From Akkermansiaceae bacterium (GTDB lineage Bacteria; Verrucomicrobiota; Verrucomicrobiia; Verrucomicrobiales; Akkermansiaceae), in contig JABDRB010000029.1 of the NCBI GenBank assembly GCA_013041925.1, forward strand, positions 62,001-126,000: a DNA stretch of 64,000 nucleotides, read 5' to 3'. Positions 1-64,000 of the stretch are shown here, piece by piece (within the stretch, counting starts at the first letter, position 1; each line of letters begins with the position of its first letter). A model generated the notes under the pieces. The model was not told the DNA's origin, searched no databases, and saw only the letters and a program-made list of their open reading frames with translations. Both the position numbers and the translations under genes were made by a program.

Positions 1-1575
1 AATGACAAAGGCGGTGCGGTTTTCCATCAAGTGATCGAGTGCCTCTTGGATAAGCCGCTCGGTCTCGCTATCGACGGAAGCGGTGGCTTCATCCAGCAAT
101 AAAATCGGTGGGTTTTTCAGGAGTGCTCGGGCGATCGAGAGTCGTTGTCGTTCGCCGCCGGATAGTTTGACGCCGCGTTCACCGACGGAGGTATCGAGTC
201 CATCGGGGAGATCGCGGACGAACCCGTCGGCATTGGCGGATTTGAGGGCCGACCACATTTCTTGATCGGTGGCATTACGTTTGCCCAGGTGGAGGTTTTC
301 GCGGACGGGGCCATTGAAAAGAAAGGCGTCTTGGGTGACGTAGCCGATGACAGAGCGCAGGGAAGGTTTGGCGATGGTGTTGAGTTCGGTTCCATCGATG
401 GTGATTGAGCCGCGATCGTATTCGTAGAAACGCGACAGCAGGCTGACGACGGTGGATTTTCCGGCACCCGTTGAGCCTACGAGGGCGATGGTTTGTCCGG
501 GCTGAGCTTCGAGGCTGATCCCCCGAAGGGTCGGTTCATCCGCGTAGGCAAAGTGCATATCATCGAACTTCACGTGACCACGGATTGGCTCGCCTAATTG
601 GGCACCGTCGGAGGTGTGAATTTCATCCTCTTCATCGAGAATGCTGAACACACGCTCCGCAGCGGCCCGCGACGATTGGGTCATTTGATTCAGCTGGTGG
701 AGTCGTCCCAGTGGCTCGTAGAGTGCCCAGATGATGGTGAAAAATTCCAATAACACGGCATGGTCGAGCCCGTGGTAATAGATTTGCCATGCGCCGACGC
801 CGAGAACGAGCGCGTAGCCGATGGAGTTGGCAAAACTCATACTGGGTGAGTAGAGCGCCCATGCTTTCATGACGGTGAGGTTGGCGTCACGCACTTTTGA
901 CGATGATTGGTTGAAGCTGGCGAGTTCATCGTCCTCGGCGGCATAGGATTTGATTTGTCGGATGCCGGCGATGTTATCGTGCAGCATGGCATTCATTTCG
1001 CCTGTGGCTTTTCGGACGATTCGATACCGGGTTGATGCGTGGCGCGAGTAGAGCCAAGCGCCGACGACGAGCAGTGGCAGTGGGGCGAGGGCTGCAAGTG
1101 CCAGGATCGGGGAGCGGGTAATGAGGAAGATGGTGACGATCAGGACTTGGAGTAAGGCAACGAGTCCCTGCTCGATCCCATCGATGAGGATGCGTTCCAT
1201 CTGCGGAACATCCTCGGCGACCCGGGTCATGATGTCGCCTGTGCGGCGTTGGTCGAACCAGTTGAGCCGGAGCCGTTGTAGTTTGTTGTAGAGTTGGGAG
1301 CGGAGGTCGAAGACGGCCTTTTGCTCGAAGGTATTGTTGATGAGAATGCGTAAGTAGTTAAAGAAATCGCGTAAAAAGAACGCGACCAAGACGATGGCGA
1401 TGAATGGGATGAGTTTGTCGATTTGTTGCCCGTCGATGACCTCGCGCTTGACTCGGCCTGTCATCACGGGGAATGCGAGCAGCATGAATGTCATTAGGAT
1501 CGCGCATAGCAGTTGCGCAGACGCGAGCTTTGGGTATTTGCCAAGGTAGGAAAAGATACGGAAAATCGTCTTCAT
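1..1575 (-). CDS. MsbA-like ABC exporter, permease fused to ATPase (3' end cut by window)
   Basis: The frame is open from the ATG at 1575 to the window edge, giving 525 residues. The N-terminal half has about six hydrophobic segments typical of a type I exporter membrane domain. The ATPase half shows a Walker A motif GSTGAGKST at about residues 367-375, the ABC signature LSGGERQR near 471 and Walker B ILLLDEA near 490, followed by the D-loop. The visible sequence stops just before the H-loop His, so only the last 50-70 residues are missing. By family this is a homodimeric half-transporter that exports lipid A, lipids, peptides or drugs; the substrate cannot be read from the sequence. It is divergent from the coiled-coil pair that follows. 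Confidence 0.93.
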   Translation of the reverse strand, partial: MKTIFRIFSYLGKYPKLASAQLLCAILMTFMLLAFPVMTGRVKREVIDGQQIDKLIPFIAIVLVAFFLRDFFNYLRILINNTFEQKAVFDLRSQLYNKLQRLRLNWFDQRRTGDIMTRVAEDVPQMERILIDGIEQGLVALLQVLIVTIFLITRSPILALAALAPLPLLVVGAWLYSRHASTRYRIVRKATGEMNAMLHDNIAGIRQIKSYAAEDDELASFNQSSSKVRDANLTVMKAWALYSPSMSFANSIGYALVLGVGAWQIYYHGLDHAVLLEFFTIIWALYEPLGRLHQLNQMTQSSRAAAERVFSILDEEDEIHTSDGAQLGEPIRGHVKFDDMHFAYADEPTLRGISLEAQPGQTIALVGSTGAGKSTVVSLLSRFYEYDRGSITIDGTELNTIAKPSLRSVIGYVTQDAFLFNGPVRENLHLGKRNATDQEMWSALKSANADGFVRDLPDGLDTSVGERGVKLSGGERQRLSIARALLKNPPILLLDEATASVDSETERLIQEALDHLMENRTAFVI

Positions 1576-1732
1576 GGTGGGTGTTGCTAGTACGCTTGCG
1601 GTTATGCCAATGTAAAGACAAGTAAAAATAAGAGGAAATTAGGGAAATTAGGCATTGCCGCCCCCCCCTTAGGGCATCTAGTTTATCCATAACACGCGAG
1701 AAACCCCCGAGCTCAACTCACAGTAATCAATC

Positions 1733-2557
1733 ATGTCAAAAGTATTTGGAACCATCGCAGTCGTCATCTTAGCTGTCGCTGCATTTATTGCATGGAAAAA
1801 TATGGACGCTCTCGTGAGAGAGGCCGGAAATAAAAAGGAAGATCCACCGGTGGAAGGCCGACTTCAAGTGGCTCAGAAGTTAGAAAAGAGCACGATCAAG
1901 GAATTGGCTGCCCAGCGGAAGCGCCGTGATGATGCTGCGGCATTGAGGGATAGCTATACCGCGGAGACCGTGAAGATTCAGGCAGAGCTCGACGAGGTGA
2001 CGGCCAAGTATGACGACGCCGTCAAAAAAGTGGAGTCGCTCAAGAAACAGCACAAAAATAATGAGTTTGAAATTGCCAATGCCAATGAGGTGCTCAAGGG
2101 GCTTCCCGATCACAACGAGCTTGTGCCCAAGGTGAGGCGCATGCGGTCTGAGTTATCTGATGCTACCAATGGCATTGCGACCCAAGAAGCCCGCTTGGCT
2201 AATCTCACTCAGCAAGACGATGATGCGAAAGCAAAAATCGCCAGTAATCGCGCCATTATGAAGCTTCAGAGTAGTGGTCAATCTTTCCCGTCGTTGAAGA
2301 CTCGGATCAGCTCGATTTACCGCAACTGGGGTTTTGTGATCCTAGCAGCGGGTGACACGCAGGGTGTCGTATCGGGTTCACTGCTTGATGTCATGCGTGG
2401 CGGTGAAGTGATTGCAAAACTCAAGGTAACCGCGGTTGAGGCAGGACGCGCATCAGCTGATATCATTCTCGATTCCGTGGCTGAGGGCACAACACTTCGA
2501 TCAGGTGATACGGTGGTGGCTGAGAAAAAGGAAGAACAGCTTGTCTCGGCTCCCTAG
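1733..2557 (+). CDS. Membrane-anchored coiled-coil protein (paralogue 1)
   Basis: This 274-residue protein has one N-terminal hydrophobic segment (about residues 5-20), so it is probably a signal anchor with the rest in the periplasm. Residues about 45-180 are rich in Lys, Glu, Ala and Gln in heptad-like order and should form a long coiled coil. The C-terminal 80 residues contain YRNWGFVILAAGD and GGEVIAKLKV, a small predicted beta domain. The next gene has the same architecture and the same NWGF-type motif, so the two arose by tandem duplication. I do not recognise a named family. A structural or envelope-scaffold role is possible but is inference only. Confidence 0.85.
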   Translation: MSKVFGTIAVVILAVAAFIAWKNMDALVREAGNKKEDPPVEGRLQVAQKLEKSTIKELAAQRKRRDDAAALRDSYTAETVKIQAELDEVTAKYDDAVKKVESLKKQHKNNEFEIANANEVLKGLPDHNELVPKVRRMRSELSDATNGIATQEARLANLTQQDDDAKAKIASNRAIMKLQSSGQSFPSLKTRISSIYRNWGFVILAAGDTQGVVSGSLLDVMRGGEVIAKLKVTAVEAGRASADIILDSVAEGTTLRSGDTVVAEKKEEQLVSAP

Positions 2558-2622
2558 CAGGATCAAGGCATCGCACCCCGACACACCAACACACGTAAGA
2601 ATTCCAATACCTTTTACTGACT

Positions 2623-3429
2623 ATGAAAGCTCTACTTTATGTTATCGCCATCGCCGCTATCGGCGCGGCGGGATGGTTCTCCTATGACACCATGAATCAA
2701 TTTAACCAGCTCAAGGAGGAACGCATTGAGCTTGATACCAATAACGAAAACAGGAAAGCCACGATCAAGACGACGAAGGCGGAAGCTAAGCAAAGGGAAG
2801 CTGAGCGTAATGCGGCCAAGGAGTTGCGTGACGACACCACGGCTGATCTTGAGGTGAAGGAGAAAAACTTGAAGCTATCCAAGCGTGAGGCGGCTACTTG
2901 GAACAGCAAGATTGCCGAGCAGCAGGAAGAGCTGGATGGCATCAAGAATGTGATCCAGAGCATTAAGGATGCCTTTAAAGAGCTGGGTGATGTCAGGCTT
3001 GATCAGATCCCAGGTCTGGTGAAGAAGCTTGAGAATGACCTGAAAGAATCGAACCGTAAGTGGGAAGAGCTGCAATTGCTTGGCGATGCTGCTGACAAAC
3101 GCCTAACCATCAAAAACCAGCAACTCAAAGACATCAGGCAGCGTATGGCCAAACGTGCAGCCAATATTAAGGGGAACTCTGCAGAAGGTCAGATCACTGC
3201 GATCAATCATGATTGGGGGTTTGCTATCGTAAAAGTCCCAAGCAACATGCCCGTGGATGAGACCTCGAAGTTGATGATCAAGCGTGGTGCCTCATTTATT
3301 GGTAACCTCAGAATTAATGCGATTGAAGGCTCACGTATCGTCGCTGATGTTGACTACAAGAGCATGGTTCCAGGTATGGTGGCCCAGCCTGGTGACAGCG
3401 TGGTGCTTGCCAAGCCCGTGACGAACTAA
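2623..3429 (+). CDS. Membrane-anchored coiled-coil protein (paralogue 2)
   Basis: This 268-residue protein shares its architecture with the gene just upstream: an N-terminal anchor (about residues 3-20), a long charged coiled coil (about 30-190) and a C-terminal beta-rich domain containing HDWGFAIVKV and GNLRINAIEG. The intergenic gap is about 65 bases, so the pair is probably co-transcribed. The coiled coils have diverged strongly while the C-terminal domain kept its NWGF/DWGF core, which suggests that domain carries the shared function. The biochemical role is unknown. Confidence 0.85.
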   Translation: MKALLYVIAIAAIGAAGWFSYDTMNQFNQLKEERIELDTNNENRKATIKTTKAEAKQREAERNAAKELRDDTTADLEVKEKNLKLSKREAATWNSKIAEQQEELDGIKNVIQSIKDAFKELGDVRLDQIPGLVKKLENDLKESNRKWEELQLLGDAADKRLTIKNQQLKDIRQRMAKRAANIKGNSAEGQITAINHDWGFAIVKVPSNMPVDETSKLMIKRGASFIGNLRINAIEGSRIVADVDYKSMVPGMVAQPGDSVVLAKPVTN

Positions 3430-3493
3430 CGAGGTTGAGAACCTATCCGCTTGTCTGCAAAGGGCAGCTATTCGACTTCAGCTCCGCGGACGA

Positions 3494-5329
3494 TCAGCGG
3501 ATAAACCGTTGTTGTAGGTTTTTGAGGATATCCTGAAGTTCCGTGGCCTGATTCATCAAGGCGACCATTTCTTCGGGGCCGAGATTGGGTTCACGGAGTC
3601 GAGCGCGGATGGATGCCTCCTTATTTTGAAAATGGGTGCTGACGAGCATGGCGGTGGTTTCCTCGGCGGCACGGACTGGGTTTTCGGGTGTTTCGCCGAC
3701 GAGGGTATTGCGGAGGGCTAATTGGTCATCGGGCTCGAGTGAGGTGATGTAGGTTTGGATGGCGGCCGTATTATTGGGGTCGGGGAGTTGGCTGAGGATA
3801 TGGCGTAAGATGGATCCGCCGGCGAGCGAATCGAGAGGGTCGGTCAACGACTCGAGTTGTTCGCCGAGCCATTCCTGTGCTTGTTGTGAGGTTAATGCGA
3901 GGCGGCAGAGGTAGGCGACAGATCCGTTCACGGGGGTTGCAACGCGGGGTGTGGCGTCGGACGTGTTGTCTTTCCGCTGTTGTCGGTTTTCGTAGAGTTT
4001 GCTGCGGGCCTGTTGTTTTTCTGCGGTAACGACCTCGCCGCGCAGCTCTTCTGCGCCGATGCCGAGGCGGGTTGAGATTTGGTTGATGAGTGCCTCCTTG
4101 GTCATTTTATCCCCGACGTAGGCGACCAGTGCGGCGAGCTCATTGGCAAGGGTGGCGCGCTCTCGGATGGAGCTGAGGTCGCGGGTCGCCACTTCGTGTT
4201 CGATTTTTACGGTAAAGTATTCGCGGGCCTCGGTGACGAGTTTTCTGAATGCCTCGGCGCCGTCGCGTTTGATCAGCGAGTCAGGGTCCTGCCCTTCAGG
4301 CATCGCGACCATGCGGATGTGCATGCCCTCGGGGGAGAGGATGGTAAAGGCTTTGTCGGCGGCCTTGAATCCGGCGGCGTCGGCATCAAAGCAGATAATG
4401 ACGTCATTGGTGTAGCGTTTCAGTAAGCGTGCGTGGTCGGGCGTGCAGGCGGTGCCGAGGGTGGCGATGGCGCTGCTGATCCCGCTTTCGTGGCAGGCGA
4501 TGACGTCGATCTGGCCTTCGCAGAGCAGGGCAAACTTGTCTTTGGTCATGTTCCGCCGTGCTTTATCGAGCGCAAAGAAGACCTTGGATTTCTTAAACAG
4601 AGGGGTCTCTCGGGAGTTGATGTATTTCCCGGTGTTCGGGTCGTGGCGTAGCTGTCTGCCGCTGAAGGCGATGATGTCGCCGTAGTCGTTGTGGATGGGA
4701 AACATCAAGCGGCCACGGAATCGCACGTAGAGGCCGGCGCTGGCACGGTGTTCGTCTTTTTGGCCGGCGAGGTCGCAATTGACCAATTCACGGCCGGTGA
4801 ATTTTTTTTCACGTGCCCAGTTGAGGAAGACGTCGGGGTTATCGGGCATCCAGCCGACCGTCCAACGTTCTGCCATTTCCTTTCCGTATCCACGGGATTT
4901 GAGGTAATCGCGGGCATGCTGGGCGTCGGGTGAGGTGAGCAGCTGCTCGTGCATGAACCGGGCGGCGGCATTGTGCACCTCGATGAGTCTCGACCGGCTT
5001 TTGCGTCGTCGATCCGCTTCTGGGTCGTAGGCCTCCTCCTGGATGAGGACACCACTGCGGGAGGCGAGTTTTTTGACGGCATCGGGGAAGGGGAGATTTT
5101 CGTAGGCCATGACAAAGCCGATGGCGCTGCCGCCCTCGCCGCAGCCGAAGCAGTGGTATGACTGTCTGGCGGGGTTGACCATAAACGAGGGTGTTTTTTC
5201 GTTATGGAAGGGGCAGTTTGCCTTGAAGTTGGATCCGGAGCGTTTCAGCGGCAAGTAGGAGCCGACCAGATCCACGATATCCGTGGCGGCGAGAACCTGC
5301 TCGATAGTTTCATCTGGAATGCGACCCAC
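3494..5329 (-). CDS. dnaG: DNA primase DnaG
   Basis: DnaG synthesises the RNA primers for lagging-strand replication together with the replicative helicase. At 611 residues the length fits the family. The N-terminal zinc-binding domain shows C39-x2-H42 and C60-x2-C63. The catalytic core follows with the RNA-polymerase basic region (GRLMFPIHNDYGDIIAFSGR) and a TOPRIM fold whose acidic signature is LLCEGQIDVIA, plus a downstream DxD in CFDADAAG. The C-terminal part, which would bind the helicase, is divergent as usual. The gene converges on the coiled-coil pair and is divergent from the menF-like gene. No rpsU or rpoD neighbour is present. Confidence 0.97.
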   Translation of the reverse strand: MGRIPDETIEQVLAATDIVDLVGSYLPLKRSGSNFKANCPFHNEKTPSFMVNPARQSYHCFGCGEGGSAIGFVMAYENLPFPDAVKKLASRSGVLIQEEAYDPEADRRRKSRSRLIEVHNAAARFMHEQLLTSPDAQHARDYLKSRGYGKEMAERWTVGWMPDNPDVFLNWAREKKFTGRELVNCDLAGQKDEHRASAGLYVRFRGRLMFPIHNDYGDIIAFSGRQLRHDPNTGKYINSRETPLFKKSKVFFALDKARRNMTKDKFALLCEGQIDVIACHESGISSAIATLGTACTPDHARLLKRYTNDVIICFDADAAGFKAADKAFTILSPEGMHIRMVAMPEGQDPDSLIKRDGAEAFRKLVTEAREYFTVKIEHEVATRDLSSIRERATLANELAALVAYVGDKMTKEALINQISTRLGIGAEELRGEVVTAEKQQARSKLYENRQQRKDNTSDATPRVATPVNGSVAYLCRLALTSQQAQEWLGEQLESLTDPLDSLAGGSILRHILSQLPDPNNTAAIQTYITSLEPDDQLALRNTLVGETPENPVRAAEETTAMLVSTHFQNKEASIRARLREPNLGPEEMVALMNQATELQDILKNLQQRFIR

Positions 5330-5416
5330 GGCCTTCTTTTAAGTGGCCGGAGCGAAATACCCAATACCAAATTGGATGAGATGGAAAATAATCTTGGTGA
5401 TGGCGCCTGGTGACTG

Positions 5417-6454
5417 TTGATTGGGGGTGTGGAAGAACGTAATTTTTCAGATGGCTGGGCCTTTATGAAGGCTGGTGATGGTACCTATCTTGTGGGGTTG
5501 GGGCCATTTGAGCAGCGGGCCATGGCACCGGAGCTGGGAGTGGCATTTTACTGCAATGACTTTACTTTATCTGACCCGCTTCCGTGGAAAATCCCAGCCG
5601 AGTGGGTGGAGGTAAATAGCCTTCAGGAGGTAGGGTGCGCGCCGGTGTCGGCGGCTATCGACTGGCAGGAAATCGAGGCGGACGGATTTGCTGGTGTATT
5701 TGCTGAGATCAATGAAATGATCAGCCGTGGGGTGATTGAGAAGTCGGTGCCTGTGGCTACGGAAAAGGGGCGGATGACTGGGGGGACGGGGGAGTCATTC
5801 ATGGGGAATATTCAGGCTTTAGGGGCACCGTTTTACAGCTACGGCTGGGCATTGGACGGCAGCGGGTTTTGTGGTGCCACACCGGAGCTGTTGTTTGAGT
5901 TGGACGATTGCAGGTTGAAAACGATGGCGCTGGCGGGCACGGCGAAGGCCGACGAGCGTGATGTGTTTGCGGTCGATGGTAAGGAGATCCGAGAACATGA
6001 ATTTGTGGCGCAGACGTTGGTGGCGAAGCTTTCGGATATTGGAAGGGTATCACGTGCGGAGCGAAGTATCATGGACCTCGGGGACTTGGTGCATTTTCAC
6101 ACCGCGATTGATGTTGAGCTCTTTGCCGCGAGGGGAATGGATGATTTGATCCGTCGCTTGCACCCTACGCCGGCACTCGGGCCCTTGCCTAGGACGGAAG
6201 AAACCATGAGTCTGCTTGTCGAGTGGCGTCAGAGGTTGGGTTGCCCACCTTGCTTTGGTGCCCCCTTTGGTTTGTTAAAGGGGGGCGTTTTTCGTTCGGT
6301 GGTCGCAATCCGTGGCGTGCACTGGCAGGGGGCTGATATTTCGATTCCCTCCGGGTGTGGTGTGATTGAAGCTTCTCGCCTGGTGAATGAGTGGCGCGAG
6401 TTGAGGTTGAAGCGTGAGGCCGTCAAGGCGGCCGTGCACATGGGGCGAGCTTAG
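5417..6454 (+). CDS. Chorismate-binding enzyme, isochorismate synthase-like (MenF family)
   Basis: The C-terminal two thirds match the chorismate-utilising fold shared by isochorismate, anthranilate and aminodeoxychorismate synthases. Visible landmarks are CGATPELLFEL, MALAGTAKADERD, the acidic stretch GKEIREHEFV, HFHTAIDVEL and LHPTPALGPLPRTEE. The HPTPALG order fits isochorismate synthase best, which would feed menaquinone synthesis. At 345 residues the protein is short because the N-terminal subdomain is reduced. The start is uncertain: TTG at 5417 is used here, with GTG at 5429 as an alternative. No other men gene lies nearby, so substrate choice rests on motif likeness alone. Confidence 0.8.
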   Translation: MIGGVEERNFSDGWAFMKAGDGTYLVGLGPFEQRAMAPELGVAFYCNDFTLSDPLPWKIPAEWVEVNSLQEVGCAPVSAAIDWQEIEADGFAGVFAEINEMISRGVIEKSVPVATEKGRMTGGTGESFMGNIQALGAPFYSYGWALDGSGFCGATPELLFELDDCRLKTMALAGTAKADERDVFAVDGKEIREHEFVAQTLVAKLSDIGRVSRAERSIMDLGDLVHFHTAIDVELFAARGMDDLIRRLHPTPALGPLPRTEETMSLLVEWRQRLGCPPCFGAPFGLLKGGVFRSVVAIRGVHWQGADISIPSGCGVIEASRLVNEWRELRLKREAVKAAVHMGRA

Positions 6455-6461
6455 GTTGCTG

Positions 6462-6479
6462 AGGGACATGAGTGTCCCT
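6462..6479. terminator. Hairpin between convergent genes
   Basis: A perfect 7-bp stem, AGGGACA paired with TGTCCCT around a TGAG loop, lies between the stop codons of the chorismate-binding gene and the PEP-CTERM gene. It lacks a clear T-run on either side, so it is a weak or bidirectional terminator candidate. Confidence 0.45.
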
Positions 6480-6484
6480 GCCCC

Positions 6485-7792
6485 CTAGTTCTTGCGGCGA
6501 CGATGCCAGGCAAAGAGCGTGGCGGAAAGGGCAAGGAGCGCGCTACTGCTCGGTTCGGGGACGGACGTCAGTCCAAAGGCAACAAAATTAGAATCGGGAT
6601 TAAATTCTAGAATCGTGCCGGTGGAATTGATCTCGAAGCTGTTGTTGTTGGATGCCAGCATCGATGAAATCGAACCAAGTCCGACGCTTCCAAGGTCGGT
6701 GCTGCCGACTTCGCGTGTCGAGTAAGCTAATGTGGTGTCGCTGGTTCCGTCATTGCTGAGGAGGTTGTAGTTGTCTATTGTTGAAGTGCCATTTGTTTCA
6801 GCCGTTATATTGGACACCGCAAACACGTCCATGTCTTCACTCAGATCGATGTCCAAGGTGGCTCCCGTGGCGCCAACACTTGTCGCTTCGTAGCTTTGCA
6901 GGTATTCATTTTCATCAATCGCGAGAGAAAGTGCCACAATGTTGGCCCCGAGGGTGGTTAAGTTATTCGACCCGTCCGACCTCTGAACCAATTGAATATC
7001 ATAGTTGCCTGCCGCAGAGAGGTCGGCTAGACCGACGAGGGTAACGATGCCCTCGTTTGCCGTGACGGAGCGCTGTGCTTGTTTGCCTATATCCGTCCAG
7101 CTACCCGTGTCGCCCTCGGCTCGATACTGTAAACTCCATGAGGCATCGAGGTCTGCAGCCGCGTAGGTATCGAAGGATGCCATGACAAAGACTTCGGAGG
7201 TTCCATCATGCACGGCGGCAACGGAGAGTGTGTTTGCGCCAGTGAGGCTGGCTACGGTTACATCGCTTGAGCTGCTATTTGTCACACTCGAACTTGAGCT
7301 AAGCGATGTGTAGTCGAGCGTTTTTCCGCCGGCGGTTAATGGGATGGCCGTTAGGGTAGATCCTGCAAGTGTTTCCAAATCAATACTTTTAGAGCTGGTT
7401 CTCGAGTGCTGTAGGTTGACAGCAGAGCCACTCGTGATGTCTGCAATGCCAAGGACAGATCCTGCTCCTGTATCATAAGCATCGTTCTTGGTGAGTACAC
7501 GCATGTGATCCTGACCCACGGCGGCACCATCATGAAGGCGATAAGTGGCTGTCAGAGAGGAAGAGTTACTGCCCTTCTGGGACGAAAATGTCGACATAAC
7601 CATGGCCTTTCCTGTGTATCCCGTGAGCGAAGTGGATAGCCCGCTGACGTTCACTGGAGTCGTTGAGGAGGTCGCAGAATCAGCTGTAAGCAGGGTGGTC
7701 TTCGATGTGAACGTAATGGAAGCAGATGCCGTCCCGGTAAGGGCAAGCATCAATGCCGATTTGATCATGAAAACAGGTGGGTTTTTTTTCAT
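6485..7792 (-). CDS. PEP-CTERM sorted surface/secreted protein
   Basis: This 435-residue protein has an N-terminal signal peptide (about residues 1-24, ending TGTASA). It ends with the exosortase sorting signal: VPEPSSSALLALSATLFAW followed by the basic tail HRRRKN. The body is rich in Ser, Thr, Asp and Gly with little Cys, as expected for an extracellular beta-rich protein. PEP-CTERM proteins are cleaved and handed to the surface or exopolysaccharide matrix by an exosortase, which is not in this window. The body matches no named domain I recognise. A strong sigma-70 type promoter precedes it at 7868-7895. Confidence 0.9.
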   Translation of the reverse strand: MKKNPPVFMIKSALMLALTGTASASITFTSKTTLLTADSATSSTTPVNVSGLSTSLTGYTGKAMVMSTFSSQKGSNSSSLTATYRLHDGAAVGQDHMRVLTKNDAYDTGAGSVLGIADITSGSAVNLQHSRTSSKSIDLETLAGSTLTAIPLTAGGKTLDYTSLSSSSSVTNSSSSDVTVASLTGANTLSVAAVHDGTSEVFVMASFDTYAAADLDASWSLQYRAEGDTGSWTDIGKQAQRSVTANEGIVTLVGLADLSAAGNYDIQLVQRSDGSNNLTTLGANIVALSLAIDENEYLQSYEATSVGATGATLDIDLSEDMDVFAVSNITAETNGTSTIDNYNLLSNDGTSDTTLAYSTREVGSTDLGSVGLGSISSMLASNNNSFEINSTGTILEFNPDSNFVAFGLTSVPEPSSSALLALSATLFAWHRRRKN

Positions 7793-7867
7793 TTTCTCGC
7801 ATTGTAAGGTTGGATGACGCGCGTCACGCGCGCCTACTTTGATTGTTTTTTATAATGATTGTTCAAG

Positions 7868-7895
7868 ATCATAGCTATAAATCAGGGGTGGTCAA
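7868..7895 (-). promoter_or_regulatory. Sigma-70-type promoter of the PEP-CTERM gene
   Basis: Read on the minus strand, TTGACC (7890-7895) and TATGAT (7868-7873) are separated by 16 bases, each matching consensus at five of six positions. The promoter lies about 75 bases upstream of the start codon. The leader between them contains the palindrome GACGCGCGTC near 7815. Confidence 0.6.
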
Positions 7896-8044
7896 GGTGT
7901 TTTGATGTTTTTTTATAAAAAATGGGGGATGCGCGGCTCCTCAACGGCGGCTTGTGGCCAACCATGGATTCAGGATACAGAGGATACAGGCATTATTGAA
8001 TCGACTAAGGCCGCGCGCGCGCTGGTCGGTTTTTAACGAACCCA

Positions 8045-8425
8045 TCAATTTTCATGGGGAGAAAAGTGGCACATGGCGGAGAGCAAACTAAGCATGCAGA
8101 AGACGGCGGTGATGCAACCAATGAGCAACCGCCCCCCGGTGAAATTAAAATAAGTGGCAAAGGCAAAGCTAGCGAAAATGAGGAGCGCAAAGATGAGCCC
8201 TCCCCATGAACGTGACTCTTTGTCGCAGTAGTTTTTTTTGAGTCGGTTCTCGACGCGTTTCCTGACTTTACTCGAATAAACCGATGTGGGAGGAAGGAGT
8301 TTGAGGATCTCAAGATCGTGTTTGAGGGAGATTCTTGATCTTGAGAATTGGTAGAGGATTTGCCACACCATGAGGATGGCGCAGGCGATGAGGCTGATGA
8401 TGGCGAGCATTTCTAGGTTAGTCAT
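8045..8425 (-). CDS. Small membrane protein of unknown function
   Basis: This 126-residue protein has one hydrophobic segment at residues 7-27, a basic cytoplasmic-looking middle with many Arg and Lys (SSKVRKRVENRLKKNY), and two closely spaced hydrophobic segments at about residues 76-118. I recognise no family. Genuine coding is supported by a membrane protein pattern with positive-inside charge and by a candidate promoter upstream. It stands alone between the PEP-CTERM gene and the TIM-barrel isomerase. Confidence 0.65.
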   Translation of the reverse strand: MTNLEMLAIISLIACAILMVWQILYQFSRSRISLKHDLEILKLLPPTSVYSSKVRKRVENRLKKNYCDKESRSWGGLIFALLIFASFAFATYFNFTGGRLLIGCITAVFCMLSLLSAMCHFSPHEN

Positions 8426-8552
8426 GGATCTGTGTTTGATGTGTTTGATGGGTGTCGCCCAATGAGTTCGCCTTATGGATTCAAAGATGACCTAACGGGT
8501 GACGGTGTTAATTTTGAAGGAGGTGGTTCATATTAGTGGAGGTTAATAAGGA

Positions 8553-8580
8553 GAATAACGTGTGGTGAAATAGCGGTCAA
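8553..8580 (-). promoter_or_regulatory. Candidate promoter for the small membrane protein
   Basis: On the minus strand TTGACC (8575-8580) is followed after 16 bases by TTATTC (8553-8558). The -35 is good and the -10 is poor, in a very AT-rich stretch about 130 bases upstream of the start codon. Confidence 0.3.
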
Positions 8581-8684
8581 TTATAGAATTATTATAATCG
8601 AATATTTTTTTTGATAATCACGAAAAACCGTTTAGTGGTCCAAGTATTTAGCGTCCTGGAGCGAAGCGGACGATGGCGGGGAGG

Positions 8685-9617
8685 TCACTCACTGAGTGTC
8701 TCGGGGAAGGCCATTTTCCAGATCTGGAGAGCCTCGCGGATCTGCTCTGTTTTCCGTGTTGGGCTGAGTTCCCAGACGAAGGGCTTGTCGGGGTCGATAT
8801 GGCGGAGGAGTTTTTTGAAGTCGAGCTCTCCGGTGAGTGGCACGCGGTGGTCACGTGCTGGCCAAGAGACATCGTGGACGTGGCACCCGATGAGGTAGGG
8901 GGCCATTTTGGTGAGCCATTGGTCGTGATCGAGCAAGCCGAGGTTATGTTTCAACTGCACATGACCGAAGTCATGCCAGTAGCCGACCCATGGATTATCT
9001 TTAAAGTGCTCCTGGAGGCGAATCATTTCGCTTTCGCTTGGGACGTCTTCAAAGCGGCTGCGGGATTCCACGGCGAGCGGGATTTGTAGCTCGGCGGCTT
9101 TCTCGGAGAGGGATTCGAGGGCCTCGATGGCGCGTTGGTAGTAGAGCGGGGAAATTTTTTCGCGTTTGCGGACGAAGTTGAGTTTGGCCTTGGCGTATTC
9201 TGGGCTGAGTTGTTGCCCTTGTCTGACCATTTCGGTGAGTCGTTTGGTGCCTTTTTTGCTGGGCATGGGGACGGACCCCATGTGCATGACGACGTATTGG
9301 GCGTTGAACTCGGCGGCGATTTCGAGGGTTTTGTGGCTCATCTCCATCGCGCGTTGTCGATCATACGGGCGGTGGGAGGTAAACTCGTAGGCGTCGGGAG
9401 CGTCGATCATGACCTCGACGGGTGACGGGAAATAGTTATGCACCCCTGAACAGCGGAATTTCCCTGCGTGGTAGGATTTTTGGATGCCCGGGAGTTTACT
9501 GATGGTCATCCCGTGACTGAGTTCTATGGTGTTGAACCCGAGATCAAGGATTTCATCGATGATGTCTTCACCTTCTGAGTGGCGCGCGTTATTCCAGCAT
9601 GTAGAGAAGCAGAGCAT
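8685..9617 (-). CDS. Sugar phosphate isomerase/epimerase family TIM-barrel protein
   Basis: This 310-residue protein resembles the xylose isomerase-like TIM-barrel family (AP endonuclease 2 fold). Typical strands and metal-ligand stretches include LGFNTIELSHG, YVVMHMGSV, IPLAVESRS, GYWHDFGHVQ and IGCHVHDV. The Glu, Asp and His residues in these motifs suit a divalent metal site. Members isomerise or epimerise keto-sugars or cyclitols; the substrate is unknown here. It is the last gene of a minus-strand run starting at ribH and begins 24 bases after the L,D-transpeptidase gene. Confidence 0.85.
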   Translation of the reverse strand: MLCFSTCWNNARHSEGEDIIDEILDLGFNTIELSHGMTISKLPGIQKSYHAGKFRCSGVHNYFPSPVEVMIDAPDAYEFTSHRPYDRQRAMEMSHKTLEIAAEFNAQYVVMHMGSVPMPSKKGTKRLTEMVRQGQQLSPEYAKAKLNFVRKREKISPLYYQRAIEALESLSEKAAELQIPLAVESRSRFEDVPSESEMIRLQEHFKDNPWVGYWHDFGHVQLKHNLGLLDHDQWLTKMAPYLIGCHVHDVSWPARDHRVPLTGELDFKKLLRHIDPDKPFVWELSPTRKTEQIREALQIWKMAFPETLSE

Positions 9618-9641
9618 GTTGCATGTAGATTGAAGTTCTGA

Positions 9642-10370
9642 TCAGGGGAGTTTCCAGATGCGGTGGAGCTGTTGGTATTCGGTTTTAGGCAACAGGATAA
9701 AGACGGGTTTTTGGGCGGGATCAATCCTGGCGATGAGTTGTTGGAGTTGGCTTGCGGCCATGGTGGTGCAGCCTGCGGTAGATTGCTTGCCGCCGCCGCG
9801 CCAGATATGAAAAAAGATGGCGGACCCGAGGCCGGGGATGGCACGTCCACCGAGGATGGCGTCATTGTGGGCGATGTAGAGTTTGAGTGAGTGGGCGTGA
9901 TCGTTTTGCCGCATCTGGGCCTTTTTTTCCCAGTCGGATGTGGGGTCGTGATCGAGGATAAGGTGGCGGTTGTAGTCGGGTGATGATTTGTTTTCCACCC
10001 AGAGGTCGCGGGGAGTGAGTTGGCGGTAGGGGAGGCGCGGGTGGCGTTTGATCTCAGCGGCGTATCCGTAGGCCCCCCCGATTTTGAAGATACCCGCTGG
10101 GCTGCGTCGGTCACCTTCTCTCTTGAGTGGTGCGGGATTATTTTTGAGTGGGTGGAGGCCGCGCCCCCATGCTAGGCCGTTACGTCCGAGCCTGCCTTGC
10201 CATGAGGTTCCGACAGGTTTCCAGTGGCGGCCCTGTTTTTCATGCACGGTGAGGGTGACGTGGGATGTGTTCCAGTCACGGGCAATACCGACGATGGCCT
10301 GGGTGCAGTTGCTTGGAACTTGTGCGGAGATCCAGGTGCTTGCGAGGCAGAGAAAAAGGAGGGCTTTCAT
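9642..10370 (-). CDS. L,D-transpeptidase (YkuD-like) family protein
   Basis: This is a 242-residue exported protein. The ATG at 10370 is chosen because it opens a signal peptide (MKALLFLCLASTWISAQ); an in-frame extension upstream would run into the preceding gene. The C-terminal region carries the family's catalytic pattern, a conserved His in FFHIWRGGG followed by STAGCT, where the Cys is the nucleophile. The stretch RRSPAGIFKIGGAYGYA is also typical. Such enzymes form or modify L,D-crosslinks in peptidoglycan or attach proteins to it. It follows the Aas-like gene by 10 bases. Confidence 0.85.
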   Translation of the reverse strand: MKALLFLCLASTWISAQVPSNCTQAIVGIARDWNTSHVTLTVHEKQGRHWKPVGTSWQGRLGRNGLAWGRGLHPLKNNPAPLKREGDRRSPAGIFKIGGAYGYAAEIKRHPRLPYRQLTPRDLWVENKSSPDYNRHLILDHDPTSDWEKKAQMRQNDHAHSLKLYIAHNDAILGGRAIPGLGSAIFFHIWRGGGKQSTAGCTTMAASQLQQLIARIDPAQKPVFILLPKTEYQQLHRIWKLP

Positions 10371-10380
10371 GGCGGTGTCC

Positions 10381-12525
10381 TTACCCTTGCGCCAGCTCTT
10401 GGCAGCCTTTGATGTCGAGCTTGCCAGATGCAAGGATGGGGATTTCATCGGTGGGGATAAAGGTTTTTGGGCACCAGAGGCTGGGGACTCCCTGATCCAT
10501 GAGCTTGTAGCGTAGATCAATGCATTCCTGCTCGTAGGTGTCACCGCATACCGTGGTCAGCAGTGCGATGGCCTCACCCTTTTGATTGTCGGGGATGCCG
10601 ACTACCGCGATGCGGCGCTCGGCATCTTGGTCGAGTCCGAGCACCTTGGTGATGGCGGCCTCAATGGTTTCGTGGGGCACCATTTCCCCCGCAATTTTGG
10701 AGAAGCGTGATAGGCGTCCTTCGATGTAGAGGAAGCCATCGGCATCGAGTCGGCCGATGTCACCTGTATTGAACCATCCGTCGATGATGACCTCTGCGGT
10801 TTGCTGTGGGTTGTTGAGGTATCCGAGAAAGACGTTGGCGCCTTTGAGCCAGATGGTGCCTTGGGTATCGACCGGGCAGGGACGGCCCGTTGTCGGGTTG
10901 GTGATTTTGATGGCGATGCCGGGGAGGAATTTTCCGACGGAGCCGAAGCGGTTTGTTGCGATGACGGGTGCCTTGCCTTGTTTATCCGCGGTGGGGAGGT
11001 TGATGTTGGTGGCTGGAGATGTTTCGGTCAGGCCGTATCCTTCCATGGGCAGAATACCAAATTTTTCTTTAAAGGCGGTGGCGAGCGACTCCGGGAGTTT
11101 TTCGGCCCCGGTAACGACGTAATCGAGCGACTGCAGGAGATCCTGTTTTACGCGGCGCATGTATCCACGGAGGAAGGTTGGGGTGGATAGCAGCATGTTG
11201 ACTTCGTGCATCTTAATCAGCTCGGCGAGGCGTTTGGTTTCGAGCGGGCTTGGGTAGGTGACGAGATTGACTCCTTGGATGCAGGGGTACCAGAGAGTCA
11301 CCGTGCTGCCGAAGGAGTGAAAGAGGGGGAGGCAGCCGAGCACTTTGGCTTCGTGTCCGAGGTTGATTCGGCTACCAAATTGGCAGACGTTTGCCAGCAC
11401 GTTGCGGTGTGAAAGTGGCACGCCTTTGGGTTCGCCGGACGACCCAGAAGTAAACAGGAGCACGGCTTCGTCATCGCCGCAGGACTCGCCGAGCCGAAGG
11501 ATTTTCGCGATGACCGAGGTAGGAAGTATTTTACTGAGAATGACCCAGCGGATGATTTTTTTCTTAAGTCGTGGCAGGGTGCGCTCGATGAAGATAAGGT
11601 CTCTGTTGGGGGGCCATGGGAAGGATGAGATCTTGCGGACAAAGGGGTCGGCGGTGATGAACTTATCGATACCTGCTTGGCGGATTGAGGATTCGACGGC
11701 AGAGTGGCTGGACGTGAAGTTGATATTGACCGGGATTTTTCCGGCAAAGAGGACGGCGAGGTTGGCGACCATACCGCCTTTCCCTGGTGGCAGGAGGATG
11801 CCCACCCTTTTTTTCTGGGTACGTTTTTTAATATCGCCTGAGAAGGCGATGGCGGCGGCGAGGATTTGATCAAAGGTGGTGTCGGAGTCATCCGTCCCAT
11901 CGGACAGGGTGGTGGATGATCCGTGTTTTTTGAGTCCCGCGATGATGGAGATCGGAAGTGATCCTTGAAGAAAGGTGCGTGATGAGAAGGCAATCTCATC
12001 CGCGGCGTGGAGTGCTTGTCGCCATGCCGCTACGGAGACATCCTTGGCTGGAATGAGTGTGGAGAAAGAAAAGACGGAGTTGGGGAGTCGACTGCTGTTC
12101 TCGGGGGAGCTTATTGTTTCTGCGGGTTGGCTGACCGCAACGGGCAGGATGGGGAGGCCGAGGGAACAGAGCTGCTTGAGGGTGGCGGCTGGGATGTGGC
12201 AGCATTCGCCATCGAGGCATGAGACGAGGCCGGTGAGGAAGATGATGAGGCCACCGTGGTCGAGGTGGCTGCGCAGGGTGTTGCCGATGGCTGCAGGGGC
12301 CGTATCGGTGGCTGAAAAGGTGACCGCGGTGACGGTGTCGCGCTCGAGGTAATTGCGGAGGACATCTTCGAGCACGGTGTTTTCCTCACAGAGCCAGGTG
12401 ATTTTTCGGTCGGAAAAGATCTTTTCGAGATGCAGGATTTCGTGAAAATCCACGCGACCCGGGATGACGAGCGCCCCCTCCTTGGGGATATTTTTTTGGC
12501 CGAAGATCTCGATTTTTTTACTCAT
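10381..12525 (-). CDS. Aas-like acyl-ACP/acyl-CoA synthetase with degenerate acyltransferase domain
   Basis: This 714-residue protein, starting MSKKIEIFGQ, has two parts. Residues about 1-190 align by eye with a PlsC-type lysophospholipid acyltransferase, but the catalytic H-x4-D reads R24-x4-E29. Residues about 220-714 form a complete AMP-binding adenylation domain: FTSGSSGEPKGVPLSH, YGLTETSP, NTGDIGRLDADGFLYIEGR and a C-terminal lysine in LASGKLDIKG. The order matches Aas, which activates fatty acids and reacylates 2-acyl-glycerophosphoethanolamine. Here only acyl activation is likely to survive. A longer in-frame start at 12576 is possible. It lies 138 bases after nusB and 10 before the L,D-transpeptidase. 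Confidence 0.88.
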   Translation of the reverse strand: MSKKIEIFGQKNIPKEGALVIPGRVDFHEILHLEKIFSDRKITWLCEENTVLEDVLRNYLERDTVTAVTFSATDTAPAAIGNTLRSHLDHGGLIIFLTGLVSCLDGECCHIPAATLKQLCSLGLPILPVAVSQPAETISSPENSSRLPNSVFSFSTLIPAKDVSVAAWRQALHAADEIAFSSRTFLQGSLPISIIAGLKKHGSSTTLSDGTDDSDTTFDQILAAAIAFSGDIKKRTQKKRVGILLPPGKGGMVANLAVLFAGKIPVNINFTSSHSAVESSIRQAGIDKFITADPFVRKISSFPWPPNRDLIFIERTLPRLKKKIIRWVILSKILPTSVIAKILRLGESCGDDEAVLLFTSGSSGEPKGVPLSHRNVLANVCQFGSRINLGHEAKVLGCLPLFHSFGSTVTLWYPCIQGVNLVTYPSPLETKRLAELIKMHEVNMLLSTPTFLRGYMRRVKQDLLQSLDYVVTGAEKLPESLATAFKEKFGILPMEGYGLTETSPATNINLPTADKQGKAPVIATNRFGSVGKFLPGIAIKITNPTTGRPCPVDTQGTIWLKGANVFLGYLNNPQQTAEVIIDGWFNTGDIGRLDADGFLYIEGRLSRFSKIAGEMVPHETIEAAITKVLGLDQDAERRIAVVGIPDNQKGEAIALLTTVCGDTYEQECIDLRYKLMDQGVPSLWCPKTFIPTDEIPILASGKLDIKGCQELAQG

Positions 12526-12663
12526 GGGCAAGGTGATGGGTGGCGGTGACTGGCTGGATAGGTGGTATCCAACCATCTACTGATACGCACGGCAAGCTGG
12601 AAGCTTGCCATACTTGATCACGTGAACCGAACGTTCATCTCCATGAGTCGACGGAGAGGTGGA

Positions 12664-13524
12664 TTAGAGGGCGTCGAGCACGCCATTGATGAAACGTGCG
12701 GAGTCGGTGCTGCCAAATCGTTTGGCAATCTCGATGGCTTCGTTGATGCTGACCGCTTTCGGGATGTCCTCGACGTGTTTGATCTCGTAAGTAGCGAGCC
12801 TGAGGATGGCGCGGTCGACCGGTGCAACCCTGCTGGGGGCGTAGTTTTCAATGACAGCAGCGAGTGCGGTATCGATCTCTTGTTTGTGGCGGAGGATCCC
12901 TTGGACGAGTGCCTGGGTTTCTTTCCGAAAGATCGCTATTTCAGCATGGCTGGCACGGAGGTGGGCAAAGCTACCGATGGTGGATTCTGGGTCATCGATG
13001 GCACTGAGGCGATCCGATACGCGCGCGAGGTGGTTGATGGCTGCGGTGATGGGGTCGAGCCGGTTTCTCCATGCGGGGAAGTCCTCGAGTGTCTGGTGCC
13101 ACTCTTGATAATGGCTGATGAGGGTTGTGTTAGCAAGGATGACCGCATCAAGGTGATCGGCGGGGAGTGTGTCATTGCCTTTATTTTTGACGGACGTTTT
13201 GAGTTGCTCGATGGCGTCGCTGAGCTGCCTTTCTTGTCGGAGCACCTTGTTTAAGCTGGAAACGAGTGGGGCGGTGCCATCGGTCGCCTTGAGTTCAGCC
13301 TGTGAGAGGGGCGCGCGCTCGATGAGTTTGGCGATGCGGTGATCACGTCCTTGGGCGACGTGGAGTATCGCCTTGGCTTTGGCTTGCGCGAGTTTTCGCA
13401 GGCTTGTTTCCTGAGTGATCTGCCAGAATGTGTCCTGCATTTCTGCGGCCTCGGGGGTATCTTCGAGGTCGGCAAGGTAGAGGAATTGGACCGCTGATTC
13501 GCGGATATTACGCCGTTTAAGCAT
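12664..13524 (-). CDS. nusB: Transcription antitermination factor NusB, enlarged
   Basis: NusB binds boxA RNA with S10 and supports antitermination in rRNA transcription. The start MLKRRNIRES matches the family N-terminus (RRxxRExALQ). The C-terminal core is clear in VAPVDRAILRLATYEI, SINEAIEIAKRFG and SARFINGVLDAL. At 286 residues it is about twice the usual 140-160. The extra part (roughly residues 20-185) is a charged helical insertion between the first helix and the core. The start codon overlaps the end of ribH by 8 bases, a common ribH-nusB arrangement indicating translational coupling. Confidence 0.93.
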   Translation of the reverse strand: MLKRRNIRESAVQFLYLADLEDTPEAAEMQDTFWQITQETSLRKLAQAKAKAILHVAQGRDHRIAKLIERAPLSQAELKATDGTAPLVSSLNKVLRQERQLSDAIEQLKTSVKNKGNDTLPADHLDAVILANTTLISHYQEWHQTLEDFPAWRNRLDPITAAINHLARVSDRLSAIDDPESTIGSFAHLRASHAEIAIFRKETQALVQGILRHKQEIDTALAAVIENYAPSRVAPVDRAILRLATYEIKHVEDIPKAVSINEAIEIAKRFGSTDSARFINGVLDAL

Positions 13525-14020
13525 TACTTGGAAAAACGCGCGTTGTCGGGCGTTTGATTTGGTGGAAGGTGTTGATGATGTTGACGGCGGAGCGAGCGGC
13601 CTCGCGCCCGCGGTTGAGTTTGGAGCCGATGCAACGTGCGTATGCCTGTTTCTCATCACTGACAAGGATGACTTCGTGAATGACAGGGATGGCGTGTTTG
13701 ATGGCAATCTGTTGCAGGGCATGGGTGACGCTTTCGCCAATCATGTCGCCGTGGGCCGTTTGGCCTCGGATGATCAGCCCGAGAGCGATGACGCAGTCGG
13801 GTTTTTCCTCACGGATAAGGGTTTCCACCGCTACGGGAACTTCAAAGGCGCCAGGGACTCGGATCAGATTGATGTTGGCATGAGACGCGATCTCGGTGAG
13901 TTCTTCGTGGGTATTCTCCACTAACGCATCGGTATACTCCTCATTATACTGCGCAGCAACAATGGAGATCGATGTTTGGTGGCTGAGGCTACGTGGTCGG
14001 GTTGGCAACGCCTTGGACAT
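13517..14020 (-). CDS. ribH: 6,7-dimethyl-8-ribityllumazine synthase
   Basis: RibH condenses 5-amino-6-ribitylaminouracil with dihydroxybutanone phosphate in riboflavin synthesis. The 167-residue protein shows the canonical order: IVAAQYNEEYTDAL near the N-terminus, the substrate loop VPGAFEVPVAVE, and LGLIIRGQTAHGDMI with the catalytic His. The C-terminus contains NRGREAARSAVNII. It heads a minus-strand run with nusB overlapping its end. No FMN riboswitch was recognised upstream. Confidence 0.97.
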   Translation of the reverse strand: MSKALPTRPRSLSHQTSISIVAAQYNEEYTDALVENTHEELTEIASHANINLIRVPGAFEVPVAVETLIREEKPDCVIALGLIIRGQTAHGDMIGESVTHALQQIAIKHAIPVIHEVILVSDEKQAYARCIGSKLNRGREAARSAVNIINTFHQIKRPTTRVFPSNA

Positions 14021-14236
14021 GCATTTCGATAAGGTGTGGAGCTATGGCCTGCAAGGCGAATCTTGATGTTTTCCATGCCCGAGGGCGCCGATGGATCACG
14101 GGTTACGCGCGTGGAGGACGGCACGATGGTCAATCATAACAAAAAAATAATACAAAAAAGGTGAACAAAAACTTGCTATGATGACGCCTAAGAGTATAGA
14201 TGAAGGTCATTTATAAACTTCAACCAACAAAATATT

Positions 14237-16810
14237 ATGGGACTCGATAAAATCACCACGAAATTTCAGGAGGCGTTGCAAGCGGCGCAGCAGCTAGCCT
14301 CGAGGTCGGCACATGCTGAGTTAAAGAGCCTGCACGTGCTTGTTGCGTTGTTGCAGCAGGACGGCGGGATAGTTGTGCCTATGTTGGAAAAGGCGGGAAT
14401 GGATGTGACTCGGCTCAAGGCCTTGGCGATATCGGCCCTTGAGCGGGAGCCCAGCATACAAGGAGCGGCATCTCAGCCGCAAATGAGTTATGGTTTACGG
14501 GCGAATCTTGATGCGGCGGACAAGGTGCGTGAGGAGATGGGAGACGACTTTCTGAGTGTGGAGCATTTTCTGCTTGGGGCGTTGGATTCTGATTCGCCGG
14601 CAGGGAAAATTCTCAAGGAGTCTGGGTTTGATCGAGCCAAGGCGGATGCTGTGTTGAAAGAGATCCGTGGTAGCCAGAAAGTGACCGATCAGGATCCTGA
14701 AGGGAAGTATCAGGCGTTGGAAAAATACGGGACGGATCTCACGGCGAAGGCGCGTGAAGGGAAAATTGATCCTGTGATTGGTCGGGATGAGGAGATTCGG
14801 CGGATTATGCAGGTGTTATCACGTCGGACAAAAAACAACCCCGTGCTCATCGGTGAGCCAGGGACGGGGAAAACGGCCATTGTGGAGGGGTTAGCCCGTC
14901 GTATTATCAGTGGAGATGTGCCTGATTCGATGAAGAATAAGCGGCTGATTGCGATGGATCTTGGCGGGATGATTGCGGGGGCCAAGTATCGCGGTGAATT
15001 TGAAGACAGGCTCAAAGCCTTCCTGAAAGAAGTGACCGAGTCTCAGGGTGAGATTATTCTTTTTATTGATGAACTTCATACGATCGTTGGCGCTGGCGCG
15101 AGCGAGGGAGCGGTGGATGCATCCAACTTACTCAAGCCACAACTCGCGCGTGGCGAGCTGCACACGATTGGTGCCACGACCTTGGATGAATACCGGAAGT
15201 ATGTGGAAAAGGATGCCGCGTTGGAGCGTCGTTTTCAGCCTGTCAGGTGTGACGAACCGAGTGTCGAAAGCACGGTGGCGATCCTCCGTGGATTGAAGGA
15301 CCGCTACGAATTGCATCATGGTGTGCGGATTAAGGACAGTGCGTTGATTGCGGCAGCGCACCTCAGTGATCGCTACATCACAGATCGGTTTTTACCGGAC
15401 AAGGCGGTGGACTTGATGGACGAGGCGGCGTCGCGGCTGAAGATCGAGCTCGACTCGATGCCTACCGAGATTGACCAGATCGAGCGTCAGTTGATGCAGT
15501 TGGAAATGGAACGGCAGGCGCTGGAAAAAGAGGACGATGACGCCAGCTTGGCGCGTCTGGAGAAAGTGACTGAGGAGATGGCGAATTTGAAAGAAGAGTC
15601 GGCGGGCATGATGACACGCTGGCGGAATGAAAAAGACGTCATCGACGTCGTGCGTGCATCGCAGGAGCGGATCGATGAACTAAAGACCGAGGTCGAACAG
15701 GCTCAGCGACTCGGCGACCTGAATCGCGCGTCTGAGCTGACCTACGGTAGTATTCCCAAGGCCGAACAGGACCTCGAAGACGCGCAGGCCAAGTTATCCA
15801 CGTTGCAAGCGGATAGTCGGATCCTCAAGGAGGAGGTGACCGAGGAGGATATCTCCCAAGTGATTTCTACTTGGACAGGTATCCCGGTGAGTCGACTTCA
15901 GGAAGGGGAGCGGCAGAAGTTGGTCAAAATGGAAAATCGTATCGGTGAACGTGTGATTGGTCAGCGTGGTGCCGTGGTTGCCGTTGCCAATGCGGTGCGC
16001 CGTGCCCGCGCCGGACTGCAGGATGAAAATCGTCCGATCGGATCGTTTCTTTTTCTTGGGCCCACGGGTGTGGGGAAAACGGAATTATCCAAGGCACTCG
16101 CCGAGTTTTTATTTGATGACGAGCATTCGATGGTGCGCATCGATATGTCCGAGTATATGGAAAAGCACAACGTCGCCCGACTGATTGGCGCGCCTCCCGG
16201 CTATGTCGGATACGAAGAGGGTGGTCAGCTCAGTGAGCATGTGAGGCGCCATCCGTATTCCGTGGTTCTGTTTGATGAAATCGAAAAAGCCCATCCTGAT
16301 ATCTTCAACGTCCTGCTGCAGGTGCTTGATGATGGTAGGATTACGGATGGGCAGGGGCGGACCGTGGATTTCCGCAATACCGTGTTGGTGATGACCTCTA
16401 ACATCGGTAGTCAGTTTATCATGGGGGAGGAAAGTGCTGAACAACGTGAAGCTCAGGTGATGGAAGCCTTGCGTGGTCATTTCCGACCCGAATTCCTCAA
16501 CCGTGTCGATGAAACCGTGATTTTTGACCGACTCAACCGTGAGGAGTTGGCCGAAATTGTTGGGCTTCAGCTGGAGCGGGTGCGTGAGCGTCTTGCGGCG
16601 CAGGGGATTGGTTTGGAGATATCAGACGACGCGAGAGAGGTGATTGCCGATCGAGGCTATGATCCGATGTATGGGGCACGTCCGTTGAAGCGCGCTATTC
16701 AGAAACTTTTATTGGATCCGCTCAGTCTGGAAGTGCTTGAGGGAAACTTTGTCGATGGTGATATCATCCGCGCAGATCTCGGTGACGATGGAATCGAGTT
16801 CTCGAAATAA
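14237..16810 (+). CDS. clpB: ClpB disaggregase (Hsp100)
   Basis: ClpB works with DnaK, DnaJ and GrpE to pull proteins out of aggregates using ATP. The 857-residue length is full size. An N-terminal Clp repeat domain (about 1-145) is followed by the first AAA+ module with Walker A GEPGTGKT near residue 206. The long coiled-coil middle domain spans about 400-525, and the second AAA+ module has GPTGVGKT near 609 and LFDEIEKAH Walker B. There is an AT-rich leader with a good -10-like TATGAT at 14177 but no matching sigma-70 -35, and no CIRCE element. An alternative or heat-shock sigma factor may therefore be used. It is convergent with gatA. Confidence 0.97.
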
Positions 16811-16811
16811 A

Positions 16812-16825
16812 CTGCGCGCGCGCAG
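16812..16825. repeat. Self-complementary alternating CG tract between clpB and gatA
   Basis: CTGCGCGCGCGCAG is a 14-bp perfect palindrome lying two bases beyond the clpB stop codon in the 21-base gap before the gatA stop. It could act as a cruciform or short hairpin between the convergent genes, but no T-run follows. Confidence 0.4.
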
Positions 16826-16831
16826 GGGGGA

Positions 16832-18265
16832 TTAGTTTCCTGCTTGGATCTCAGCTGCGCGTGCGATTTGGAGGAGTTTTTGCTCACCCATGTGAGGGCC
16901 GAGAATTTGTAATCCGACGGGGAGTTGGCTGCCGGACTCTGAAGTCACTTTACCGCAGGGGACACTGATGCCACAGATGCCGGCAAGGTTGGCTGATAGA
17001 GTGTAAATATCAGCGAGGTATTGCTGCAGGGGGTTATCGCGGTCGGACCCTAACAGTGGTGCTGCGCTTGGCGTGACTGGCGACAGGATGGCATCCACGT
17101 TTTGGTAGGCATTTTGAAAGTCCTGGCGGATCAACGTGCGCACTTTCTGAGCGCGGTTGTAATACGCGTCATAATATCCGGAGGAGAGCACGTAGGTGCC
17201 GAGGATGATACGGCGTTTGACCTCGGGGCCAAACCCTTGTTCGCGGCTGCGACGGTAGAGGTCGAGGATGTCGTCGGGCTGATCCACTCGGTTGCCATAG
17301 CGGACACCATCGAAGCGAGACAGGTTGGATGATGCCTCGGCTGGGGCGATGATGTAGTAGGTCGCTACCGCGTATTCGGTGTGCGGCAGTGAGATCTCAA
17401 CCATTTCGGCACCTGCCGACTCCAGGCCGGCGATGGCTTGATCGACCTGCTCTCTGACGCTGGGGTCGATGCCCTCACCGAAGTATTCCTTGGGCAGGCC
17501 GAGTTTCATGCCTGCGACACCTTGATCCAGACCTTGTGTGAAATCGGGCACGTCCTGCGCGAGCGAGGTGGAGTCTGAGCTGTCGTATCCACTGATGGCA
17601 TTGAGTATCAGCGCGGCATCCTCGACATTTTGGGTGAGTGGACCAATTTGATCGAGTGAGGAGGCGAAGGCGACGAGTCCGTAGCGGGAGACGCGGCCGT
17701 AGGAAGGTTTCAGTCCCACCACACCACAGTGGCTGGCTGGCTGACGGATGGACCCACCGGTATCGGACCCGAGTGCGGCGATTGCTGTTTGTGATGCGAC
17801 GGCAGCGGCTGAGCCACCGGACGATCCACCGGGTGCGCGTGTGATGTCGTTGGGGTTGCAAGTGCTCCCTAGTGCTGAGTTTTCCGTCGTGGATCCCATG
17901 GCGAACTCATCCATATTGGCGCGGCCAAATGGAATGGCGCCAGCAGCGCGCAGCTTGCTGATCACGGTGGCATCATAAGGCGATTGATAAGCTCCATCGA
18001 GAAACTTGGAGCCACAGGTGCACGGCTGGTCTTTGACGTTGATGTTGTCCTTGATGGCGATCGGGATGCCACCGAGCGGTTGGCTTAGGTCGGCCTGATT
18101 CGCTTCTTGTTTAGCTGCATCCAGATCGTGAGATAGGTAGGCGCCAATGCTGTCATTTTGGGATGTGATCGACTCAGCGAGGGAGTCGAGAATATCGCTG
18201 GGCTGGATGTCACCGGAGGTGAGTTGCTGGCGTAGGCTGGAAATGCTTTGTGTGGAAAGGGACAT
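16832..18265 (-). CDS. gatA: Asp/Glu-tRNA(Asn/Gln) amidotransferase subunit A
   Basis: GatA hydrolyses glutamine and passes ammonia to GatB, which converts Glu-tRNA(Gln) or Asp-tRNA(Asn). The 477-residue protein has the amidase signature with the Ser-cisSer-Lys triad expected at K72 (GIPIAIKDNI), S148 (PGGSSGGSAAAV) and S172 (DTGGSIRQPA). The C-terminal amidase core is complete. It follows gatC by 12 bases. gatB is not in the window and must lie elsewhere. Confidence 0.97.
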   Translation of the reverse strand: MSLSTQSISSLRQQLTSGDIQPSDILDSLAESITSQNDSIGAYLSHDLDAAKQEANQADLSQPLGGIPIAIKDNINVKDQPCTCGSKFLDGAYQSPYDATVISKLRAAGAIPFGRANMDEFAMGSTTENSALGSTCNPNDITRAPGGSSGGSAAAVASQTAIAALGSDTGGSIRQPASHCGVVGLKPSYGRVSRYGLVAFASSLDQIGPLTQNVEDAALILNAISGYDSSDSTSLAQDVPDFTQGLDQGVAGMKLGLPKEYFGEGIDPSVREQVDQAIAGLESAGAEMVEISLPHTEYAVATYYIIAPAEASSNLSRFDGVRYGNRVDQPDDILDLYRRSREQGFGPEVKRRIILGTYVLSSGYYDAYYNRAQKVRTLIRQDFQNAYQNVDAILSPVTPSAAPLLGSDRDNPLQQYLADIYTLSANLAGICGISVPCGKVTSESGSQLPVGLQILGPHMGEQKLLQIARAAEIQAGN

Positions 18266-18277
18266 GGGACTCGGGGG

Positions 18278-18568
18278 TTAGGCGTCGACGACTTTGGGCA
18301 CGCGGACTTGGCCGAGGGCAGATTCAGGGGCATTGCGGAGGAGGTCGGCTTGGCCGAGGCCGGGGCGCGATTCGTCCTCACGGAGACGATCGAACACCGG
18401 GGAGGCGTGGGCGGTGGGCTCGATCCCATCGACATCGACGTCGGTGAGCGTTTCGATATACCCCAGAATGGCGTCAAGTTGCCCTTGGAATGTTTCACAT
18501 TCCTCGTTGCTGAGATCGATACGTGCGAGGTTGGCCACGTAGCGCACATCCATATGCTCACTGCTCAT
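18278..18568 (-). CDS. gatC: Asp/Glu-tRNA(Asn/Gln) amidotransferase subunit C
   Basis: GatC wraps around GatA and GatB and stabilises the complex. The family N-terminal motif DVRYVANLARIDLSNEE is clear, and the C-terminus has the usual R-x-D-x(n)-NAPES order (LRNAPESALGQVRVPKVVD). The ATG at 18568 gives 96 residues, the usual size. An in-frame ATG at 18607 would add 13 residues and has a slightly better purine stretch upstream, so the start is not certain. Confidence 0.93.
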   Translation of the reverse strand: MSSEHMDVRYVANLARIDLSNEECETFQGQLDAILGYIETLTDVDVDGIEPTAHASPVFDRLREDESRPGLGQADLLRNAPESALGQVRVPKVVDA

Positions 18569-18642
18569 GCGGGGAAAGTGCATGGGCGGATTCAAAAATT
18601 CAAGCATTGATCCACATTCCCTGTGTCAGGCATGGTCGCGGA

Positions 18643-18999
18643 CTACTGGATCGTGCGGTAAATCCACAGGCCGATGGCGAGGATGGCAAGGATCAGGAGA
18701 AAAAGCAAAAATCCACTCTTTGCTTGATGGCGTTTCTCGTTTTTGAGTTCGCCGCGGCTGAGCTGCTCCATGAATTTTTTTTCCCTCTTGCGCTGGGTGA
18801 TTTCAGACGGTGGCGGCAGGATGCGCCTCCGTTCCTCCTCGGCTTCACGTTCACGTTCCGGACCATGATCGACAAAGTCTTGGAGTTGTTCGATTTTCTC
18901 CCTTAATTCCCGCTCGCGCGCGCTCAGGGAGTCGAGGTCAGAGCCCTTACGGGGTTTGACATCATGGCGGGTGCCAGACTTTGGGCGACGAGCATCCAT
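18643..18999 (-). CDS. Tail-anchored charged coiled-coil protein
   Basis: This 118-residue protein has a basic N-terminus, a highly charged helical region (about residues 25-92, rich in Glu, Arg and Lys) and a single C-terminal transmembrane segment, GFLLFLLILAILAIGLWIY. It lacks a signal peptide, so the helical part should face the cytoplasm. It lies between a second tail-anchored gene and gatC in what looks like one transcription unit. No named family is recognised. Confidence 0.75.
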   Translation of the reverse strand: MDARRPKSGTRHDVKPRKGSDLDSLSARERELREKIEQLQDFVDHGPEREREAEEERRRILPPPSEITQRKREKKFMEQLSRGELKNEKRHQAKSGFLLFLLILAILAIGLWIYRTIQ

Positions 19000-19024
19000 G
19001 GAGGGAGGTGGGTGGAGCCGCGGA

Positions 19025-19660
19025 CTACTTGATGAAATAGAGGATCAGCGCGACAACCCCCAGTATCATAATGGGCAGGTTGAATGCAAAGCCGTTTTTG
19101 AGCATGCTGCCAAATTCGCTTTCGCTGGCCGCCGCGCGTTTGGGTTTATTTCCGCCGCCAAAGAGAGACGCGCTGCGTCCACTGGTGAAGTGCGAGACCG
19201 TTTGCTCATACTCGTCCTCGGCGAGATCAAGCACCGAGATCGCCCGGGCAAGATCCTGACGCAGACTTTCGTTGTTCCAACCGTCTGGATTGAGCTGGTT
19301 GATTTTCTCCAAATGGTCAGCAAAACAAATACGCGCCTGCTCGAGTTCTTCGGTTTCTTGACGGGTTGCAAAAATTTCTCGGTCCAGCGTGGTGACTGCG
19401 GTGCTGAGTTTTTCGTGGAGATCGACCTGACCGTGGAGAAAGTCATCCTTGTTTTCGTTGAGCTCTTGGAGTTCCAGTTTTTGGCGTTCGACGTCAGCCT
19501 GCTGTTGCTGAAGTTGTTCGATCTGAGACTGGGCTTCCTGCAGCTTGCCGCTGAAGTCATCGGCGAGCGGGTTGGATCCACCCACGGATCCTTGCGGATG
19601 CATTTCCATCTGGGATGTGCGGATATTGAGATGCTGTTTGCGAGTGCTTGGAGTAGACAT
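19025..19660 (-). CDS. Tail-anchored coiled-coil protein
   Basis: This 211-residue protein has a coiled coil with a Gln run (about residues 38-110, QIEQLQQQQADVERQKLELQ) and a second helical region to about 160. A Gly/Ser linker follows, then one C-terminal membrane segment (FNLPIMILGVVALILYFI). It has the same topology as the next gene, which starts 25 bases downstream, and both precede gatC-gatA. A dyad-containing promoter region lies upstream at 19736-19765. No function can be assigned; interaction between the two proteins is a fair guess. Confidence 0.78.
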   Translation of the reverse strand: MSTPSTRKQHLNIRTSQMEMHPQGSVGGSNPLADDFSGKLQEAQSQIEQLQQQQADVERQKLELQELNENKDDFLHGQVDLHEKLSTAVTTLDREIFATRQETEELEQARICFADHLEKINQLNPDGWNNESLRQDLARAISVLDLAEDEYEQTVSHFTSGRSASLFGGGNKPKRAAASESEFGSMLKNGFAFNLPIMILGVVALILYFIK

Positions 19661-19735
19661 GTAAGGACGGGGCTAGGTTAGCGAATTGTCAGCATTCTAA
19701 TAAAAAACAACCCTGCTGACCAGATAAATAGTTAA

Positions 19736-19765
19736 TATTTCTTGACAATTAAATTTCAAGAAATA
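19736..19765 (-). promoter_or_regulatory. 10-bp perfect dyad overlapping a candidate promoter
   Basis: TATTTCTTGA (19736-19745) and TCAAGAAATA (19756-19765) form a perfect inverted repeat with a 10-base spacer. On the minus strand the right arm contains TTGAAA, followed after 16 bases by TATTAA, a plausible -35/-10 pair, so a bound regulator would block or guide polymerase. It lies 75 bases upstream of the tail-anchored gene that heads the gatCA run. It could also form a terminator stem for thrB, but it is AT-rich. Confidence 0.45.
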
Positions 19766-19817
19766 ACGCGCGCCTGGTGGTTGGTGGCACGGCCTGCCTT
19801 TGAGGGGTCCAAGGGAT

Positions 19818-20765
19818 TTATGCGATCACGTGTACGCCTTCTTTGTTGATGGGGGAGACGTAGCATTGGTTTTCGAGATCGATGGCATTGAAGACGCCCG
19901 AGATGGCATCGCCGACACGTTGGGCGGTTTCTTCTCCTTCGCAGAGGGCGAAGACGCTGGGGCCTGCGCCTGAGATGGAAAAGCCGAGGGCGCCGTGTGA
20001 CATGGCGGCGCGTTTGGCGTTATAGAACTCGGGGATGAGTTTGTGGCGGCGGGGCTCGGCGATGACGTCGTGGATGGATCGACCGATCATGGCGTAGTCT
20101 TCCTGGATGAGTCCGCAGATGAGTCCGCCGAGGTTGCCGATCTGTTGGGTGGCATTGACCATGGGGATGTCTTTGGGGAGGATTTCGCGGGCGACCTTGG
20201 TGAGGATTTCCATTTCTGGGTGAACGACGGCAGCCCAGAGGTTGGCGGGGACGGGGAGTTGGGAGATGTCGAGCTCTTGATTGGAGCGGATAAAAACGAC
20301 GCCCCCCAGCAGGCTGGGGCCGACGTTGTCGGCGTGCCATGCCCCGTCGGCGCTGGCTTCACCTTGCATGGCGAAGGGGAGCAGTTGTTTTTTGGCGAGG
20401 GGTTCGCCGATGAGTTTGTTGACCGCGTAGACGCCCGCGACAGCGGAGGCGGCGGAAGATCCGAGGCCGCTGCCAAAGGGCATTTTTTTATGGATTTCGA
20501 GTTCGATGCCGCGATCGCTCATGCCGAGGTGGCGGAGGAGGTCAAGGGCGGCGACCCCCGCGGTATTTTTTTCGGGAGCCGTCGGGAGTTTGCCGTTGTC
20601 GCCCGTAATCTTGGTGATGCGCAGGCCAGGTTTATCGGAGTGGCGCGCGACGACTTCATCGCCAGGTGCTGAGATGGCAAAGCCGAGCACGTCGAATCCG
20701 CAGGCGACGTTGGCGACGGTGGCGGGTGCAAATACGCGGACTTCTTTGGCTGCGTCAGTATTCAT
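19818..20765 (-). CDS. thrB: Homoserine kinase
   Basis: ThrB phosphorylates homoserine in threonine synthesis. The start MNTDAAKEVRVFAPATVANV gives 315 residues, the usual GHMP-kinase size. The ATP-binding motif PFGSGLGSSAASAVAG and the N-terminal NVACGFDVLGFA are diagnostic, and the C-terminal GFSISGAGPSVFALC is also present. A longer in-frame extension to 21044 lies antisense to no feature but overlaps the lactonase gene and has no family match, so it is excluded. The gene follows the SMP-30 gene by 55 bases on the same strand. Confidence 0.95.
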   Translation of the reverse strand: MNTDAAKEVRVFAPATVANVACGFDVLGFAISAPGDEVVARHSDKPGLRITKITGDNGKLPTAPEKNTAGVAALDLLRHLGMSDRGIELEIHKKMPFGSGLGSSAASAVAGVYAVNKLIGEPLAKKQLLPFAMQGEASADGAWHADNVGPSLLGGVVFIRSNQELDISQLPVPANLWAAVVHPEMEILTKVAREILPKDIPMVNATQQIGNLGGLICGLIQEDYAMIGRSIHDVIAEPRRHKLIPEFYNAKRAAMSHGALGFSISGAGPSVFALCEGEETAQRVGDAISGVFNAIDLENQCYVSPINKEGVHVIA

Positions 20766-20820
20766 GGCGGAGGGTCTTAGTGGAATGTGTGACGGTTGGC
20801 GAGTCCAAACAGGGGGTGTT

Positions 20821-21687
20821 TTAGCCAGCAAAGGGGTGGGCGGGAACGCCCGTGACGCCAAGTCCACGGATGCGTAGCAGGCGGCCTGCATCATCTTCTT
20901 CATGGGTTGAGTGGATTCCGGTGGTGACGTAAAGTTCGTCGAGGTTGGTGCCGCCAAACGCGCAGGCCGTTGTTTCCAAACAAGGGAGTTCGACGCGGTG
21001 GCGTTGTTTTCCGGTGGTGGGATCGTAGCAGATGACGCAGGCACCGTGGCAGAAGGCGATCCAGAGGTTGCCCGTGCTGTCGATGGTCATCCCATCCGGT
21101 GATGCGTTGATATGGCGGGTGCTAAAGGCAGTGCGCGCGTTCTCGAGCTGTCCGGTTTCAGGGTGGTAATCGAAGGCGATGACCTCCTGACGTGGGGTGT
21201 CGATGTAGTAACACGTGGCTCCGTCTAGGCTCCAGGCGATCCCGTTGGAGTTGGTGACCTTGTCGAATGCCGTGTGCAGTGAGAGGTCGGGGTCGAGGCG
21301 GTAGAGGCTGGCATCGCCGGTGTTTTTGACCAAGCTGATGCTGCCAGCAAAAAACCGGCCATCGGGCGAGCACTTGCCGTCGTTAAAACGGTTGTCAGGT
21401 TTTTCGGGTTCGGGGTCGGTGATGGAGGTCGTGTTTCCGGTATCGGGATCGAGGAAGTGGATGCCAGTATCGCCTGCGACGACGAGGCCACCTTGTGCAC
21501 GGGGGACGACGGTGCCGACGCGGCCTACCGATGTGCCCACATCCCAGGATTTTTCCGTATCGTTGGCGGGGTCGAGTGCGAGCACGCGCGCGTTTTCAAT
21601 ATCGACATAGTAGAGGTGGTTTTGCCACCAGAGTGGGCCTTCTCCCCACTGGGCGTGGTAGGTTCCTGCGATATCGATGGTTTCCAT
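20821..21687 (-). CDS. SMP-30/gluconolactonase family protein
   Basis: This 288-residue six-bladed beta-propeller hydrolyses sugar lactones by family likeness. Expected metal ligands are visible: E16 in WGEGPLW, Asn in DNRFNDGKC, Asn in TNSNGIAWS and Asp in NASPDGMTID. The ATG at 21687 is chosen because METIDIAGTYHAQWGEGPLW opens the first blade. The gene is divergent from the amidase, with about 130 bases between starts. The substrate lactone is unknown. Confidence 0.9.
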   Translation of the reverse strand: METIDIAGTYHAQWGEGPLWWQNHLYYVDIENARVLALDPANDTEKSWDVGTSVGRVGTVVPRAQGGLVVAGDTGIHFLDPDTGNTTSITDPEPEKPDNRFNDGKCSPDGRFFAGSISLVKNTGDASLYRLDPDLSLHTAFDKVTNSNGIAWSLDGATCYYIDTPRQEVIAFDYHPETGQLENARTAFSTRHINASPDGMTIDSTGNLWIAFCHGACVICYDPTTGKQRHRVELPCLETTACAFGGTNLDELYVTTGIHSTHEEDDAGRLLRIRGLGVTGVPAHPFAG

Positions 21688-21820
21688 AGGCGGAGAACTA
21701 GCAGTGGATTTTGGAGATGTCGAGCGCATGAGCTGTGTATCTGCGAGAAATACCATTGTCATTCCGAGGAATCGGCTTAGGCTTCTCGGGGTTACGTCAA
21801 CTTCACCTTTGAATCAACCG

Positions 21821-22840
21821 ATGATAAGATATCACCGCGTCATTCTATCCACCTTTCTCGTTATTTGTGTTTTATGCTGCACAGGGGCTCGATCCCTTGG
21901 GCAGGCCTTCAAGTGGGAGGTTGTGAAGCATAAGGGGGCTGAATACGTTACCTTGAGGAGTATCCAAAGTTTCTACTATTTTAAATCGATCAAGTATGGA
22001 TCGAAGATTACCTTGGAATCTTCCAAGGTGAAGATGGAGGTGAGTAAAGGCTCACAGCGCTGCCGACTCAATGGTGTGTTGTTTATCCTGAGTCATCCGA
22101 TTATTCAGTCGGGCGGGCGCTACCTGATGTCGCGGACGGACCTGGTGAAGCTGGTGGACCCGGTGATGCGTCCTACCTACATTAAGAATGCTCGGCCATT
22201 TACGACGGTGGTGGTGGATGCGGGTCACGGTGGCAAGGATCCGGGGAGTCGTGGTTTTTTCCTGAACGAAAAAGAGTATGCGTTGAAGATGGCCAGGCTG
22301 GTGCGTGATAAGCTTCAGGCCAAGGGGTATCGGGTTGTCATGACGCGGGACAGTGATGTGTTTATCAGTCTTTCGAACCGTGTGCGTATCGCCAATAAAT
22401 ATCCTGGGGCGGTCTTTGTCAGTATTCATTTTAACTCGGGAAATGCGCGTGCCAATGGGATTGAAACCTTTACGATTTCTCCCGTAGGTGTGCCGCATAT
22501 GGGTCGTGGTGTGAAGGCGAGGGATTTTAATATGGTTCCCGGAAATATCATGGACTCCGCCAGTATCGCACTGGCAACGGCCGTGCATAGCAGGGCGCTC
22601 CTCTACCTGAACGATGCGACCTACGGAAATAATTTCCGCATCGAAGACCGCGGGATCAAGCGGGCTCGGTTTAATGTGCTGACCGGTATCAGGATTCCCG
22701 CGATTCTTTTTGAAGGTGGGTTCCTATCGAATCGCGCGGAGGCTGGCAAGGTGCATTCTGGCGCCTACCGCGAAACCTTGGCCAATGCGCTTGTCAGGGC
22801 GATCGATGTCTACCGGGGCTCGGTGAGCCGTGGGAGGTGA
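21821..22840 (+). CDS. N-acetylmuramoyl-L-alanine amidase (Amidase_3)
   Basis: This 339-residue exported zinc amidase cleaves the bond between muramic acid and the stem peptide. The start MIRYHRVILSTFLVICVL opens a signal sequence, and upstream in-frame codons overlap the divergent lactonase gene. An N-terminal domain of about 120 residues precedes the catalytic core with VVVDAGHGGKDPGSRG (zinc His), the metal Glu in LNEKEYALKMA, VSIHFNSG (zinc His) and the catalytic Glu in ILFEGGFLSN. All key residues are present. Confidence 0.93.
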   Translation: MIRYHRVILSTFLVICVLCCTGARSLGQAFKWEVVKHKGAEYVTLRSIQSFYYFKSIKYGSKITLESSKVKMEVSKGSQRCRLNGVLFILSHPIIQSGGRYLMSRTDLVKLVDPVMRPTYIKNARPFTTVVVDAGHGGKDPGSRGFFLNEKEYALKMARLVRDKLQAKGYRVVMTRDSDVFISLSNRVRIANKYPGAVFVSIHFNSGNARANGIETFTISPVGVPHMGRGVKARDFNMVPGNIMDSASIALATAVHSRALLYLNDATYGNNFRIEDRGIKRARFNVLTGIRIPAILFEGGFLSNRAEAGKVHSGAYRETLANALVRAIDVYRGSVSRGR

Positions 22841-22885
22841 TCTGATTTTTCATCAGATGAGGGTAATGACCCGTCGGCGGGGGCT

Positions 22886-23626
22886 CTATTCGGCGAGCGA
22901 AAGCGCTGACAGCTCGTGCTGTAAAATGCTGAGGCCGTAGAGGGTGGCGGTCTCGACGCGCATGATGATCGGGCCGAAGCTGATGGGGAGGAAGCCGGAG
23001 CTGTAGGCGGCTTGGTATTCCTCGGGGGAGAAATCACCTTCTGGGCCGATGAGGAGGGCGATATGGCCTTGGGCGGGGGTGATTGCGAGTTGTGATTTCA
23101 GGTGAACCGCCTGTGGGTCGAGGGCTGCGATGAGACGGGTTCCGTAGGAGGGCAGGGTATCGAGACCGATGGGGAGATGGACGGCAGGCCGGACCTCTGG
23201 GAGGTGGTTTTGGCCGCATTGTTTGCACGCTTCAAGGGCGATGCGTTGCCACTTGAGTTGTTTTTTTGCCACTGATTCTGGTCGGGCCACGGTGTGGGCG
23301 GTGATCAAGGGTTGGATGGCGTGGACGCCGAGTTCGACGGCTTTTTGCACGATGAGTTCCATATTCCCCCCCTTGGGGATGGCTTGGTAGAGGGTGATCG
23401 GGTGCTTGGCAGGCGGGTGGATTTTTTGATCCAAAACCTGGCATTGCACGAGGTCGCGGCTGATGGCTTGGATGGTGCAGACGGCGCTCTTGCCGGCTCC
23501 GTCGAAGATTTCAATGGTATCGCCCTCACGGGCGCGCATGACGCGGGTGCAGTGTTTGGCCTCATCACCTGTGAGCGCGAGGGTATGATTCTTCCAATCA
23601 CCGGCGGGGAGGTAGTAGCGGTTCAT
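22886..23626 (-). CDS. rsmE: 16S rRNA m3U1498 methyltransferase RsmE
   Basis: RsmE methylates N3 of U1498 in 16S rRNA. The 246-residue protein starts MNRYYLPAGDWK. It has an N-terminal PUA-like domain and a C-terminal SPOUT knot with LLIGPEGDFSPEEY and FGPIIMRVETATLYGL, where SAM binds. It is the third gene of the grpE-dnaJ-rsmE run, 37 bases after dnaJ, an association seen in many bacteria. Confidence 0.95.
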   Translation of the reverse strand: MNRYYLPAGDWKNHTLALTGDEAKHCTRVMRAREGDTIEIFDGAGKSAVCTIQAISRDLVQCQVLDQKIHPPAKHPITLYQAIPKGGNMELIVQKAVELGVHAIQPLITAHTVARPESVAKKQLKWQRIALEACKQCGQNHLPEVRPAVHLPIGLDTLPSYGTRLIAALDPQAVHLKSQLAITPAQGHIALLIGPEGDFSPEEYQAAYSSGFLPISFGPIIMRVETATLYGLSILQHELSALSLAE

Positions 23627-23663
23627 GGTGGACGGGCGCGCTGGCGTTATGTGTGATGCGCCA

Positions 23664-24830
23664 TTAGGATCCGAAGAAGCGTTTGGCTTTTTCGAAGAAC
23701 GACTCCTGCATCGGGTTGTTTTTGGAGCCGATGGACTCGGCGAATGCGCTGAGTTTTTCCTTTTGCTCGCTGTTGAGTTTGGTGGGGACCTCGACGTGGA
23801 CCTCGATGTGGAGGTCGCCTTTGCCGCCGGAGCGGAGGTCTTTGATTCCGCGGTTGCGGAGTCGGAAGGTGGTGCCACTCTGGGTGCCAGCGGGGATTTT
23901 AATGGAGGACTTTCCTTCTAAGGTGGGGACTTCCAGTTCGCCGCCAACGGTGGCCGTGGCAAAGGGCATGGGCACCTGGCAGAAGAGGTTGTTGTCCTCA
24001 CGCTCAAAGATGTCGTGTTGTTTGATGTGGAGGAAAACGTAGAGGTCGCCGGGTTGGCCACCACGCATGCCGGCATCCCCATTGCCGCCTGAACGCAGGC
24101 GGGTGCCGTCGTCGACACCGGCTGGGATGTTGATTTTGATACGGGTGGTTTCGTTGCTGCGTCCCTCCCCGTGGCAGCTCGGGCACGGGTCGGAAATCGT
24201 CTGTCCCGCACCGTGGCAGGCGGGGCATTCGGTTTGCTGGACAAAGATGCCGTGTTGGCGGGTCACGGCACCTTGGCCGCGACAGGTTGAGCAGGTTTCC
24301 CGACCGTTACCACTTTTCGAGCCTGAGCTATTACAGGTCGAGCAGTTTTCGAGTTTTTCGATTTCGAGTTCTTTTTGCACACCTTCGGCGGCTTCTTCGA
24401 GGGTGATTTCGAGGTCGTATCGGAGGTCGCTGCCGGGTTGTCTTCCGGATGGGTCGCGGCGGCTACGGCCACCGCCGAAGATGTCTTCAAACCCGCCACC
24501 TCCGCCGCCACCAAAGGCGCCTCCGAAGACTTGGGAGAAAATATCCGATGCGTCGTGGAAACCACCACCGCCGAATCCACCTCTTGCACCGCCACCTCCG
24601 TTTTCAAAGGCGGCGTGACCATAGCGGTCGTAGGCGGCGCGCTTGTCCTCGTCGCTAAGCGCCTCATAGGCTTCTCCAAGCTCCTTGAATTTTTCCTCGG
24701 CGGCGTGATCGTCTGGGTTTTTATCCGGGTGATACTTAATTGCCAGCTTGCGGTAGGCCTTTTTAAGGTCGGCAGCGGAAGCGTCCTTGGCAACACCGAG
24801 GACGTCGTAGTAGTCGCGTTTCGTGGACAT
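23664..24830 (-). CDS. dnaJ: Chaperone DnaJ
   Basis: DnaJ delivers substrates to DnaK and stimulates its ATPase. The 388-residue protein is a full type I J-protein. It has an N-terminal J domain with the HPD motif (YHPDKNPDD) and a Gly/Phe-rich linker with long Gly runs. The zinc region has four CxxC repeats ([32 protein letters not shown]), followed by the C-terminal peptide-binding domains. It starts three bases after the grpE stop, so the two are translationally linked. Confidence 0.97.
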
Positions 24831-24833
24831 GGG

Positions 24834-25469
24834 TTATTCGTTTTCCGGCTGAGGTTGATTTTCAGAAGATTCTGATGATTCGGCACTTTGGGCGACAGTG
24901 ACATTGGATGGGCGCAGCAGGCGGTCGCCGATTTGGTATCCTTTGCGGACGATACGGATGATTTTGCCATCTTCGATCTCGCTGCTGGGTTCTTGGCTGA
25001 TGGCATCGTGCAGGTTCGGGTCGAAGTCGCCGCCGACGGTGGTGGGGATTTCGGTGACATTCTGGGTGGTGAAAAACTCCCCGATCTGTTTGTGCACCAT
25101 ATCCATCCCCATGTAGAGCATGGATCCTTTTTCTTGGGCGGCGGCCTGCATCCCCATTTCGAAGTTATCGAGCACGGGGAGGAGTTCTTCCAGAAGCCGT
25201 TGGTTGCCGTAGCGAACGGCATCGAGTTTTTCACGGGTCATGCGTTTGCGGAAATTATCGAGTTCTGCGGCGGTCCGGATCGCTTGATCTTTCCACTTAG
25301 CGGCTTCAATTTCGAGGGCCTCCCAGGGGTCGAGTTCGGCTTCGGCATCCTCCTCGGTGGTCTGGGTATCAACGCCCTCGGTGGGAGTGGCATCGTTCTC
25401 GACGGCTTCTTCTCCGGCGGAGTTTTCCTCGTTTATCATCTCTTCGCTCTGCTGCGTCTGCTCTTGCAT
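24834..25469 (-). CDS. grpE: Nucleotide exchange factor GrpE
   Basis: GrpE releases ADP from DnaK. The chosen ATG at 25469 gives 211 residues with an acidic disordered N-terminal part, the long helix (WKDQAIRTAAELDNFRKRM) and the C-terminal beta domain (VGGDFDPNLHDAI, IVRKGYQIGDRLLRPSNVTV). An in-frame ATG at 25439 is an alternative, favoured if the promoter at 25477-25504 is real. Much longer upstream extension is rejected because it runs antisense through the next gene. dnaK is not in the window. Confidence 0.93.
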   Translation of the reverse strand: MQEQTQQSEEMINEENSAGEEAVENDATPTEGVDTQTTEEDAEAELDPWEALEIEAAKWKDQAIRTAAELDNFRKRMTREKLDAVRYGNQRLLEELLPVLDNFEMGMQAAAQEKGSMLYMGMDMVHKQIGEFFTTQNVTEIPTTVGGDFDPNLHDAISQEPSSEIEDGKIIRIVRKGYQIGDRLLRPSNVTVAQSAESSESSENQPQPENE

Positions 25470-25476
25470 GGCGAAA

Positions 25477-25504
25477 CACATAGCCAGACGGGCGGCTTCG
25501 TCAA
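25477..25504 (-). promoter_or_regulatory. Candidate promoter of grpE-dnaJ-rsmE
   Basis: On the minus strand TTGACG (25499-25504) is followed after 16 bases by TATGTG (25477-25482). The predicted transcript would start about at the ATG at 25469, implying either a leaderless message or use of the ATG at 25439. No CIRCE element was found. Confidence 0.35.
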
Positions 25505-25538
25505 CTGCAAGACTCAGAAAAAGAACCGCTTGACTGTC

Positions 25539-25958
25539 ATGGGTGCCGTGGCCCAACCTATCGTCGTTATGCCAAAGTGGCTCGGAAAATGTTTCTGTAT
25601 GGTCGCCATCCTCGGGGTGCTCGACGGCCATCTCATGCTTGCTCAGACATGGGCATGGATGACGATGTTGCAGGACCGTGCTCCGGAACTCGGAGTTGGC
25701 GAGGCCATTGGCAGCACATTCAGCGGTGATGCACCGTGCCCGATGTGCTGCTCGATTAAGGAAAAAAGGCAGGAAAAAGAACGGGACGCGCCTGTGCCCG
25801 AAAGTCAACCCACGATGAAATTCCCTTGGGTTGGCCGCGTTGTGATGATGGTGACCGCCCCAGTGGGAAAGTATATCCCGAGATCGGCCGAGGTGTCGGC
25901 CATGGTGGTGAGTCGATTGGACGCTCCCCCGTCGCCGCCGCCGCGCGTGGTGGTGTGA
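25539..25958 (+). CDS. Small exported CPMCC-motif protein, probably metal-related
   Basis: This 139-residue protein has an N-terminal hydrophobic segment (about residues 17-34) and then LAQTWAWMTMLQD and TFSGDAPCPMCCSI, with Cys at 67, 70 and 71. From memory, small proteins with this order (membrane anchor, AWxxML, CPxC) are widespread in Verrucomicrobiota and Planctomycetota near copper or heavy-metal genes. The start could also be the ATG at 25569. The Cys-Pro-Met-Cys-Cys site would suit a thiophilic metal. It is divergent from grpE and about 140 bases upstream of a Met/Cys-rich outer-membrane protein. Confidence 0.7.
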   Translation: MGAVAQPIVVMPKWLGKCFCMVAILGVLDGHLMLAQTWAWMTMLQDRAPELGVGEAIGSTFSGDAPCPMCCSIKEKRQEKERDAPVPESQPTMKFPWVGRVVMMVTAPVGKYIPRSAEVSAMVVSRLDAPPSPPPRVVV

Positions 25959-26095
25959 GTCTGTGATATCATGCACACAGGATGTGCGCATGACCGAACC
26001 CTCGTTTTGCAGGGGGTGTCTTATTTTATTTTGTCTCGGAGTCCTCCCATGGGTGGGGTGTCATCCGTTTTATTTTCTTAACCCATTATTTTATC

Positions 26096-27199
26096 ATGAA
26101 AAAATCGATTTATTCTTGTGCCACCCTGATGGTGGTTGTTGTTGGTGCCCTTTCTCCTTCGTTGAAAGCTGGCGTGTCGTCCCCTGTTGGTTCTCAAGTA
26201 TGTAAGGACTGCAGCGATACTGATTGTTCCTGTATTTCCGACTGTGGTTGTGCGGCCGACAGCCATGACTTTTTCCCCCACGCCCCGATCGGCGTGATGG
26301 GAGATCACATTCACCGCAAGGGTGGTTTGATGGCGTCCTACCGGTATATGATGATGCGGATGCAGCGCAACTATGATGGTGATTCCCGTATTGGCGATGC
26401 TGCGGCTCTCAATGATTATATGATGGCGCCGACGGATATGGATATGCAGATGCATATGCTGGGGGTGATGTATGCGCCCACGGACAAACTCACGCTGATG
26501 CTGATGACGAACTATCTCGAGAACGAGATGGGGATGATCAATAGGGCGGGAGTGAAATCCTCGATGCGCTCGTCAGGCTGGGGAGATACCACACTTTCCG
26601 GTTATTACAGCTTGTATCAAAAAGCTCAAAGCAGCGCACACTTCGGGCTTGGTCTTTCTGCCCCTACTGGGAGCATTGACGAAACGCTTGCTGGTGGCGT
26701 GCATCAGCCGTATCCCATGCAGTTAGGATCTGGAACCTGGGACTTGAAACCTTCCCTGACCTGGCTAGGTCGGTCGGGTGACAGCGACTGGTCCTATGGA
26801 AGCCAGGCGTCTGCGGTGATTCATCTGGGTGAAAACGATCATGGCTATAGCCTGGGCGATAGCGCCAGCCTGACCGGATGGATCAGTCGTCGACTCAGTG
26901 CCTGGTCCGCCGTTTCCCTGCGCCTCACGGGGACGACATGGGGCGATGTGGAGGGTCGTGATATCATGATGCCCACGGTTCCCATGGGTGCGATGATGGG
27001 TCAGCCGATGGCGGCATCGGCGGATCCTGATGTGCGAGCCGGCTCAAGGGTTGACCTTTCGGTTGGGCTCAATCTCTGGAGCACTGAGAACGGCGCGCGT
27101 GTAGCGATCGAAGCCGGTGCACCTGTCTATCAGAACCTTGACGGACCTCAACTCGGAACGGACTGGTTTGCATCAGTAGGTATCCAGTTTGCCTGGTAA
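26096..27199 (+). CDS. Met/Cys-rich outer-membrane beta-barrel protein, metal-associated family
   Basis: This 367-residue protein has a signal peptide (about residues 1-25). It then has a cysteine cluster (Cys 36, 39, 44, 46, 50, 52) followed by HAPIGVMGDHIHRKGG and a dense Met region (YRYMMMRMQ, MDMQMHMLGVMY). The rest alternates polar and hydrophobic residues and ends in aromatic FAW, as outer-membrane barrels do. Proteins with the HAPIGVMGDH opening are often annotated simply as transporter and occur with copper-handling genes. Met, His and Cys richness fits copper binding. The function is inferred from composition and neighbours only. Confidence 0.8.
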   Translation: MKKSIYSCATLMVVVVGALSPSLKAGVSSPVGSQVCKDCSDTDCSCISDCGCAADSHDFFPHAPIGVMGDHIHRKGGLMASYRYMMMRMQRNYDGDSRIGDAAALNDYMMAPTDMDMQMHMLGVMYAPTDKLTLMLMTNYLENEMGMINRAGVKSSMRSSGWGDTTLSGYYSLYQKAQSSAHFGLGLSAPTGSIDETLAGGVHQPYPMQLGSGTWDLKPSLTWLGRSGDSDWSYGSQASAVIHLGENDHGYSLGDSASLTGWISRRLSAWSAVSLRLTGTTWGDVEGRDIMMPTVPMGAMMGQPMAASADPDVRAGSRVDLSVGLNLWSTENGARVAIEAGAPVYQNLDGPQLGTDWFASVGIQFAW

Positions 27200-27215
27200 T
27201 CAGGCGGTGTGGACC

Positions 27216-29696
27216 TTATTCTAAGGTGGGTTGTGCAACTTCATTGCGGAGTTGCGCTTCACCACCTTTTTTTTCGTAAACTCCGTAGAAATTTGACATG
27301 GAATCTAACCAAAGCGTGATCCGGTGCATCTCGTTCTTGGAGAGTTTGACGCCGTGGTGGTCATCTTTAAGTAGTTTATATAATGGGGATGCGTGGGCAC
27401 CGAATTTGCCAGGGGTGGTTCGGTAGCGATCACTGAAGCTCGAAAATGCGTAGTTATGAATCAAGCTGTCATAAGACCTGAACACCTTGGTGGGGGTATT
27501 GCCTAATTTTGACAAGATCACCTTACGGTCCAATGGAGGGGCTCCTTTTTCGGCATGATCTCTGTGGCATTGCACGCAGTTTTTATCGAGAACGGGTTGG
27601 ACGAGAAGGGGGTAGCTAAACGGATTGCTGCCCTCGACATCGGCTTGAGGAGTGGACGGTGGCCGTTGTAATGCGAGGGCCACCCCGTGCCGCGGCATGG
27701 GTGTGGATTGCTTGGATTCGTGGCAACCGTGGCAGACCATACGTTCACCCGGTTGCACCCAAGTGGATGAGCGCATCGACTGCACCGCTAGTCCATTTTG
27801 ATCGAGTGCTTGAAAATAAACCTCCTTCAGTGCGGGTAGGGTGAAGTGGGCGCTGCCGTCTTTTTCGACTGGTACGGTGCCCAGTATCTTGCGGGCAAGG
27901 TTGACGGAGTCCTTGGCCTCCGCAATCCGGAGTCCTGTTTCATGAGGTGGCTTACCGCTGGGCACGGAGCTTGGGAGGATTTGATAGATACGCAGAGCCT
28001 TGATTTTGGTGCCTTCTGGCCACGGCAATTTACTGTCGTAGACATTCATGACGGCCATAGTGCCATGCTGGGGGGGGGACTTGGATCGGCGGTCTGACAT
28101 ATCAGGTATGACTGGTGGTTTGTTCCGAGCGCGTAGTGGGATGGGGCTCAAGCATGCCATCTTGGTGTCTCGGTAAAGCAGGACTTTATTGCCAAAGGCG
28201 TCTAAGAGGTAGATACCGTAGTTTCCCTTATTTGATTTTCCCGAGTGCTTGTCATGCGTGTATTGCATCGCGGTATCATAAACGCAGAGGTAGTAATTTT
28301 CGCTCAATGGCCAAGGCGTACCGTAAACTTCCTCTCCCCCTTGGCTTTCGGGGAAAGCCACTTCTGGGGTTAGCCGTTTGACGGGGGCCATGGCATCGTC
28401 ATCGGGGATCCGTGGGTCATGGATAATGAGTGAACCGTAGGCCTGACCGTGATGAGGGGCGGCGGTCCCCACGATTTTTTGGGAGTTTGGGATGGCTCGC
28501 AGGTCCATTTCCATATCGGCACGTTTTGCTTTGATGGAGAAATTGCCGTGCATAGCTCTGGAGTTGCGGCCATCGGGGGTCATGATCCACGGGTGATGGG
28601 CGGTGCACCCGTGACGGTCGACATAGTCCCAACGTGTATAAAGGATCATACCGTCATGGCTGACGCTGGGTTGCCACTCATTGTTTTCGTGCGGGCTGAG
28701 GATTCGGATATCCGAGCCGTCCGGATGCATGTCGTAGACGGTGTAGCTTGGGCAGCTTCGGCCGCAGCGAAGGTAACCACCTCGTCGTTCGGAGATGAAT
28801 GCCAGTCGGCCGTTGGGTAACAGGCAGGGGTCAAAATCGTTGAATGTGCCATCGGTGAGTTGCCGGAGGTTTTTGCCACCCATAGTGGGCGCAGCCGTCG
28901 GGTCCAGGTCAAAGGAGAACAGATGGTAGCAGCGACCTCGGCTCCAGTGTCCTTGATTGGCATGATCGAGGTGTTGCCTGTGTCCTCGCTTGCCGGTGCA
29001 CTCGACGTAGGAAAAAAAGACACGCTTGCCGTCGTAGGAGAGTTCGGGAGAAAGGTAGCTTCCTCCATCGAGTTTCTGTCCCTTGAGTCGTCCCTGATTG
29101 ACGGTTGTTTTTTTCAGTAGATCGATGGTTTCTGGTTGGTTGCCGAATGGGTTGGCCAGTACGAAAACACCACCGCCGGGCACGGCATGGGTGCCGTAAT
29201 ACTGGTCGCACATGTGATCGAACTTCGCGCGTTGTCTCTTGATAAAAAGGATTTTATCGAAGTTCAGCAATGGGTTGGAGAATGCGATGGTGCGCCGCAG
29301 GGTGTGGGCTTGTTGAAAAATTTGGTAGCGTTTTTGGGGGTCGCTGACGGCCGTCTGGGACGCCTGTTGGGTGAGGCGGTCGAGTGACTTGGAATGGGGC
29401 GCCATGTTAGGTGCGCTAGGCATTCCTGAGATATCTTTGAGGAGCAACTGGGTGCGGCGGAGGATGACATCGACCGGGTCGCGGTCGTGGTCGTGGATCA
29501 AGGCCGACTCGTGATAGGTTTCCTGTTTGAACTGTTGGATCCGTGCTGCATTTTGAATGTCCTGAGCAAGCACTTCATACTGGGCTTTGGCCTCGAGATC
29601 ATGGCCGACTGGTTGAGGCTCTGCGTAGGCCACGTGTATCACAGAGATAAAAATAAGTGCTGGTATCGAGGTTTTATGACCCAATGGTATAAACAT
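27216..29696 (-). CDS. HzsA-like secreted di-heme protein with PD40 propeller
   Basis: This 826-residue protein has a signal peptide ending near AYA (residue 25). The N-terminal part contains FDKILFIKR. A propeller region with PD40/TolB-like repeats (LSPELSYDGKRVFFSYV, PDGSDIRILSPHENNEW) spans about 220-470. A segment like the middle domain of hydrazine synthase alpha (ALRIYQILP, RKILGTVPVEKDGSAHFTLP) follows at about 560-650. Then come two c-type heme motifs, CHGCH (655-659) and CVQCH (707-711). The family is common in Verrucomicrobiota and Planctomycetota outside anammox bacteria. Hydrazine synthesis itself is not implied. A paralogue lies at 33676-37053. Confidence 0.85.
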   Translation of the reverse strand: MFIPLGHKTSIPALIFISVIHVAYAEPQPVGHDLEAKAQYEVLAQDIQNAARIQQFKQETYHESALIHDHDRDPVDVILRRTQLLLKDISGMPSAPNMAPHSKSLDRLTQQASQTAVSDPQKRYQIFQQAHTLRRTIAFSNPLLNFDKILFIKRQRAKFDHMCDQYYGTHAVPGGGVFVLANPFGNQPETIDLLKKTTVNQGRLKGQKLDGGSYLSPELSYDGKRVFFSYVECTGKRGHRQHLDHANQGHWSRGRCYHLFSFDLDPTAAPTMGGKNLRQLTDGTFNDFDPCLLPNGRLAFISERRGGYLRCGRSCPSYTVYDMHPDGSDIRILSPHENNEWQPSVSHDGMILYTRWDYVDRHGCTAHHPWIMTPDGRNSRAMHGNFSIKAKRADMEMDLRAIPNSQKIVGTAAPHHGQAYGSLIIHDPRIPDDDAMAPVKRLTPEVAFPESQGGEEVYGTPWPLSENYYLCVYDTAMQYTHDKHSGKSNKGNYGIYLLDAFGNKVLLYRDTKMACLSPIPLRARNKPPVIPDMSDRRSKSPPQHGTMAVMNVYDSKLPWPEGTKIKALRIYQILPSSVPSGKPPHETGLRIAEAKDSVNLARKILGTVPVEKDGSAHFTLPALKEVYFQALDQNGLAVQSMRSSTWVQPGERMVCHGCHESKQSTPMPRHGVALALQRPPSTPQADVEGSNPFSYPLLVQPVLDKNCVQCHRDHAEKGAPPLDRKVILSKLGNTPTKVFRSYDSLIHNYAFSSFSDRYRTTPGKFGAHASPLYKLLKDDHHGVKLSKNEMHRITLWLDSMSNFYGVYEKKGGEAQLRNEVAQPTLE

Positions 29697-30030
29697 GCTT
29701 GTTGAGGTTCTTTTCCCTGAGATGATAACGGGGGAGAGTGGATGGGTCTTTCACGAAAGTCATCGAGAATATGATCTGAGCCAGGGGTGGCTCCACATCC
29801 AGAATGAAAAAGAGCCCCAAGGAAGGTTGTCACGCGGATTTTAGGGAGATAAAACGCCTCCAACTCAGCGCGGGTTGATACGTCCCATTTGAACTGTTTC
29901 AATAAGCGCTTGCAGAGGGGGATCTCTTCCACTAGGATGGCAGGCGTTTCTCATCAAACCTATCCCCCCTCTCAAACCTATCCCTCAACAGGGATCCCGC
30001 CGAACATTAAACAAAACCCCTCATCACCCT
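29697..30030. other. Divergent intergenic region with direct repeats
   Basis: This 334-base region separates the minus-strand HzsA-like gene from the plus-strand GH16 gene. Besides a 13-bp direct repeat near its right end, I see no convincing -35/-10 pair. A minus-strand frame from 29932 encodes LLKQFKWDVSTRAELEAFYL and related sequence, possibly a relic, but I cannot identify it. Confidence 0.5.
29954..29984 (+). repeat. 13-bp tandem direct repeat upstream of GH16
   Basis: TCAAACCTATCCC occurs at 29954-29966 and again at 29972-29984, 18 bases apart, 47-77 bases upstream of the GH16 start codon. The spacing of just under two helical turns is compatible with a regulator binding as a tandem dimer. 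Confidence 0.6.
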
Positions 30031-33000
30031 ATGGAAGCCTATTCGAACACCTCGCCCAAAAAGCAAATTCTTAGCAGCTTTCCCATCAGCACAACCACGC
30101 AACAACATTGCGCGTGGTTCAGCATCTTGATTAGCTTAGTCATGTGTATTACTATGTCTGCCAATGCTGACACGTTTGGTGGCGGCACCATCATCCAGCC
30201 CGCCACGGCTTCTGGCGGCACTGGCGCGGTGGCCGACCTCCAGACGGACAATGACGCCCGATACTCCGTTGCCAAAAGCGCCTCCATGAGCGTTGGGGGC
30301 TTCGGCTCCGGATCGGGCACTATCAATTCGGTGTATGTATTTGCCCAGTATTCCGTCGAATCCGGCTACAACGGGACCAATGCTCTCAAGGTCAACGGTG
30401 TGAACACCACAATCGTGCCCGCCGACCGTGACTATGGTCGCTGGGGTTACACTGAGATCACCGCAGGCGACTTTGGCGTCGACACCTTGGCGGAAATTGC
30501 AAGCCTCTCGGTGACCTTTACCAACAATGACAGTGGCGCAGGTGATGCCGTCCTCTTCGACTGCATCTACATCGTGGTCAACCCAACTTCTTCCATTCCC
30601 ATTCACCCGAACTGGATCGAGGACTTCAATGGAACCGGTCAGGCCAATCCCATGGTCTGGAACTACGAAGAGGGTTACCAGCGCAACAACGAGTTGCAAT
30701 ACTATGTGTCAGGTTCGGACAATGGCTGGCAGGAGGGCGGCAACTTCATTATTGAGGGCAAAAAGGATACCGCCAATGACTATTCTGGCTACGATTACAC
30801 GTCCGCCAGCATCGTCACGTCCAACAAGTATTACTGGCATTATGGTCGGGCCCAAATCCGCGCTAAGATTCCTGCCAAGTCCGGCATGTGGCCCGCCATC
30901 TGGGGCACGGGTGAAGTCGGAGATTGGCCGCACAATGGCGAGGTGGACATTCTCGAATACTACAACAACAAGATTTTGGCCAACTGTGCGGTGGGCACGA
31001 CTTCGCACTGGGGCTCCAAATGGGATCCCTACACGCCCGATCGAAGCATGAGCAGCCTGGAGGCCGTGGACTCCAATTGGAGAACCGGTTGGCACATTTG
31101 GACCATGCAGTGGGACGATCAGAATGTAAGGCTTTACGTGGACAACATCCTGATGGGCACGGTTCCGCAGACCTGGCTGAGAAATACGAATGGTGCCTCG
31201 CAATGGGGCCCAGAGTATCCCTTCATCAGCAACGGCATGAGTTGCTGGCTTAACCTCGCTATCGGCGGCAATGCGGGTGGGGATCCCACGGCCACCATGA
31301 ACAGCGGCCCTCAGCGTTACCTCATCGACTATTGGAAAATTTGGGAAGGGGCGACGAGTAACGTGGCACCCACCGACATCACGATGGACTCCTATGCCGT
31401 GCAGGAGGGTGCGCCCGCTGGGACAGTGGTTGGCAACCTTGCTGCCATCGACGCCGACCCAGCGGAGGTGCATCGCTACGAGCTCGTTTCCGGCACTGGC
31501 GACACGCACAACAGCGAGTTTTCCATCCCGGAATTCGTTTCTGACAACACTATGAGCGGAGTCCTCAAAACAGCGTCGGTACTAAGCTATGACGACGGCG
31601 CCACCCGCAGCATCCGCGTGCGAGTCACCGATATTGAAGGTGCGAAATACACCAAGGTGATCAACATCAACGTAATCGGCCAGCCCCAGATTAATGTCAG
31701 TCCAAGCTCGGTGTCGGTTCCGGAGGGTGGCACCCAGACCTTCTCCGTAAAACTGCGCACGCCTCCGGCTAGCGATATCACGGTGAATGTCAGCCGCCAG
31801 TCCGGCGACAGCGATCTAACTGTAAGCTCCGGAGCATCTTTGGTCTTCACTCCTTCCAATGGAACGGATTGGCAGATAGTTACATTGGCGGCCGCGGAAG
31901 ATGGCGACAACAACAACGGAACGGCGATCATTCTCTGTTCAGATGGCAGCGGCACTTATACCAGCGAAACGGTGGATGCCACTGAAGCGGAAAATGACAA
32001 TGATGCGCCGGTGGTAGATGCTGGGATTGATGATGCGGTGTTTTTCTCGGGTGGTGGGCCATGGTCTCCCGCAGGCATCAGTCCCGATGCTTGGTACGAT
32101 GCTGCCGATGCGGCAACCATCACCGAGGCTGCCGGAGTCGTCTCGCAATGGAGGGATAAGAGCGGCAACAACTACCATCTAAATCAGGGCACAGCCGATA
32201 AACAGCCGACCTACAGCGCCACCGCATGGAATGGCTCCCTGCCTGCTGTCACCTTTGACGGATCCAATGACTATCTTGAAAACGTGACGAAGCTCACTCA
32301 GGGTGCCGTGACGCTCGCCGCGGTCTTTCAGCAGTCCAATACCGATGCCAACGACCGAGCCTTCGGCATCCGAGGCAGCCAAGCCACCGGTCCGTCAAGC
32401 TTCTCTTTGGCTATGGACAATACTCTCCGCTATGACGGGGGGTACAGTGCAGGCAGCATAACGGCCACCACTGGCAAGCACTTGCGTGTGGCGACTCGCT
32501 CGACCTCGAGCCAATTGGGCTACATCGATGGCAGCCAGAACATCAATGCCAGCGTTTCGCTTGACAACATCGATGGTTACATCAACACAGGCAACGTGAG
32601 TGAAACCTTGGCGAATGCTTTTGCCGGCAAGGTCGTCGAGGGTTTGGTCATTTTCGGCACCATCAGCACGACGGATCGAGAAAAGATAGAAGGCTACTTT
32701 GCCCACAAGTGGGGATTGGCAAGCAATTTACCTGGGGGGCATCCTTACTTCGCGGAAGCTCCTGGTGGCGGCAATGTGACAGTAATTCTCGACGGTACGG
32801 TCAGCGATCCTAATGACGACTCACTCACCACGCTTTGGTCGGTGGTCAGTGGTCCTGGCTCAGTGAGCTTTGACGATGCCAGTGCTGTCGACACTACGGC
32901 AAGTTTTTCGGAGTATGGAAGTTACGTGCTGCGATTAACGGCCGGTGACGGCGTCGATAGTACCTTCGCCGAAGTGACCATCACTGTCAGCGTCGCCAAC

Positions 33001-33462
33001 ACCTACAGTGCTTGGGCGGGTGGTAGTTTTGCTAATCCGTTCACCGAGTTGGGTTACATCCGCAATCCTGACGATGACAATCTTAACAACCTGCAGGAAT
33101 TCGCCTTTGGGACGGATCCGACAAGTTCGGATAGTTTGCCATTGATTTACACAGCCAATGGGGATGTCAACCGGCCGGGTAAACCGATATTGCAAAATTT
33201 TGCCGCACAAGGAGAGTCGCCAGCATATCGAGCAGTCTATAGTCGTCGCAAAGACTTCGACACAGCGGGCCTTACCTATACGGTTGAATTTAGCGCAGAT
33301 CTTGAGCAATGGACAGCTAGCGCAGTAACCCCAACGGTGCTAACAGGATCAGGTTCGGCTGGCGATCAAGAAGCTGTAAGCGTTCCATTTCTCACTACAG
33401 TGCCTGCGAACGGCGGCGCTCAGAATTTGCCACCAAAATTCTTCAGAGTGTCGTTGAATTAA
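30031..33462 (+). CDS. Secreted multidomain GH16 endo-beta-glucanase/laminarinase-like enzyme
   Basis: This 1143-residue exported protein has a signal sequence ending near residue 47 and a beta-sandwich region to about 185. The GH16 catalytic domain (about 195-450) has its motif GEVDILEYY, with nucleophile E304, D306 and acid/base E309. Then follow a cadherin-like domain (about 455-550), a Calx-beta-like domain (about 555-655), a LamG-like domain (about 673-910), a PKD-like domain and the tail NLQEFAFGTDP typical of secreted verrucomicrobial proteins. GH16 members cut beta-1,3/1,4-glucans, agar, carrageenan or porphyran; laminarin-type glucan is the simplest guess. The coding strand is unusually C-rich for this window. 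Confidence 0.93.
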   Translation: MEAYSNTSPKKQILSSFPISTTTQQHCAWFSILISLVMCITMSANADTFGGGTIIQPATASGGTGAVADLQTDNDARYSVAKSASMSVGGFGSGSGTINSVYVFAQYSVESGYNGTNALKVNGVNTTIVPADRDYGRWGYTEITAGDFGVDTLAEIASLSVTFTNNDSGAGDAVLFDCIYIVVNPTSSIPIHPNWIEDFNGTGQANPMVWNYEEGYQRNNELQYYVSGSDNGWQEGGNFIIEGKKDTANDYSGYDYTSASIVTSNKYYWHYGRAQIRAKIPAKSGMWPAIWGTGEVGDWPHNGEVDILEYYNNKILANCAVGTTSHWGSKWDPYTPDRSMSSLEAVDSNWRTGWHIWTMQWDDQNVRLYVDNILMGTVPQTWLRNTNGASQWGPEYPFISNGMSCWLNLAIGGNAGGDPTATMNSGPQRYLIDYWKIWEGATSNVAPTDITMDSYAVQEGAPAGTVVGNLAAIDADPAEVHRYELVSGTGDTHNSEFSIPEFVSDNTMSGVLKTASVLSYDDGATRSIRVRVTDIEGAKYTKVININVIGQPQINVSPSSVSVPEGGTQTFSVKLRTPPASDITVNVSRQSGDSDLTVSSGASLVFTPSNGTDWQIVTLAAAEDGDNNNGTAIILCSDGSGTYTSETVDATEAENDNDAPVVDAGIDDAVFFSGGGPWSPAGISPDAWYDAADAATITEAAGVVSQWRDKSGNNYHLNQGTADKQPTYSATAWNGSLPAVTFDGSNDYLENVTKLTQGAVTLAAVFQQSNTDANDRAFGIRGSQATGPSSFSLAMDNTLRYDGGYSAGSITATTGKHLRVATRSTSSQLGYIDGSQNINASVSLDNIDGYINTGNVSETLANAFAGKVVEGLVIFGTISTTDREKIEGYFAHKWGLASNLPGGHPYFAEAPGGGNVTVILDGTVSDPNDDSLTTLWSVVSGPGSVSFDDASAVDTTASFSEYGSYVLRLTAGDGVDSTFAEVTITVSVANTYSAWAGGSFANPFTELGYIRNPDDDNLNNLQEFAFGTDPTSSDSLPLIYTANGDVNRPGKPILQNFAAQGESPAYRAVYSRRKDFDTAGLTYTVEFSADLEQWTASAVTPTVLTGSGSAGDQEAVSVPFLTTVPANGGAQNLPPKFFRVSLN

Positions 33463-33587
33463 GCGAGACCAGTATAAGAATGCCCTAAGATCTATTTGAA
33501 AATCGTTGCGAAAATGGGTCAGGGGTAAGAATCGAGCACATGGGTTACACGTTGGACGAGGGCATAGGTTACGCTGAATGGGCAATC

Positions 33588-33636
33588 CAACCCAGGTTGG
33601 CAGAGCTGTGCTTGCGACTTCGCTGACCCTGGGTTG
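33588..33636. repeat. Inverted repeat downstream of GH16
   Basis: CAACCCAGG (33588-33596) and CCTGGGTTG (33628-33636) are perfect inverted copies around 31 bases, in the gap between the convergent GH16 and HzsA-FGE genes. The left arm can also fold on itself (CCAACC-CAGG-TTGG). It may be a terminator structure or part of a decayed element. Confidence 0.4.
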
Positions 33637-33675
33637 TTGCCGATAGGGTTGGTTGGGCTGGATGAGTGTTTCTGC

Positions 33676-36600
33676 TCATTCAACAATGATGCGGAATCCG
33701 ACGTTGTAGACTTTTTGGAAGCGAGGGTAAGGGAGGCGATGGCTGGAGGTGGCGCGGTGAGGCCGGTCCCGCCATGAGCCGCCGCGGACGACGCGTAGGG
33801 CAGAGTGGTGGTTGTCGGCTGCTGTATTATCCGCCGGGTAGGGGCGGTAGTCTGAGCGAGTCCACTCGGCGACGTTGCCGTGCATATCGTAGAGCCCCCA
33901 CGGGTTTGCTTTGTATTTTTTGGGTGCTTGTGCGAGGAAGCTGCCGTCGTCGATGTGATCGATGCGCGGGACGTAGGCTTCGTATGGGTTGGGATTGGGT
34001 ATTTTTTGCCAGCTGAAGTATGGGTATTTTCCTTTGGCTGAGTCGTCGGCGTAGTCTTGGAGGCTTTTGTCGGCGAGGTTGGAGAACGGGTGGAAGTCGG
34101 TGCCTTGGTCGCCGAACCAGAAGGGGGTGGCGCGGGTGGCACGGCATGCCCATTCCCATTGGGATTCGGTGGGGAGGGATATTTTTTTACCGGTCTTTTG
34201 TGACAGCCATTGGCAGAATGCGGTGGCGTCGTCCCAGCTCAGGCGGACGGCGGGCAGGGTGTCGCCGTTGACGTCGTAACAGGTTTGGCCGAACTGGTAG
34301 CCGTGTCGGTCCTCGTAGCGGCTATTGTGGTTTGGGTTGAAGCGGCGCATTTGCGCGTTGGTGATCTCGCTTTCGGCCATCCAGAACCCGTTATGGATAG
34401 TTTGTGGGTGCATGGGGAGTTCGTCCAGGGCGCCGTCTGCGGAGCCCATGGTGAACTTTCCGGCGGGGATGTAGACTAGGTTGATCGATTGCCCGCGGCC
34501 GAGGTCCAGGGTGATGTTGTTACGTTTGCTGGTGGATGTGGTGGCTTTAAATGGCAGGGTGCCGGCGGCGCGCGTTTGTTTTTCGGCGTTCTGGTCTGGG
34601 ACTGGGAGGGGGGGCAGTTTTTGGGGTTTGGGTGGGTTGGTGTTGCCGAAGGGGGTGCGGTAGGCGCTGTAGATGGCGGCGAGTTCGTTGGAGCGTTTCA
34701 TGCCCAGACGCACGCCCTTTTCCACTGGGAGTCCGCGGACGATGTCGAGTCGGTCGCCGTGGAAGGGTGTGTTAAAATCGATCCACTGGTAAATGCGTTG
34801 CCATTCGGACGGGTTGATTTTTACGCCGTGGTGGCCTTTTTTGAGCATCTGGACGAGTTCGGTGGAATCTGCGCTGAATTCCTTGGCGGTGAGCAGGGCC
34901 ATATCGCTTTCGATTCCTGGGCCGCGGGTCATTTTGAAAAGTTGGTAATAGCTTTGGGAGAACCTCCCTCCGTAGCTTTTTGAGTTGGCTGAGCCGGCGT
35001 AGCGGACTTTCCAGTCCTTGAGTAAATCCGCGCCGAGGTAGGGGATGGGTTTTTGTTGATAGTCTGCGCGGTGACTGGTGTATCGTCCGTTGGCCGGTTT
35101 TCCATCGTGGCAGCTAAGGCATTTTTGGTCGATGATGGGCTGGATTTGTGTGGCGAAGCTGAAGTTTTCGATGTCGTCTAACAGTTCATCTAGAGGGGTA
35201 GGGGTGGAGGTGGAGGCGGTGGTTGTTTTTGGTAGTGGGCTTTCGTGGGAGCCTTCGTGACAACCGATGCAGGAGACGCGTTCGCCTGGCTGGCCAGTAA
35301 ACCAGCTGCGCATGATTTGGAGTGCTTGGCCATTTTGATCCACGGGTAATAGGAAGATGGGTGTGTTGGCGGGGATGGTGAAGTGTGCCGAGCCATCGGC
35401 GTGCACGGGTACGGTGCCGAGGACTTTTTTGATATCCCAAGGGCCGTCCATACCGATGGTTCCTAACAGTCCTCCGCTGCCCTGGCCGCGGATCGGTGAA
35501 GCGGGTGAAAACTCGTAGGAGCAAACGCGCAGTGACTTGACGGAGCCGCGCGGGACGCCTTTTAATCCTGGGCCATGATAGATGTCTTGGATGTAGACGG
35601 TGGCGGTATTGATTGATTCGTCAACTCGGTCACTGATGACTGGGGGTTTGGGTGATTTTTTCAGTGGGATGGGCTCGAAGAATCCGTATTCCTCTTGTTC
35701 CATGATCAGGGTGCGGTTGTCGAAGATGTCGACCAGGTAGATGCCCCAGAGAGCATCGGGGGTTGGTTTCATGGAGACGAGGAAATATTTTCCCGCTCCC
35801 TTGTGGCTACCGGATTGCGCGACAGGGAATGGTTGCGTTATTTGTGGCCAGATACCGTCGGCGAGACGGTCGCGCACGATGGCTTGGACTTTTTTCCCAT
35901 AGCCTGGGATTTCCTGTACCACGCCGTCGGCCTCGTGGGTACCGAGTTGGGGGTCGACAATGAGCATTCTGCCGGTGCGTGAGTTGCCGTGGTGTCCAGT
36001 GGCGATGCCAACGACCTTGGTGGGGTCACCGGGGATGGGACGGGCGTAGAAGAAGGAGGCGGGGAAGTAGGAGTTGGAAAAGAGGTAGGATTTCTGGCGT
36101 GTGCCATCGGGGTGCATCGTCATCAGGATCCGGGAGTTCGAGTGTGGGAGGTCGCTGTATTCCCAGCGTAGGTAGAGCACGCGGCCGTCATTGTGGACGG
36201 TGGGGCACCAGCTGCTGTCTTGGTCGAATGAGAGTTGCCGAATTTTTCCAGATGTCGGGGTGAGCCGGTAGATGCTCGACATACGAGGTTTGCCATCGAT
36301 GCAGGGCATGCCGCAGAAGCTTGCGGTGGAGGTGAAGATGATATCGCCATCGGGCAGGTAGCAGGAGTCGAAGTGGTCGACGTCATTGCCGTCGGAGTCG
36401 GGGGTGAGTTGCTTGAGGCCTTTGCCATCAACGCCGAGTTCAAAGAGGCGGAAGGCATTTTGGTTGTTCAGTGACGAGAACATAATTTTTTGATGATCAA
36501 AATGAAGGTCGATATCACTGATGAGCTGCTTTTTTTCTGTTTGGTAGAGGGAGTGAACCCGAGCGTTGTTTTTGAATGATTCGATTTGGGCAATCTCGCT

Positions 36601-37053
36601 GGGAAGTTCTTTGAGGGCATTATACATCGATGAGAAGTTACCGGCGGCCATCCCAATACGCCGTCCCATCAATATGCGGTCGTTGTTGTTTCCAAGATGC
36701 CGACGCACGACGAGGATTTTATCGAAATCGAGTGCTGGGTTTGCCAGTAGGGCACGTTTTTGGAGCTGGTCGAGTGCGTCGATACGTTGTTTTTCATCGG
36801 CGATCTGTTCGAGAGCTGATAGCTCGGCGAGGAATTTTTCTCCAGAGAAGGCGTGTGGATGGTCGTTTTCGATATCCTCGATTGCCCTGCGCAGCGACAG
36901 GATTTTTTCTGCGGTTGATTGCGTTTTGATGACTTCGGGAAAGGGGACCGATGTGTGTGCTCTGGGTGATTTCTCCTGCCCGATGGAGCTACCTACGATG
37001 AGGGAGCCTAGAGATAAATAAAGCAGCGTCGCTTCAATGTGTTTCCTGGTCAT
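33676..37053 (-). CDS. HzsA-like di-heme protein fused to FGE-like (SUMF1/EgtB/PvdO) domain
   Basis: This 1125-residue exported protein repeats the plan of the gene at 27216-29696: FDKILVVRRH near the N-terminus, a PD40-type propeller, and an HzsA-alpha-like middle segment (ATVYIQDIYHGPGLKGVPRG, MDGPWDIKKVLGTVPV). Heme motifs CIGCH (595-599) and CLSCH (645-649) follow. Residues about 855-1125 then form a formylglycine-generating-enzyme-like domain: LVYIPAGKFTMGS, SWDDATAFCQWLS, LPTESQWEWACRA, WGLYDMHGNVAEWTRSDYRP and VVRGGSWRDRPHRATSSHR. The last motif lacks the catalytic Cys pair of true FGEs. The protein is probably periplasmic or surface-exposed; its substrate is unknown. Confidence 0.88.
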   Translation of the reverse strand: MTRKHIEATLLYLSLGSLIVGSSIGQEKSPRAHTSVPFPEVIKTQSTAEKILSLRRAIEDIENDHPHAFSGEKFLAELSALEQIADEKQRIDALDQLQKRALLANPALDFDKILVVRRHLGNNNDRILMGRRIGMAAGNFSSMYNALKELPSEIAQIESFKNNARVHSLYQTEKKQLISDIDLHFDHQKIMFSSLNNQNAFRLFELGVDGKGLKQLTPDSDGNDVDHFDSCYLPDGDIIFTSTASFCGMPCIDGKPRMSSIYRLTPTSGKIRQLSFDQDSSWCPTVHNDGRVLYLRWEYSDLPHSNSRILMTMHPDGTRQKSYLFSNSYFPASFFYARPIPGDPTKVVGIATGHHGNSRTGRMLIVDPQLGTHEADGVVQEIPGYGKKVQAIVRDRLADGIWPQITQPFPVAQSGSHKGAGKYFLVSMKPTPDALWGIYLVDIFDNRTLIMEQEEYGFFEPIPLKKSPKPPVISDRVDESINTATVYIQDIYHGPGLKGVPRGSVKSLRVCSYEFSPASPIRGQGSGGLLGTIGMDGPWDIKKVLGTVPVHADGSAHFTIPANTPIFLLPVDQNGQALQIMRSWFTGQPGERVSCIGCHEGSHESPLPKTTTASTSTPTPLDELLDDIENFSFATQIQPIIDQKCLSCHDGKPANGRYTSHRADYQQKPIPYLGADLLKDWKVRYAGSANSKSYGGRFSQSYYQLFKMTRGPGIESDMALLTAKEFSADSTELVQMLKKGHHGVKINPSEWQRIYQWIDFNTPFHGDRLDIVRGLPVEKGVRLGMKRSNELAAIYSAYRTPFGNTNPPKPQKLPPLPVPDQNAEKQTRAAGTLPFKATTSTSKRNNITLDLGRGQSINLVYIPAGKFTMGSADGALDELPMHPQTIHNGFWMAESEITNAQMRRFNPNHNSRYEDRHGYQFGQTCYDVNGDTLPAVRLSWDDATAFCQWLSQKTGKKISLPTESQWEWACRATRATPFWFGDQGTDFHPFSNLADKSLQDYADDSAKGKYPYFSWQKIPNPNPYEAYVPRIDHIDDGSFLAQAPKKYKANPWGLYDMHGNVAEWTRSDYRPYPADNTAADNHHSALRVVRGGSWRDRPHRATSSHRLPYPRFQKVYNVGFRIIVE

Positions 37054-37241
37054 GGTGTATCTTATCGGATTAATGCATCTGAGGGCGGATGCCCGTTGCT
37101 ATTACTACCCGTAGTGGGGCTGGAATCTTTCCGACGTTTGCGATATGTGGGCATGGGCTGTAAAGCGAGCAAGAAAGGGGCAGCAATTCAGAATGGGGGG
37201 CATCGTTTGGGCTTTTTGTTCGATGCTGGATGTGACAGGCT

Positions 37242-39104
37242 TTGCACGTGAAACCATTGTCGCAAGAGGCGTGGGGAGATATTATTAATCCCGGAAGCAG
37301 GATGTTCATCGGCAGCGGTGCTGCGGTGCCCTTTGCTGTTGTGGAATCGATGCTGAAGGAAGCGGGGTCGTTCCGAGATGTTGAGTTGACGCATATTCAT
37401 ACCATCGGGGAGATGCCGTGGGTGGCGAAAAAGTATGACGGGTCATTGCGGACGAACACGTTTTTCCTGACGCCATCGATCCAGCAAGCTGTGGCTGCGG
37501 GTCGGGCGGACTACACGCCGTGTCCGCTGTCTGATGTGCCATCGCTTTTTGGCGGGCACTTGTTACCCGTGGATGTGGCGTTGATTCAGGTGAGTCCGCC
37601 TGATGCGCAGGGTTATGTTTCCTTGGGGGTGAGTGTGGATGTGGTCAAGGCGGCAGTGAAAGCGGCGCGAGTGGTGGTCGCACAGATTAATCCGTCGATG
37701 CCGAACATTGGCGGGTTGGCGCGCATTTCGGGTAGGAATATTCACTACTATCTCGAAGCAGATCGGCCACTGCCTGTGATTGATTGGGATGTGCCGAATG
37801 CCGCGCAGTTGAAGGCGGCCGAGTATGCCTCACAGCTCGTTGAGGATGGATCGACGATTCAGGCTGGGCTGGGGAACACACCGCAGGTGGTTCTGTCTGC
37901 GTTAAAAGATCATAAGCATTTGGGGATTCACACTGGTCTGTTTAGTGATGCGATGATGGAGTTGGTGCAGTGTGGGGCGGTGGACAACTCGATGAAACAT
38001 TACCACGACGGGAAGGTGGTGTGCTCCACCGTGTTGGGGTCGAAGCGATTGTATGATTTTGTGGACGGCAATGATGGCATTGAGATGCAGCCGTCTGATT
38101 GGGTTTCTGATGTTTCCCGCATTGAAAAGAACGACCGGATGGTGGCGATTCACGGAGCATACGAGGTTGATCTTACCGGGCAGGTGGTGCGCGACTCACG
38201 AGGTCATCGGTTTTACGGTGGGATGGGGAATACGCAGGATTTTATTCGTGGTTCGGCGCACAGTAAGCATGGACGACCGTTGATCGTGCTGACATCGATG
38301 TCGGATGATGGGAAGAGCTCGCGGATTGTTTCAGGGTTTAAGCCAGGCAGTGGAGTGAATACGGGGCGGGGTGACGTGCACTATGTGGTGACGGAGTATG
38401 GGGTAGCGAGACTGCGGGGCAGGAGTATCCGTGAGCGAGTATTAAACATGGTGGAGGTGGCGCATCCTGATCACCGTGAGAAATTGTTACGAGATGCGCA
38501 CACGTGGGGGTGGATCCCGAAATTTTATAACGTGACACCCACCAGTATGAAAGATGATGCCTCTGAGGTGGAGTCACGTCGGGTGGAGTTGAAGGGGCAT
38601 AGCTTTATGTTCCGGCCGTTGCACCCTAGTGATACGCGCGGGTTGCAGGAGTTTTTCTATTCCCACACTCAGGAGACGGTCAATATGCGTTACGGGCACG
38701 TTAAGGACAGGTTGACCAATGAATCGGCATATAAGCTGACATCGGTTGATCAAGCTGTTGATGCGGCCTTTGCGTTATTTGACGAGCATGACCACCGACA
38801 AGAGATTTGCGCGGTGGGTCGGTTTTACTGTGACGCCTCTGGGGATTCAGCGGAGGTGGCCTTTGTGGTGGGTGAAAAGAAGCGGCGTATGGGGATGTCT
38901 CGATTTTTGTTGGGTGAGCTTGCCTCCGTGGCCCAACAAAGAGGGATTAAAACCTTATGGGCCTCCGTGTTGAAACGAAATAAAGCCATGGCTTCCGTGT
39001 TTCAAAAGCTCGGTGCGGTCAAGGAGTCTGAGCTTGGCGAGGATAGCGATGATTTCCTGATGGACGTTGGCCAATTAAACAAATCTCTCCATCGTTCATC
39101 ATGA
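37242..39104 (+). CDS. Acetyl-CoA hydrolase/transferase fused to GNAT acetyltransferase domain
   Basis: Residues 1 to about 440 resemble the acetyl-CoA hydrolase / 4-hydroxybutyrate CoA-transferase family: SGAAVPFAVVESML, YTPCPLSDVP, QAGLGNTPQVVLSAL, FYGGMGNTQDFIRG and VTEYGVARLRGRS. Residues about 455-620 form a GNAT N-acetyltransferase domain (FMFRPLHPSD, VAFVVGEKKRRMGMSRFLL). The stretch LGIHTGLFSD has Gly232 where family members usually carry the catalytic Glu (HTE/HSE). The start is a weak TTG at 37242, with GTG at 37248 as an alternative. It is near pta-ackA and a deacetylase gene. Confidence 0.88.
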   Translation: MHVKPLSQEAWGDIINPGSRMFIGSGAAVPFAVVESMLKEAGSFRDVELTHIHTIGEMPWVAKKYDGSLRTNTFFLTPSIQQAVAAGRADYTPCPLSDVPSLFGGHLLPVDVALIQVSPPDAQGYVSLGVSVDVVKAAVKAARVVVAQINPSMPNIGGLARISGRNIHYYLEADRPLPVIDWDVPNAAQLKAAEYASQLVEDGSTIQAGLGNTPQVVLSALKDHKHLGIHTGLFSDAMMELVQCGAVDNSMKHYHDGKVVCSTVLGSKRLYDFVDGNDGIEMQPSDWVSDVSRIEKNDRMVAIHGAYEVDLTGQVVRDSRGHRFYGGMGNTQDFIRGSAHSKHGRPLIVLTSMSDDGKSSRIVSGFKPGSGVNTGRGDVHYVVTEYGVARLRGRSIRERVLNMVEVAHPDHREKLLRDAHTWGWIPKFYNVTPTSMKDDASEVESRRVELKGHSFMFRPLHPSDTRGLQEFFYSHTQETVNMRYGHVKDRLTNESAYKLTSVDQAVDAAFALFDEHDHRQEICAVGRFYCDASGDSAEVAFVVGEKKRRMGMSRFLLGELASVAQQRGIKTLWASVLKRNKAMASVFQKLGAVKESELGEDSDDFLMDVGQLNKSLHRSS

Positions 39105-39139
39105 TAACATGAAAAAATTGGACAACAAACCCAGCCATC

Positions 39140-39500
39140 ATGACAAGTAAAGAACGCGTATTAGCTGCCATTAATCATCAATAACCTGATCGGCTTCCCG
39201 TGGACTTCGGGGGGGACTTCATCACTGGGATGTATTGCTCGTTGTTTGAGTTTGTGAACGAGAACGGGAAGGGATACAAAACGTGGTGAGGTCAGGCGAT
39301 ATAGGTGTCGGAGCATTTTGAAACCAGGGAGGATGATACAGGGGGTTTATATTTACCCTGAGGGGGCGCAGTGTGCCACCGAGTGCGCACATGCCCAAGA
39401 CGGGGTATTTTTTGATACGATCATCCGTCAGGAAGAGATTGATGAGGCCAGCCTGCTTCGCATGAAGTGTTTTTCATCCGAAAATGAAAACCTAAAAAAA
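39140..39500 (+). pseudogene. Decayed uroporphyrinogen decarboxylase-family gene
   Basis: The frame from ATG 39140 reads MTSKERVLAAINHQ, stop, PDRLPVDFGG. This is the hallmark opening of URO-D-family proteins (NHQEPDR-PVDFGG), with a GAA-to-TAA nonsense change at 39182. After an apparent internal deletion it continues LFEFVNENGKGYKTW, two further stops, and HFETREDDTGG. A +1 shift near 39340 then leads to YPEGAQCATECAHAQDGVFF and DTIIRQEEIDE, matching a later family segment. Only about 110 of some 370 residues remain. Intact relatives are corrinoid- or cofactor-linked methyltransferases or decarboxylases. Confidence 0.75.
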
Positions 39501-39538
39501 CGAGGTCGGGGTAGAACCCGACCTCGTTTTTTAGGTTT
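39489..39538. terminator. Strong bidirectional terminator hairpin
   Basis: AACCTAAAAAAACGAGGTCGGG pairs almost perfectly with CCCGACCTCGTTTTTTAGGTT across a six-base loop GTAGAA, giving a stem of about 21 bp with one extra A. T-runs exist on both strands. It terminates the minus-strand DUF1080 gene ending at 39553 and any transcript through the pseudogene. Confidence 0.85.
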
Positions 39539-39552
39539 GGTAGGAGACTTTA

Positions 39553-40989
39553 CTATTTGGGCATGGGTGCGGGTGGCACATTGAGTTTGACGTTGCGGAA
39601 GTGCACGGTATTGCCGTGATCTTGGAGGAGGATGTGTCCGTCAGCCCAGCTGCCGAATCCGGGGATATTCCGGTACTTACTTTTGGCGACGATGGCGCTG
39701 AATGCTGGGGTGCTACGATCGTATTCAACGACTTTTTGACCATTGAGCCAGTGTTCGACGTGGGTGCCGTCGGTGACAACACGCATCGAGTTCCACTCGC
39801 CGATTGGGCTGGGTTTTTTTGATGTGTCAGCAGTGATGAGGTCGTAGAGAGACGCAACGGTGCGGTTGCCGTTGGTGCCTTTTTTTGCGTCTGGGTGTTT
39901 AACATCGTCGAGGATCTGGCTTTCTAGGCCGATGGCAGATCCTTTTTTGGCCTTGGCACCGCCGCCGGTGACGGGGTCGAGGTTAGGTTGGCAGAAGTAT
40001 TTCACGCCGCTGTTTGCGCCTGGAGTGATTTTGAAGTCGAGTTTCAGGTCGAAGCGGGCGTAGCGTTGGCGGGTGACGATGTCGCCGCCTGAGACGGATT
40101 CACCACCGCCGCTTTCGAGCACGGTGAGGACGCCGCTATCGATTTTCCAACCGGTTTTTGGGAAGGTGTCGATTTTTGCGCCGCGCCATCCGTCGGTTGT
40201 TTTTCCGTCCCAGAGGAGTTTCCATCCTTGGGCGATCTCCTCGGCATTCAGGCTGTTATCACCTGTGCCGGGGACGATTTCTTTGATGCGCAGGTTGCGC
40301 CATGCCACGGTGGTGCCTTCGATGTCTTTGCTGTGGATCGAGTGAACTTGCAGGCCGATAAAGCCGCTTGGAGTCATGTCATCTTGAATGGATGCGCGCG
40401 GGGTGCCGTTGAGCCATGTGCGGATGGATGAGCCGATGGCCTCGACACGGACGTGGTTCCAGTCATTGGCTTTAAAGCATTCGGAGCCTTGTTTTGAGAA
40501 GGCCTCGCCACTACCCCCGAGTTGGCCGGGAAAGAGCCATTTGCGGCGGCCTTCGTCGAAGATGCCGGTGCTCCAAAGTCGGCCACGTTTGACATCGGGG
40601 TCGATTTCGATTTGGTAGCCGTGGACGCGGCCGGGTTTGACGGTGATTTTTTTTCCGTTCCACTCATACTGGTGGGGTTTGTCAAAACATTGACTGCGGA
40701 CCTGAACACCGGAGTTGAGCCGGGGGTCGACTTTAAATTCGTATTCGAGGATGAAGTCACCGTAGTTTTTTTCGGTGCACATGAAGGAGTTGGGAGTTTT
40801 TATCACCGAGTGACCGACGATGACGCCGTCCTCGATGCTGTATTTGGCTTTACCTCCTTTTTGTGTCCATCCGTCGAAATCCTTTCCGTTGAACAAATTT
40901 TTCCAACCGTGGTCTGCGGTTGCCATTCCAGTGCTTAATAAGGCTGCGGCAGCAGCGATTCCCGACCAACGAATAGTTGTGTATTTCAT
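39553..40989 (-). CDS. Secreted twin DUF1080 (3-keto-disaccharide hydrolase) protein
   Basis: This 478-residue protein starts MKYTTIRWSGIAAAAALLST, a signal peptide ending near ATA. It contains two consecutive 3-keto-disaccharide hydrolase (DUF1080) domains of about 200 residues. The first spans about 28-220 (WKNLFNGKDFDGWTQKGG, LNSGVQVRSQCF, GYQIEIDPDVKRG) and the second about 240-475 (WKLLWDGKTTDGWRGAK, GANSGVKYFCQPN, GLESQILDDVKHPDA). The fold is a concanavalin-like jelly roll; characterised members hydrolyse 3-keto-glycosides. Paired domains may bind and cleave one chain. A longer start at 41016 is less likely. Confidence 0.93.
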   Translation of the reverse strand: MKYTTIRWSGIAAAAALLSTGMATADHGWKNLFNGKDFDGWTQKGGKAKYSIEDGVIVGHSVIKTPNSFMCTEKNYGDFILEYEFKVDPRLNSGVQVRSQCFDKPHQYEWNGKKITVKPGRVHGYQIEIDPDVKRGRLWSTGIFDEGRRKWLFPGQLGGSGEAFSKQGSECFKANDWNHVRVEAIGSSIRTWLNGTPRASIQDDMTPSGFIGLQVHSIHSKDIEGTTVAWRNLRIKEIVPGTGDNSLNAEEIAQGWKLLWDGKTTDGWRGAKIDTFPKTGWKIDSGVLTVLESGGGESVSGGDIVTRQRYARFDLKLDFKITPGANSGVKYFCQPNLDPVTGGGAKAKKGSAIGLESQILDDVKHPDAKKGTNGNRTVASLYDLITADTSKKPSPIGEWNSMRVVTDGTHVEHWLNGQKVVEYDRSTPAFSAIVAKSKYRNIPGFGSWADGHILLQDHGNTVHFRNVKLNVPPAPMPK

Positions 40990-41148
40990 AATGAATTTTC
41001 TCTGTGAGGGCGGCATTATTCTTGCTCGTCATCACATATCAAGTGCAAATGTGGTTTGGGTTTTCAGATGGCGTGAGTTTCATGGGGTGATCTTATAAAC
41101 AACCTTGTCGAGGGCGTGGCGTGTGGTCATAGTGCTGGAAGAATTAAG

Positions 41149-42111
41149 ATGGCTAAAGCGGCGCAACAGACAGGGATACTTTACGATATCGGTTTTCTTA
41201 AACATGATACGGGTCCGATGCATCCTGAGAATGCCGAGCGCTATGCGGCGGTGATGGCGGCCTTGGAGCGTCTGGAAAATGAAGGAGGCGAGCCGCTGTC
41301 TCGGTTACGCGGCAAGAAAGCTCAAATTGGCGACGTGTTGCTTTGTCACGATGCCTGGTATCACGATATTGTCAGGATGGATGTGGATGAGTTTGCCGAA
41401 GTGTTACGCACGGGGGATACCGCGATTTGTCATGATTCTTATGATGTGGCGATGGAGGCGGTGGGTGCCGCCATTGTGGCGGCGGATGCTGTCTGTGATG
41501 CAGTGGTTAAAAATGCTTTTTGTGCGGTGCGGCCACCTGGGCATCATGCGTCAGCCGGGTGTGGGAGGGGATTTTGTATTTTCAACAATGTGGCGATTGC
41601 GGCGCGGCATCTTCAGAGGCGGCGCGGCATCGAGCGTGTGGCTATTCTCGATTGGGATGTGCACCACGGTAATGGGACACAGGATATTTTTTACGATGAT
41701 GGAACGGTATTTTTTGCCTCTACCCACGAAGAGGAGATCTACCCTTTTACGGGGCCTGTGGATGAATCAGGGGAGGCGATGGGTTTGGGCACAACGATGA
41801 ACTTGCCCGTGCCTGAGGGCTCTGGTGGCGGAGTTATTCTGCCATTATGGAGGGAAACCATCGGCGCAGCAGTGAGGGAATTCAGGCCAGATTTCATCCT
41901 TCTCTCTGCAGGGTTCGATGCTCGGGTGGATGATCCTGTAGGGATGCTTAATCTAACGGATAGTGACTTTGCCGAGCTGACACGGATGGTTTGTGGTTGG
42001 GCGGATGAGCTGTGTGACGGCCGCTTGGTTTCCGTGTTAGAGGGGGGGTATAACCCGGAGGGTTTAGCGAGTGCCGTGTTGGCGCATGTGAATGAGCTGA
42101 ACTCCGCCTGA
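41149..42111 (+). CDS. Histone deacetylase-family (HDAC-like) amidohydrolase
   Basis: This 320-residue zinc hydrolase removes acetyl or other acyl groups from amines (lysine, polyamines, acetoin-pathway substrates) by family knowledge. The zinc ligands are visible as D170 and H172 (LDWDVHHGNGTQD) and D257 (SAGFDARVDDP). Catalytic His132 and His133 sit in RPPGHHASAGCG. The ATG at 41149 has GGAAG upstream and gives an N-terminus (TGILYDIGFLKHDTGPMHPE) usual for the family; a GTG at 41116 would extend it. It is convergent with pta, 5 bases apart. Confidence 0.93.
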   Translation: MAKAAQQTGILYDIGFLKHDTGPMHPENAERYAAVMAALERLENEGGEPLSRLRGKKAQIGDVLLCHDAWYHDIVRMDVDEFAEVLRTGDTAICHDSYDVAMEAVGAAIVAADAVCDAVVKNAFCAVRPPGHHASAGCGRGFCIFNNVAIAARHLQRRRGIERVAILDWDVHHGNGTQDIFYDDGTVFFASTHEEEIYPFTGPVDESGEAMGLGTTMNLPVPEGSGGGVILPLWRETIGAAVREFRPDFILLSAGFDARVDDPVGMLNLTDSDFAELTRMVCGWADELCDGRLVSVLEGGYNPEGLASAVLAHVNELNSA

Positions 42112-42116
42112 TGAAG

Positions 42117-44219
42117 TTAACTCTGCTGGTCGAGCTGCTGGGCTTGGATGCAGGTGATGGCGATGGTGAAGACGATGTCTTCGACCGAGGCTCCGCGCGA
42201 GAGGTCGTTAACGGGTTTACGTAGTCCTTGGAGGATGGGGCCCATGGAGATGACGTGTCCGGCGCGTTGTACGGCTTTGTAGGTGGTGTTTCCTGTGTTG
42301 AGGTCAGGGAAAATAAAGACGGTGGCATCACCCTTAATTTTGCTGTTGGGCGCTTTGGTTTGAGCGACTTGTTTGTTGCTGGCGGCATCGTATTGGAGTG
42401 GGCCGTCGAGCAAGAGGTCGGGTCTGAGTTTGTGGACTTGGGTGGTGGCGGCTCGGACTTTTTCGACATTGGAACCGGATCCCGAATCGTGGGTCGAGTA
42501 AGAAATCATAGCCACTCGGGGTTCGATGCCAAAAGCACTGGCGGTATTGGCACTTTGGATCGCGATATCGGCGAGTTGGTGGGCATCGGGGTCGAGATTA
42601 ACGGCGCAGTCGCCGTAGACAAGCACTTGGCCGGGTAGACACATGAAAAAGACGGATGAGACTCCGGTGGCTCCGGGAGCGGTGCGGATGAGTTGGAGGG
42701 CGGGGCGGATGGTGTCGGCGGTGGAGTGAATGGCACCCGAGACGAGGCCATCGACTTCTTCCATGGCCAGCATCATGGTGCCGAGTGTAATATTGTTTTC
42801 CAGTCGGCTGATTGCCTGTTCCTCGGTGAGATTTTTATGTTTACGCAGCAGCATCATGGGAGCGACATATTGTTCCCGGCATTGCTGGGGGTCGATGATG
42901 GTGATGCCCTCGGGCAGTTTGATGCCGTTGTGTTCGGCGACGGCTTCGATGGTGTCTTTGTTTCCGAGGAGGACGGGGATAGCGATGCCGCGTTGAAAAC
43001 AGATGGCAGCTGCCTCTAGGGTGCGCGGTTCCTCTCCTTCGGGGAGTACGATGCGTTGGGGTTTCTGACGGGCAATTTTTGAAATCTGGTGACGGAAGGC
43101 GGGCGGGGAAAGTCGTGGTTTGTTGGGTGTGGTGCAGTGTTGTTTCAGCCATTGTGTATCGATGTTACGAGCCACATGATCGACGAGTTGTTCGAGCCGT
43201 TGGGTGTCGTCCGCGGGTGTTTCTGGGTTGAGGGATGAGAGTGCTTGGGCGGTTTCAAATGAGGATGTTTTGGCGGTGAGCACGGGAAGCCCAGATTCGA
43301 TGCCGACCTTACAGTAGTTAAGGATATCAGGCTCAGGGGGCATGTCTCCGGTGAGTACAAGTCCGGCGAGTGGGATGCCATTGAGTGAGGCGTAGGCGGC
43401 GCTGATGATGATGTCAGAGCGGTCTGCTGGGGTGACAACCAATGATCCGGCGTGGAAGACGTGGGTGAGGTGGTCGATGTCACGCGCGCAGAGGTGGATC
43501 TGGGTGACCCGGCGGGTGTGGATTTCACCTTCGTGGAGTGTGGTTGTTTTGAGTGGGGCGACGAGGTCGCTTGTGCGCAGGTGGGTGAGGCTGTTTTTGA
43601 AGGGAATGAAACCGATCAGTTTGATCTTGTCCTTGATGAGGATAGGGCATCGTTGCAGAATCGAGGAGGCATCTGCATGGCATTGGCTGCTCCCTTGGTT
43701 GATGATAGCGCCAAGGATGCGTTCGCTTTTTACACCGCCAAATGCTTGGCAGGCGGACTCGAGTCGGCGGTTGATTTTCTGACAGGTTTTCTCTGGGTTA
43801 GTACCTTTGGCGGAAGCAACGAAGATTACCTCGGCATTGAGCGCGTTGGCGATGCGCGGGTTGAGTTCGTTGAGGAATTGGTTTTTTGACGATGCTTGCA
43901 GGCCTTCGACGATGACGACGTCGGTGTTCTTGGCGGCGGTTTGAAAGTTTTCCGCGATGCGTTCGAGGAGGTTTTCGATTTGGCCGGAGGCGAGGATGGT
44001 TTCTGTTTCCTCGATGGAGATGGGTTCCGGTGGGTTGAGCGAGGAGATGCTCCGGATGTAGGCGGTGGAGAGGTCGGTGCTTTGTTCGTGATACGACTGG
44101 CTAATGGGTTTGAAGAAGCCGATGCGCAGGCCCATTCGGTCGAGTGCCCGGACGAGTCCGATGGATGTGGAGGTAAGTCCGGCGTGGTCCGAGGCGGGGA
44201 CGATGAGGAAGGTGTGCAT
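42117..44219 (-). CDS. pta: Phosphate acetyltransferase (long form)
   Basis: Pta interconverts acetyl-CoA and acetyl phosphate. The 700-residue length is the long form, with an N-terminal P-loop-like BioD/CobB-related domain (FLIVPASDHAGLTSTSIGLV), a DRTGG domain (about 200-330), and the C-terminal catalytic domain (about 365-695) starting KPQRIVLPEGEEPRTLEAA. It includes MEEVDGLVSGAIHSTADTIR and ISYSTHDSGSGSNVEKV. It lies 11 bases after ackA, forming an ackA-pta unit for acetate production or uptake. Confidence 0.96.
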   Translation of the reverse strand: MHTFLIVPASDHAGLTSTSIGLVRALDRMGLRIGFFKPISQSYHEQSTDLSTAYIRSISSLNPPEPISIEETETILASGQIENLLERIAENFQTAAKNTDVVIVEGLQASSKNQFLNELNPRIANALNAEVIFVASAKGTNPEKTCQKINRRLESACQAFGGVKSERILGAIINQGSSQCHADASSILQRCPILIKDKIKLIGFIPFKNSLTHLRTSDLVAPLKTTTLHEGEIHTRRVTQIHLCARDIDHLTHVFHAGSLVVTPADRSDIIISAAYASLNGIPLAGLVLTGDMPPEPDILNYCKVGIESGLPVLTAKTSSFETAQALSSLNPETPADDTQRLEQLVDHVARNIDTQWLKQHCTTPNKPRLSPPAFRHQISKIARQKPQRIVLPEGEEPRTLEAAAICFQRGIAIPVLLGNKDTIEAVAEHNGIKLPEGITIIDPQQCREQYVAPMMLLRKHKNLTEEQAISRLENNITLGTMMLAMEEVDGLVSGAIHSTADTIRPALQLIRTAPGATGVSSVFFMCLPGQVLVYGDCAVNLDPDAHQLADIAIQSANTASAFGIEPRVAMISYSTHDSGSGSNVEKVRAATTQVHKLRPDLLLDGPLQYDAASNKQVAQTKAPNSKIKGDATVFIFPDLNTGNTTYKAVQRAGHVISMGPILQGLRKPVNDLSRGASVEDIVFTIAITCIQAQQLDQQS

Positions 44220-44230
44220 GGTTGGGGTGA

Positions 44231-45424
44231 TCAGCGATGAGCGACCAGGGTGTTTTGCGTGAGGCGGGCGATCATGAGTTCCTCGTTGGTGGGGATGACG
44301 GCTGCTTGAGCGGTGCTGGTATCTGTGGTGATGATGCCATTGGATGCACTGCCATGATCTGAGTTGCGGTTGGAGTCGATATTTAATCCGAGGTAGGAGA
44401 GGTGCCGGAGAATTTGTTGACGGGTCAGGGGGTCGTTTTCACCGATGCCTCCAGTGAAGATGAGGGTGTCGAGTCCGCCCAAGGCAACGGTGAGGCTGGC
44501 GAGTGACTTGGCAGCCCGGTAGCAGAAGATTTCGATGGCGAGCGCAGCTTCGTCTGAGCCATCACTAGCTTGCTCACGCAGTTCGCGCATGTCGTTGGAG
44601 ATATTGCTCAGTCCGAGGAGGCCTGATTGTTTATTGAGGAGGTCGGATATTTCCTGAATGGGCATATTGAGCTCTTTCCCGAAAAAAAGGAGGGCTCCTG
44701 GGTCGATGTCGCCGCTGCGCGTTCCCATGACAAGTCCTTCGAGTGGGGTCATGCCCATGGTGGTGTCGACGCTTTGGCCATTGAGGATGGCGGTTGCTGA
44801 GCAGCCGTTGCCGAGGTGGGTGCTGAGGATGCGGGACGTTTCTACGGGGAGATTGAGTTGTTGGGCGGCGGTTTGGGCGACGTAGCTATGGCTGGTGCCG
44901 TGGAATCCGTAGCGGCGCACGCCATGTTGTTGGTGATAGGAGCGGGGGATGGCGTAGAGGTAGGCGCGCTCGGGCAGTGACTGGTGGAAGGATGTGTCAA
45001 AAATGGCCACCTGCGGTGTGTCAGGGAAGATTTGTTGGGCGACGTTGACGCCGAGTAGGCCGCTTGGGTTATGGAGAGGGGCGAGGTGATTGCAGGAGGC
45101 AACACGCTCAATCACCGTGGGGGTGATGATGGTGGGGGCGGAAAAATATTCGCCGCCATGGACGATGCGGTGTCCGATGGCGTCGGGAGCGCATGTGAGG
45201 GCGCCGTGTTCTTGGAGTAAGGTGACGGCGGACCTTAGGGCTTGTTCGTGATCGGAGCCCGGGATGGGGAGGGTGAGCTCACTCTTTGAGATATTGAGTG
45301 TGAGGCTGGTGTCTGGGCTGTTGAGGCATTCGGCCAGGCCAGAGGCAAGCGGAGCGTTGCTTGAACCCTCATAGAGAGCGAAGCGTAGCGAGGACGAGCC
45401 ACTGTTGAGGACGAGGATGCGCAT
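44231..45424 (-). CDS. ackA: Acetate kinase
   Basis: AckA converts acetyl phosphate and ADP to acetate and ATP, and back. The start MRILVLNSGSSSLRFALYEG is diagnostic and gives 397 residues, the expected size. Other landmarks are GHRIVHGGEYF, FDTSFHQSLPERAYLYAIP, RYGFHGTSHSYV, HLGNGCSATAILNG, TPLEGLVMGTRSGDIDPG and FTGGIGENDPLTR. An in-frame extension to 45607 runs into the divergent nitroreductase promoter and is rejected. It precedes pta in one unit. Confidence 0.97.
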   Translation of the reverse strand: MRILVLNSGSSSLRFALYEGSSNAPLASGLAECLNSPDTSLTLNISKSELTLPIPGSDHEQALRSAVTLLQEHGALTCAPDAIGHRIVHGGEYFSAPTIITPTVIERVASCNHLAPLHNPSGLLGVNVAQQIFPDTPQVAIFDTSFHQSLPERAYLYAIPRSYHQQHGVRRYGFHGTSHSYVAQTAAQQLNLPVETSRILSTHLGNGCSATAILNGQSVDTTMGMTPLEGLVMGTRSGDIDPGALLFFGKELNMPIQEISDLLNKQSGLLGLSNISNDMRELREQASDGSDEAALAIEIFCYRAAKSLASLTVALGGLDTLIFTGGIGENDPLTRQQILRHLSYLGLNIDSNRNSDHGSASNGIITTDTSTAQAAVIPTNEELMIARLTQNTLVAHR

Positions 45425-45588
45425 ATGGAAATCGCTGACAGGATGATCTGAGGGCAGATTTATTGACAAGATGAAAGATGGAATGGGTTTGCTTATTGTC
45501 GTGCATATACTTGCGGGGGTTGTTGGGAGATTGGCGTCATCTCGGCAATCTGGCTGTTCAAATAGGATGAGGTGGGCATGCTGGCGGC

Positions 45589-46248
45589 ATGAGCGCGACA
45601 CAGCCACTTGATTTTAATGATTTGCCCGATGAGGTGATGCAGGAGCTGGGCGAAGTTATCTGCCAAGAAATGCGAAGCCGGCGAACGGTACGTGATTTTT
45701 CATCGCGGGCGATTCCTGAGCGTGTGTTGGAGGCTTGTTTGATGGCGGCGGGGACGGCGCCCAGTGGTGCTAACCTTCAGCCATGGCACTTTGCGGTGGT
45801 CAGGGGGGGAGAGATGAAAAAGCAAATCCGCGAGGCGGCCGAGCAGGAGGAGAGGGCCTTTTATGATGGGCGGGCGCCTGATGAGTGGCTGGATGTGCTG
45901 TCGCATCTCTGCACGGATGCCAGCAAGCCGTTTCTGGAGGTGGCCCCTGCGTTGATTGTTATTTTTCAGAAATCAAAAACGACAGATCACCGGGGCGTCG
46001 AGAGCAAGACGTATTACCCCAAGGAATCGGTGGGGATTGCCACGGGTTTTTTGATAGCGGCGCTGCATCGTGTTGGGTTGGCCACCCTGACCCACACGCC
46101 TTGCTCGATGAAATTTCTGAATAAATTGCTGGGGCGTCCGAGTGGTGAAAAGCCTTTTTTATTGCTGGTTGTCGGGTATCCGTCGGAGGATTGTAAGGTG
46201 CCCGTGATTGAGAAAAAGCCGATCGATGAGATTGTAAGTTTTTACTGA
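45589..46248 (+). CDS. Nitroreductase-family flavoprotein
   Basis: This 219-residue FMN-dependent oxidoreductase opens with a short extension, then MRSRRTVRDFSSRAIP, where the Arg residues bind FMN phosphate, and GTAPSGANLQPWHFAVV. The C-terminal part contains ESVGIATGFLIAALHRVGLATLTHTP and LVVGYPSED. Family members reduce nitroaromatics, quinones or enones, or dehalogenate iodotyrosine (the size and PSGANLQPW match the IYD-like branch). The electron acceptor is unknown. It is followed after 54 bases by an acyltransferase gene on the same strand. Confidence 0.9.
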   Translation: MSATQPLDFNDLPDEVMQELGEVICQEMRSRRTVRDFSSRAIPERVLEACLMAAGTAPSGANLQPWHFAVVRGGEMKKQIREAAEQEERAFYDGRAPDEWLDVLSHLCTDASKPFLEVAPALIVIFQKSKTTDHRGVESKTYYPKESVGIATGFLIAALHRVGLATLTHTPCSMKFLNKLLGRPSGEKPFLLLVVGYPSEDCKVPVIEKKPIDEIVSFY

Positions 46249-46302
46249 TAGGTGAGTCTGTGCTGTGTCGATCAATACGTAAGAGAGTATTCTTTGAACC
46301 CG

Positions 46303-47298
46303 ATGTCCCAAGAGAAAACTCGATTCTTCAATCTTGATGTGCTCAGGGTTCTTGCTGCCTTGGGGGTGTGTTTTTATCATTTCAACTGGTATGATAGGAG
46401 TGCGCTCAGTGAGTTGTTTGCCTTTGGATACCTCGGGGTGAATGTGTTTTTCTGTATTTCTGGGTATATCACGCCCCTCGTGTTGATGTGGTCAAACTTC
46501 AGCTATCGAGATACGGGGCGTTTTCTGTTAAGTCGCCTTTTTCGTCTTTACCCGGCATTTGCCATCATTGCGTTGATTGAGATTATTTTTTATGCCTGTG
46601 GGAATCCTGTGTTTGGCTACGGGCAGCATCTTGAGGATATTACGTGGTCCCGCACGTTGGCTAATTATTTGTTGTATGCTGATTTTGTGGGTGAGGCGTG
46701 GTATGTTCCGGTGTTTTGGACACTGGGTGTTGAGGCTCAGTTTGTTGTGGCGCTGTTGGTTTGTTACCCTTTGTTGGCGCACAGGAAGTCGACGGTCAGG
46801 GTGCTTGTGGTTCTGGTGTGGGCGTTGGCTCCGCTGTGTGTGGACAAGGGGGCTACGATTCTTAGTTATGGCGCGTTGTATGCGATGGGGATGGCGGTCT
46901 TTTTGAAGATGCACCGATCGTTGCCTGCCTGGCTTTTTGTGGGGCTATTAGCTTGTGCCTTTTATGGTCACTATGCCGCCGTGAGCTCACGTGCTGCATG
47001 GACGGCCATGGCGACGGCCTTGATGGTGGCCTATGTGCCGCAGATGAGTGCGAGCTGGGCTCAATGGTTGAAAATCGGGTATCTGGGTAAGCTATCCTAC
47101 TCGTTTTTCCTGATGCACATTACTTTTGGCGGTGCGGTGATGAGTCATCTCAAGTATTTTCCGCCTACTTGGCCGTACCAACTTCCCGGTGCTGTTCTTG
47201 CGACGCTGTTGGCGGGCTTTGCATCGGCCCTTTTTTACCGATGGGTTGAATCTCCCTTCCATGATTACGCACGGAAGATGAAGGCGCAGTCGGTTTAG
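46303..47298 (+). CDS. Acyltransferase 3 family membrane protein
   Basis: This 331-residue protein has about ten hydrophobic segments and begins RFFNLDVLRVLAALGVCFYH, the conserved opening of the acyltransferase-3 (OafA-like) family with its conserved Arg and His. The ATG at 46303 is chosen; a GTG at 46252 lies directly after the nitroreductase stop and would add 17 residues. Members transfer acetyl or other acyl groups to surface sugars. It converges on the YcxB-like gene, overlapping its stop by 4 bases. Confidence 0.88.
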   Translation: MSQEKTRFFNLDVLRVLAALGVCFYHFNWYDRSALSELFAFGYLGVNVFFCISGYITPLVLMWSNFSYRDTGRFLLSRLFRLYPAFAIIALIEIIFYACGNPVFGYGQHLEDITWSRTLANYLLYADFVGEAWYVPVFWTLGVEAQFVVALLVCYPLLAHRKSTVRVLVVLVWALAPLCVDKGATILSYGALYAMGMAVFLKMHRSLPAWLFVGLLACAFYGHYAAVSSRAAWTAMATALMVAYVPQMSASWAQWLKIGYLGKLSYSFFLMHITFGGAVMSHLKYFPPTWPYQLPGAVLATLLAGFASALFYRWVESPFHDYARKMKAQSV

Positions 47299-47801
47299 CG
47301 GTTGAGTGTATCCGGTGACGGATCGGCCCACTGGATGACGGATTGGAAGTCTCCAGGGGAATCAAAGGCGTCGTGGGGGATCCAGGTGTAGGATTTTTTG
47401 CCGTGGTAGAGGAGGAGGCCTCGTTTGTGGGGGACGGATTCGAGGAGGTCGCTCCACTTGAGTTTACCGTGTCGGTCCTCGCCGTTGATTTCCACGCCTT
47501 CGGTGGTGAATGTGTAGCTTACCGACTGACCGTATCCAGGGGTTTGACGCAGGTTCCGTGCGTGCATGATTTTCCAGATCATGGGTCGGAGAAGTGCAAA
47601 GGTGCCAATCATCAGCATGAGGACGGGCATCGGGTTGGGCCCGCGACTGATCAATAGAATGAGACCTGCCAGAAGGAGGGTGATGCTCAGAGCGGTCCGG
47701 ATCATCAGCCAGATACGGTAGCGATGCCACATGTGGATGCGGAAAGCTCTGAGGTGTGTGCCTTCGTCAAAAACAAGGTGCGCCTGGATGGTGTCGGGCA
47801 T
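47295..47801 (-). CDS. YcxB-like membrane protein
   Basis: This 168-residue protein has two transmembrane segments (about residues 32-70) followed by a C-terminal beta-rich domain containing YTFTTEGVEINGEDRHGKLKW and SYTWIPHDAF. These match the YcxB-like domain, a PH-like cytoplasmic fold. The family has no established function. It begins two bases after the ROK gene stop and is probably co-transcribed with it. Confidence 0.8.
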   Translation of the reverse strand: MPDTIQAHLVFDEGTHLRAFRIHMWHRYRIWLMIRTALSITLLLAGLILLISRGPNPMPVLMLMIGTFALLRPMIWKIMHARNLRQTPGYGQSVSYTFTTEGVEINGEDRHGKLKWSDLLESVPHKRGLLLYHGKKSYTWIPHDAFDSPGDFQSVIQWADPSPDTLNR

Positions 47802-47803
47802 AG

Positions 47804-49198
47804 TCAGGTGAGTGCTGGGAGAGATGCTGCGGCAACAGCCTGCCCGTGGCGTTTCATTTTTTCATCGGGCTGAGTGATGTTGATTTGCTTGGCGAGTGTG
47901 GGGAACTCGACGTTGAGCACCTCTTGGGCGGCGTCGATGATGATTTGGCCACCAGGGCCTGAGGTGGCGCGGCCCATGATGATGAGGGTTTCGATGGTAT
48001 AGAAATCAGCGTAGTGTGCGATGGCATAACCAAAGCAGGTGCCGATGGTTTGGTAGATTTTGGCGGCCCTTGGGTCGTCTGTGGCCATGGCTTTCTGCAC
48101 TTCGATGAGTTGCTCGGGGTAGGGCATATCGCCGAAGTCGAAGCCGGCGGCAGGTGCGAGTCGAGCAACCCCCTGCTGACAAAAAAACTGCACCCCGCAG
48201 CCTTGATCGCCTGACCACTCGTCGACAGGGCCGTTTTCACGATAGTCGATGGGTGCGAAGGCGAGTTCGTTGATTTGGGTGGTGACGTTGCCTTGGGGGT
48301 CGACGTAGCCGACGGCTTCGGAGGTGCCCATGGCGACGCCGAGTACGGAGTTGGTGTTCATGCTGATGGAGCCAGCCAGTGCGGTCACTTCGCCATCATT
48401 GATGACCTCGAAGGGGACCCCAGGGTATTCCTTGGCGGCGACGTTTTTAAACATCGGGCGGACGACTTCGTCGAAAACCTTCTCGTCCTTGATGCCACGG
48501 AAAAGCGAGGCGATACGGACTTCGTTGTTGATGTAGACACCCGCGGAGGATCCGCCAATGGCGTCGACGCGCGGAAGGTGATCGGCGGCAAGTTTGAGCG
48601 AATGAACAATGCCGTCGTATTGGTAGCTTGGATCTTCTTGAAAGTAGGGGTCCCATGGGACTTCTTCGGAAAAAACAACCTCGCCGTCGATGACCGCGGC
48701 GCATTTTCGGTCAGAGCCACCGAGGTCGAAGCCGATCCGGCAGCCATTGAGGTGGCGGCCGAGTGGGGCAACTGGGCTGTTTTCAGCGGGAATCTCATCT
48801 AGGGTGGTTGCGGTGACCATGATCGGCTCACCGAACATGCCATCGCCGACGATGTCCCAGTCGAAGGCACGTGCGCCTGATTCTGAGTAAATCTCAGCGA
48901 GGGCGGCGGCGAGGGCATCGTTTCCGGCGATGTGGATGTGGCTGCCCCCCTGTGCCCAGAGCATAAATTTGACCATTCGTTCGACGTATTGGACGTTGAT
49001 AGCGATGTTTTCACCTTGGTGGGAAAGGACGCGCAAGGAGCGGCGGAATACGGTGCCGTCATTGCGGGCTAGCGCGATATGCAGATCGTGTGCGCCGGGG
49101 TCGGTGGCTGTTTTTTTCTCGAATCCCCTGTTCCAGAGAACGGCTGGGACAAAGTCGGGGTCCAGAACTGGAGTGATTTTTGCATGCGTCGTGATCAT
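47804..49198 (-). CDS. ROK-family sugar kinase/regulator-like protein
   Basis: This 464-residue protein has the ROK nucleotide-binding pattern in IGFDLGGSDRKCAAVIDG (about 170-187) and the later GVAMGTSEAVGYVDPQG. The N-terminal 150 residues are an extra domain without a DNA-binding helix-turn-helix that I can see. The Zn-binding CXCGXXGCXE motif of classical glucokinase-type ROK proteins is not evident, although DQGCGVQFFCQQG lies at the corresponding place. It may be a divergent sugar kinase. The ATG at 49198 is chosen, since the in-frame extension to 49330 has no family likeness. Confidence 0.8.
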   Translation of the reverse strand: MITTHAKITPVLDPDFVPAVLWNRGFEKKTATDPGAHDLHIALARNDGTVFRRSLRVLSHQGENIAINVQYVERMVKFMLWAQGGSHIHIAGNDALAAALAEIYSESGARAFDWDIVGDGMFGEPIMVTATTLDEIPAENSPVAPLGRHLNGCRIGFDLGGSDRKCAAVIDGEVVFSEEVPWDPYFQEDPSYQYDGIVHSLKLAADHLPRVDAIGGSSAGVYINNEVRIASLFRGIKDEKVFDEVVRPMFKNVAAKEYPGVPFEVINDGEVTALAGSISMNTNSVLGVAMGTSEAVGYVDPQGNVTTQINELAFAPIDYRENGPVDEWSGDQGCGVQFFCQQGVARLAPAAGFDFGDMPYPEQLIEVQKAMATDDPRAAKIYQTIGTCFGYAIAHYADFYTIETLIIMGRATSGPGGQIIIDAAQEVLNVEFPTLAKQINITQPDEKMKRHGQAVAAASLPALT

Positions 49199-49352
49199 TA
49201 TTCTCTTTATGCGGTAAAAATGTGCTGATAGCTGGGATGGAACCTGTGCTAATAACGAGAAATTGAAAAGGGAAATCAGGCTCTGATACCGCAGAATAAG
49301 GGCGATTTTCCGACGATCCGTGGGAATCATTTTTTTTGATCAAAGATTCTTA

Positions 49353-49369
49353 TTGCAACAGAGTCTCAA
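49353..49369. promoter_or_regulatory. Fur-box-like palindrome upstream of feoAB
   Basis: TTGCAACAGAGTCTCAA has matched outer arms (TTG/CAA) and inner AC/GT pairs around three bases, resembling Fur-box variants of the TTGAGAnnnnnTCTCAA kind. It lies 84 bases before the feoA start, in the divergent gap with the ROK gene, where an iron-responsive repressor site would be expected. Confidence 0.45.
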
Positions 49370-49436
49370 TTAGGCTTTATTCATTGCAGAAGAGATGATT
49401 GCCGATATCGCCAGTGACCTGAAAGTAGACAGCGCT

Positions 49437-49646
49437 ATGACCTTGAGTAAGGCGAGTGCTGGATGTCAGCTGCGTATTCGCCAGCTGGCGGGAAGTGCCT
49501 GCCAGAGGTTGCGCGAAATTGGTTTTTGTGAGGAGTTGGAAATAAGCAAGCTCTCAGATGGCCGCAACATGATTTGTTCAGTATGCGGAACCCGCTTGGC
49601 GCTCAGCAAAAAGTTGGGTGATCAAGTTCTGGTGGAAATGGTTTAA
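49437..49646 (+). CDS. feoA: Ferrous iron transport protein FeoA
   Basis: FeoA is a small SH3-like cytoplasmic protein that supports FeoB. The ATG at 49437 gives 69 residues starting MTLSKASAGCQLRIRQL, the usual opening, followed by CQRLREIGFCEELEIS and GTRLALSKKLGDQVLVE. A longer in-frame start at 49395 (83 residues) cannot be excluded. It has more Cys than usual (four). feoB follows 25 bases downstream. Confidence 0.9.
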   Translation: MTLSKASAGCQLRIRQLAGSACQRLREIGFCEELEISKLSDGRNMICSVCGTRLALSKKLGDQVLVEMV

Positions 49647-49671
49647 CTTAACCTTATTCGACTCTGATCCC

Positions 49672-51759
49672 ATGGAAATCATCGCTCTGGTTGGTAATCC
49701 TAATAGTGGAAAAACGACCTTGTTTAACGCCCTGACTGGGGCGAATCAAAAAACAGGGAATTACCCAGGTGTCACCGTATCCCGTGTCTCGGGCGTATTG
49801 CGCACGCCTCATGGAAACAAGTTTGAATTATTGGACTTGCCGGGGTGTTATTCGTTAACGCCCAAAGCACCGGATGAACGGATCACGCGTGATGTGTTGT
49901 TAGGTGATCAGCAGGGGAGTGAGTTGCCCTCAGCGGTTGTCTGTGTGGTGGATGCGTCGAATCTTGAACGTCATCTTTATCTGGTCTTGCAGGTCATTGA
50001 TCTAGGGTTGCCGGTGGTAGTCGCATTAAATAAAGTGGATTTGGCTGAGAAGTTAGGTTTGCGTATTAATGTGGAGCTTCTCTCTGAGGAGTTGGGACTG
50101 CCGGTGGTGCCATGCCAGGCGAACCGGGGGAAGGGCGTGCTGGATCTGAAGCATGCAATGAGGCATCCGCTGCCCCACCCATCTCGGCGCAAGTGGCAGG
50201 CGAGTAAACAAACGGAATCGGCCATTCATGATCTGACCGCGAAGCTGGAGAGTGAAGGCATGCAGAAGCCATCAGCTCATGCCGTGCACCTGTTGGCTGA
50301 CGCTGGATATCGAGGCGAGGATCAACCGGCGCTTGACCCGAGTATCCAGTCGTTAGCCGTGGATCTTGCTTCGGTGTGTGCCCGCGAGGGTGTATCGACA
50401 GAGGAGGAGATTTCCCAAGCACGGACACAGTGGGTGCAGTCGATCTGCAAGGTGGCGGCACGCCGACAGGGCGTGGACGCGCAGGCTGGAGGACTTACGA
50501 CCAGTGACAAGATCGATCAGGTGCTGCTTCATCCGGTGTGGGGTTGGGCTTTTTTTGTGGGGCTGATGTTTGTTGTTTTCTGGTCGATATTCAGTTTGTC
50601 GGAGTATCCGATGGGCTGGGTGGAGATGGGCATAGACGCCTTGAAACAAGGAGTTTCTACGTTGATGCCGGATGGGGATGTCAAGGATTTGGTGAACGAT
50701 GGAGTGATTGGCGGGGTCGGGAGTGTGGTGATTTTTTTGCCGCAGATTTTGTTGCTGTTGTTTTTTATCGGGCTGATGGAGACCACTGGGTATATGGCGC
50801 GGGCTGCGCTGTTGATGGATGGGGTGATGAGTAAGGTGGGTTTGAGCGGTCGGGCATTTTTGCCATTGCTGAGTTCCTACGCGTGCGCCATTCCTGGGAT
50901 TATGGCGACGCGGAGCATGGATAGTGCGAAGCAGCGCCTGTTGACTATTTTGATTGCGCCATGGATGAGTTGTACGGCGAGGCTACCTGTGTATTCTTTA
51001 TTGATTGGAATGTTGTTAGCGGGTTATGGGGCGGCGGTTCAAGCTCTTGTTCTAGGGGGGATTTATGGATTAGGCACGGTGAGTGCGCTGTTTGCCGCCT
51101 GGCTACTTGCACCCAAGGTGAAAGGGGAAGAGGAGGTGTCCCACTTCCTGATGGAGCTTCCCTCCTACAGCAAGCCGGATGTCTCATTTATTGTTCGGCA
51201 TTTGGTCGAGCGAGCGTGGTCGTTTTTACGGAAAGCGGGAACCGTGATTTTGGGCCTTTGTATTTTGTTGTGGGCATTGGAGACGTATCCGAAGCCAAAA
51301 GAAGGATCGCCTGCGGCGGATGATCCAGCTTTGGCGTTGGAGCAGAGTTACATGGGGCGCATGGGGCATGCCATTGAGCCCTTGGTGAAGCCACTGGGTT
51401 ATGACTGGCGGACCGGGACAGCGCTGGTTGCCGCCTTTGCTGCGCGTGAGGTCTTTAATGCCAATCTGGCGATTTCTTACTCGGTGGAAGAAGCCGATGA
51501 CGAAGACAAATTTCTGGAACAACTGCGAGGCAAGCTGGCGAAGGCAACGTGGCCAGATGGTCGTAAGGTTTACACACCTTTGACGACGATGAGTCTGTTA
51601 GTTTTCTTTGTTTATGCGCTTCAGTGTTTGCCGACGACGGTGGTGGTGCGGCGTGAGACGGGATCGTGGAAATGGGCCATCGGTCAGTTGGTGGGTATGA
51701 CGGCCGTCGCGTGGCTGGCCGCCTTCACGGTTTACCAAGTCGGGAGTTTATTGAGCTGA
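49672..51759 (+). CDS. feoB: Ferrous iron transporter FeoB
   Basis: FeoB imports Fe(II) across the inner membrane. The ATG at 49672 gives 695 residues. The N-terminal G domain shows GNPNSGKTTLFNALTG (G1), the switch region with NYPGVTVS, DLPGCYSL (G3) and NKVD (G4). The transmembrane part contains the two Gate motifs (FLPLLSSYACAIPGIMATR, FAAREVFNANLAISY) and about eight to ten membrane segments. It is the core of a feoA-feoB-small Cys-rich gene set. Confidence 0.97.
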   Translation: MEIIALVGNPNSGKTTLFNALTGANQKTGNYPGVTVSRVSGVLRTPHGNKFELLDLPGCYSLTPKAPDERITRDVLLGDQQGSELPSAVVCVVDASNLERHLYLVLQVIDLGLPVVVALNKVDLAEKLGLRINVELLSEELGLPVVPCQANRGKGVLDLKHAMRHPLPHPSRRKWQASKQTESAIHDLTAKLESEGMQKPSAHAVHLLADAGYRGEDQPALDPSIQSLAVDLASVCAREGVSTEEEISQARTQWVQSICKVAARRQGVDAQAGGLTTSDKIDQVLLHPVWGWAFFVGLMFVVFWSIFSLSEYPMGWVEMGIDALKQGVSTLMPDGDVKDLVNDGVIGGVGSVVIFLPQILLLLFFIGLMETTGYMARAALLMDGVMSKVGLSGRAFLPLLSSYACAIPGIMATRSMDSAKQRLLTILIAPWMSCTARLPVYSLLIGMLLAGYGAAVQALVLGGIYGLGTVSALFAAWLLAPKVKGEEEVSHFLMELPSYSKPDVSFIVRHLVERAWSFLRKAGTVILGLCILLWALETYPKPKEGSPAADDPALALEQSYMGRMGHAIEPLVKPLGYDWRTGTALVAAFAAREVFNANLAISYSVEEADDEDKFLEQLRGKLAKATWPDGRKVYTPLTTMSLLVFFVYALQCLPTTVVVRRETGSWKWAIGQLVGMTAVAWLAAFTVYQVGSLLS

Positions 51760-51797
51760 CCGGCTATCTATTATTTCAATCCGCGCTATACTGAGAC

Positions 51798-51971
51798 ATG
51801 GACTGGACGAATTGGCAGACTTATGCAGCGCCTGGGATCGTATTGATCACCGTGTTGGTGTTTGTGCGTAGGTGGTTGAAGGCGCGTGAGTCGGGCTGTT
51901 GTCACGGCCGCTGTGGCTGCGCAGTATCGAAGCGCGAGAAGAAGCAACGCGTTAAGGAATCTGGTTTATAG
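51798..51971 (+). CDS. FeoB-associated Cys-rich membrane protein
   Basis: This 57-residue protein encodes one transmembrane helix (about residues 11-24, PGIVLITVLVFVRRW), then ESGCCHGRCGCAVSK with four Cys, and a basic tail. Size, topology, Cys pattern and its place 38 bases after feoB match the FeoB-associated Cys-rich membrane protein family. It may assist or bind iron during transport, which is not established. It completes the iron uptake locus. Confidence 0.85.
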   Translation: MDWTNWQTYAAPGIVLITVLVFVRRWLKARESGCCHGRCGCAVSKREKKQRVKESGL

Positions 51972-52055
51972 CATCCATCGATAGTCTACTTCAGGTCAAC
52001 TCGAACCTATGGTCGTCATTTATTGAAAGAGTTGTGCCGCGTGTGACGTTGTAAA

Positions 52056-54512
52056 ATGAGTAGAATCATGCAAACTCACAATCACTTTCCAATCGCTCCA
52101 ACGAAGCACCTGATCGCGCGCATTTACGCATGCTTGATTGTATTATTCGCCGCCACTGGTGATCTTTCCCTCTCCCTCGCTGCTGGCGATGCTAAAGCTG
52201 GTCTGCCAGTCCTCGTCGAGGCCGAGGGTTTCGCTGAGACTGGGGGCTGGGTTGTCGACCCCCAATTCATGGATTTGATGGGTTCACCCTACCTGCTTGC
52301 TCACGGTCTCGGTGTCCCAGTCAAAGATGCCCAAACAGAGGTAATCATCCCCGTGGCGGGAAATTACCGAGTTTGGGTGCGAACCAAGGATTGGGTGGCG
52401 CAGTGGCAAGCCCCTGGCGCACCAGGCCAATTCCAGGTGATGATCAATGGGACGCCCCTGATGACAACCTTTGGGACTGTCGGGGCCCAGTGGCACTGGC
52501 AGGACGGAGGAAAGCTCGACCTTCCCAAAGGGAAACTTGATCTTACGCTGCACGACCTCACTGGATTTGAGGGGCGCTGCGACGCCGTCGTGTTTTCAAG
52601 CGACCCTGCATTCACCCCGCCTAATCAAGACCCAGAGATGGCAGTTTGGCGCCGCCGCTGTCTCGGGCTTCCTCCTCAACCGGAAGCTGTCGGTGAATAC
52701 GATCTCGTTGTTACAGGGGCTGGGGTAGGGGGCGTGTGTGCTGCGGTGACCGCTGCCCGGCTTGGCTTGAAAGTTGCCCTCATTCAGGATCGGCCGGTGC
52801 TGGGCGGCAATAACAGCTCGGAGGTTCGCGTTTGGTTACAAGGAGCCCGCAGCAAGGAACCCTGGCCACGCGTTGGCGATGTGGTCGCCGAACTGGAAGC
52901 TGACAACCGTGCCCATTATGGCCCGACCAATACCGCCGAGCTCTACGAGGACGACAAAAAAATGGCGGTGGTGAAGGGGGAACCGAATATCACCCTTTTC
53001 CTCGAGCATCGTGGCAACGGCGTGGAGATGGATGGTAAGCGTATCCGAGCTGTGCTCGCTACAGAAATCCGCACCGGTAGATGTGTCCGCATCGGTGGTC
53101 GTTGGTTCGCCGACTGTACTGGAGACGCCTGCATCGGAGCTCTCGCCGGAGCCGATTTTGACATGCAGGAGAAAAACAAGATGGGCCCGTGTAATCTGTG
53201 GAACGTCTGCGAGTGTAAGGATACGAATCCCATCAACACCGGAACGAAGATGTCCGCCGAGGCGATTCCTTTTCCACGATGCCCGTGGGCGCTTGATCTC
53301 TCCGACAAGCCTTTCCCCGGTCGGGATCAACTCAAACCTGACCCGAACAAACTCGGTGGCTGGTACTGGGAGAGCGGTTTCGATCGGGACCCGATCAACG
53401 AGATGGAATACGTCCGCGACTGGAATTTTCGCGCCATGTATGGTGCTTGGGATGCGCTCAAAAATGTCGACAAGGTGCTGCCTAATCATCAGCTCAACTG
53501 GTCAGCCTACATCCTAGGTAAGCGAGAGTCACGCCGTCTCCTCGGTGATGTGATTCTTGATGTGGATGATCTTAATGAAGACCGGAAGTTTCCCGATGGC
53601 GCAGCTCCCACTGGTTGGAGCAACGATCTTCATCTCCCCAACCCTAAATACGAGAAGGGCTTCAAAGGTGATGCTTTTATTTCAAGTGCCAAACATGGGT
53701 TATTTCCAGCTCATAAGGACAACCGTCCATTCTGGATCCCTTATCGCAGCCTCTATTCACGGAACATTGAAAACCTCTTTATGGCTGGTCGCTGCATTAG
53801 CGTGACCCACGATGCACTCGGCGCCGTGCGGGTGATGCGCACCTGTGGCACCCAAGGCGAAATTGTCGGTATGGCTGCAAGCGTCTGCAAGGAATTCGCT
53901 ACCAATCCACGCGGTGTTTACCAAAAACATCTCGCCGAACTTCAGAAGCGGATGGGTAAAGGCGTTGGTAAGGTCGATGGTTCCACCATCCCCTATTCGA
54001 ATCAAGGTGAGCATGGAAAAAGTATGCGCCAAGTCAGGCTTGCCCAGCCGAGATGGCTCAAGCGGGTGGGTAAGAATCTAGCACGCACGGCCAAGGTGAT
54101 TACCAACCTTCCTGTTCAAGGTGACGGTGTTGACCGCACCGTCCTCCTTAACGATGGGAACGGCAGAATTGAGGACGGCAGTGCTCGGTGGTTGGGGACG
54201 GGCACTATGCCTCATATTATTGAATATCGGTGGGATCAAGCGGTTGAGCTCGGAGCGGTGAGGGTGATTTCTGGTAGATACAATGGCGCTCGTGTCCTTG
54301 CCCCGATTTGTGATTTTAAGATCGAGTACCATGATGGAAAAGCTTGGCGGGGTGCCCTTCCTGCTGTGAAGAATAATGAAAATCCTGTTTGGTCGGCAAC
54401 CTTCTCTCCGGTAAAAATAAAGCACCTCCGGTTTGTCATCACCCGCAGCCCGCAGGGCATTTCCCGCCTGTGGGAGGTTGAATTTTACCAGCCATTGGAG
54501 GCTCTCAAATAA
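52056..54512 (+). CDS. Secreted FAD-dependent oxidoreductase with sugar-binding-type domains
   Basis: This 818-residue exported protein has an N-terminal signal sequence (about residues 1-45) and a beta-rich segment (about 48-190) resembling the accessory domain often attached to carbohydrate enzymes. It then has the FAD-binding Rossmann motif VVTGAGVGGVCAAVTAARLG near residue 220, with LGGNNSSEVRV following. The pattern fits the FAD_oxidored (FAD-dependent oxidoreductase) family. The C-terminal 140 residues form a discoidin/F5-8-type-C-like fold (WDQAVELGAVRVISGRYNG, LRFVITRSPQGISRLWEVEF). The substrate is unknown. Like GH16, its coding strand is C-rich for the window. It converges on the DUF6288 gene. 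Confidence 0.88.
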   Translation: MSRIMQTHNHFPIAPTKHLIARIYACLIVLFAATGDLSLSLAAGDAKAGLPVLVEAEGFAETGGWVVDPQFMDLMGSPYLLAHGLGVPVKDAQTEVIIPVAGNYRVWVRTKDWVAQWQAPGAPGQFQVMINGTPLMTTFGTVGAQWHWQDGGKLDLPKGKLDLTLHDLTGFEGRCDAVVFSSDPAFTPPNQDPEMAVWRRRCLGLPPQPEAVGEYDLVVTGAGVGGVCAAVTAARLGLKVALIQDRPVLGGNNSSEVRVWLQGARSKEPWPRVGDVVAELEADNRAHYGPTNTAELYEDDKKMAVVKGEPNITLFLEHRGNGVEMDGKRIRAVLATEIRTGRCVRIGGRWFADCTGDACIGALAGADFDMQEKNKMGPCNLWNVCECKDTNPINTGTKMSAEAIPFPRCPWALDLSDKPFPGRDQLKPDPNKLGGWYWESGFDRDPINEMEYVRDWNFRAMYGAWDALKNVDKVLPNHQLNWSAYILGKRESRRLLGDVILDVDDLNEDRKFPDGAAPTGWSNDLHLPNPKYEKGFKGDAFISSAKHGLFPAHKDNRPFWIPYRSLYSRNIENLFMAGRCISVTHDALGAVRVMRTCGTQGEIVGMAASVCKEFATNPRGVYQKHLAELQKRMGKGVGKVDGSTIPYSNQGEHGKSMRQVRLAQPRWLKRVGKNLARTAKVITNLPVQGDGVDRTVLLNDGNGRIEDGSARWLGTGTMPHIIEYRWDQAVELGAVRVISGRYNGARVLAPICDFKIEYHDGKAWRGALPAVKNNENPVWSATFSPVKIKHLRFVITRSPQGISRLWEVEFYQPLEALK

Positions 54513-54519
54513 AGTTGGA

Positions 54520-57500
54520 TCAGTTCGCTTTGGGGAGTTCCTTGAGGCCTTCGAGGTAGACTTCGATGTCGCCTTCTTTACCTTTGAAGTATTGAAGGAA
54601 GCTCGTGGCGGCGATCACGTTGGTGCCAGGTTTGAGCGCTTTGAAGAGTTTACTGCCGGGGGCGTCATAGCTCATGCGGGGGAACCAGTTTTTTGAGCGT
54701 CCCTTTTGGTCGACGATCAACTCACCGTTGATGTAGATTTGGTAACCTTGTCGGGTGTAGGCGGCGAGGCGCATCAGTGTGTAGTCGGTGTCTTTGAGTT
54801 CGAAGGTCTTGCGGATGAAGATGAGTTCGCCTGCTTGATCGGGGTGGTCGCTGCGCCATGCGGGTTGGTTGCGATAGCGGCGTGGAGCTTGTTTACTGAC
54901 GTCGGCGGTGAACGTTTTCCAGCCCTTGGCTTTCGCATCGTAATCGGGTTGAAACCAGCCTTTGAGGTGTTCGGGTAAGGATACCTCACGGCGTCGGTTT
55001 TTATCGCTAGGGTCACGTTTCTCCGCTGGCTCGTAGGTAGTAAATTCCCAGGACGATCCCTTTTTTGAATTTTCATCTAAGAGCGTCCAACCGCCGGAGA
55101 TGCCACACAAGTCGTCGATATCCAGAATCTTATTAAGGGGAGTGATTTGGGCTTTGTATGACCCTTTGTAATCAGGACTGAGGACCTTGGCATTCTCTTG
55201 GTAGATGCTGGATCGGTAATGTTGGGTGAGCACATCGCCGACTTGTTTGCGCGAGGAGGGGTCGAGATTTTGGGCTGCGTTGATGAGGGCGTCAATGTGC
55301 AGTCCTCGTTCACGAGGCTGGAGGTCATCAAGACGTTTTGCGCTTAAGATGGCCATCGCTGGCGCTTGTAAGGGATCGATATTAAGAATTGTCTGGATGG
55401 TATTGGCGAGATCGACGCTCGGGATGTTGGAGAGATCCATTGATCCGGCTTCCCATGTTTGTTTGGGGATTGCGGCGTAAGTTCGCTTGAGGGCTTCGGA
55501 TACAGAGTGGCGAGAGTTTTTTGGAATGAGGGCGATGTTGCGGTTAATCAAATAGTAAACCACGGACCGTGGTTTTGCGTGTTCCAGTGTGCCAAGCATT
55601 TGGCTGAGTGGTGGCATAATTTGATCGACGCCTAGTTGGGTTTCGAGTGCCGGTGATACGGCAATGAATGCCGACTCCTTGAGCCACCATTCTTGGTGGT
55701 TGAGCCATGGTAGGAGTAATTGGATTTGGCTGAGTGTTTGTTCGGGTTTGGCCGCGGCGAGTGCGAGCATCGATTGATCCACCAGCCACAGAGCTTCGTC
55801 GGGGTTGTTGATCATGGCGATCAAGCGGTCGAACATCGTTTGGGTAAAGTGTTCGGGGTCGATGGAGCGTTCACTGCGCCAGCCTTTGCTGTAGCGCATC
55901 CGCCATGGTTGAAAATGGTTGATGGCAAGGCAAGCGGTGTGGCGTTCAAAGGGATGTTTGGAGGCGAGGAGTGATTCGATTAGGTCGTAGTGGCCCTGTT
56001 TGCGAATGGAGGCAGCAACGATTTCGCGGAAAGAATGCTCTGGGTGGCCAGCGACTTGTTGCAGTTGCGCTTGGGTCGCCGTGCTGATTTTTTCGGCCTC
56101 GAGGTGAGGAGCGGGATCAAGCGGCTTGTAGTTGGGGCTGCCATTCGGTTCAAGGAAGGCCAAATCGGCTGGGCGTCCCCATGGATTTGCGGGCAGCGAG
56201 AATGAGGTGGCAAATCGGGAGTTTGGAGCGCCGGTGATTTGGAGGGTTTTGCGTGGTCCGGTGAGACCGAGCAACATGCTGTTACCATACTGGGTGTTGT
56301 CGTAGCCACGGCAGCTGGACATCACGAAGGACCCATCGTGCTGACGTGAGAGTTCGTAAAACCAGCGCACTTGATTCTGGCGATTGTGATAAAGGTCTGG
56401 CTTAGCCTGGATTATCGTGGCCACCATGGGGCTAAACCAGAGGTTGCCGATCGGGCCAGTGTGGCCGCGGAACATCGAGCGGTAGGTGTAGAGCGGTTGT
56501 TGAGCGCATTTCTTGGCAGCCATGGCGTAGGCATCGCCATTTTTTGCGTGAGCGGCAATGTGCATGGCGGCGGCAATCTGCTCGGTTTTGCCATTGCCTC
56601 CTTGTCCGAGCTCGGGGCGACCATTGCCGTAGGCATTTTGGCCATGACCCGCGAAGCGGTAGAAGAAGACAAGGGACTCAAGCAGCGTGTCTTGATCTAC
56701 TTTTGCGCCACATTGTTTGGCGAGCAGCATGGCGGTGAGCATGTTGGTTCCGCAGGCATTGACCACGCCATATTTGGGGTTGGCTTGGGTCGCCCAGTGG
56801 TAGTATCCACCTTGGACTTGGTAGCGTTTGGCGGCTTTGCAGATGGCGTTGATCAGCGGCAATACGGATTTGTCTCCAGTGCGTAGGTAGTATTCGCCCG
56901 CCGCAATGCCTTGGTGGCCATTGTGCCATGTGTGAGGACCAATATTCTTATTGGGATTAAACGTTTTCATGCGTTCGCGGTAGACCTTACGAACGGCTTC
57001 GAGGTCTTTCTCTTCCCCGGTAGAGAGCAGCGACACAATGGCGAGCGCGTGGGTCATGCTATGCTTGCCGAGTTTTCCAGAGTCAGCGAGCCCACGGAGG
57101 TAAGCTGCGTTCGCATCGATGATTTTCTGAGTTTTCGGGCAGTCGAGTGGCCAGCTGTCGCTGTAGCTACCGAGTATGGGGAGATGCAGGGTGACGTTGC
57201 CTTTGTCGGTAGCGAAGATGAGTTTTCCGTCGGTGGCTTCTGCCTTGGTGATGAGGTCACCGAGAAGCAGGCGGTGTTCCCAGAAACCTGCAGGCATCGC
57301 TTGGCCATTGATGGTGGTGATGATTTGACCCTGGGTGAACTTGCCTGCGGCTGGCGAGTCTTTTTGGACCGCCGTGACTTTCAGGGTGTTATTTTTTTGG
57401 AGTGAAATTTCAAGTCCAGTGGGACCGAAGGTGCGAACGGGTGTGGGTCCGTCGAGCGCCAGCAGCGATGAAAGACTGAGTAAAGAAAAGGCTGCAGAAA

Positions 57501-57543
57501 GAGCTGGCAGACCTAAAATGCGTAAAGATGAGAAGGAAATCAT
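54520..57543 (-). CDS. Secreted DUF6288-family protein
   Basis: This 1007-residue protein starts MISFSSLRILGLPALSAAF, a signal peptide; the upstream extension to 57738 is unsupported. Residues about 40-130 form a PDZ-like DUF6288 opening (TFGPTGLEISLQKNNTLKV, GQIITTINGQAM). A large alpha-helical toroid-like region follows (WHNGHQGIAAGEYYLRTGD, GYYHWATQANPKYGVVNACG), then HEAT-like repeats to about 800, and a C-terminal beta domain that includes YRNQPAWRSDHPDQAGELIF. The alpha-toroid suggests a glycan or terpenoid-processing fold, but function is unknown. It converges on the FAD oxidoreductase, 7 bases apart. Confidence 0.82.
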   Translation of the reverse strand: MISFSSLRILGLPALSAAFSLLSLSSLLALDGPTPVRTFGPTGLEISLQKNNTLKVTAVQKDSPAAGKFTQGQIITTINGQAMPAGFWEHRLLLGDLITKAEATDGKLIFATDKGNVTLHLPILGSYSDSWPLDCPKTQKIIDANAAYLRGLADSGKLGKHSMTHALAIVSLLSTGEEKDLEAVRKVYRERMKTFNPNKNIGPHTWHNGHQGIAAGEYYLRTGDKSVLPLINAICKAAKRYQVQGGYYHWATQANPKYGVVNACGTNMLTAMLLAKQCGAKVDQDTLLESLVFFYRFAGHGQNAYGNGRPELGQGGNGKTEQIAAAMHIAAHAKNGDAYAMAAKKCAQQPLYTYRSMFRGHTGPIGNLWFSPMVATIIQAKPDLYHNRQNQVRWFYELSRQHDGSFVMSSCRGYDNTQYGNSMLLGLTGPRKTLQITGAPNSRFATSFSLPANPWGRPADLAFLEPNGSPNYKPLDPAPHLEAEKISTATQAQLQQVAGHPEHSFREIVAASIRKQGHYDLIESLLASKHPFERHTACLAINHFQPWRMRYSKGWRSERSIDPEHFTQTMFDRLIAMINNPDEALWLVDQSMLALAAAKPEQTLSQIQLLLPWLNHQEWWLKESAFIAVSPALETQLGVDQIMPPLSQMLGTLEHAKPRSVVYYLINRNIALIPKNSRHSVSEALKRTYAAIPKQTWEAGSMDLSNIPSVDLANTIQTILNIDPLQAPAMAILSAKRLDDLQPRERGLHIDALINAAQNLDPSSRKQVGDVLTQHYRSSIYQENAKVLSPDYKGSYKAQITPLNKILDIDDLCGISGGWTLLDENSKKGSSWEFTTYEPAEKRDPSDKNRRREVSLPEHLKGWFQPDYDAKAKGWKTFTADVSKQAPRRYRNQPAWRSDHPDQAGELIFIRKTFELKDTDYTLMRLAAYTRQGYQIYINGELIVDQKGRSKNWFPRMSYDAPGSKLFKALKPGTNVIAATSFLQYFKGKEGDIEVYLEGLKELPKAN

Positions 57544-57896
57544 GATCGAGTTGTGGTTTTTAAAAAAAAGAGCAGCGACTAGGGTGGTCATGTCACTGCT
57601 CGTGTGCGGGGTCCCTGAACTTTGGGACGCTTCGAACATGCGTTTTCCTTCTCGCCATGCAAGGAAATTTTCAATTTCGGCTGGGCATCTCGAATGGGTT
57701 GCTGGGGGGGCAGCCAAGGCGGATAATGCTTCTTTCATTTATTGAATTCGTTATGGAAGCGGGGGAAGATTATTGACGGAATTTGTGTTATTCCCTTTGT
57801 CATGCGATGGGCATACGTTAAGGGTAAATCCGCGATCATCCTCCAAGAGGGAGGAGCTAATCAATCACGGTATTCTTCATTTTTATTTCTAATGTT

Positions 57897-59456
57897 ATGA
57901 CACTTCAGGGCGTATCCATCATCGGCAGTCGCCGCGGCCAAGGCAGCAACTCCGCCGGCAAAAGCATCAACCCGACCAATAACGAAGTTATTGATCCCGA
58001 CTATGCTGCGGTTACTCCTGAGGAGTTGGACATGGCAGCGAGTCTGGCCGCCGAGGCATTCAAAACTTACCGAGATACCTCTGGGGAGAAAAAGGCCGAG
58101 TTTCTGCGTGCCATCGCTAGCAATATCGAGGCATGCATCGAAGACCTCGTTGTCCGTATGCCATTGGAAACTGGCTTGCCAGAAATGCGTGTCCGTGGTG
58201 AATCCGGACGCACCTGTGGTCAGTTACGGATGTTTGCCGACCTTGTGGAGGAGGGGTCTTGGGTGGATGCTCGTATCGATCGAGCTCAGCTGGATCGCCA
58301 ACCTTTACCGAAGGTGGACACCCGTAGTATGCTGCGACCGCTCGGGCCGGTGGCTGTTTTTGCCGCGAGTAATTTTCCACTCGCATTTTCCACGGCAGGT
58401 GGCGACACGGCCTCGGCTTTGGCTGCTGGATGTCCGGTGATTGTGAAAGCGCACTCGTCCCATCTTGGAACTGCGGAGATAGTGGGTTTGGCAATTCAGA
58501 AAGCGGTTGCCGACTGTGCACTACCCGAAGGCATTTTTTCGCTCGTTTACGGAAGTGGTCGCAGGGTTGGTCAAGCGCTGGTGAGTCATCCAGCGATAAA
58601 AGCTGTTGGATTTACTGGCTCCTACACCGGGGGGCGTAATCTCATGGATCTCGCAGCGGCTCGACCTGAGCCTATCCCAGTTTATGCAGAAATGAGTGCT
58701 ATCAACCCTGTGGTTATCCTGCCGGAAGCGGCGGCTGCCAATGGGGCCACACTTGCCGAGGGTTTGTTCGGTTCTCTCACCCTCGGCGTGGGCCAGTTCT
58801 GCACAAATCCAGGGCTCGTATTCATCCATGTTGATGCCGTAGAAGGTATCGCGGTGAAACTGGGTGAGCTGGTATCAGCCAGTTCGAGTGGCACCATGCT
58901 TAACTCCAGTATCTGTCAGGCCTATGGGGCAGGGCTTGAGCGTCTTAAAAATCATGCTCAGGTGCAGATACTGGCTGAGGGCTTATGCGGGGATCAAGGC
59001 AATCAGGCTATCCCCACGGTGTTTCAAACCACCGCAGCTGATTTCATCTCATCAGGCAACCTCACCGAGGAAGTTTTTGGGCCCGCCACCCTCCTTGTTA
59101 CCTATACGAGTGACGAGGAACTTATCCGCTCGTTCCGATCCCTTGGGGGGCAGCTCACCGCGAGCCTGCACGGCACGAATAGTGAACTTGCTGAGCATGT
59201 TCGTTTGGCGAGGGTTTTGGAAGATCGAGCTGGTCGCGTTGTGTTCAATGGATTTCCGACGGGGGTTGAAGTCTGCGCCAGTATGGTGCACGGGGGGCCT
59301 TTTCCTTCTACCTCGGATGGTCGGAGCACTTCTGTCGGAACCATGGCGATTGGTCGCTTCACGCGTGCCGTATGTTATCAGGATTGTCCAGATGTCATCC
59401 TTCCTGACGAGCTAAAGGATGCCAACCCCGCGGGTATTCAACGCAGCGAGGTGTAA
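57897..59456 (+). CDS. Alpha-ketoglutarate semialdehyde (2,5-dioxopentanoate) dehydrogenase
   Basis: This 519-residue aldehyde dehydrogenase of the NADP-type sugar-acid branch oxidises 2,5-dioxopentanoate to 2-oxoglutarate at the end of uronic acid, pentose or hydroxyproline breakdown. The start MTLQGVSIIGSRRG is characteristic. Visible motifs are FPLAFSTAGGDTASALAAGCP (coenzyme and substrate region), FTGSYTGGRNLMDLA, the catalytic Glu in VYAEMSAINPVVILP, and the nucleophilic Cys in GQFCTNPGLVF. It has an intergenic leader of about 150 bases and no obvious operon partner. Confidence 0.9.
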   Translation: MTLQGVSIIGSRRGQGSNSAGKSINPTNNEVIDPDYAAVTPEELDMAASLAAEAFKTYRDTSGEKKAEFLRAIASNIEACIEDLVVRMPLETGLPEMRVRGESGRTCGQLRMFADLVEEGSWVDARIDRAQLDRQPLPKVDTRSMLRPLGPVAVFAASNFPLAFSTAGGDTASALAAGCPVIVKAHSSHLGTAEIVGLAIQKAVADCALPEGIFSLVYGSGRRVGQALVSHPAIKAVGFTGSYTGGRNLMDLAAARPEPIPVYAEMSAINPVVILPEAAAANGATLAEGLFGSLTLGVGQFCTNPGLVFIHVDAVEGIAVKLGELVSASSSGTMLNSSICQAYGAGLERLKNHAQVQILAEGLCGDQGNQAIPTVFQTTAADFISSGNLTEEVFGPATLLVTYTSDEELIRSFRSLGGQLTASLHGTNSELAEHVRLARVLEDRAGRVVFNGFPTGVEVCASMVHGGPFPSTSDGRSTSVGTMAIGRFTRAVCYQDCPDVILPDELKDANPAGIQRSEV

Positions 59457-59655
59457 TACCGCTCGGCAAATCAGACGATACGATTGAAACTTGTTGAGGT
59501 AGGAGCAAAGGCACGTTGTGTTCAATGATGGTTGCGGATAATTGGCTGTTTTCACTGCGTTTCTTCTTCGTCATGGTATAAGGGTATTCTGACCTGCTGG
59601 GTGCAGGGTGAAGCTCTCAATCATTCTTTTTGACTTGCCGTGAGAGTGCATGGCG

Positions 59656-62475
59656 TTACAGAAATTTTCTGATTATTTCTTGGAATCGGTTGTAGAGGAA
59701 GCCGAGTGTGAGTAAGATGAGCCCGAGGACAATAAAGCTCAGGATACGCCCGAGTGTGTCCATTTGCATCACATCGATGAATACCACATGGAGCACGGCT
59801 GCGGCTAGCCAGTAGAGGCCGATCAGGCGGTAAGGGCGGCAGCGTATTACCAGTCCAGCACAGAAGAGCAATGTGGCAAGCAGTGCCCAACAGATGGCGA
59901 GGCCCGAGCCGTTGAAGCTTTGTTGCACATGCATGGACGAGGAGAAAAAGAGGGAAGCTAAGCCGGCGCACAGAACCAGAGAACGCGTCAGTTGCCAACT
60001 CTGGTTATCGTGGGTCTTTCTCCAGAGTAGTGCGTGCACCGGCAGGGTGGCGGCGATGGGAAAGTAACGCAACCAGTCTTGGCTGGCGTGTATGATTATC
60101 GTGCTGACACATGCGATGATCAAGGGGGGAATTCCTCCTGCGATGGCGAAGCCGGTGTTTTTCCGATGGTATGCCCATGCCATCATCACCAGACCGAATA
60201 AGGTGAGCGTGATGTCGGGTCGGTCAAACTCTTGGAATGCATGGATGCACACGGCGATGACAAGTCCGAGTGAGAAAAGTTGGTGCAGGTGGTTATGCCG
60301 TGATGTTTTCCAGCGGGTATCGACCAATACCAAGTGGATGAAAAGCAGGAGCGCGGGGATCCATCCGATTGCCGATTCCTGATTTCCGTGGTCGGCAAGG
60401 GAGATGAGGGCGCCTAGGTGGAAGCATAGTGCGGGTTTTCCGATGCTATTACGGCGTGTGAGTTTGGCGATTGCGTTTCCAGAAAGTGCAAGCACCCCAC
60501 CCGCGATCATCCACGTGGCATCGGATTTCATGTGCTGGTTCAAGGTGGCGGCGAGCATCACCCAGAATAAGACACTGAAAATCCATTCGAGCGCTTTGCT
60601 GTCGGGCTTTGTTTTATTCCCTGTAAGTTGATCCCAGACCTGAGTGAGCTGTGGACTCATAAACCAAAATGCAGCGGTACCGATGAGTGGCAGAATCGAC
60701 TGATGGATGCCGAGTGCCGGTGATCCGGTGAGATACCACCACGCACCCGCCAAGGCGGCAAAAGTTGTAATTTCTGCCAAATCACAAATCCACCTGCGCC
60801 ATCGTGGGTTTTTGATCACAAAGTGAGTCATCATCACTGCGGTGGCCGTGATCCAGAGACCATTGATCCCGGATGAGTATTGCCACTGGTTGAAAATGCC
60901 GAAGGCGGCGACGACCCATGTGATCGAGGCTGGTAACATGGGAGTCATGTTGGGTTCGGTTTTTTGGATGTCGCTGCTGATGTTTGTGCGGGTGCCATCG
61001 TGGCGGACGAGTGCTGTGTAGATGGCACAGACTAATGCTAAGGCAGCATAGCTTGGCCATGGCGCTAGGTTGCCGCCATTCATTTCTGGGAATGCCGTGA
61101 TCAGAGCGCAGGAAAATGCCACTGCTGATACAGCGCGTGCCAGTGTGCCGCCGAAGTAGCGGGCGCCAGCTAACAGGATACAGGCTTCGACGGCCATGAC
61201 GAGAAACCGTGTGTAACCCGTGGCCTCTAGGAGCACTCCAAGGCTAGCGATTAAAACGCCCTGATAGCCAAAGACGGCCGCCAGTGAGCGGTTCCATAAT
61301 TCTCCCGTTCGGGCTACGGTCGCGATCACTAAGAAGAGAGCCCCTACACCGATGGAGATCCATCCGATTTCTTCATGCGGAATCATTCGAGGAATGGTGA
61401 ATACGGCCAGAGACCATGCGGCACCATTGTTGATGGCGCAAAACGCACGCTGAATCTGCTCTGGCATCACCCGTGCCTTGTGCACAGTGAGGGCTGCGAT
61501 AAATAACAGCCAGTAACAGGCGAGATAGGTGAAACGCACCGACTCGCTTGTGGATTGCGGGTAAAACCCTAACCAAAATGCATGTGCTGCGTAGGCCGCA
61601 ACGACGGTGCCAAGACCAATTGCGGTCCAGCGAAACTTGATCATTAACCACATGCCTGCGCTGGATAGCAACAGTGCGGAGAACAGCGACAAGCAACCAG
61701 ACGGGTTGACGATCGAGCCGTAAAAGGCGAGACCGATCGCCAGCACGGCGACCACACGCGATTTTTTCCAAACGGCATACGCCAGTATGATTCCCGCCCA
61801 GAGCGTGAGCAGGATGCCGGCGAGTAGGGTGCTTTGGGTGAGCTTGAGTGCTGGCACAAAGTGAGAAGCGTAGATTGTGTAATATCCTGCTGCCAGACCA
61901 CCAGAGGCGACCACGCGGCCGTATTGACGGAAGCGCTCTTTCCAGTGATCCAGCCACATACCAACGCATGTTAGTGTCAATGAGACCGCCATGAAAAACG
62001 TCACTTTGACCGCAGGTCCGGTGTTGAATAGCCAGTTTTTGTAGGCATAAGTGCTCAGGAAGATCAGTCCGGTGAGCAGTAGTAACACGCCGATCCTCAC
62101 CAGCCAGATACGACCAAAGTTGAGCTCCCACTCGCCTGTGTTGAGGGCCGTTTTTTTTGTGGGGATTCTTTGTGGGGGTGTGTTCTTTTCTGGGGTGACC
62201 CGCAGCGCTTCTGCTGTTGTTTGTGCCGCCACAGGAGCGTTGATTGGTTCAGCCGGTAGAACGTGATTTACTTGTCTCGGTGTGGCCTTGTTGGTTGCGG
62301 GATTTTCAACGATGGCTGACTGAGAAGGGAGTGGGGGTGGTTGAGTGGGTTGAGGAAGTCGGTTGAGTTCATCTCTGATGGTTTGGCATTCTTGGCCGAG
62401 TTGATGGAGGTCCTCTTGGATCTCGGCTTGCTTGTGTAATACCTTGTCGAGCCGGGCGCGTAAATCCTTGTCCAT
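59656..62475 (-). CDS. Large polytopic DUF2339 membrane protein
   Basis: This 939-residue protein has an N-terminal coiled coil (about 1-45) and a Pro-rich linker (about 45-125). A very hydrophobic remainder with about twenty-five predicted membrane segments runs to the C-terminus. Length and layout match DUF2339 proteins, which have no established function. The opening MDKDLRARLDKVLHKQAEIQ is cytoplasmic and charged. Pro-rich spacing suggests an anchor to another component. It follows the terminator at 62564-62596, so it is transcribed separately from the PEP-CTERM gene. Confidence 0.9.
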   Translation of the reverse strand: MDKDLRARLDKVLHKQAEIQEDLHQLGQECQTIRDELNRLPQPTQPPPLPSQSAIVENPATNKATPRQVNHVLPAEPINAPVAAQTTAEALRVTPEKNTPPQRIPTKKTALNTGEWELNFGRIWLVRIGVLLLLTGLIFLSTYAYKNWLFNTGPAVKVTFFMAVSLTLTCVGMWLDHWKERFRQYGRVVASGGLAAGYYTIYASHFVPALKLTQSTLLAGILLTLWAGIILAYAVWKKSRVVAVLAIGLAFYGSIVNPSGCLSLFSALLLSSAGMWLMIKFRWTAIGLGTVVAAYAAHAFWLGFYPQSTSESVRFTYLACYWLLFIAALTVHKARVMPEQIQRAFCAINNGAAWSLAVFTIPRMIPHEEIGWISIGVGALFLVIATVARTGELWNRSLAAVFGYQGVLIASLGVLLEATGYTRFLVMAVEACILLAGARYFGGTLARAVSAVAFSCALITAFPEMNGGNLAPWPSYAALALVCAIYTALVRHDGTRTNISSDIQKTEPNMTPMLPASITWVVAAFGIFNQWQYSSGINGLWITATAVMMTHFVIKNPRWRRWICDLAEITTFAALAGAWWYLTGSPALGIHQSILPLIGTAAFWFMSPQLTQVWDQLTGNKTKPDSKALEWIFSVLFWVMLAATLNQHMKSDATWMIAGGVLALSGNAIAKLTRRNSIGKPALCFHLGALISLADHGNQESAIGWIPALLLFIHLVLVDTRWKTSRHNHLHQLFSLGLVIAVCIHAFQEFDRPDITLTLFGLVMMAWAYHRKNTGFAIAGGIPPLIIACVSTIIIHASQDWLRYFPIAATLPVHALLWRKTHDNQSWQLTRSLVLCAGLASLFFSSSMHVQQSFNGSGLAICWALLATLLFCAGLVIRCRPYRLIGLYWLAAAVLHVVFIDVMQMDTLGRILSFIVLGLILLTLGFLYNRFQEIIRKFL

Positions 62476-62563
62476 GGTGCAAGAGTATCACGCATCCTGA
62501 GGGTTGGTGTATCGATTTTTCCGTAGAAATGATTGAGTGAGTCGATGTTTTTGAGCGGTAAAA

Positions 62564-62596
62564 AAGCCCGCATACTGCTGGGCAGCGTGCGGGCTT
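62564..62596 (-). terminator. Rho-independent terminator of the second PEP-CTERM gene
   Basis: AAGCCCGCA (62564-62572) and TGCGGGCTT (62588-62596) form a 9-bp GC-rich stem around a 15-base loop. On the minus strand it is followed by a T-run, so it ends transcription from the gene at 62627-63349. Confidence 0.8.
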
Positions 62597-62626
62597 GAAT
62601 TTTATTGGGGGGTTATGGGTTGGGGG

Positions 62627-63349
62627 TTATATCATCCGTCGACGGAGGATGAGTAAGAGTCCGACAGCTCCCAATACAGCGGTGCTGGGCTCGGGGATGC
62701 CAGGTCCTTCTGGGTCGTCACCGATGCTATTAGGCACCAAGATGTGGTTGTTGACACTACCGCTTGATGCGGGATCCGTTGGGTCGACATCATTAGCCGT
62801 GAAGCCGGTGTTGTAGAGGTAGACATCTGCGCCTTTGCTCTTTCCATCTTTGGCATACATGTCACCCCAGACAGGGACTCTGTTTGAGCATAATGACCAA
62901 GTGATGATTTTTGTGTCGCCGGTTGTGTCTACTTTAATCCCATACATGTTGTCAGGAATGCTGGGATCGCTGCTGCCATGAAGGCCAGGACCATAAAGGT
63001 CGAGTGAGCCGTCGCTCAGAATATTTCCGGGGTCGTTGATGTCACCAAGTAGGTTCGAAGCTTCGAAGGTACTAGAGACTTCCGTTGTCGCATGGCTGAT
63101 GTCTTTTCCTAGTACTCTGAGAGTGTAGGTGTAATACCAGCTATCGCAGCCAGATTCTTCGTTTGATGCGCTCCAGGTGAAGGTAGCACCAGTTTGCCAT
63201 TCCTCGGTTCCGAACAGTGTTCCGTCTGGCGTTGTTCCGTCAAGTAACAAAGCACCAGGTGAGCCGAGTGATCCGCTGTGTATGACAGCGTGTGATGTAG
63301 TCATTGAGAGGGCGATGGCCATCAATGTGGTAATGAATGGGGATTTCAT
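62627..63349 (-). CDS. PEP-CTERM sorted secreted protein
   Basis: This 240-residue protein has a signal peptide ending near TSHA (residue 20) and a C-terminal exosortase signal (GIPEPSTAVLGAVGLLLIL, then RRRMI). The body (GTEEWQTGATFTWSASNEES, DKIITWSL-like stretches) is beta-rich and probably extracellular. It belongs to the same sorting class as the gene at 6485-7792 but shares no obvious body sequence with it. The role is unknown. Confidence 0.9.
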   Translation of the reverse strand: MKSPFITTLMAIALSMTTSHAVIHSGSLGSPGALLLDGTTPDGTLFGTEEWQTGATFTWSASNEESGCDSWYYTYTLRVLGKDISHATTEVSSTFEASNLLGDINDPGNILSDGSLDLYGPGLHGSSDPSIPDNMYGIKVDTTGDTKIITWSLCSNRVPVWGDMYAKDGKSKGADVYLYNTGFTANDVDPTDPASSGSVNNHILVPNSIGDDPEGPGIPEPSTAVLGAVGLLLILRRRMI

Positions 63350-63764
63350 TTTTGGGGTTCTTTCTACGTAGTAGTTAACACTCGTAAAAATCCCGATCTG
63401 AGGTTCTTGCCGTTTGAAGGGTATTTAATTTGTAAATCTCAAATAGGGTTTTTTTGAGCATTCACATGATAGCACTATATTCGCCTTAAAGTCTATCTAT
63501 TTCCTCTGTCTCAATGAGTTATCATTGGTTTGCGCCGCGTGAAATGCAGCGGAGGTTTGTCATTTAAGCTTCTTAAGGGGATCGCGGGAAATGGAGATTT
63601 TGTAAGGATTTAATCCCATATTCAGAACGCATTATACATACGTCTCAGGGCTCAAAATTCTCGTATGAGGGGTGAGGACCTGCTGTTTTTTTTTAACAGA
63701 AAAAATTTAACACCCACTAAGTAAGTGGTGGTTCATGGGTGGTATTTATAAATCTCAATTTCGC
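63350..63764. other. Intergenic region upstream of the PEP-CTERM gene
   Basis: This 415-base AT-rich region holds a terminator-like hairpin at its right end and the leader of the PEP-CTERM gene at its left. I see no convincing coding frame. No clear promoter could be picked, though several TTGA-type hexamers occur. Confidence 0.5.
63711..63730 (-). terminator. Terminator-like hairpin after the right-edge gene
   Basis: CACCCACTAAGTAAGTGGTG folds into about 7 bp with one bulge around a five-base loop. Read on the minus strand it is followed by TTAAATTTTTT, fitting termination of the gene ending at 63765. Confidence 0.5.
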
Positions 63765-64000
63765 TTACAGAGCGAGTTCGATATGAATGCGGATGAAGCG
63801 GCAGGTCCATGGCTCGGAGGGGTTTTCTGTCACCCTGAAACGACGCGTGCCTGATGGGCCTGATTCTTCGGTGACGCTACCGCTCCATTGGCCTGCCGTG
63901 TCACGGCTGGCGATGCTGGTCCAGTCTGTGCTATCAAGTGTGCAGCTGGCTTCGACGGTATAGAGGACATCGCTGGGGATGTCGGCAGGGAGGTCGATGA
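63765..64000 (-). CDS. C-terminal fragment of a secreted protein (5' end beyond window)
   Basis: The open minus-strand frame reads LPADIPSDVLYTVEASCTLD, then WTSIASRDTAGQWSGSV, and ends RFRVTENPSEPWTCRFIRIHIEL before the TAA at 63765-63767. This 78-residue piece resembles the C-terminal tail of the GH16 enzyme (LTYTVEFSADLEQWTAS, FFRVSLN), a small beta-domain that closes many large secreted proteins in Verrucomicrobiota. The main domains lie outside the window, so its function is unknown. Confidence 0.75.
   Translation of the reverse strand, partial: IDLPADIPSDVLYTVEASCTLDSTDWTSIASRDTAGQWSGSVTEESGPSGTRRFRVTENPSEPWTCRFIRIHIELAL

Follow-up and report, generated by a model that had tools for sequence, protein, structure and literature searches.

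The window, the 64,000-nucleotide stretch of DNA analysed here, encodes two proteins, p1 and p2, that are divergent homologues of the hydrazine synthase alpha subunit (HzsA). Neither is a hydrazine synthase, and neither is expected to make hydrazine. Judged from alignments, Tyr591 and Cys303 of HzsA are replaced in both by another conserved set of residues. We propose, at roughly an even chance of being right, that they are putative secreted di-heme oxidoreductases acting at glycans.

Homology to hydrazine synthase alpha across three domains

Both genes lie on the minus strand, p1 at 27216..29696 (826 aa; ORF, Pfam and model) and p2 at 33676..37053 (1125 aa). Each matched the Pfam family HZS_alpha (PF18582) well above the cut-off of 26.6 bits, p1 with E 4e-25 (88.6 bits) and p2 with E 2.7e-31 (108.4 bits), and the matches cover middle domains at residues 564-660 of p1 (27717..28007) and 503-600 of p2 (35254..35547). 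A predicted model of p1 (pLDDT 92.7, pTM 0.92) aligned to hydrazine synthase alpha (5c2v_A) with Z 34.2 over 568 residues in three domains, a propeller, a middle domain holding heme I and a cytochrome-c domain holding heme II, and a profile of 26 family members matched the same chain at E 8.5e-41. A sequence-only reading of this DNA had described two HzsA-like minus-strand proteins and would have dropped the idea for want of a significant match to the HzsA alpha profile; that search gave matches above cut-off for both proteins, so the homology is strongly supported.

The architecture follows that reading with some adjustments. An apparent signal peptide in p1, judged by eye, is followed by an N-terminal helical region in the model (residues 32-139; 29280..29603, minus strand) that is outside the HzsA match, which starts at residue 145. 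The beta-propeller (residues about 145-530; 28107..29264, minus strand) was placed from model strands and from TolB-type propellers among the structural matches. A PD40-type propeller had been ascribed to both proteins; PD40 was matched by p1 (24 bits, cut-off 20.9), and p2 had no Pfam match to it at E 0.01 but nonetheless aligns with p1 along the propeller. The FDKIL segment described as an opening is present in both, at residues 146-150 and 110-114, where it marks the start of the propeller and not the N-terminus. Each protein has two CxxCH motifs as described, which in p1 are heme I site C655-H659 (CHGCH; 27720..27734) and heme II site C707-H711 (CVQCH; 27564..27578), and in p2 heme I site C595-H599 (CIGCH; 35257..35271) and heme II site C645-H649 (CLSCH; 35107..35121), all on the minus strand. 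Among window frames of at least 150 aa, CxxCH was otherwise found only in DnaJ.

A different conserved residue set

Scores against NF052339 (hydrazine synthase subunit alpha) were 36.5 bits for p1 and 46.6 bits for p2, far under the equivalog cut-off of 800, and no match in five genomes searched with this model scored above it. With the 5c2v chain as the sole anammox HzsA reference, the Tyr591 position, the proximal ligand of heme alpha I in hydrazine synthase (PMC12607021), is occupied by Gln663 in p1 and His603 in p2, and by Tyr in 1/159 family members. The column of Cys303, a zinc ligand that is also missing in Scalinduaceae (PMC12758564, in excerpt), holds Phe in p1, Asn in p2 and Cys in 0/163. 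The window contains neither a beta nor a gamma hydrazine synthase gene, and none is next to p1 or p2. Despite the homology across three domains, these results make it hardly credible that p1 and p2 are true anammox-type alpha subunits. The absence of an anammox context noted earlier is true of the window, but a fused HzsB-HzsC-like gene is present on another contig. The hydroxylamine oxidoreductase family (PF13447) was found in 0/4 genomes, but likewise in 0/14 controls.

Most of 163 relatives share an alternative set (C311, RWxYxD, HH, M641 and CxGCHE), which is complete in both p1 and p2. In p1 the first three elements belong to three consecutive loops of the propeller, inside the loop or at its end: Cys311 (28764..28766; 152/163 relatives), whose loop lies between two propeller strands, R355-W356-x-Y358-x-D360 (28617..28634; 159, 153, 153 and 142 of 163, respectively) and H415-H416 (28449..28454; 147/163 and 125/163). 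Met641 (27774..27776), a candidate heme I ligand, is kept in 146/163 relatives, and HzsA has Ala in this column of the profile alignment with 5c2v_A. His780 (27357..27359; 149/163 relatives; all sites minus strand) is a candidate second ligand of heme II that lies, by our own count, within one residue of the HzsA His772 register, where the profile alignment is gapped.

Conservation of Met641 and His780, together with the Ala in HzsA, would also suit an electron-transfer scaffold in which heme I is six-coordinate (His659 and perhaps Met641), heme II is bis-His and the propeller binds partners without chemistry of its own. A published predicted structure of a homologue likewise suggests a canonical heme-c pocket (PMC12758564, in excerpt). 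We consider a pure scaffold rather unlikely, as the near-invariant Cys311, RWxYxD and HH of the propeller suggest more than a scaffold, and up to 29 paralogues in one genome and the varied accessory domains of the family suggest varied substrates.

An FGE-fold domain in p2

The sequence-only reading missed a C-terminal FGE-sulfatase-fold domain in p2 (residues 859-1123; 33685..34479, minus strand), which matched Pfam at E 7.3e-42 (144.2 bits, cut-off 23.3) and the PvdO structure 5hha at E 1e-16. It thus belongs to the fold family of formylglycine-generating enzyme (FGE) and PvdO, but has neither FGE cysteine: at the two positions after RGGSW, which we take to be those of the catalytic cysteines, p2 reads RGGSWRDRPHRATSSHR. 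Among 15 FGE-type frames, 13 were readable, and the first position was Asp in 13/13 and the second Cys in 4/13 (L069, L115 and one gene present as both L096 and L189). A p1-type and an FGE-type alpha occur together in three genomes among 54 p1-type loci, two of whose contigs are duplicated: in the window, at L096/L189 (one contig) and at L115. As a sign of a fixed pair this is suggestive only, the orthologues lying on different contigs in the genus-mate G042.

The GH16 gene between p1 and p2

As the earlier reading stated, a gene for a GH16 protein lies between the two heme proteins (30031..33462; 1143 aa). It matched Pfam GH16 at E 2.6e-11 (43.7 bits, cut-off 22), laminarinases are its closest matches among solved structures (3iln, E 4.3e-27), it also has PKD-type and weak cadherin-type matches, and it carries EVDILE at residue 304 (30940..30957), presumably the GH16 catalytic motif (ExDxxE pattern). 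What that reading passed over is that the gene is on the plus strand, opposite to both p1 and p2, so the three genes are not one operon.

The reading of p1, GH16 and p2 as one unit for beta-glucan breakdown draws on this position, on the 334-base divergent intergenic region that GH16 shares with p1, and on one other locus (L160) with GH16 within 10 kb of an alpha, Pfam-checked and in the same frame as a fucosidase-type domain. Set against it, besides the strand, is the lack of conservation. The single GH16 gene of G042 is 103 kb from the p1 orthologue and adjoins neither orthologue; a sialidase-type BNR gene instead sits convergent beside the p1 orthologue. GH16 is absent from the related genomes G012 (11 HZS_alpha matches) and G044 (29). 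The source genome has three GH16 genes, this one included, and, by a rough estimate, the chance of at least one falling within 5 kb of any of its 11 alphas is about 12%. A beta-glucan unit is thus very improbable and GH16 is ruled out as a conserved partner; it is probably a chance neighbour. A Met-rich outer-membrane gene (26096-27199) was also rejected as a partner. It occurs in 21/60 genomes regardless of whether they have alphas, and G042, with its 11 alphas, lacks it; its G012 homologue is near two FGE-type alphas.

Paralogues and a probable link to glycans

The source genome encodes 11 HZS_alpha paralogues including p1 and p2, the maximum being 29 (G044), and the domain was matched in 62/288 genomes sampled from Verrucomicrobiota. 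N-terminal extensions occur in 55/147 family members, with F5/8C in 13, NPCBM in 12 and laminin-G in 3, and when ten of the 23 p1-type relatives with an extension were scanned singly, seven had F5/8C and three NPCBM. Since relatives carry such sugar-binding modules, a redox role on glycans, and not the making of hydrazine, is probable. Against this, Pfam finds no sugar-binding domain in p1 or p2 themselves, and F5/8C and laminin-G folds can bind non-sugars too.

Gene neighbourhoods contributed less. Two other alphas of the source genome are directly downstream of a GH88 or MGH1-like glycoside hydrolase gene on the same strand, but others adjoin unrelated genes, such as a phosphonate-type ABC transporter, and the neighbour set also includes sigma-54 and SecA genes. 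Sulfatases were not enriched, with 12 seen and 20.7 expected in 51 neighbourhoods of four genomes. The shortfall may be partly technical because neighbourhoods were counted over the whole 64-kb window with our own 20-sequence profile and genome densities with Pfam. Of 103 genes directly adjacent to alphas, at least six encode glycoside hydrolases or lyases; as controls, 103 frames were taken out of 243 that lay four or more genes away from every alpha of these loci, and these adjacent-gene figures are drawn from the best 25 of 66, 25 of 52 and 25 of 111 families. DUF7133 appeared in at least 5/103 adjacent genes and at least 1/103 controls among the matches listed, too few to use. The proposed clustering of HzsA-like genes with GH16 or sulfatase genes was therefore no better than chance as far as tested. 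The idea of a glycan link itself gains from the fusions in relatives, on which it rests better than on the GH16 neighbourhood.

A fused beta-gamma homologue elsewhere in the genome

One fused beta-gamma gene is present in the source genome, on contig C22 (HZS beta E 1.3e-25, gamma E 2.3e-25), adjoining another alpha. In 12 genomes searched, 11/13 beta-gamma-like places were within two genes of an alpha. Alphas of this kind (13/158 tree rows) are scattered over the tree in both the p1 and p2 clades, with 11 changes versus a shuffled mean of 12.7. At L088, L089, L091 and L117 the gene immediately after beta-gamma is RidA-like (Ribonuc_L-PSP, E 3e-11 to 3e-14); at L144 such a gene is one position further away.

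Hydrazine synthase acts on NO and ammonium, and the features above would fit alphas that work with the fused beta-gamma on a nitrogen or sulfur compound, one beta-gamma serving several alphas here. This we regard as unlikely, though not much more so than the scaffold. No beta-gamma gene adjoins p1 or p2, there are 11 HZS_alpha matches to one beta-gamma place in the source genome and 29 to one in G044, and another genome (G336) has at least seven alphas on a single contig but lacks beta-gamma. In the gamma part, moreover, Ile occupies the HzsC His144 column and the alignment has a gap over the Cys165 region.

Proposed function and significance

In the glycan oxidoreductase that we favour, heme I and the propeller-side residues may together make up a redox or substrate pocket. 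Heme II may hand electrons on to cytochromes of the periplasm or, if there is one, to a peroxidase/MauG-like beta-gamma partner. In relatives, sugar-binding domains would keep the reaction close to glycans; the likely substrate is therefore a glycan, a sugar freed from it or something that it carries. A bolder version, which we consider a long shot, has one beta-gamma, with its peroxidase/MauG-like gamma, serving many interchangeable alphas with differing modules (lectin-type, FGE-fold, HEAT) that oxidise differing glycan or amino-sugar groups at heme I and a Cys-Arg-Trp-Tyr-His pocket. On that view, a large family of glycan-oxidising proteins would include hydrazine synthase as one specialised offshoot.

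The signature enzyme of anammox is hydrazine synthase, whose alpha subunit carries the site where the two nitrogens are proposed to be joined. A large set of HzsA relatives keeps the architecture and replaces this site, and the HZS_alpha domain alone is thus no marker for anammox. A single identified substrate would reveal what the HzsA fold does chemically beyond nitrogen metabolism, and would assign a role to a family of heme proteins that has expanded in some Verrucomicrobiota and Planctomycetota.

Comparison with known systems

HzsA of Kuenenia stuttgartiensis (5c2v_A) has the same order of propeller, middle and cytochrome-c domains and two c-type heme motifs, at 16% (Foldseek) or 22% (VIA) identity to p1. 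It differs in that p1 has the extra helical region and p2 the FGE-fold domain, and in that p1 and p2 lack Tyr591 and Cys303 and are not beside beta and gamma genes. The planctomycete-specific cytochromes (PSCyt) of Verrucomicrobia are a similar case, with many cytochrome paralogues within this superphylum, some of which bear carbohydrate-binding modules (PMC5615132, in excerpt), but PSCyt domains had no Pfam match in p1 or p2 at E 0.01 and are another domain family.

HzsA homologues outside anammox are already published, and p1 and p2 are a variant of these. According to excerpts of PMC12758564, such homologues form clades I-IV, of which I-III lack Tyr591 and Cys303, as p1 and p2 do, and have an FG-GAP gene beside them; clades I-IV adjoin fused beta-gamma genes, like some relatives but unlike p1 and p2. 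Sections 7 and 8 of that paper make no mention of lectin-type or FGE fusions of alpha. Genomes from the Oslofjord tunnel likewise carry Hzs-like genes outside known anammox; in the best cases hzsA adjoins hzsBC, which p1 and p2 do not, and the authors propose a wide Hzs-like family with other substrates (PMC10732223, in excerpt).

Identity and fold of the HzsA-like proteins

The three genes claimed by the sequence-only reading are all present as open frames: p1 (27216-29696, minus strand), a laminarinase-like GH16 gene (30031-33462, plus strand) and p2 (33676-37053, minus strand). The same reading called p1 and p2 HzsA-like, that is, related to hydrazine synthase alpha, and profile searching bore this out, as both were far over the Pfam HZS_alpha cut-off. 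Against the NCBI hydrazine synthase alpha model, which has a cut-off of 800 bits, p1 scored 36.5 bits and p2 46.6 bits. A profile built from 26 family members, among them p1 and p2, matched the hydrazine synthase alpha chain of Kuenenia stuttgartiensis, 5c2v_A (E 8.5e-41), in four aligned stretches that together covered the propeller, the middle domain and the cytochrome-c domain. An AlphaFold model of p1, built from an alignment of 79 proteins (mean pLDDT 92.7, pTM 0.92), also had 5c2v_A as its best solved match in Foldseek (E 6.3e-31), and residues 145-817 aligned with it over 568 residues in VIA-align (Z 34.2, rmsd 3.1). Residues 32-139 of the model are mainly helical and lie outside this match. 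The N-termini of both proteins look, by eye, like signal peptides, and p2 carries an FGE-fold domain at its C-terminus (Pfam). We are highly confident that p1 and p2 are HzsA homologues and not hydrazine synthase.

Anammox residues are replaced by a different conserved set

In HzsA, Tyr591 ligates the heme-alpha-I iron, and His587 and Cys303 are the zinc ligands (excerpts of PMC12607021 and PMC12758564); numbering in the 5c2v_A chain is 27 lower than in these papers, as counted on our alignment. In the Cys303 column p1 has Phe, p2 has Asn, and Cys occurs in none of 163 aligned proteins. At the Tyr591 position the alignment places Gln663 of p1 and His603 of p2, with Tyr found in 1 of 159 family members.

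A different set of residues is conserved among 163 proteins longer than 600 aa, a set that includes p1, p2 and seven rows from two contigs that each entered the data set twice. In the propeller these are Cys311 (152/163), Arg355 (159), Trp356 (153), Tyr358 (153) and Asp360 (142), followed by the histidine pair His415 (147) and His416 (125). In the heme region they are Met641 (146), the heme I His659 (all 163), Glu660 (132), the heme II His711 (156) and His780 (149). Both p1 and p2 have the complete set from Cys311 to His780. In the p1 model, Cys311 lies within loop 303-318, strand 351-356 closes with Arg355 and Trp356 and gives way to a loop that holds Tyr358 and Asp360, and His415-His416 lie within loop 414-420, thus placing the three sites at equivalent positions on three successive blades. 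The modeled sites probably share one propeller face. By analogy with HzsA, whose Cys303 extends from the propeller to heme I, this face may meet heme I.

Number and distribution of alphas

Eleven proteins matched HZS_alpha (hereafter alphas) in the window's genome. At least one match was found in 12 of 60 genomes of its family, where four genomes, our own included, have 11, 11, 11 and 29 and the other eight have one each, and in 62 of 288 genomes sampled across the phylum. In other genomes some alphas occur in arrays, with six frames in 20 kb (L189), five in 20 kb (L192), and seven frames, one of them cut at a join, plus two beta-gamma-like genes in 40 kb (L190 and L191). A wider search confirmed at least 568 relatives; the named set comprises the best 80 of these, which by their titles are mostly from Planctomycetota, Verrucomicrobiota, Lentisphaerota and Kiritimatiellota.

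In contig C10 of the window's genome (L012, 9188-15281, minus strand), genes for a phosphonate-type substrate-binding protein, ATPase and permease precede an HzsA-like gene on the same strand, and the four may form an operon.

A candidate fused beta-gamma partner

On contig C22 of the window's genome, an alpha with a C-terminal FGE-fold domain (FGE-type) is followed by a frame matching both HZS beta (E 1.3e-25) and gamma (E 2.3e-25), the sole beta-gamma match in this genome. Such a gene was present in 9 of 12 genomes searched, and at least 11 of 13 places in the 12 genomes (split pieces counted as one) were within two genes of an alpha. Of the remaining two, a weak match in the related genome G012 sits some 7 kb from an alpha, and G335 has the last place. 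When beta-gamma adjacency (13 rows) was mapped on a FastTree phylogeny of 158 alphas, it took 11 changes, compared with a mean of 12.7 after shuffling (18 of 500 shuffles needed as few), so the partnership is spread over the tree. Members include L095 (59% identity to p1) in the p1 clade, and L057, L013, L050, L088, L089 and L091 in the p2 clade. This adjacency is under-counted because flank lengths differ. By our own count on the alignment, the gamma part has Ile at the HzsC His144 column and a gap at the Cys165 region, so these two hydrazine synthase gamma-site features are not kept either.

Other genes recur at these places. L088, L089 and L091 (G045, G053 and G036; genus g2, perhaps Akkermansia, same family) have a one-strand cassette of an FGE-type HzsA-like gene, a fused beta-gamma-like gene and a gene for a 374-380 aa protein that matches Ribonuc_L-PSP/RidA. 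RidA-like genes are also found close to beta-gamma in two more loci, L117 and L144, and close to an alpha in L079; those of L117 and L079 have a weak chorismatase FkbO/Hyg5-type match besides. In L013 (C22, 268500-288400) and L050 (same-genus genome G042), genes for an IclR regulator, DhaK and DhaL lie upstream of the FGE-type HzsA and beta-gamma genes, a dihydroxyacetone kinase-type context pointing to triose or ketose catabolism.

Fused domains and neighboring genes

The sequence-only reading tentatively tied the two proteins to glycan breakdown through the GH16 glucanase. The GH16 gene itself did not hold up as a partner: the related genomes G012 and G044 have no GH16, and in G042 it was 103 kb from the p1 orthologue, which instead has a convergent BNR sialidase-type gene beside it. 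GH16 was near an alpha in one other locus of 138 (L160). There, a single frame (7046-9259, minus strand) encoding GH16, alpha-L-fucosidase and F5/8C lies about 3 kb from the HzsA-like gene. A functional link of GH16 to p1 or p2 is very improbable. Sulfatases were likewise not enriched, with 12 near alphas versus 20.7 expected.

Other glycan-related genes do adjoin alphas. Two further alphas of the window's genome are immediately preceded on their own strand by a GH gene, GH88 in one case and MGH1-like in the other. Of 103 alpha-adjacent genes, at least six encode a GH or lyase (GH16, GH88, MGH1-like, GH43, GH127, pectate lyase), versus none among the matches listed for 103 control genes. Fused domains were surveyed across the family in 147 proteins (80 of them named, the other 67 from relatives and the window's genome; three unplaceable). 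By our own length rule, 55 have an N-terminal and 38 a C-terminal extension; at E 0.01 the N-terminal pieces matched F5/8C in 13, NPCBM in 12 and laminin-G in 3, and the C-terminal pieces matched FGE-sulfatase in 15. Ten hand-picked relatives scanned singly, of 23 extended p1-type named relatives, gave seven F5/8C and three NPCBM matches. Relatives with an F5/8C or NPCBM domain include L095, L097 and L111. Pfam found no sugar-binding-type module in p1 or p2 themselves.

Local gene order

The same-genus genome G050, in which HZS_alpha had no match, keeps the order of DnaJ, GrpE and an outer-membrane gene, followed by 4.1 kb of other genes and then the homologue of 47295-47801, and thus the stretch 27216-47295 is not at that place in G050. 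These roughly 20 kb contain p1, GH16, p2 and acetate-type metabolic genes; the 4.1 kb in G050 contain a cytochrome c gene. Within the stretch lie genes for an acetyl-CoA hydrolase/transferase with a fused C-terminal GNAT acetyltransferase domain (37242-39104, plus strand) and for a phosphate acetyltransferase (42117-44219). A minus-strand gene at 39553-41016, 2.5 kb past the p2 start, has two stretches matching 3-keto-disaccharide hydrolase (PF06439). The Met-rich outer-membrane-type protein beside GrpE and DnaJ (26096-27199, plus strand; weak Phenol_MetA_deg match) was rejected as an HzsA-like partner, as its gene occurs in 21 of 60 family genomes independently of HzsA-like genes.

Proposed role and comparison with known systems

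The fold of p1, its heme motifs, the loss of the anammox residues and the different conserved set are established here. The HzsA-like proteins may be secreted. Heme I would sit at a redox or substrate pocket, electrons would leave through heme II, and the site of action could be at glycans. We regard this reading as a whole as evenly poised between right and wrong.

Hzs-like genes outside known anammox bacteria are already published (excerpts of PMC12758564 and PMC10732223), and related literature covers the hydrazine synthase enzyme (PMC12607021) and cytochromes of Verrucomicrobia (PMC5615132), likewise in excerpt. The excerpts of these four papers, which came from a search not aimed at such fusions, contain no description of HzsA-like proteins fused to lectin-type or FGE domains. 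Tyr591 and Cys303 are likewise lost in the non-anammox homologue clades I-III of PMC12758564, as excerpted, and in being without both residues p1 and p2 resemble these published clades.
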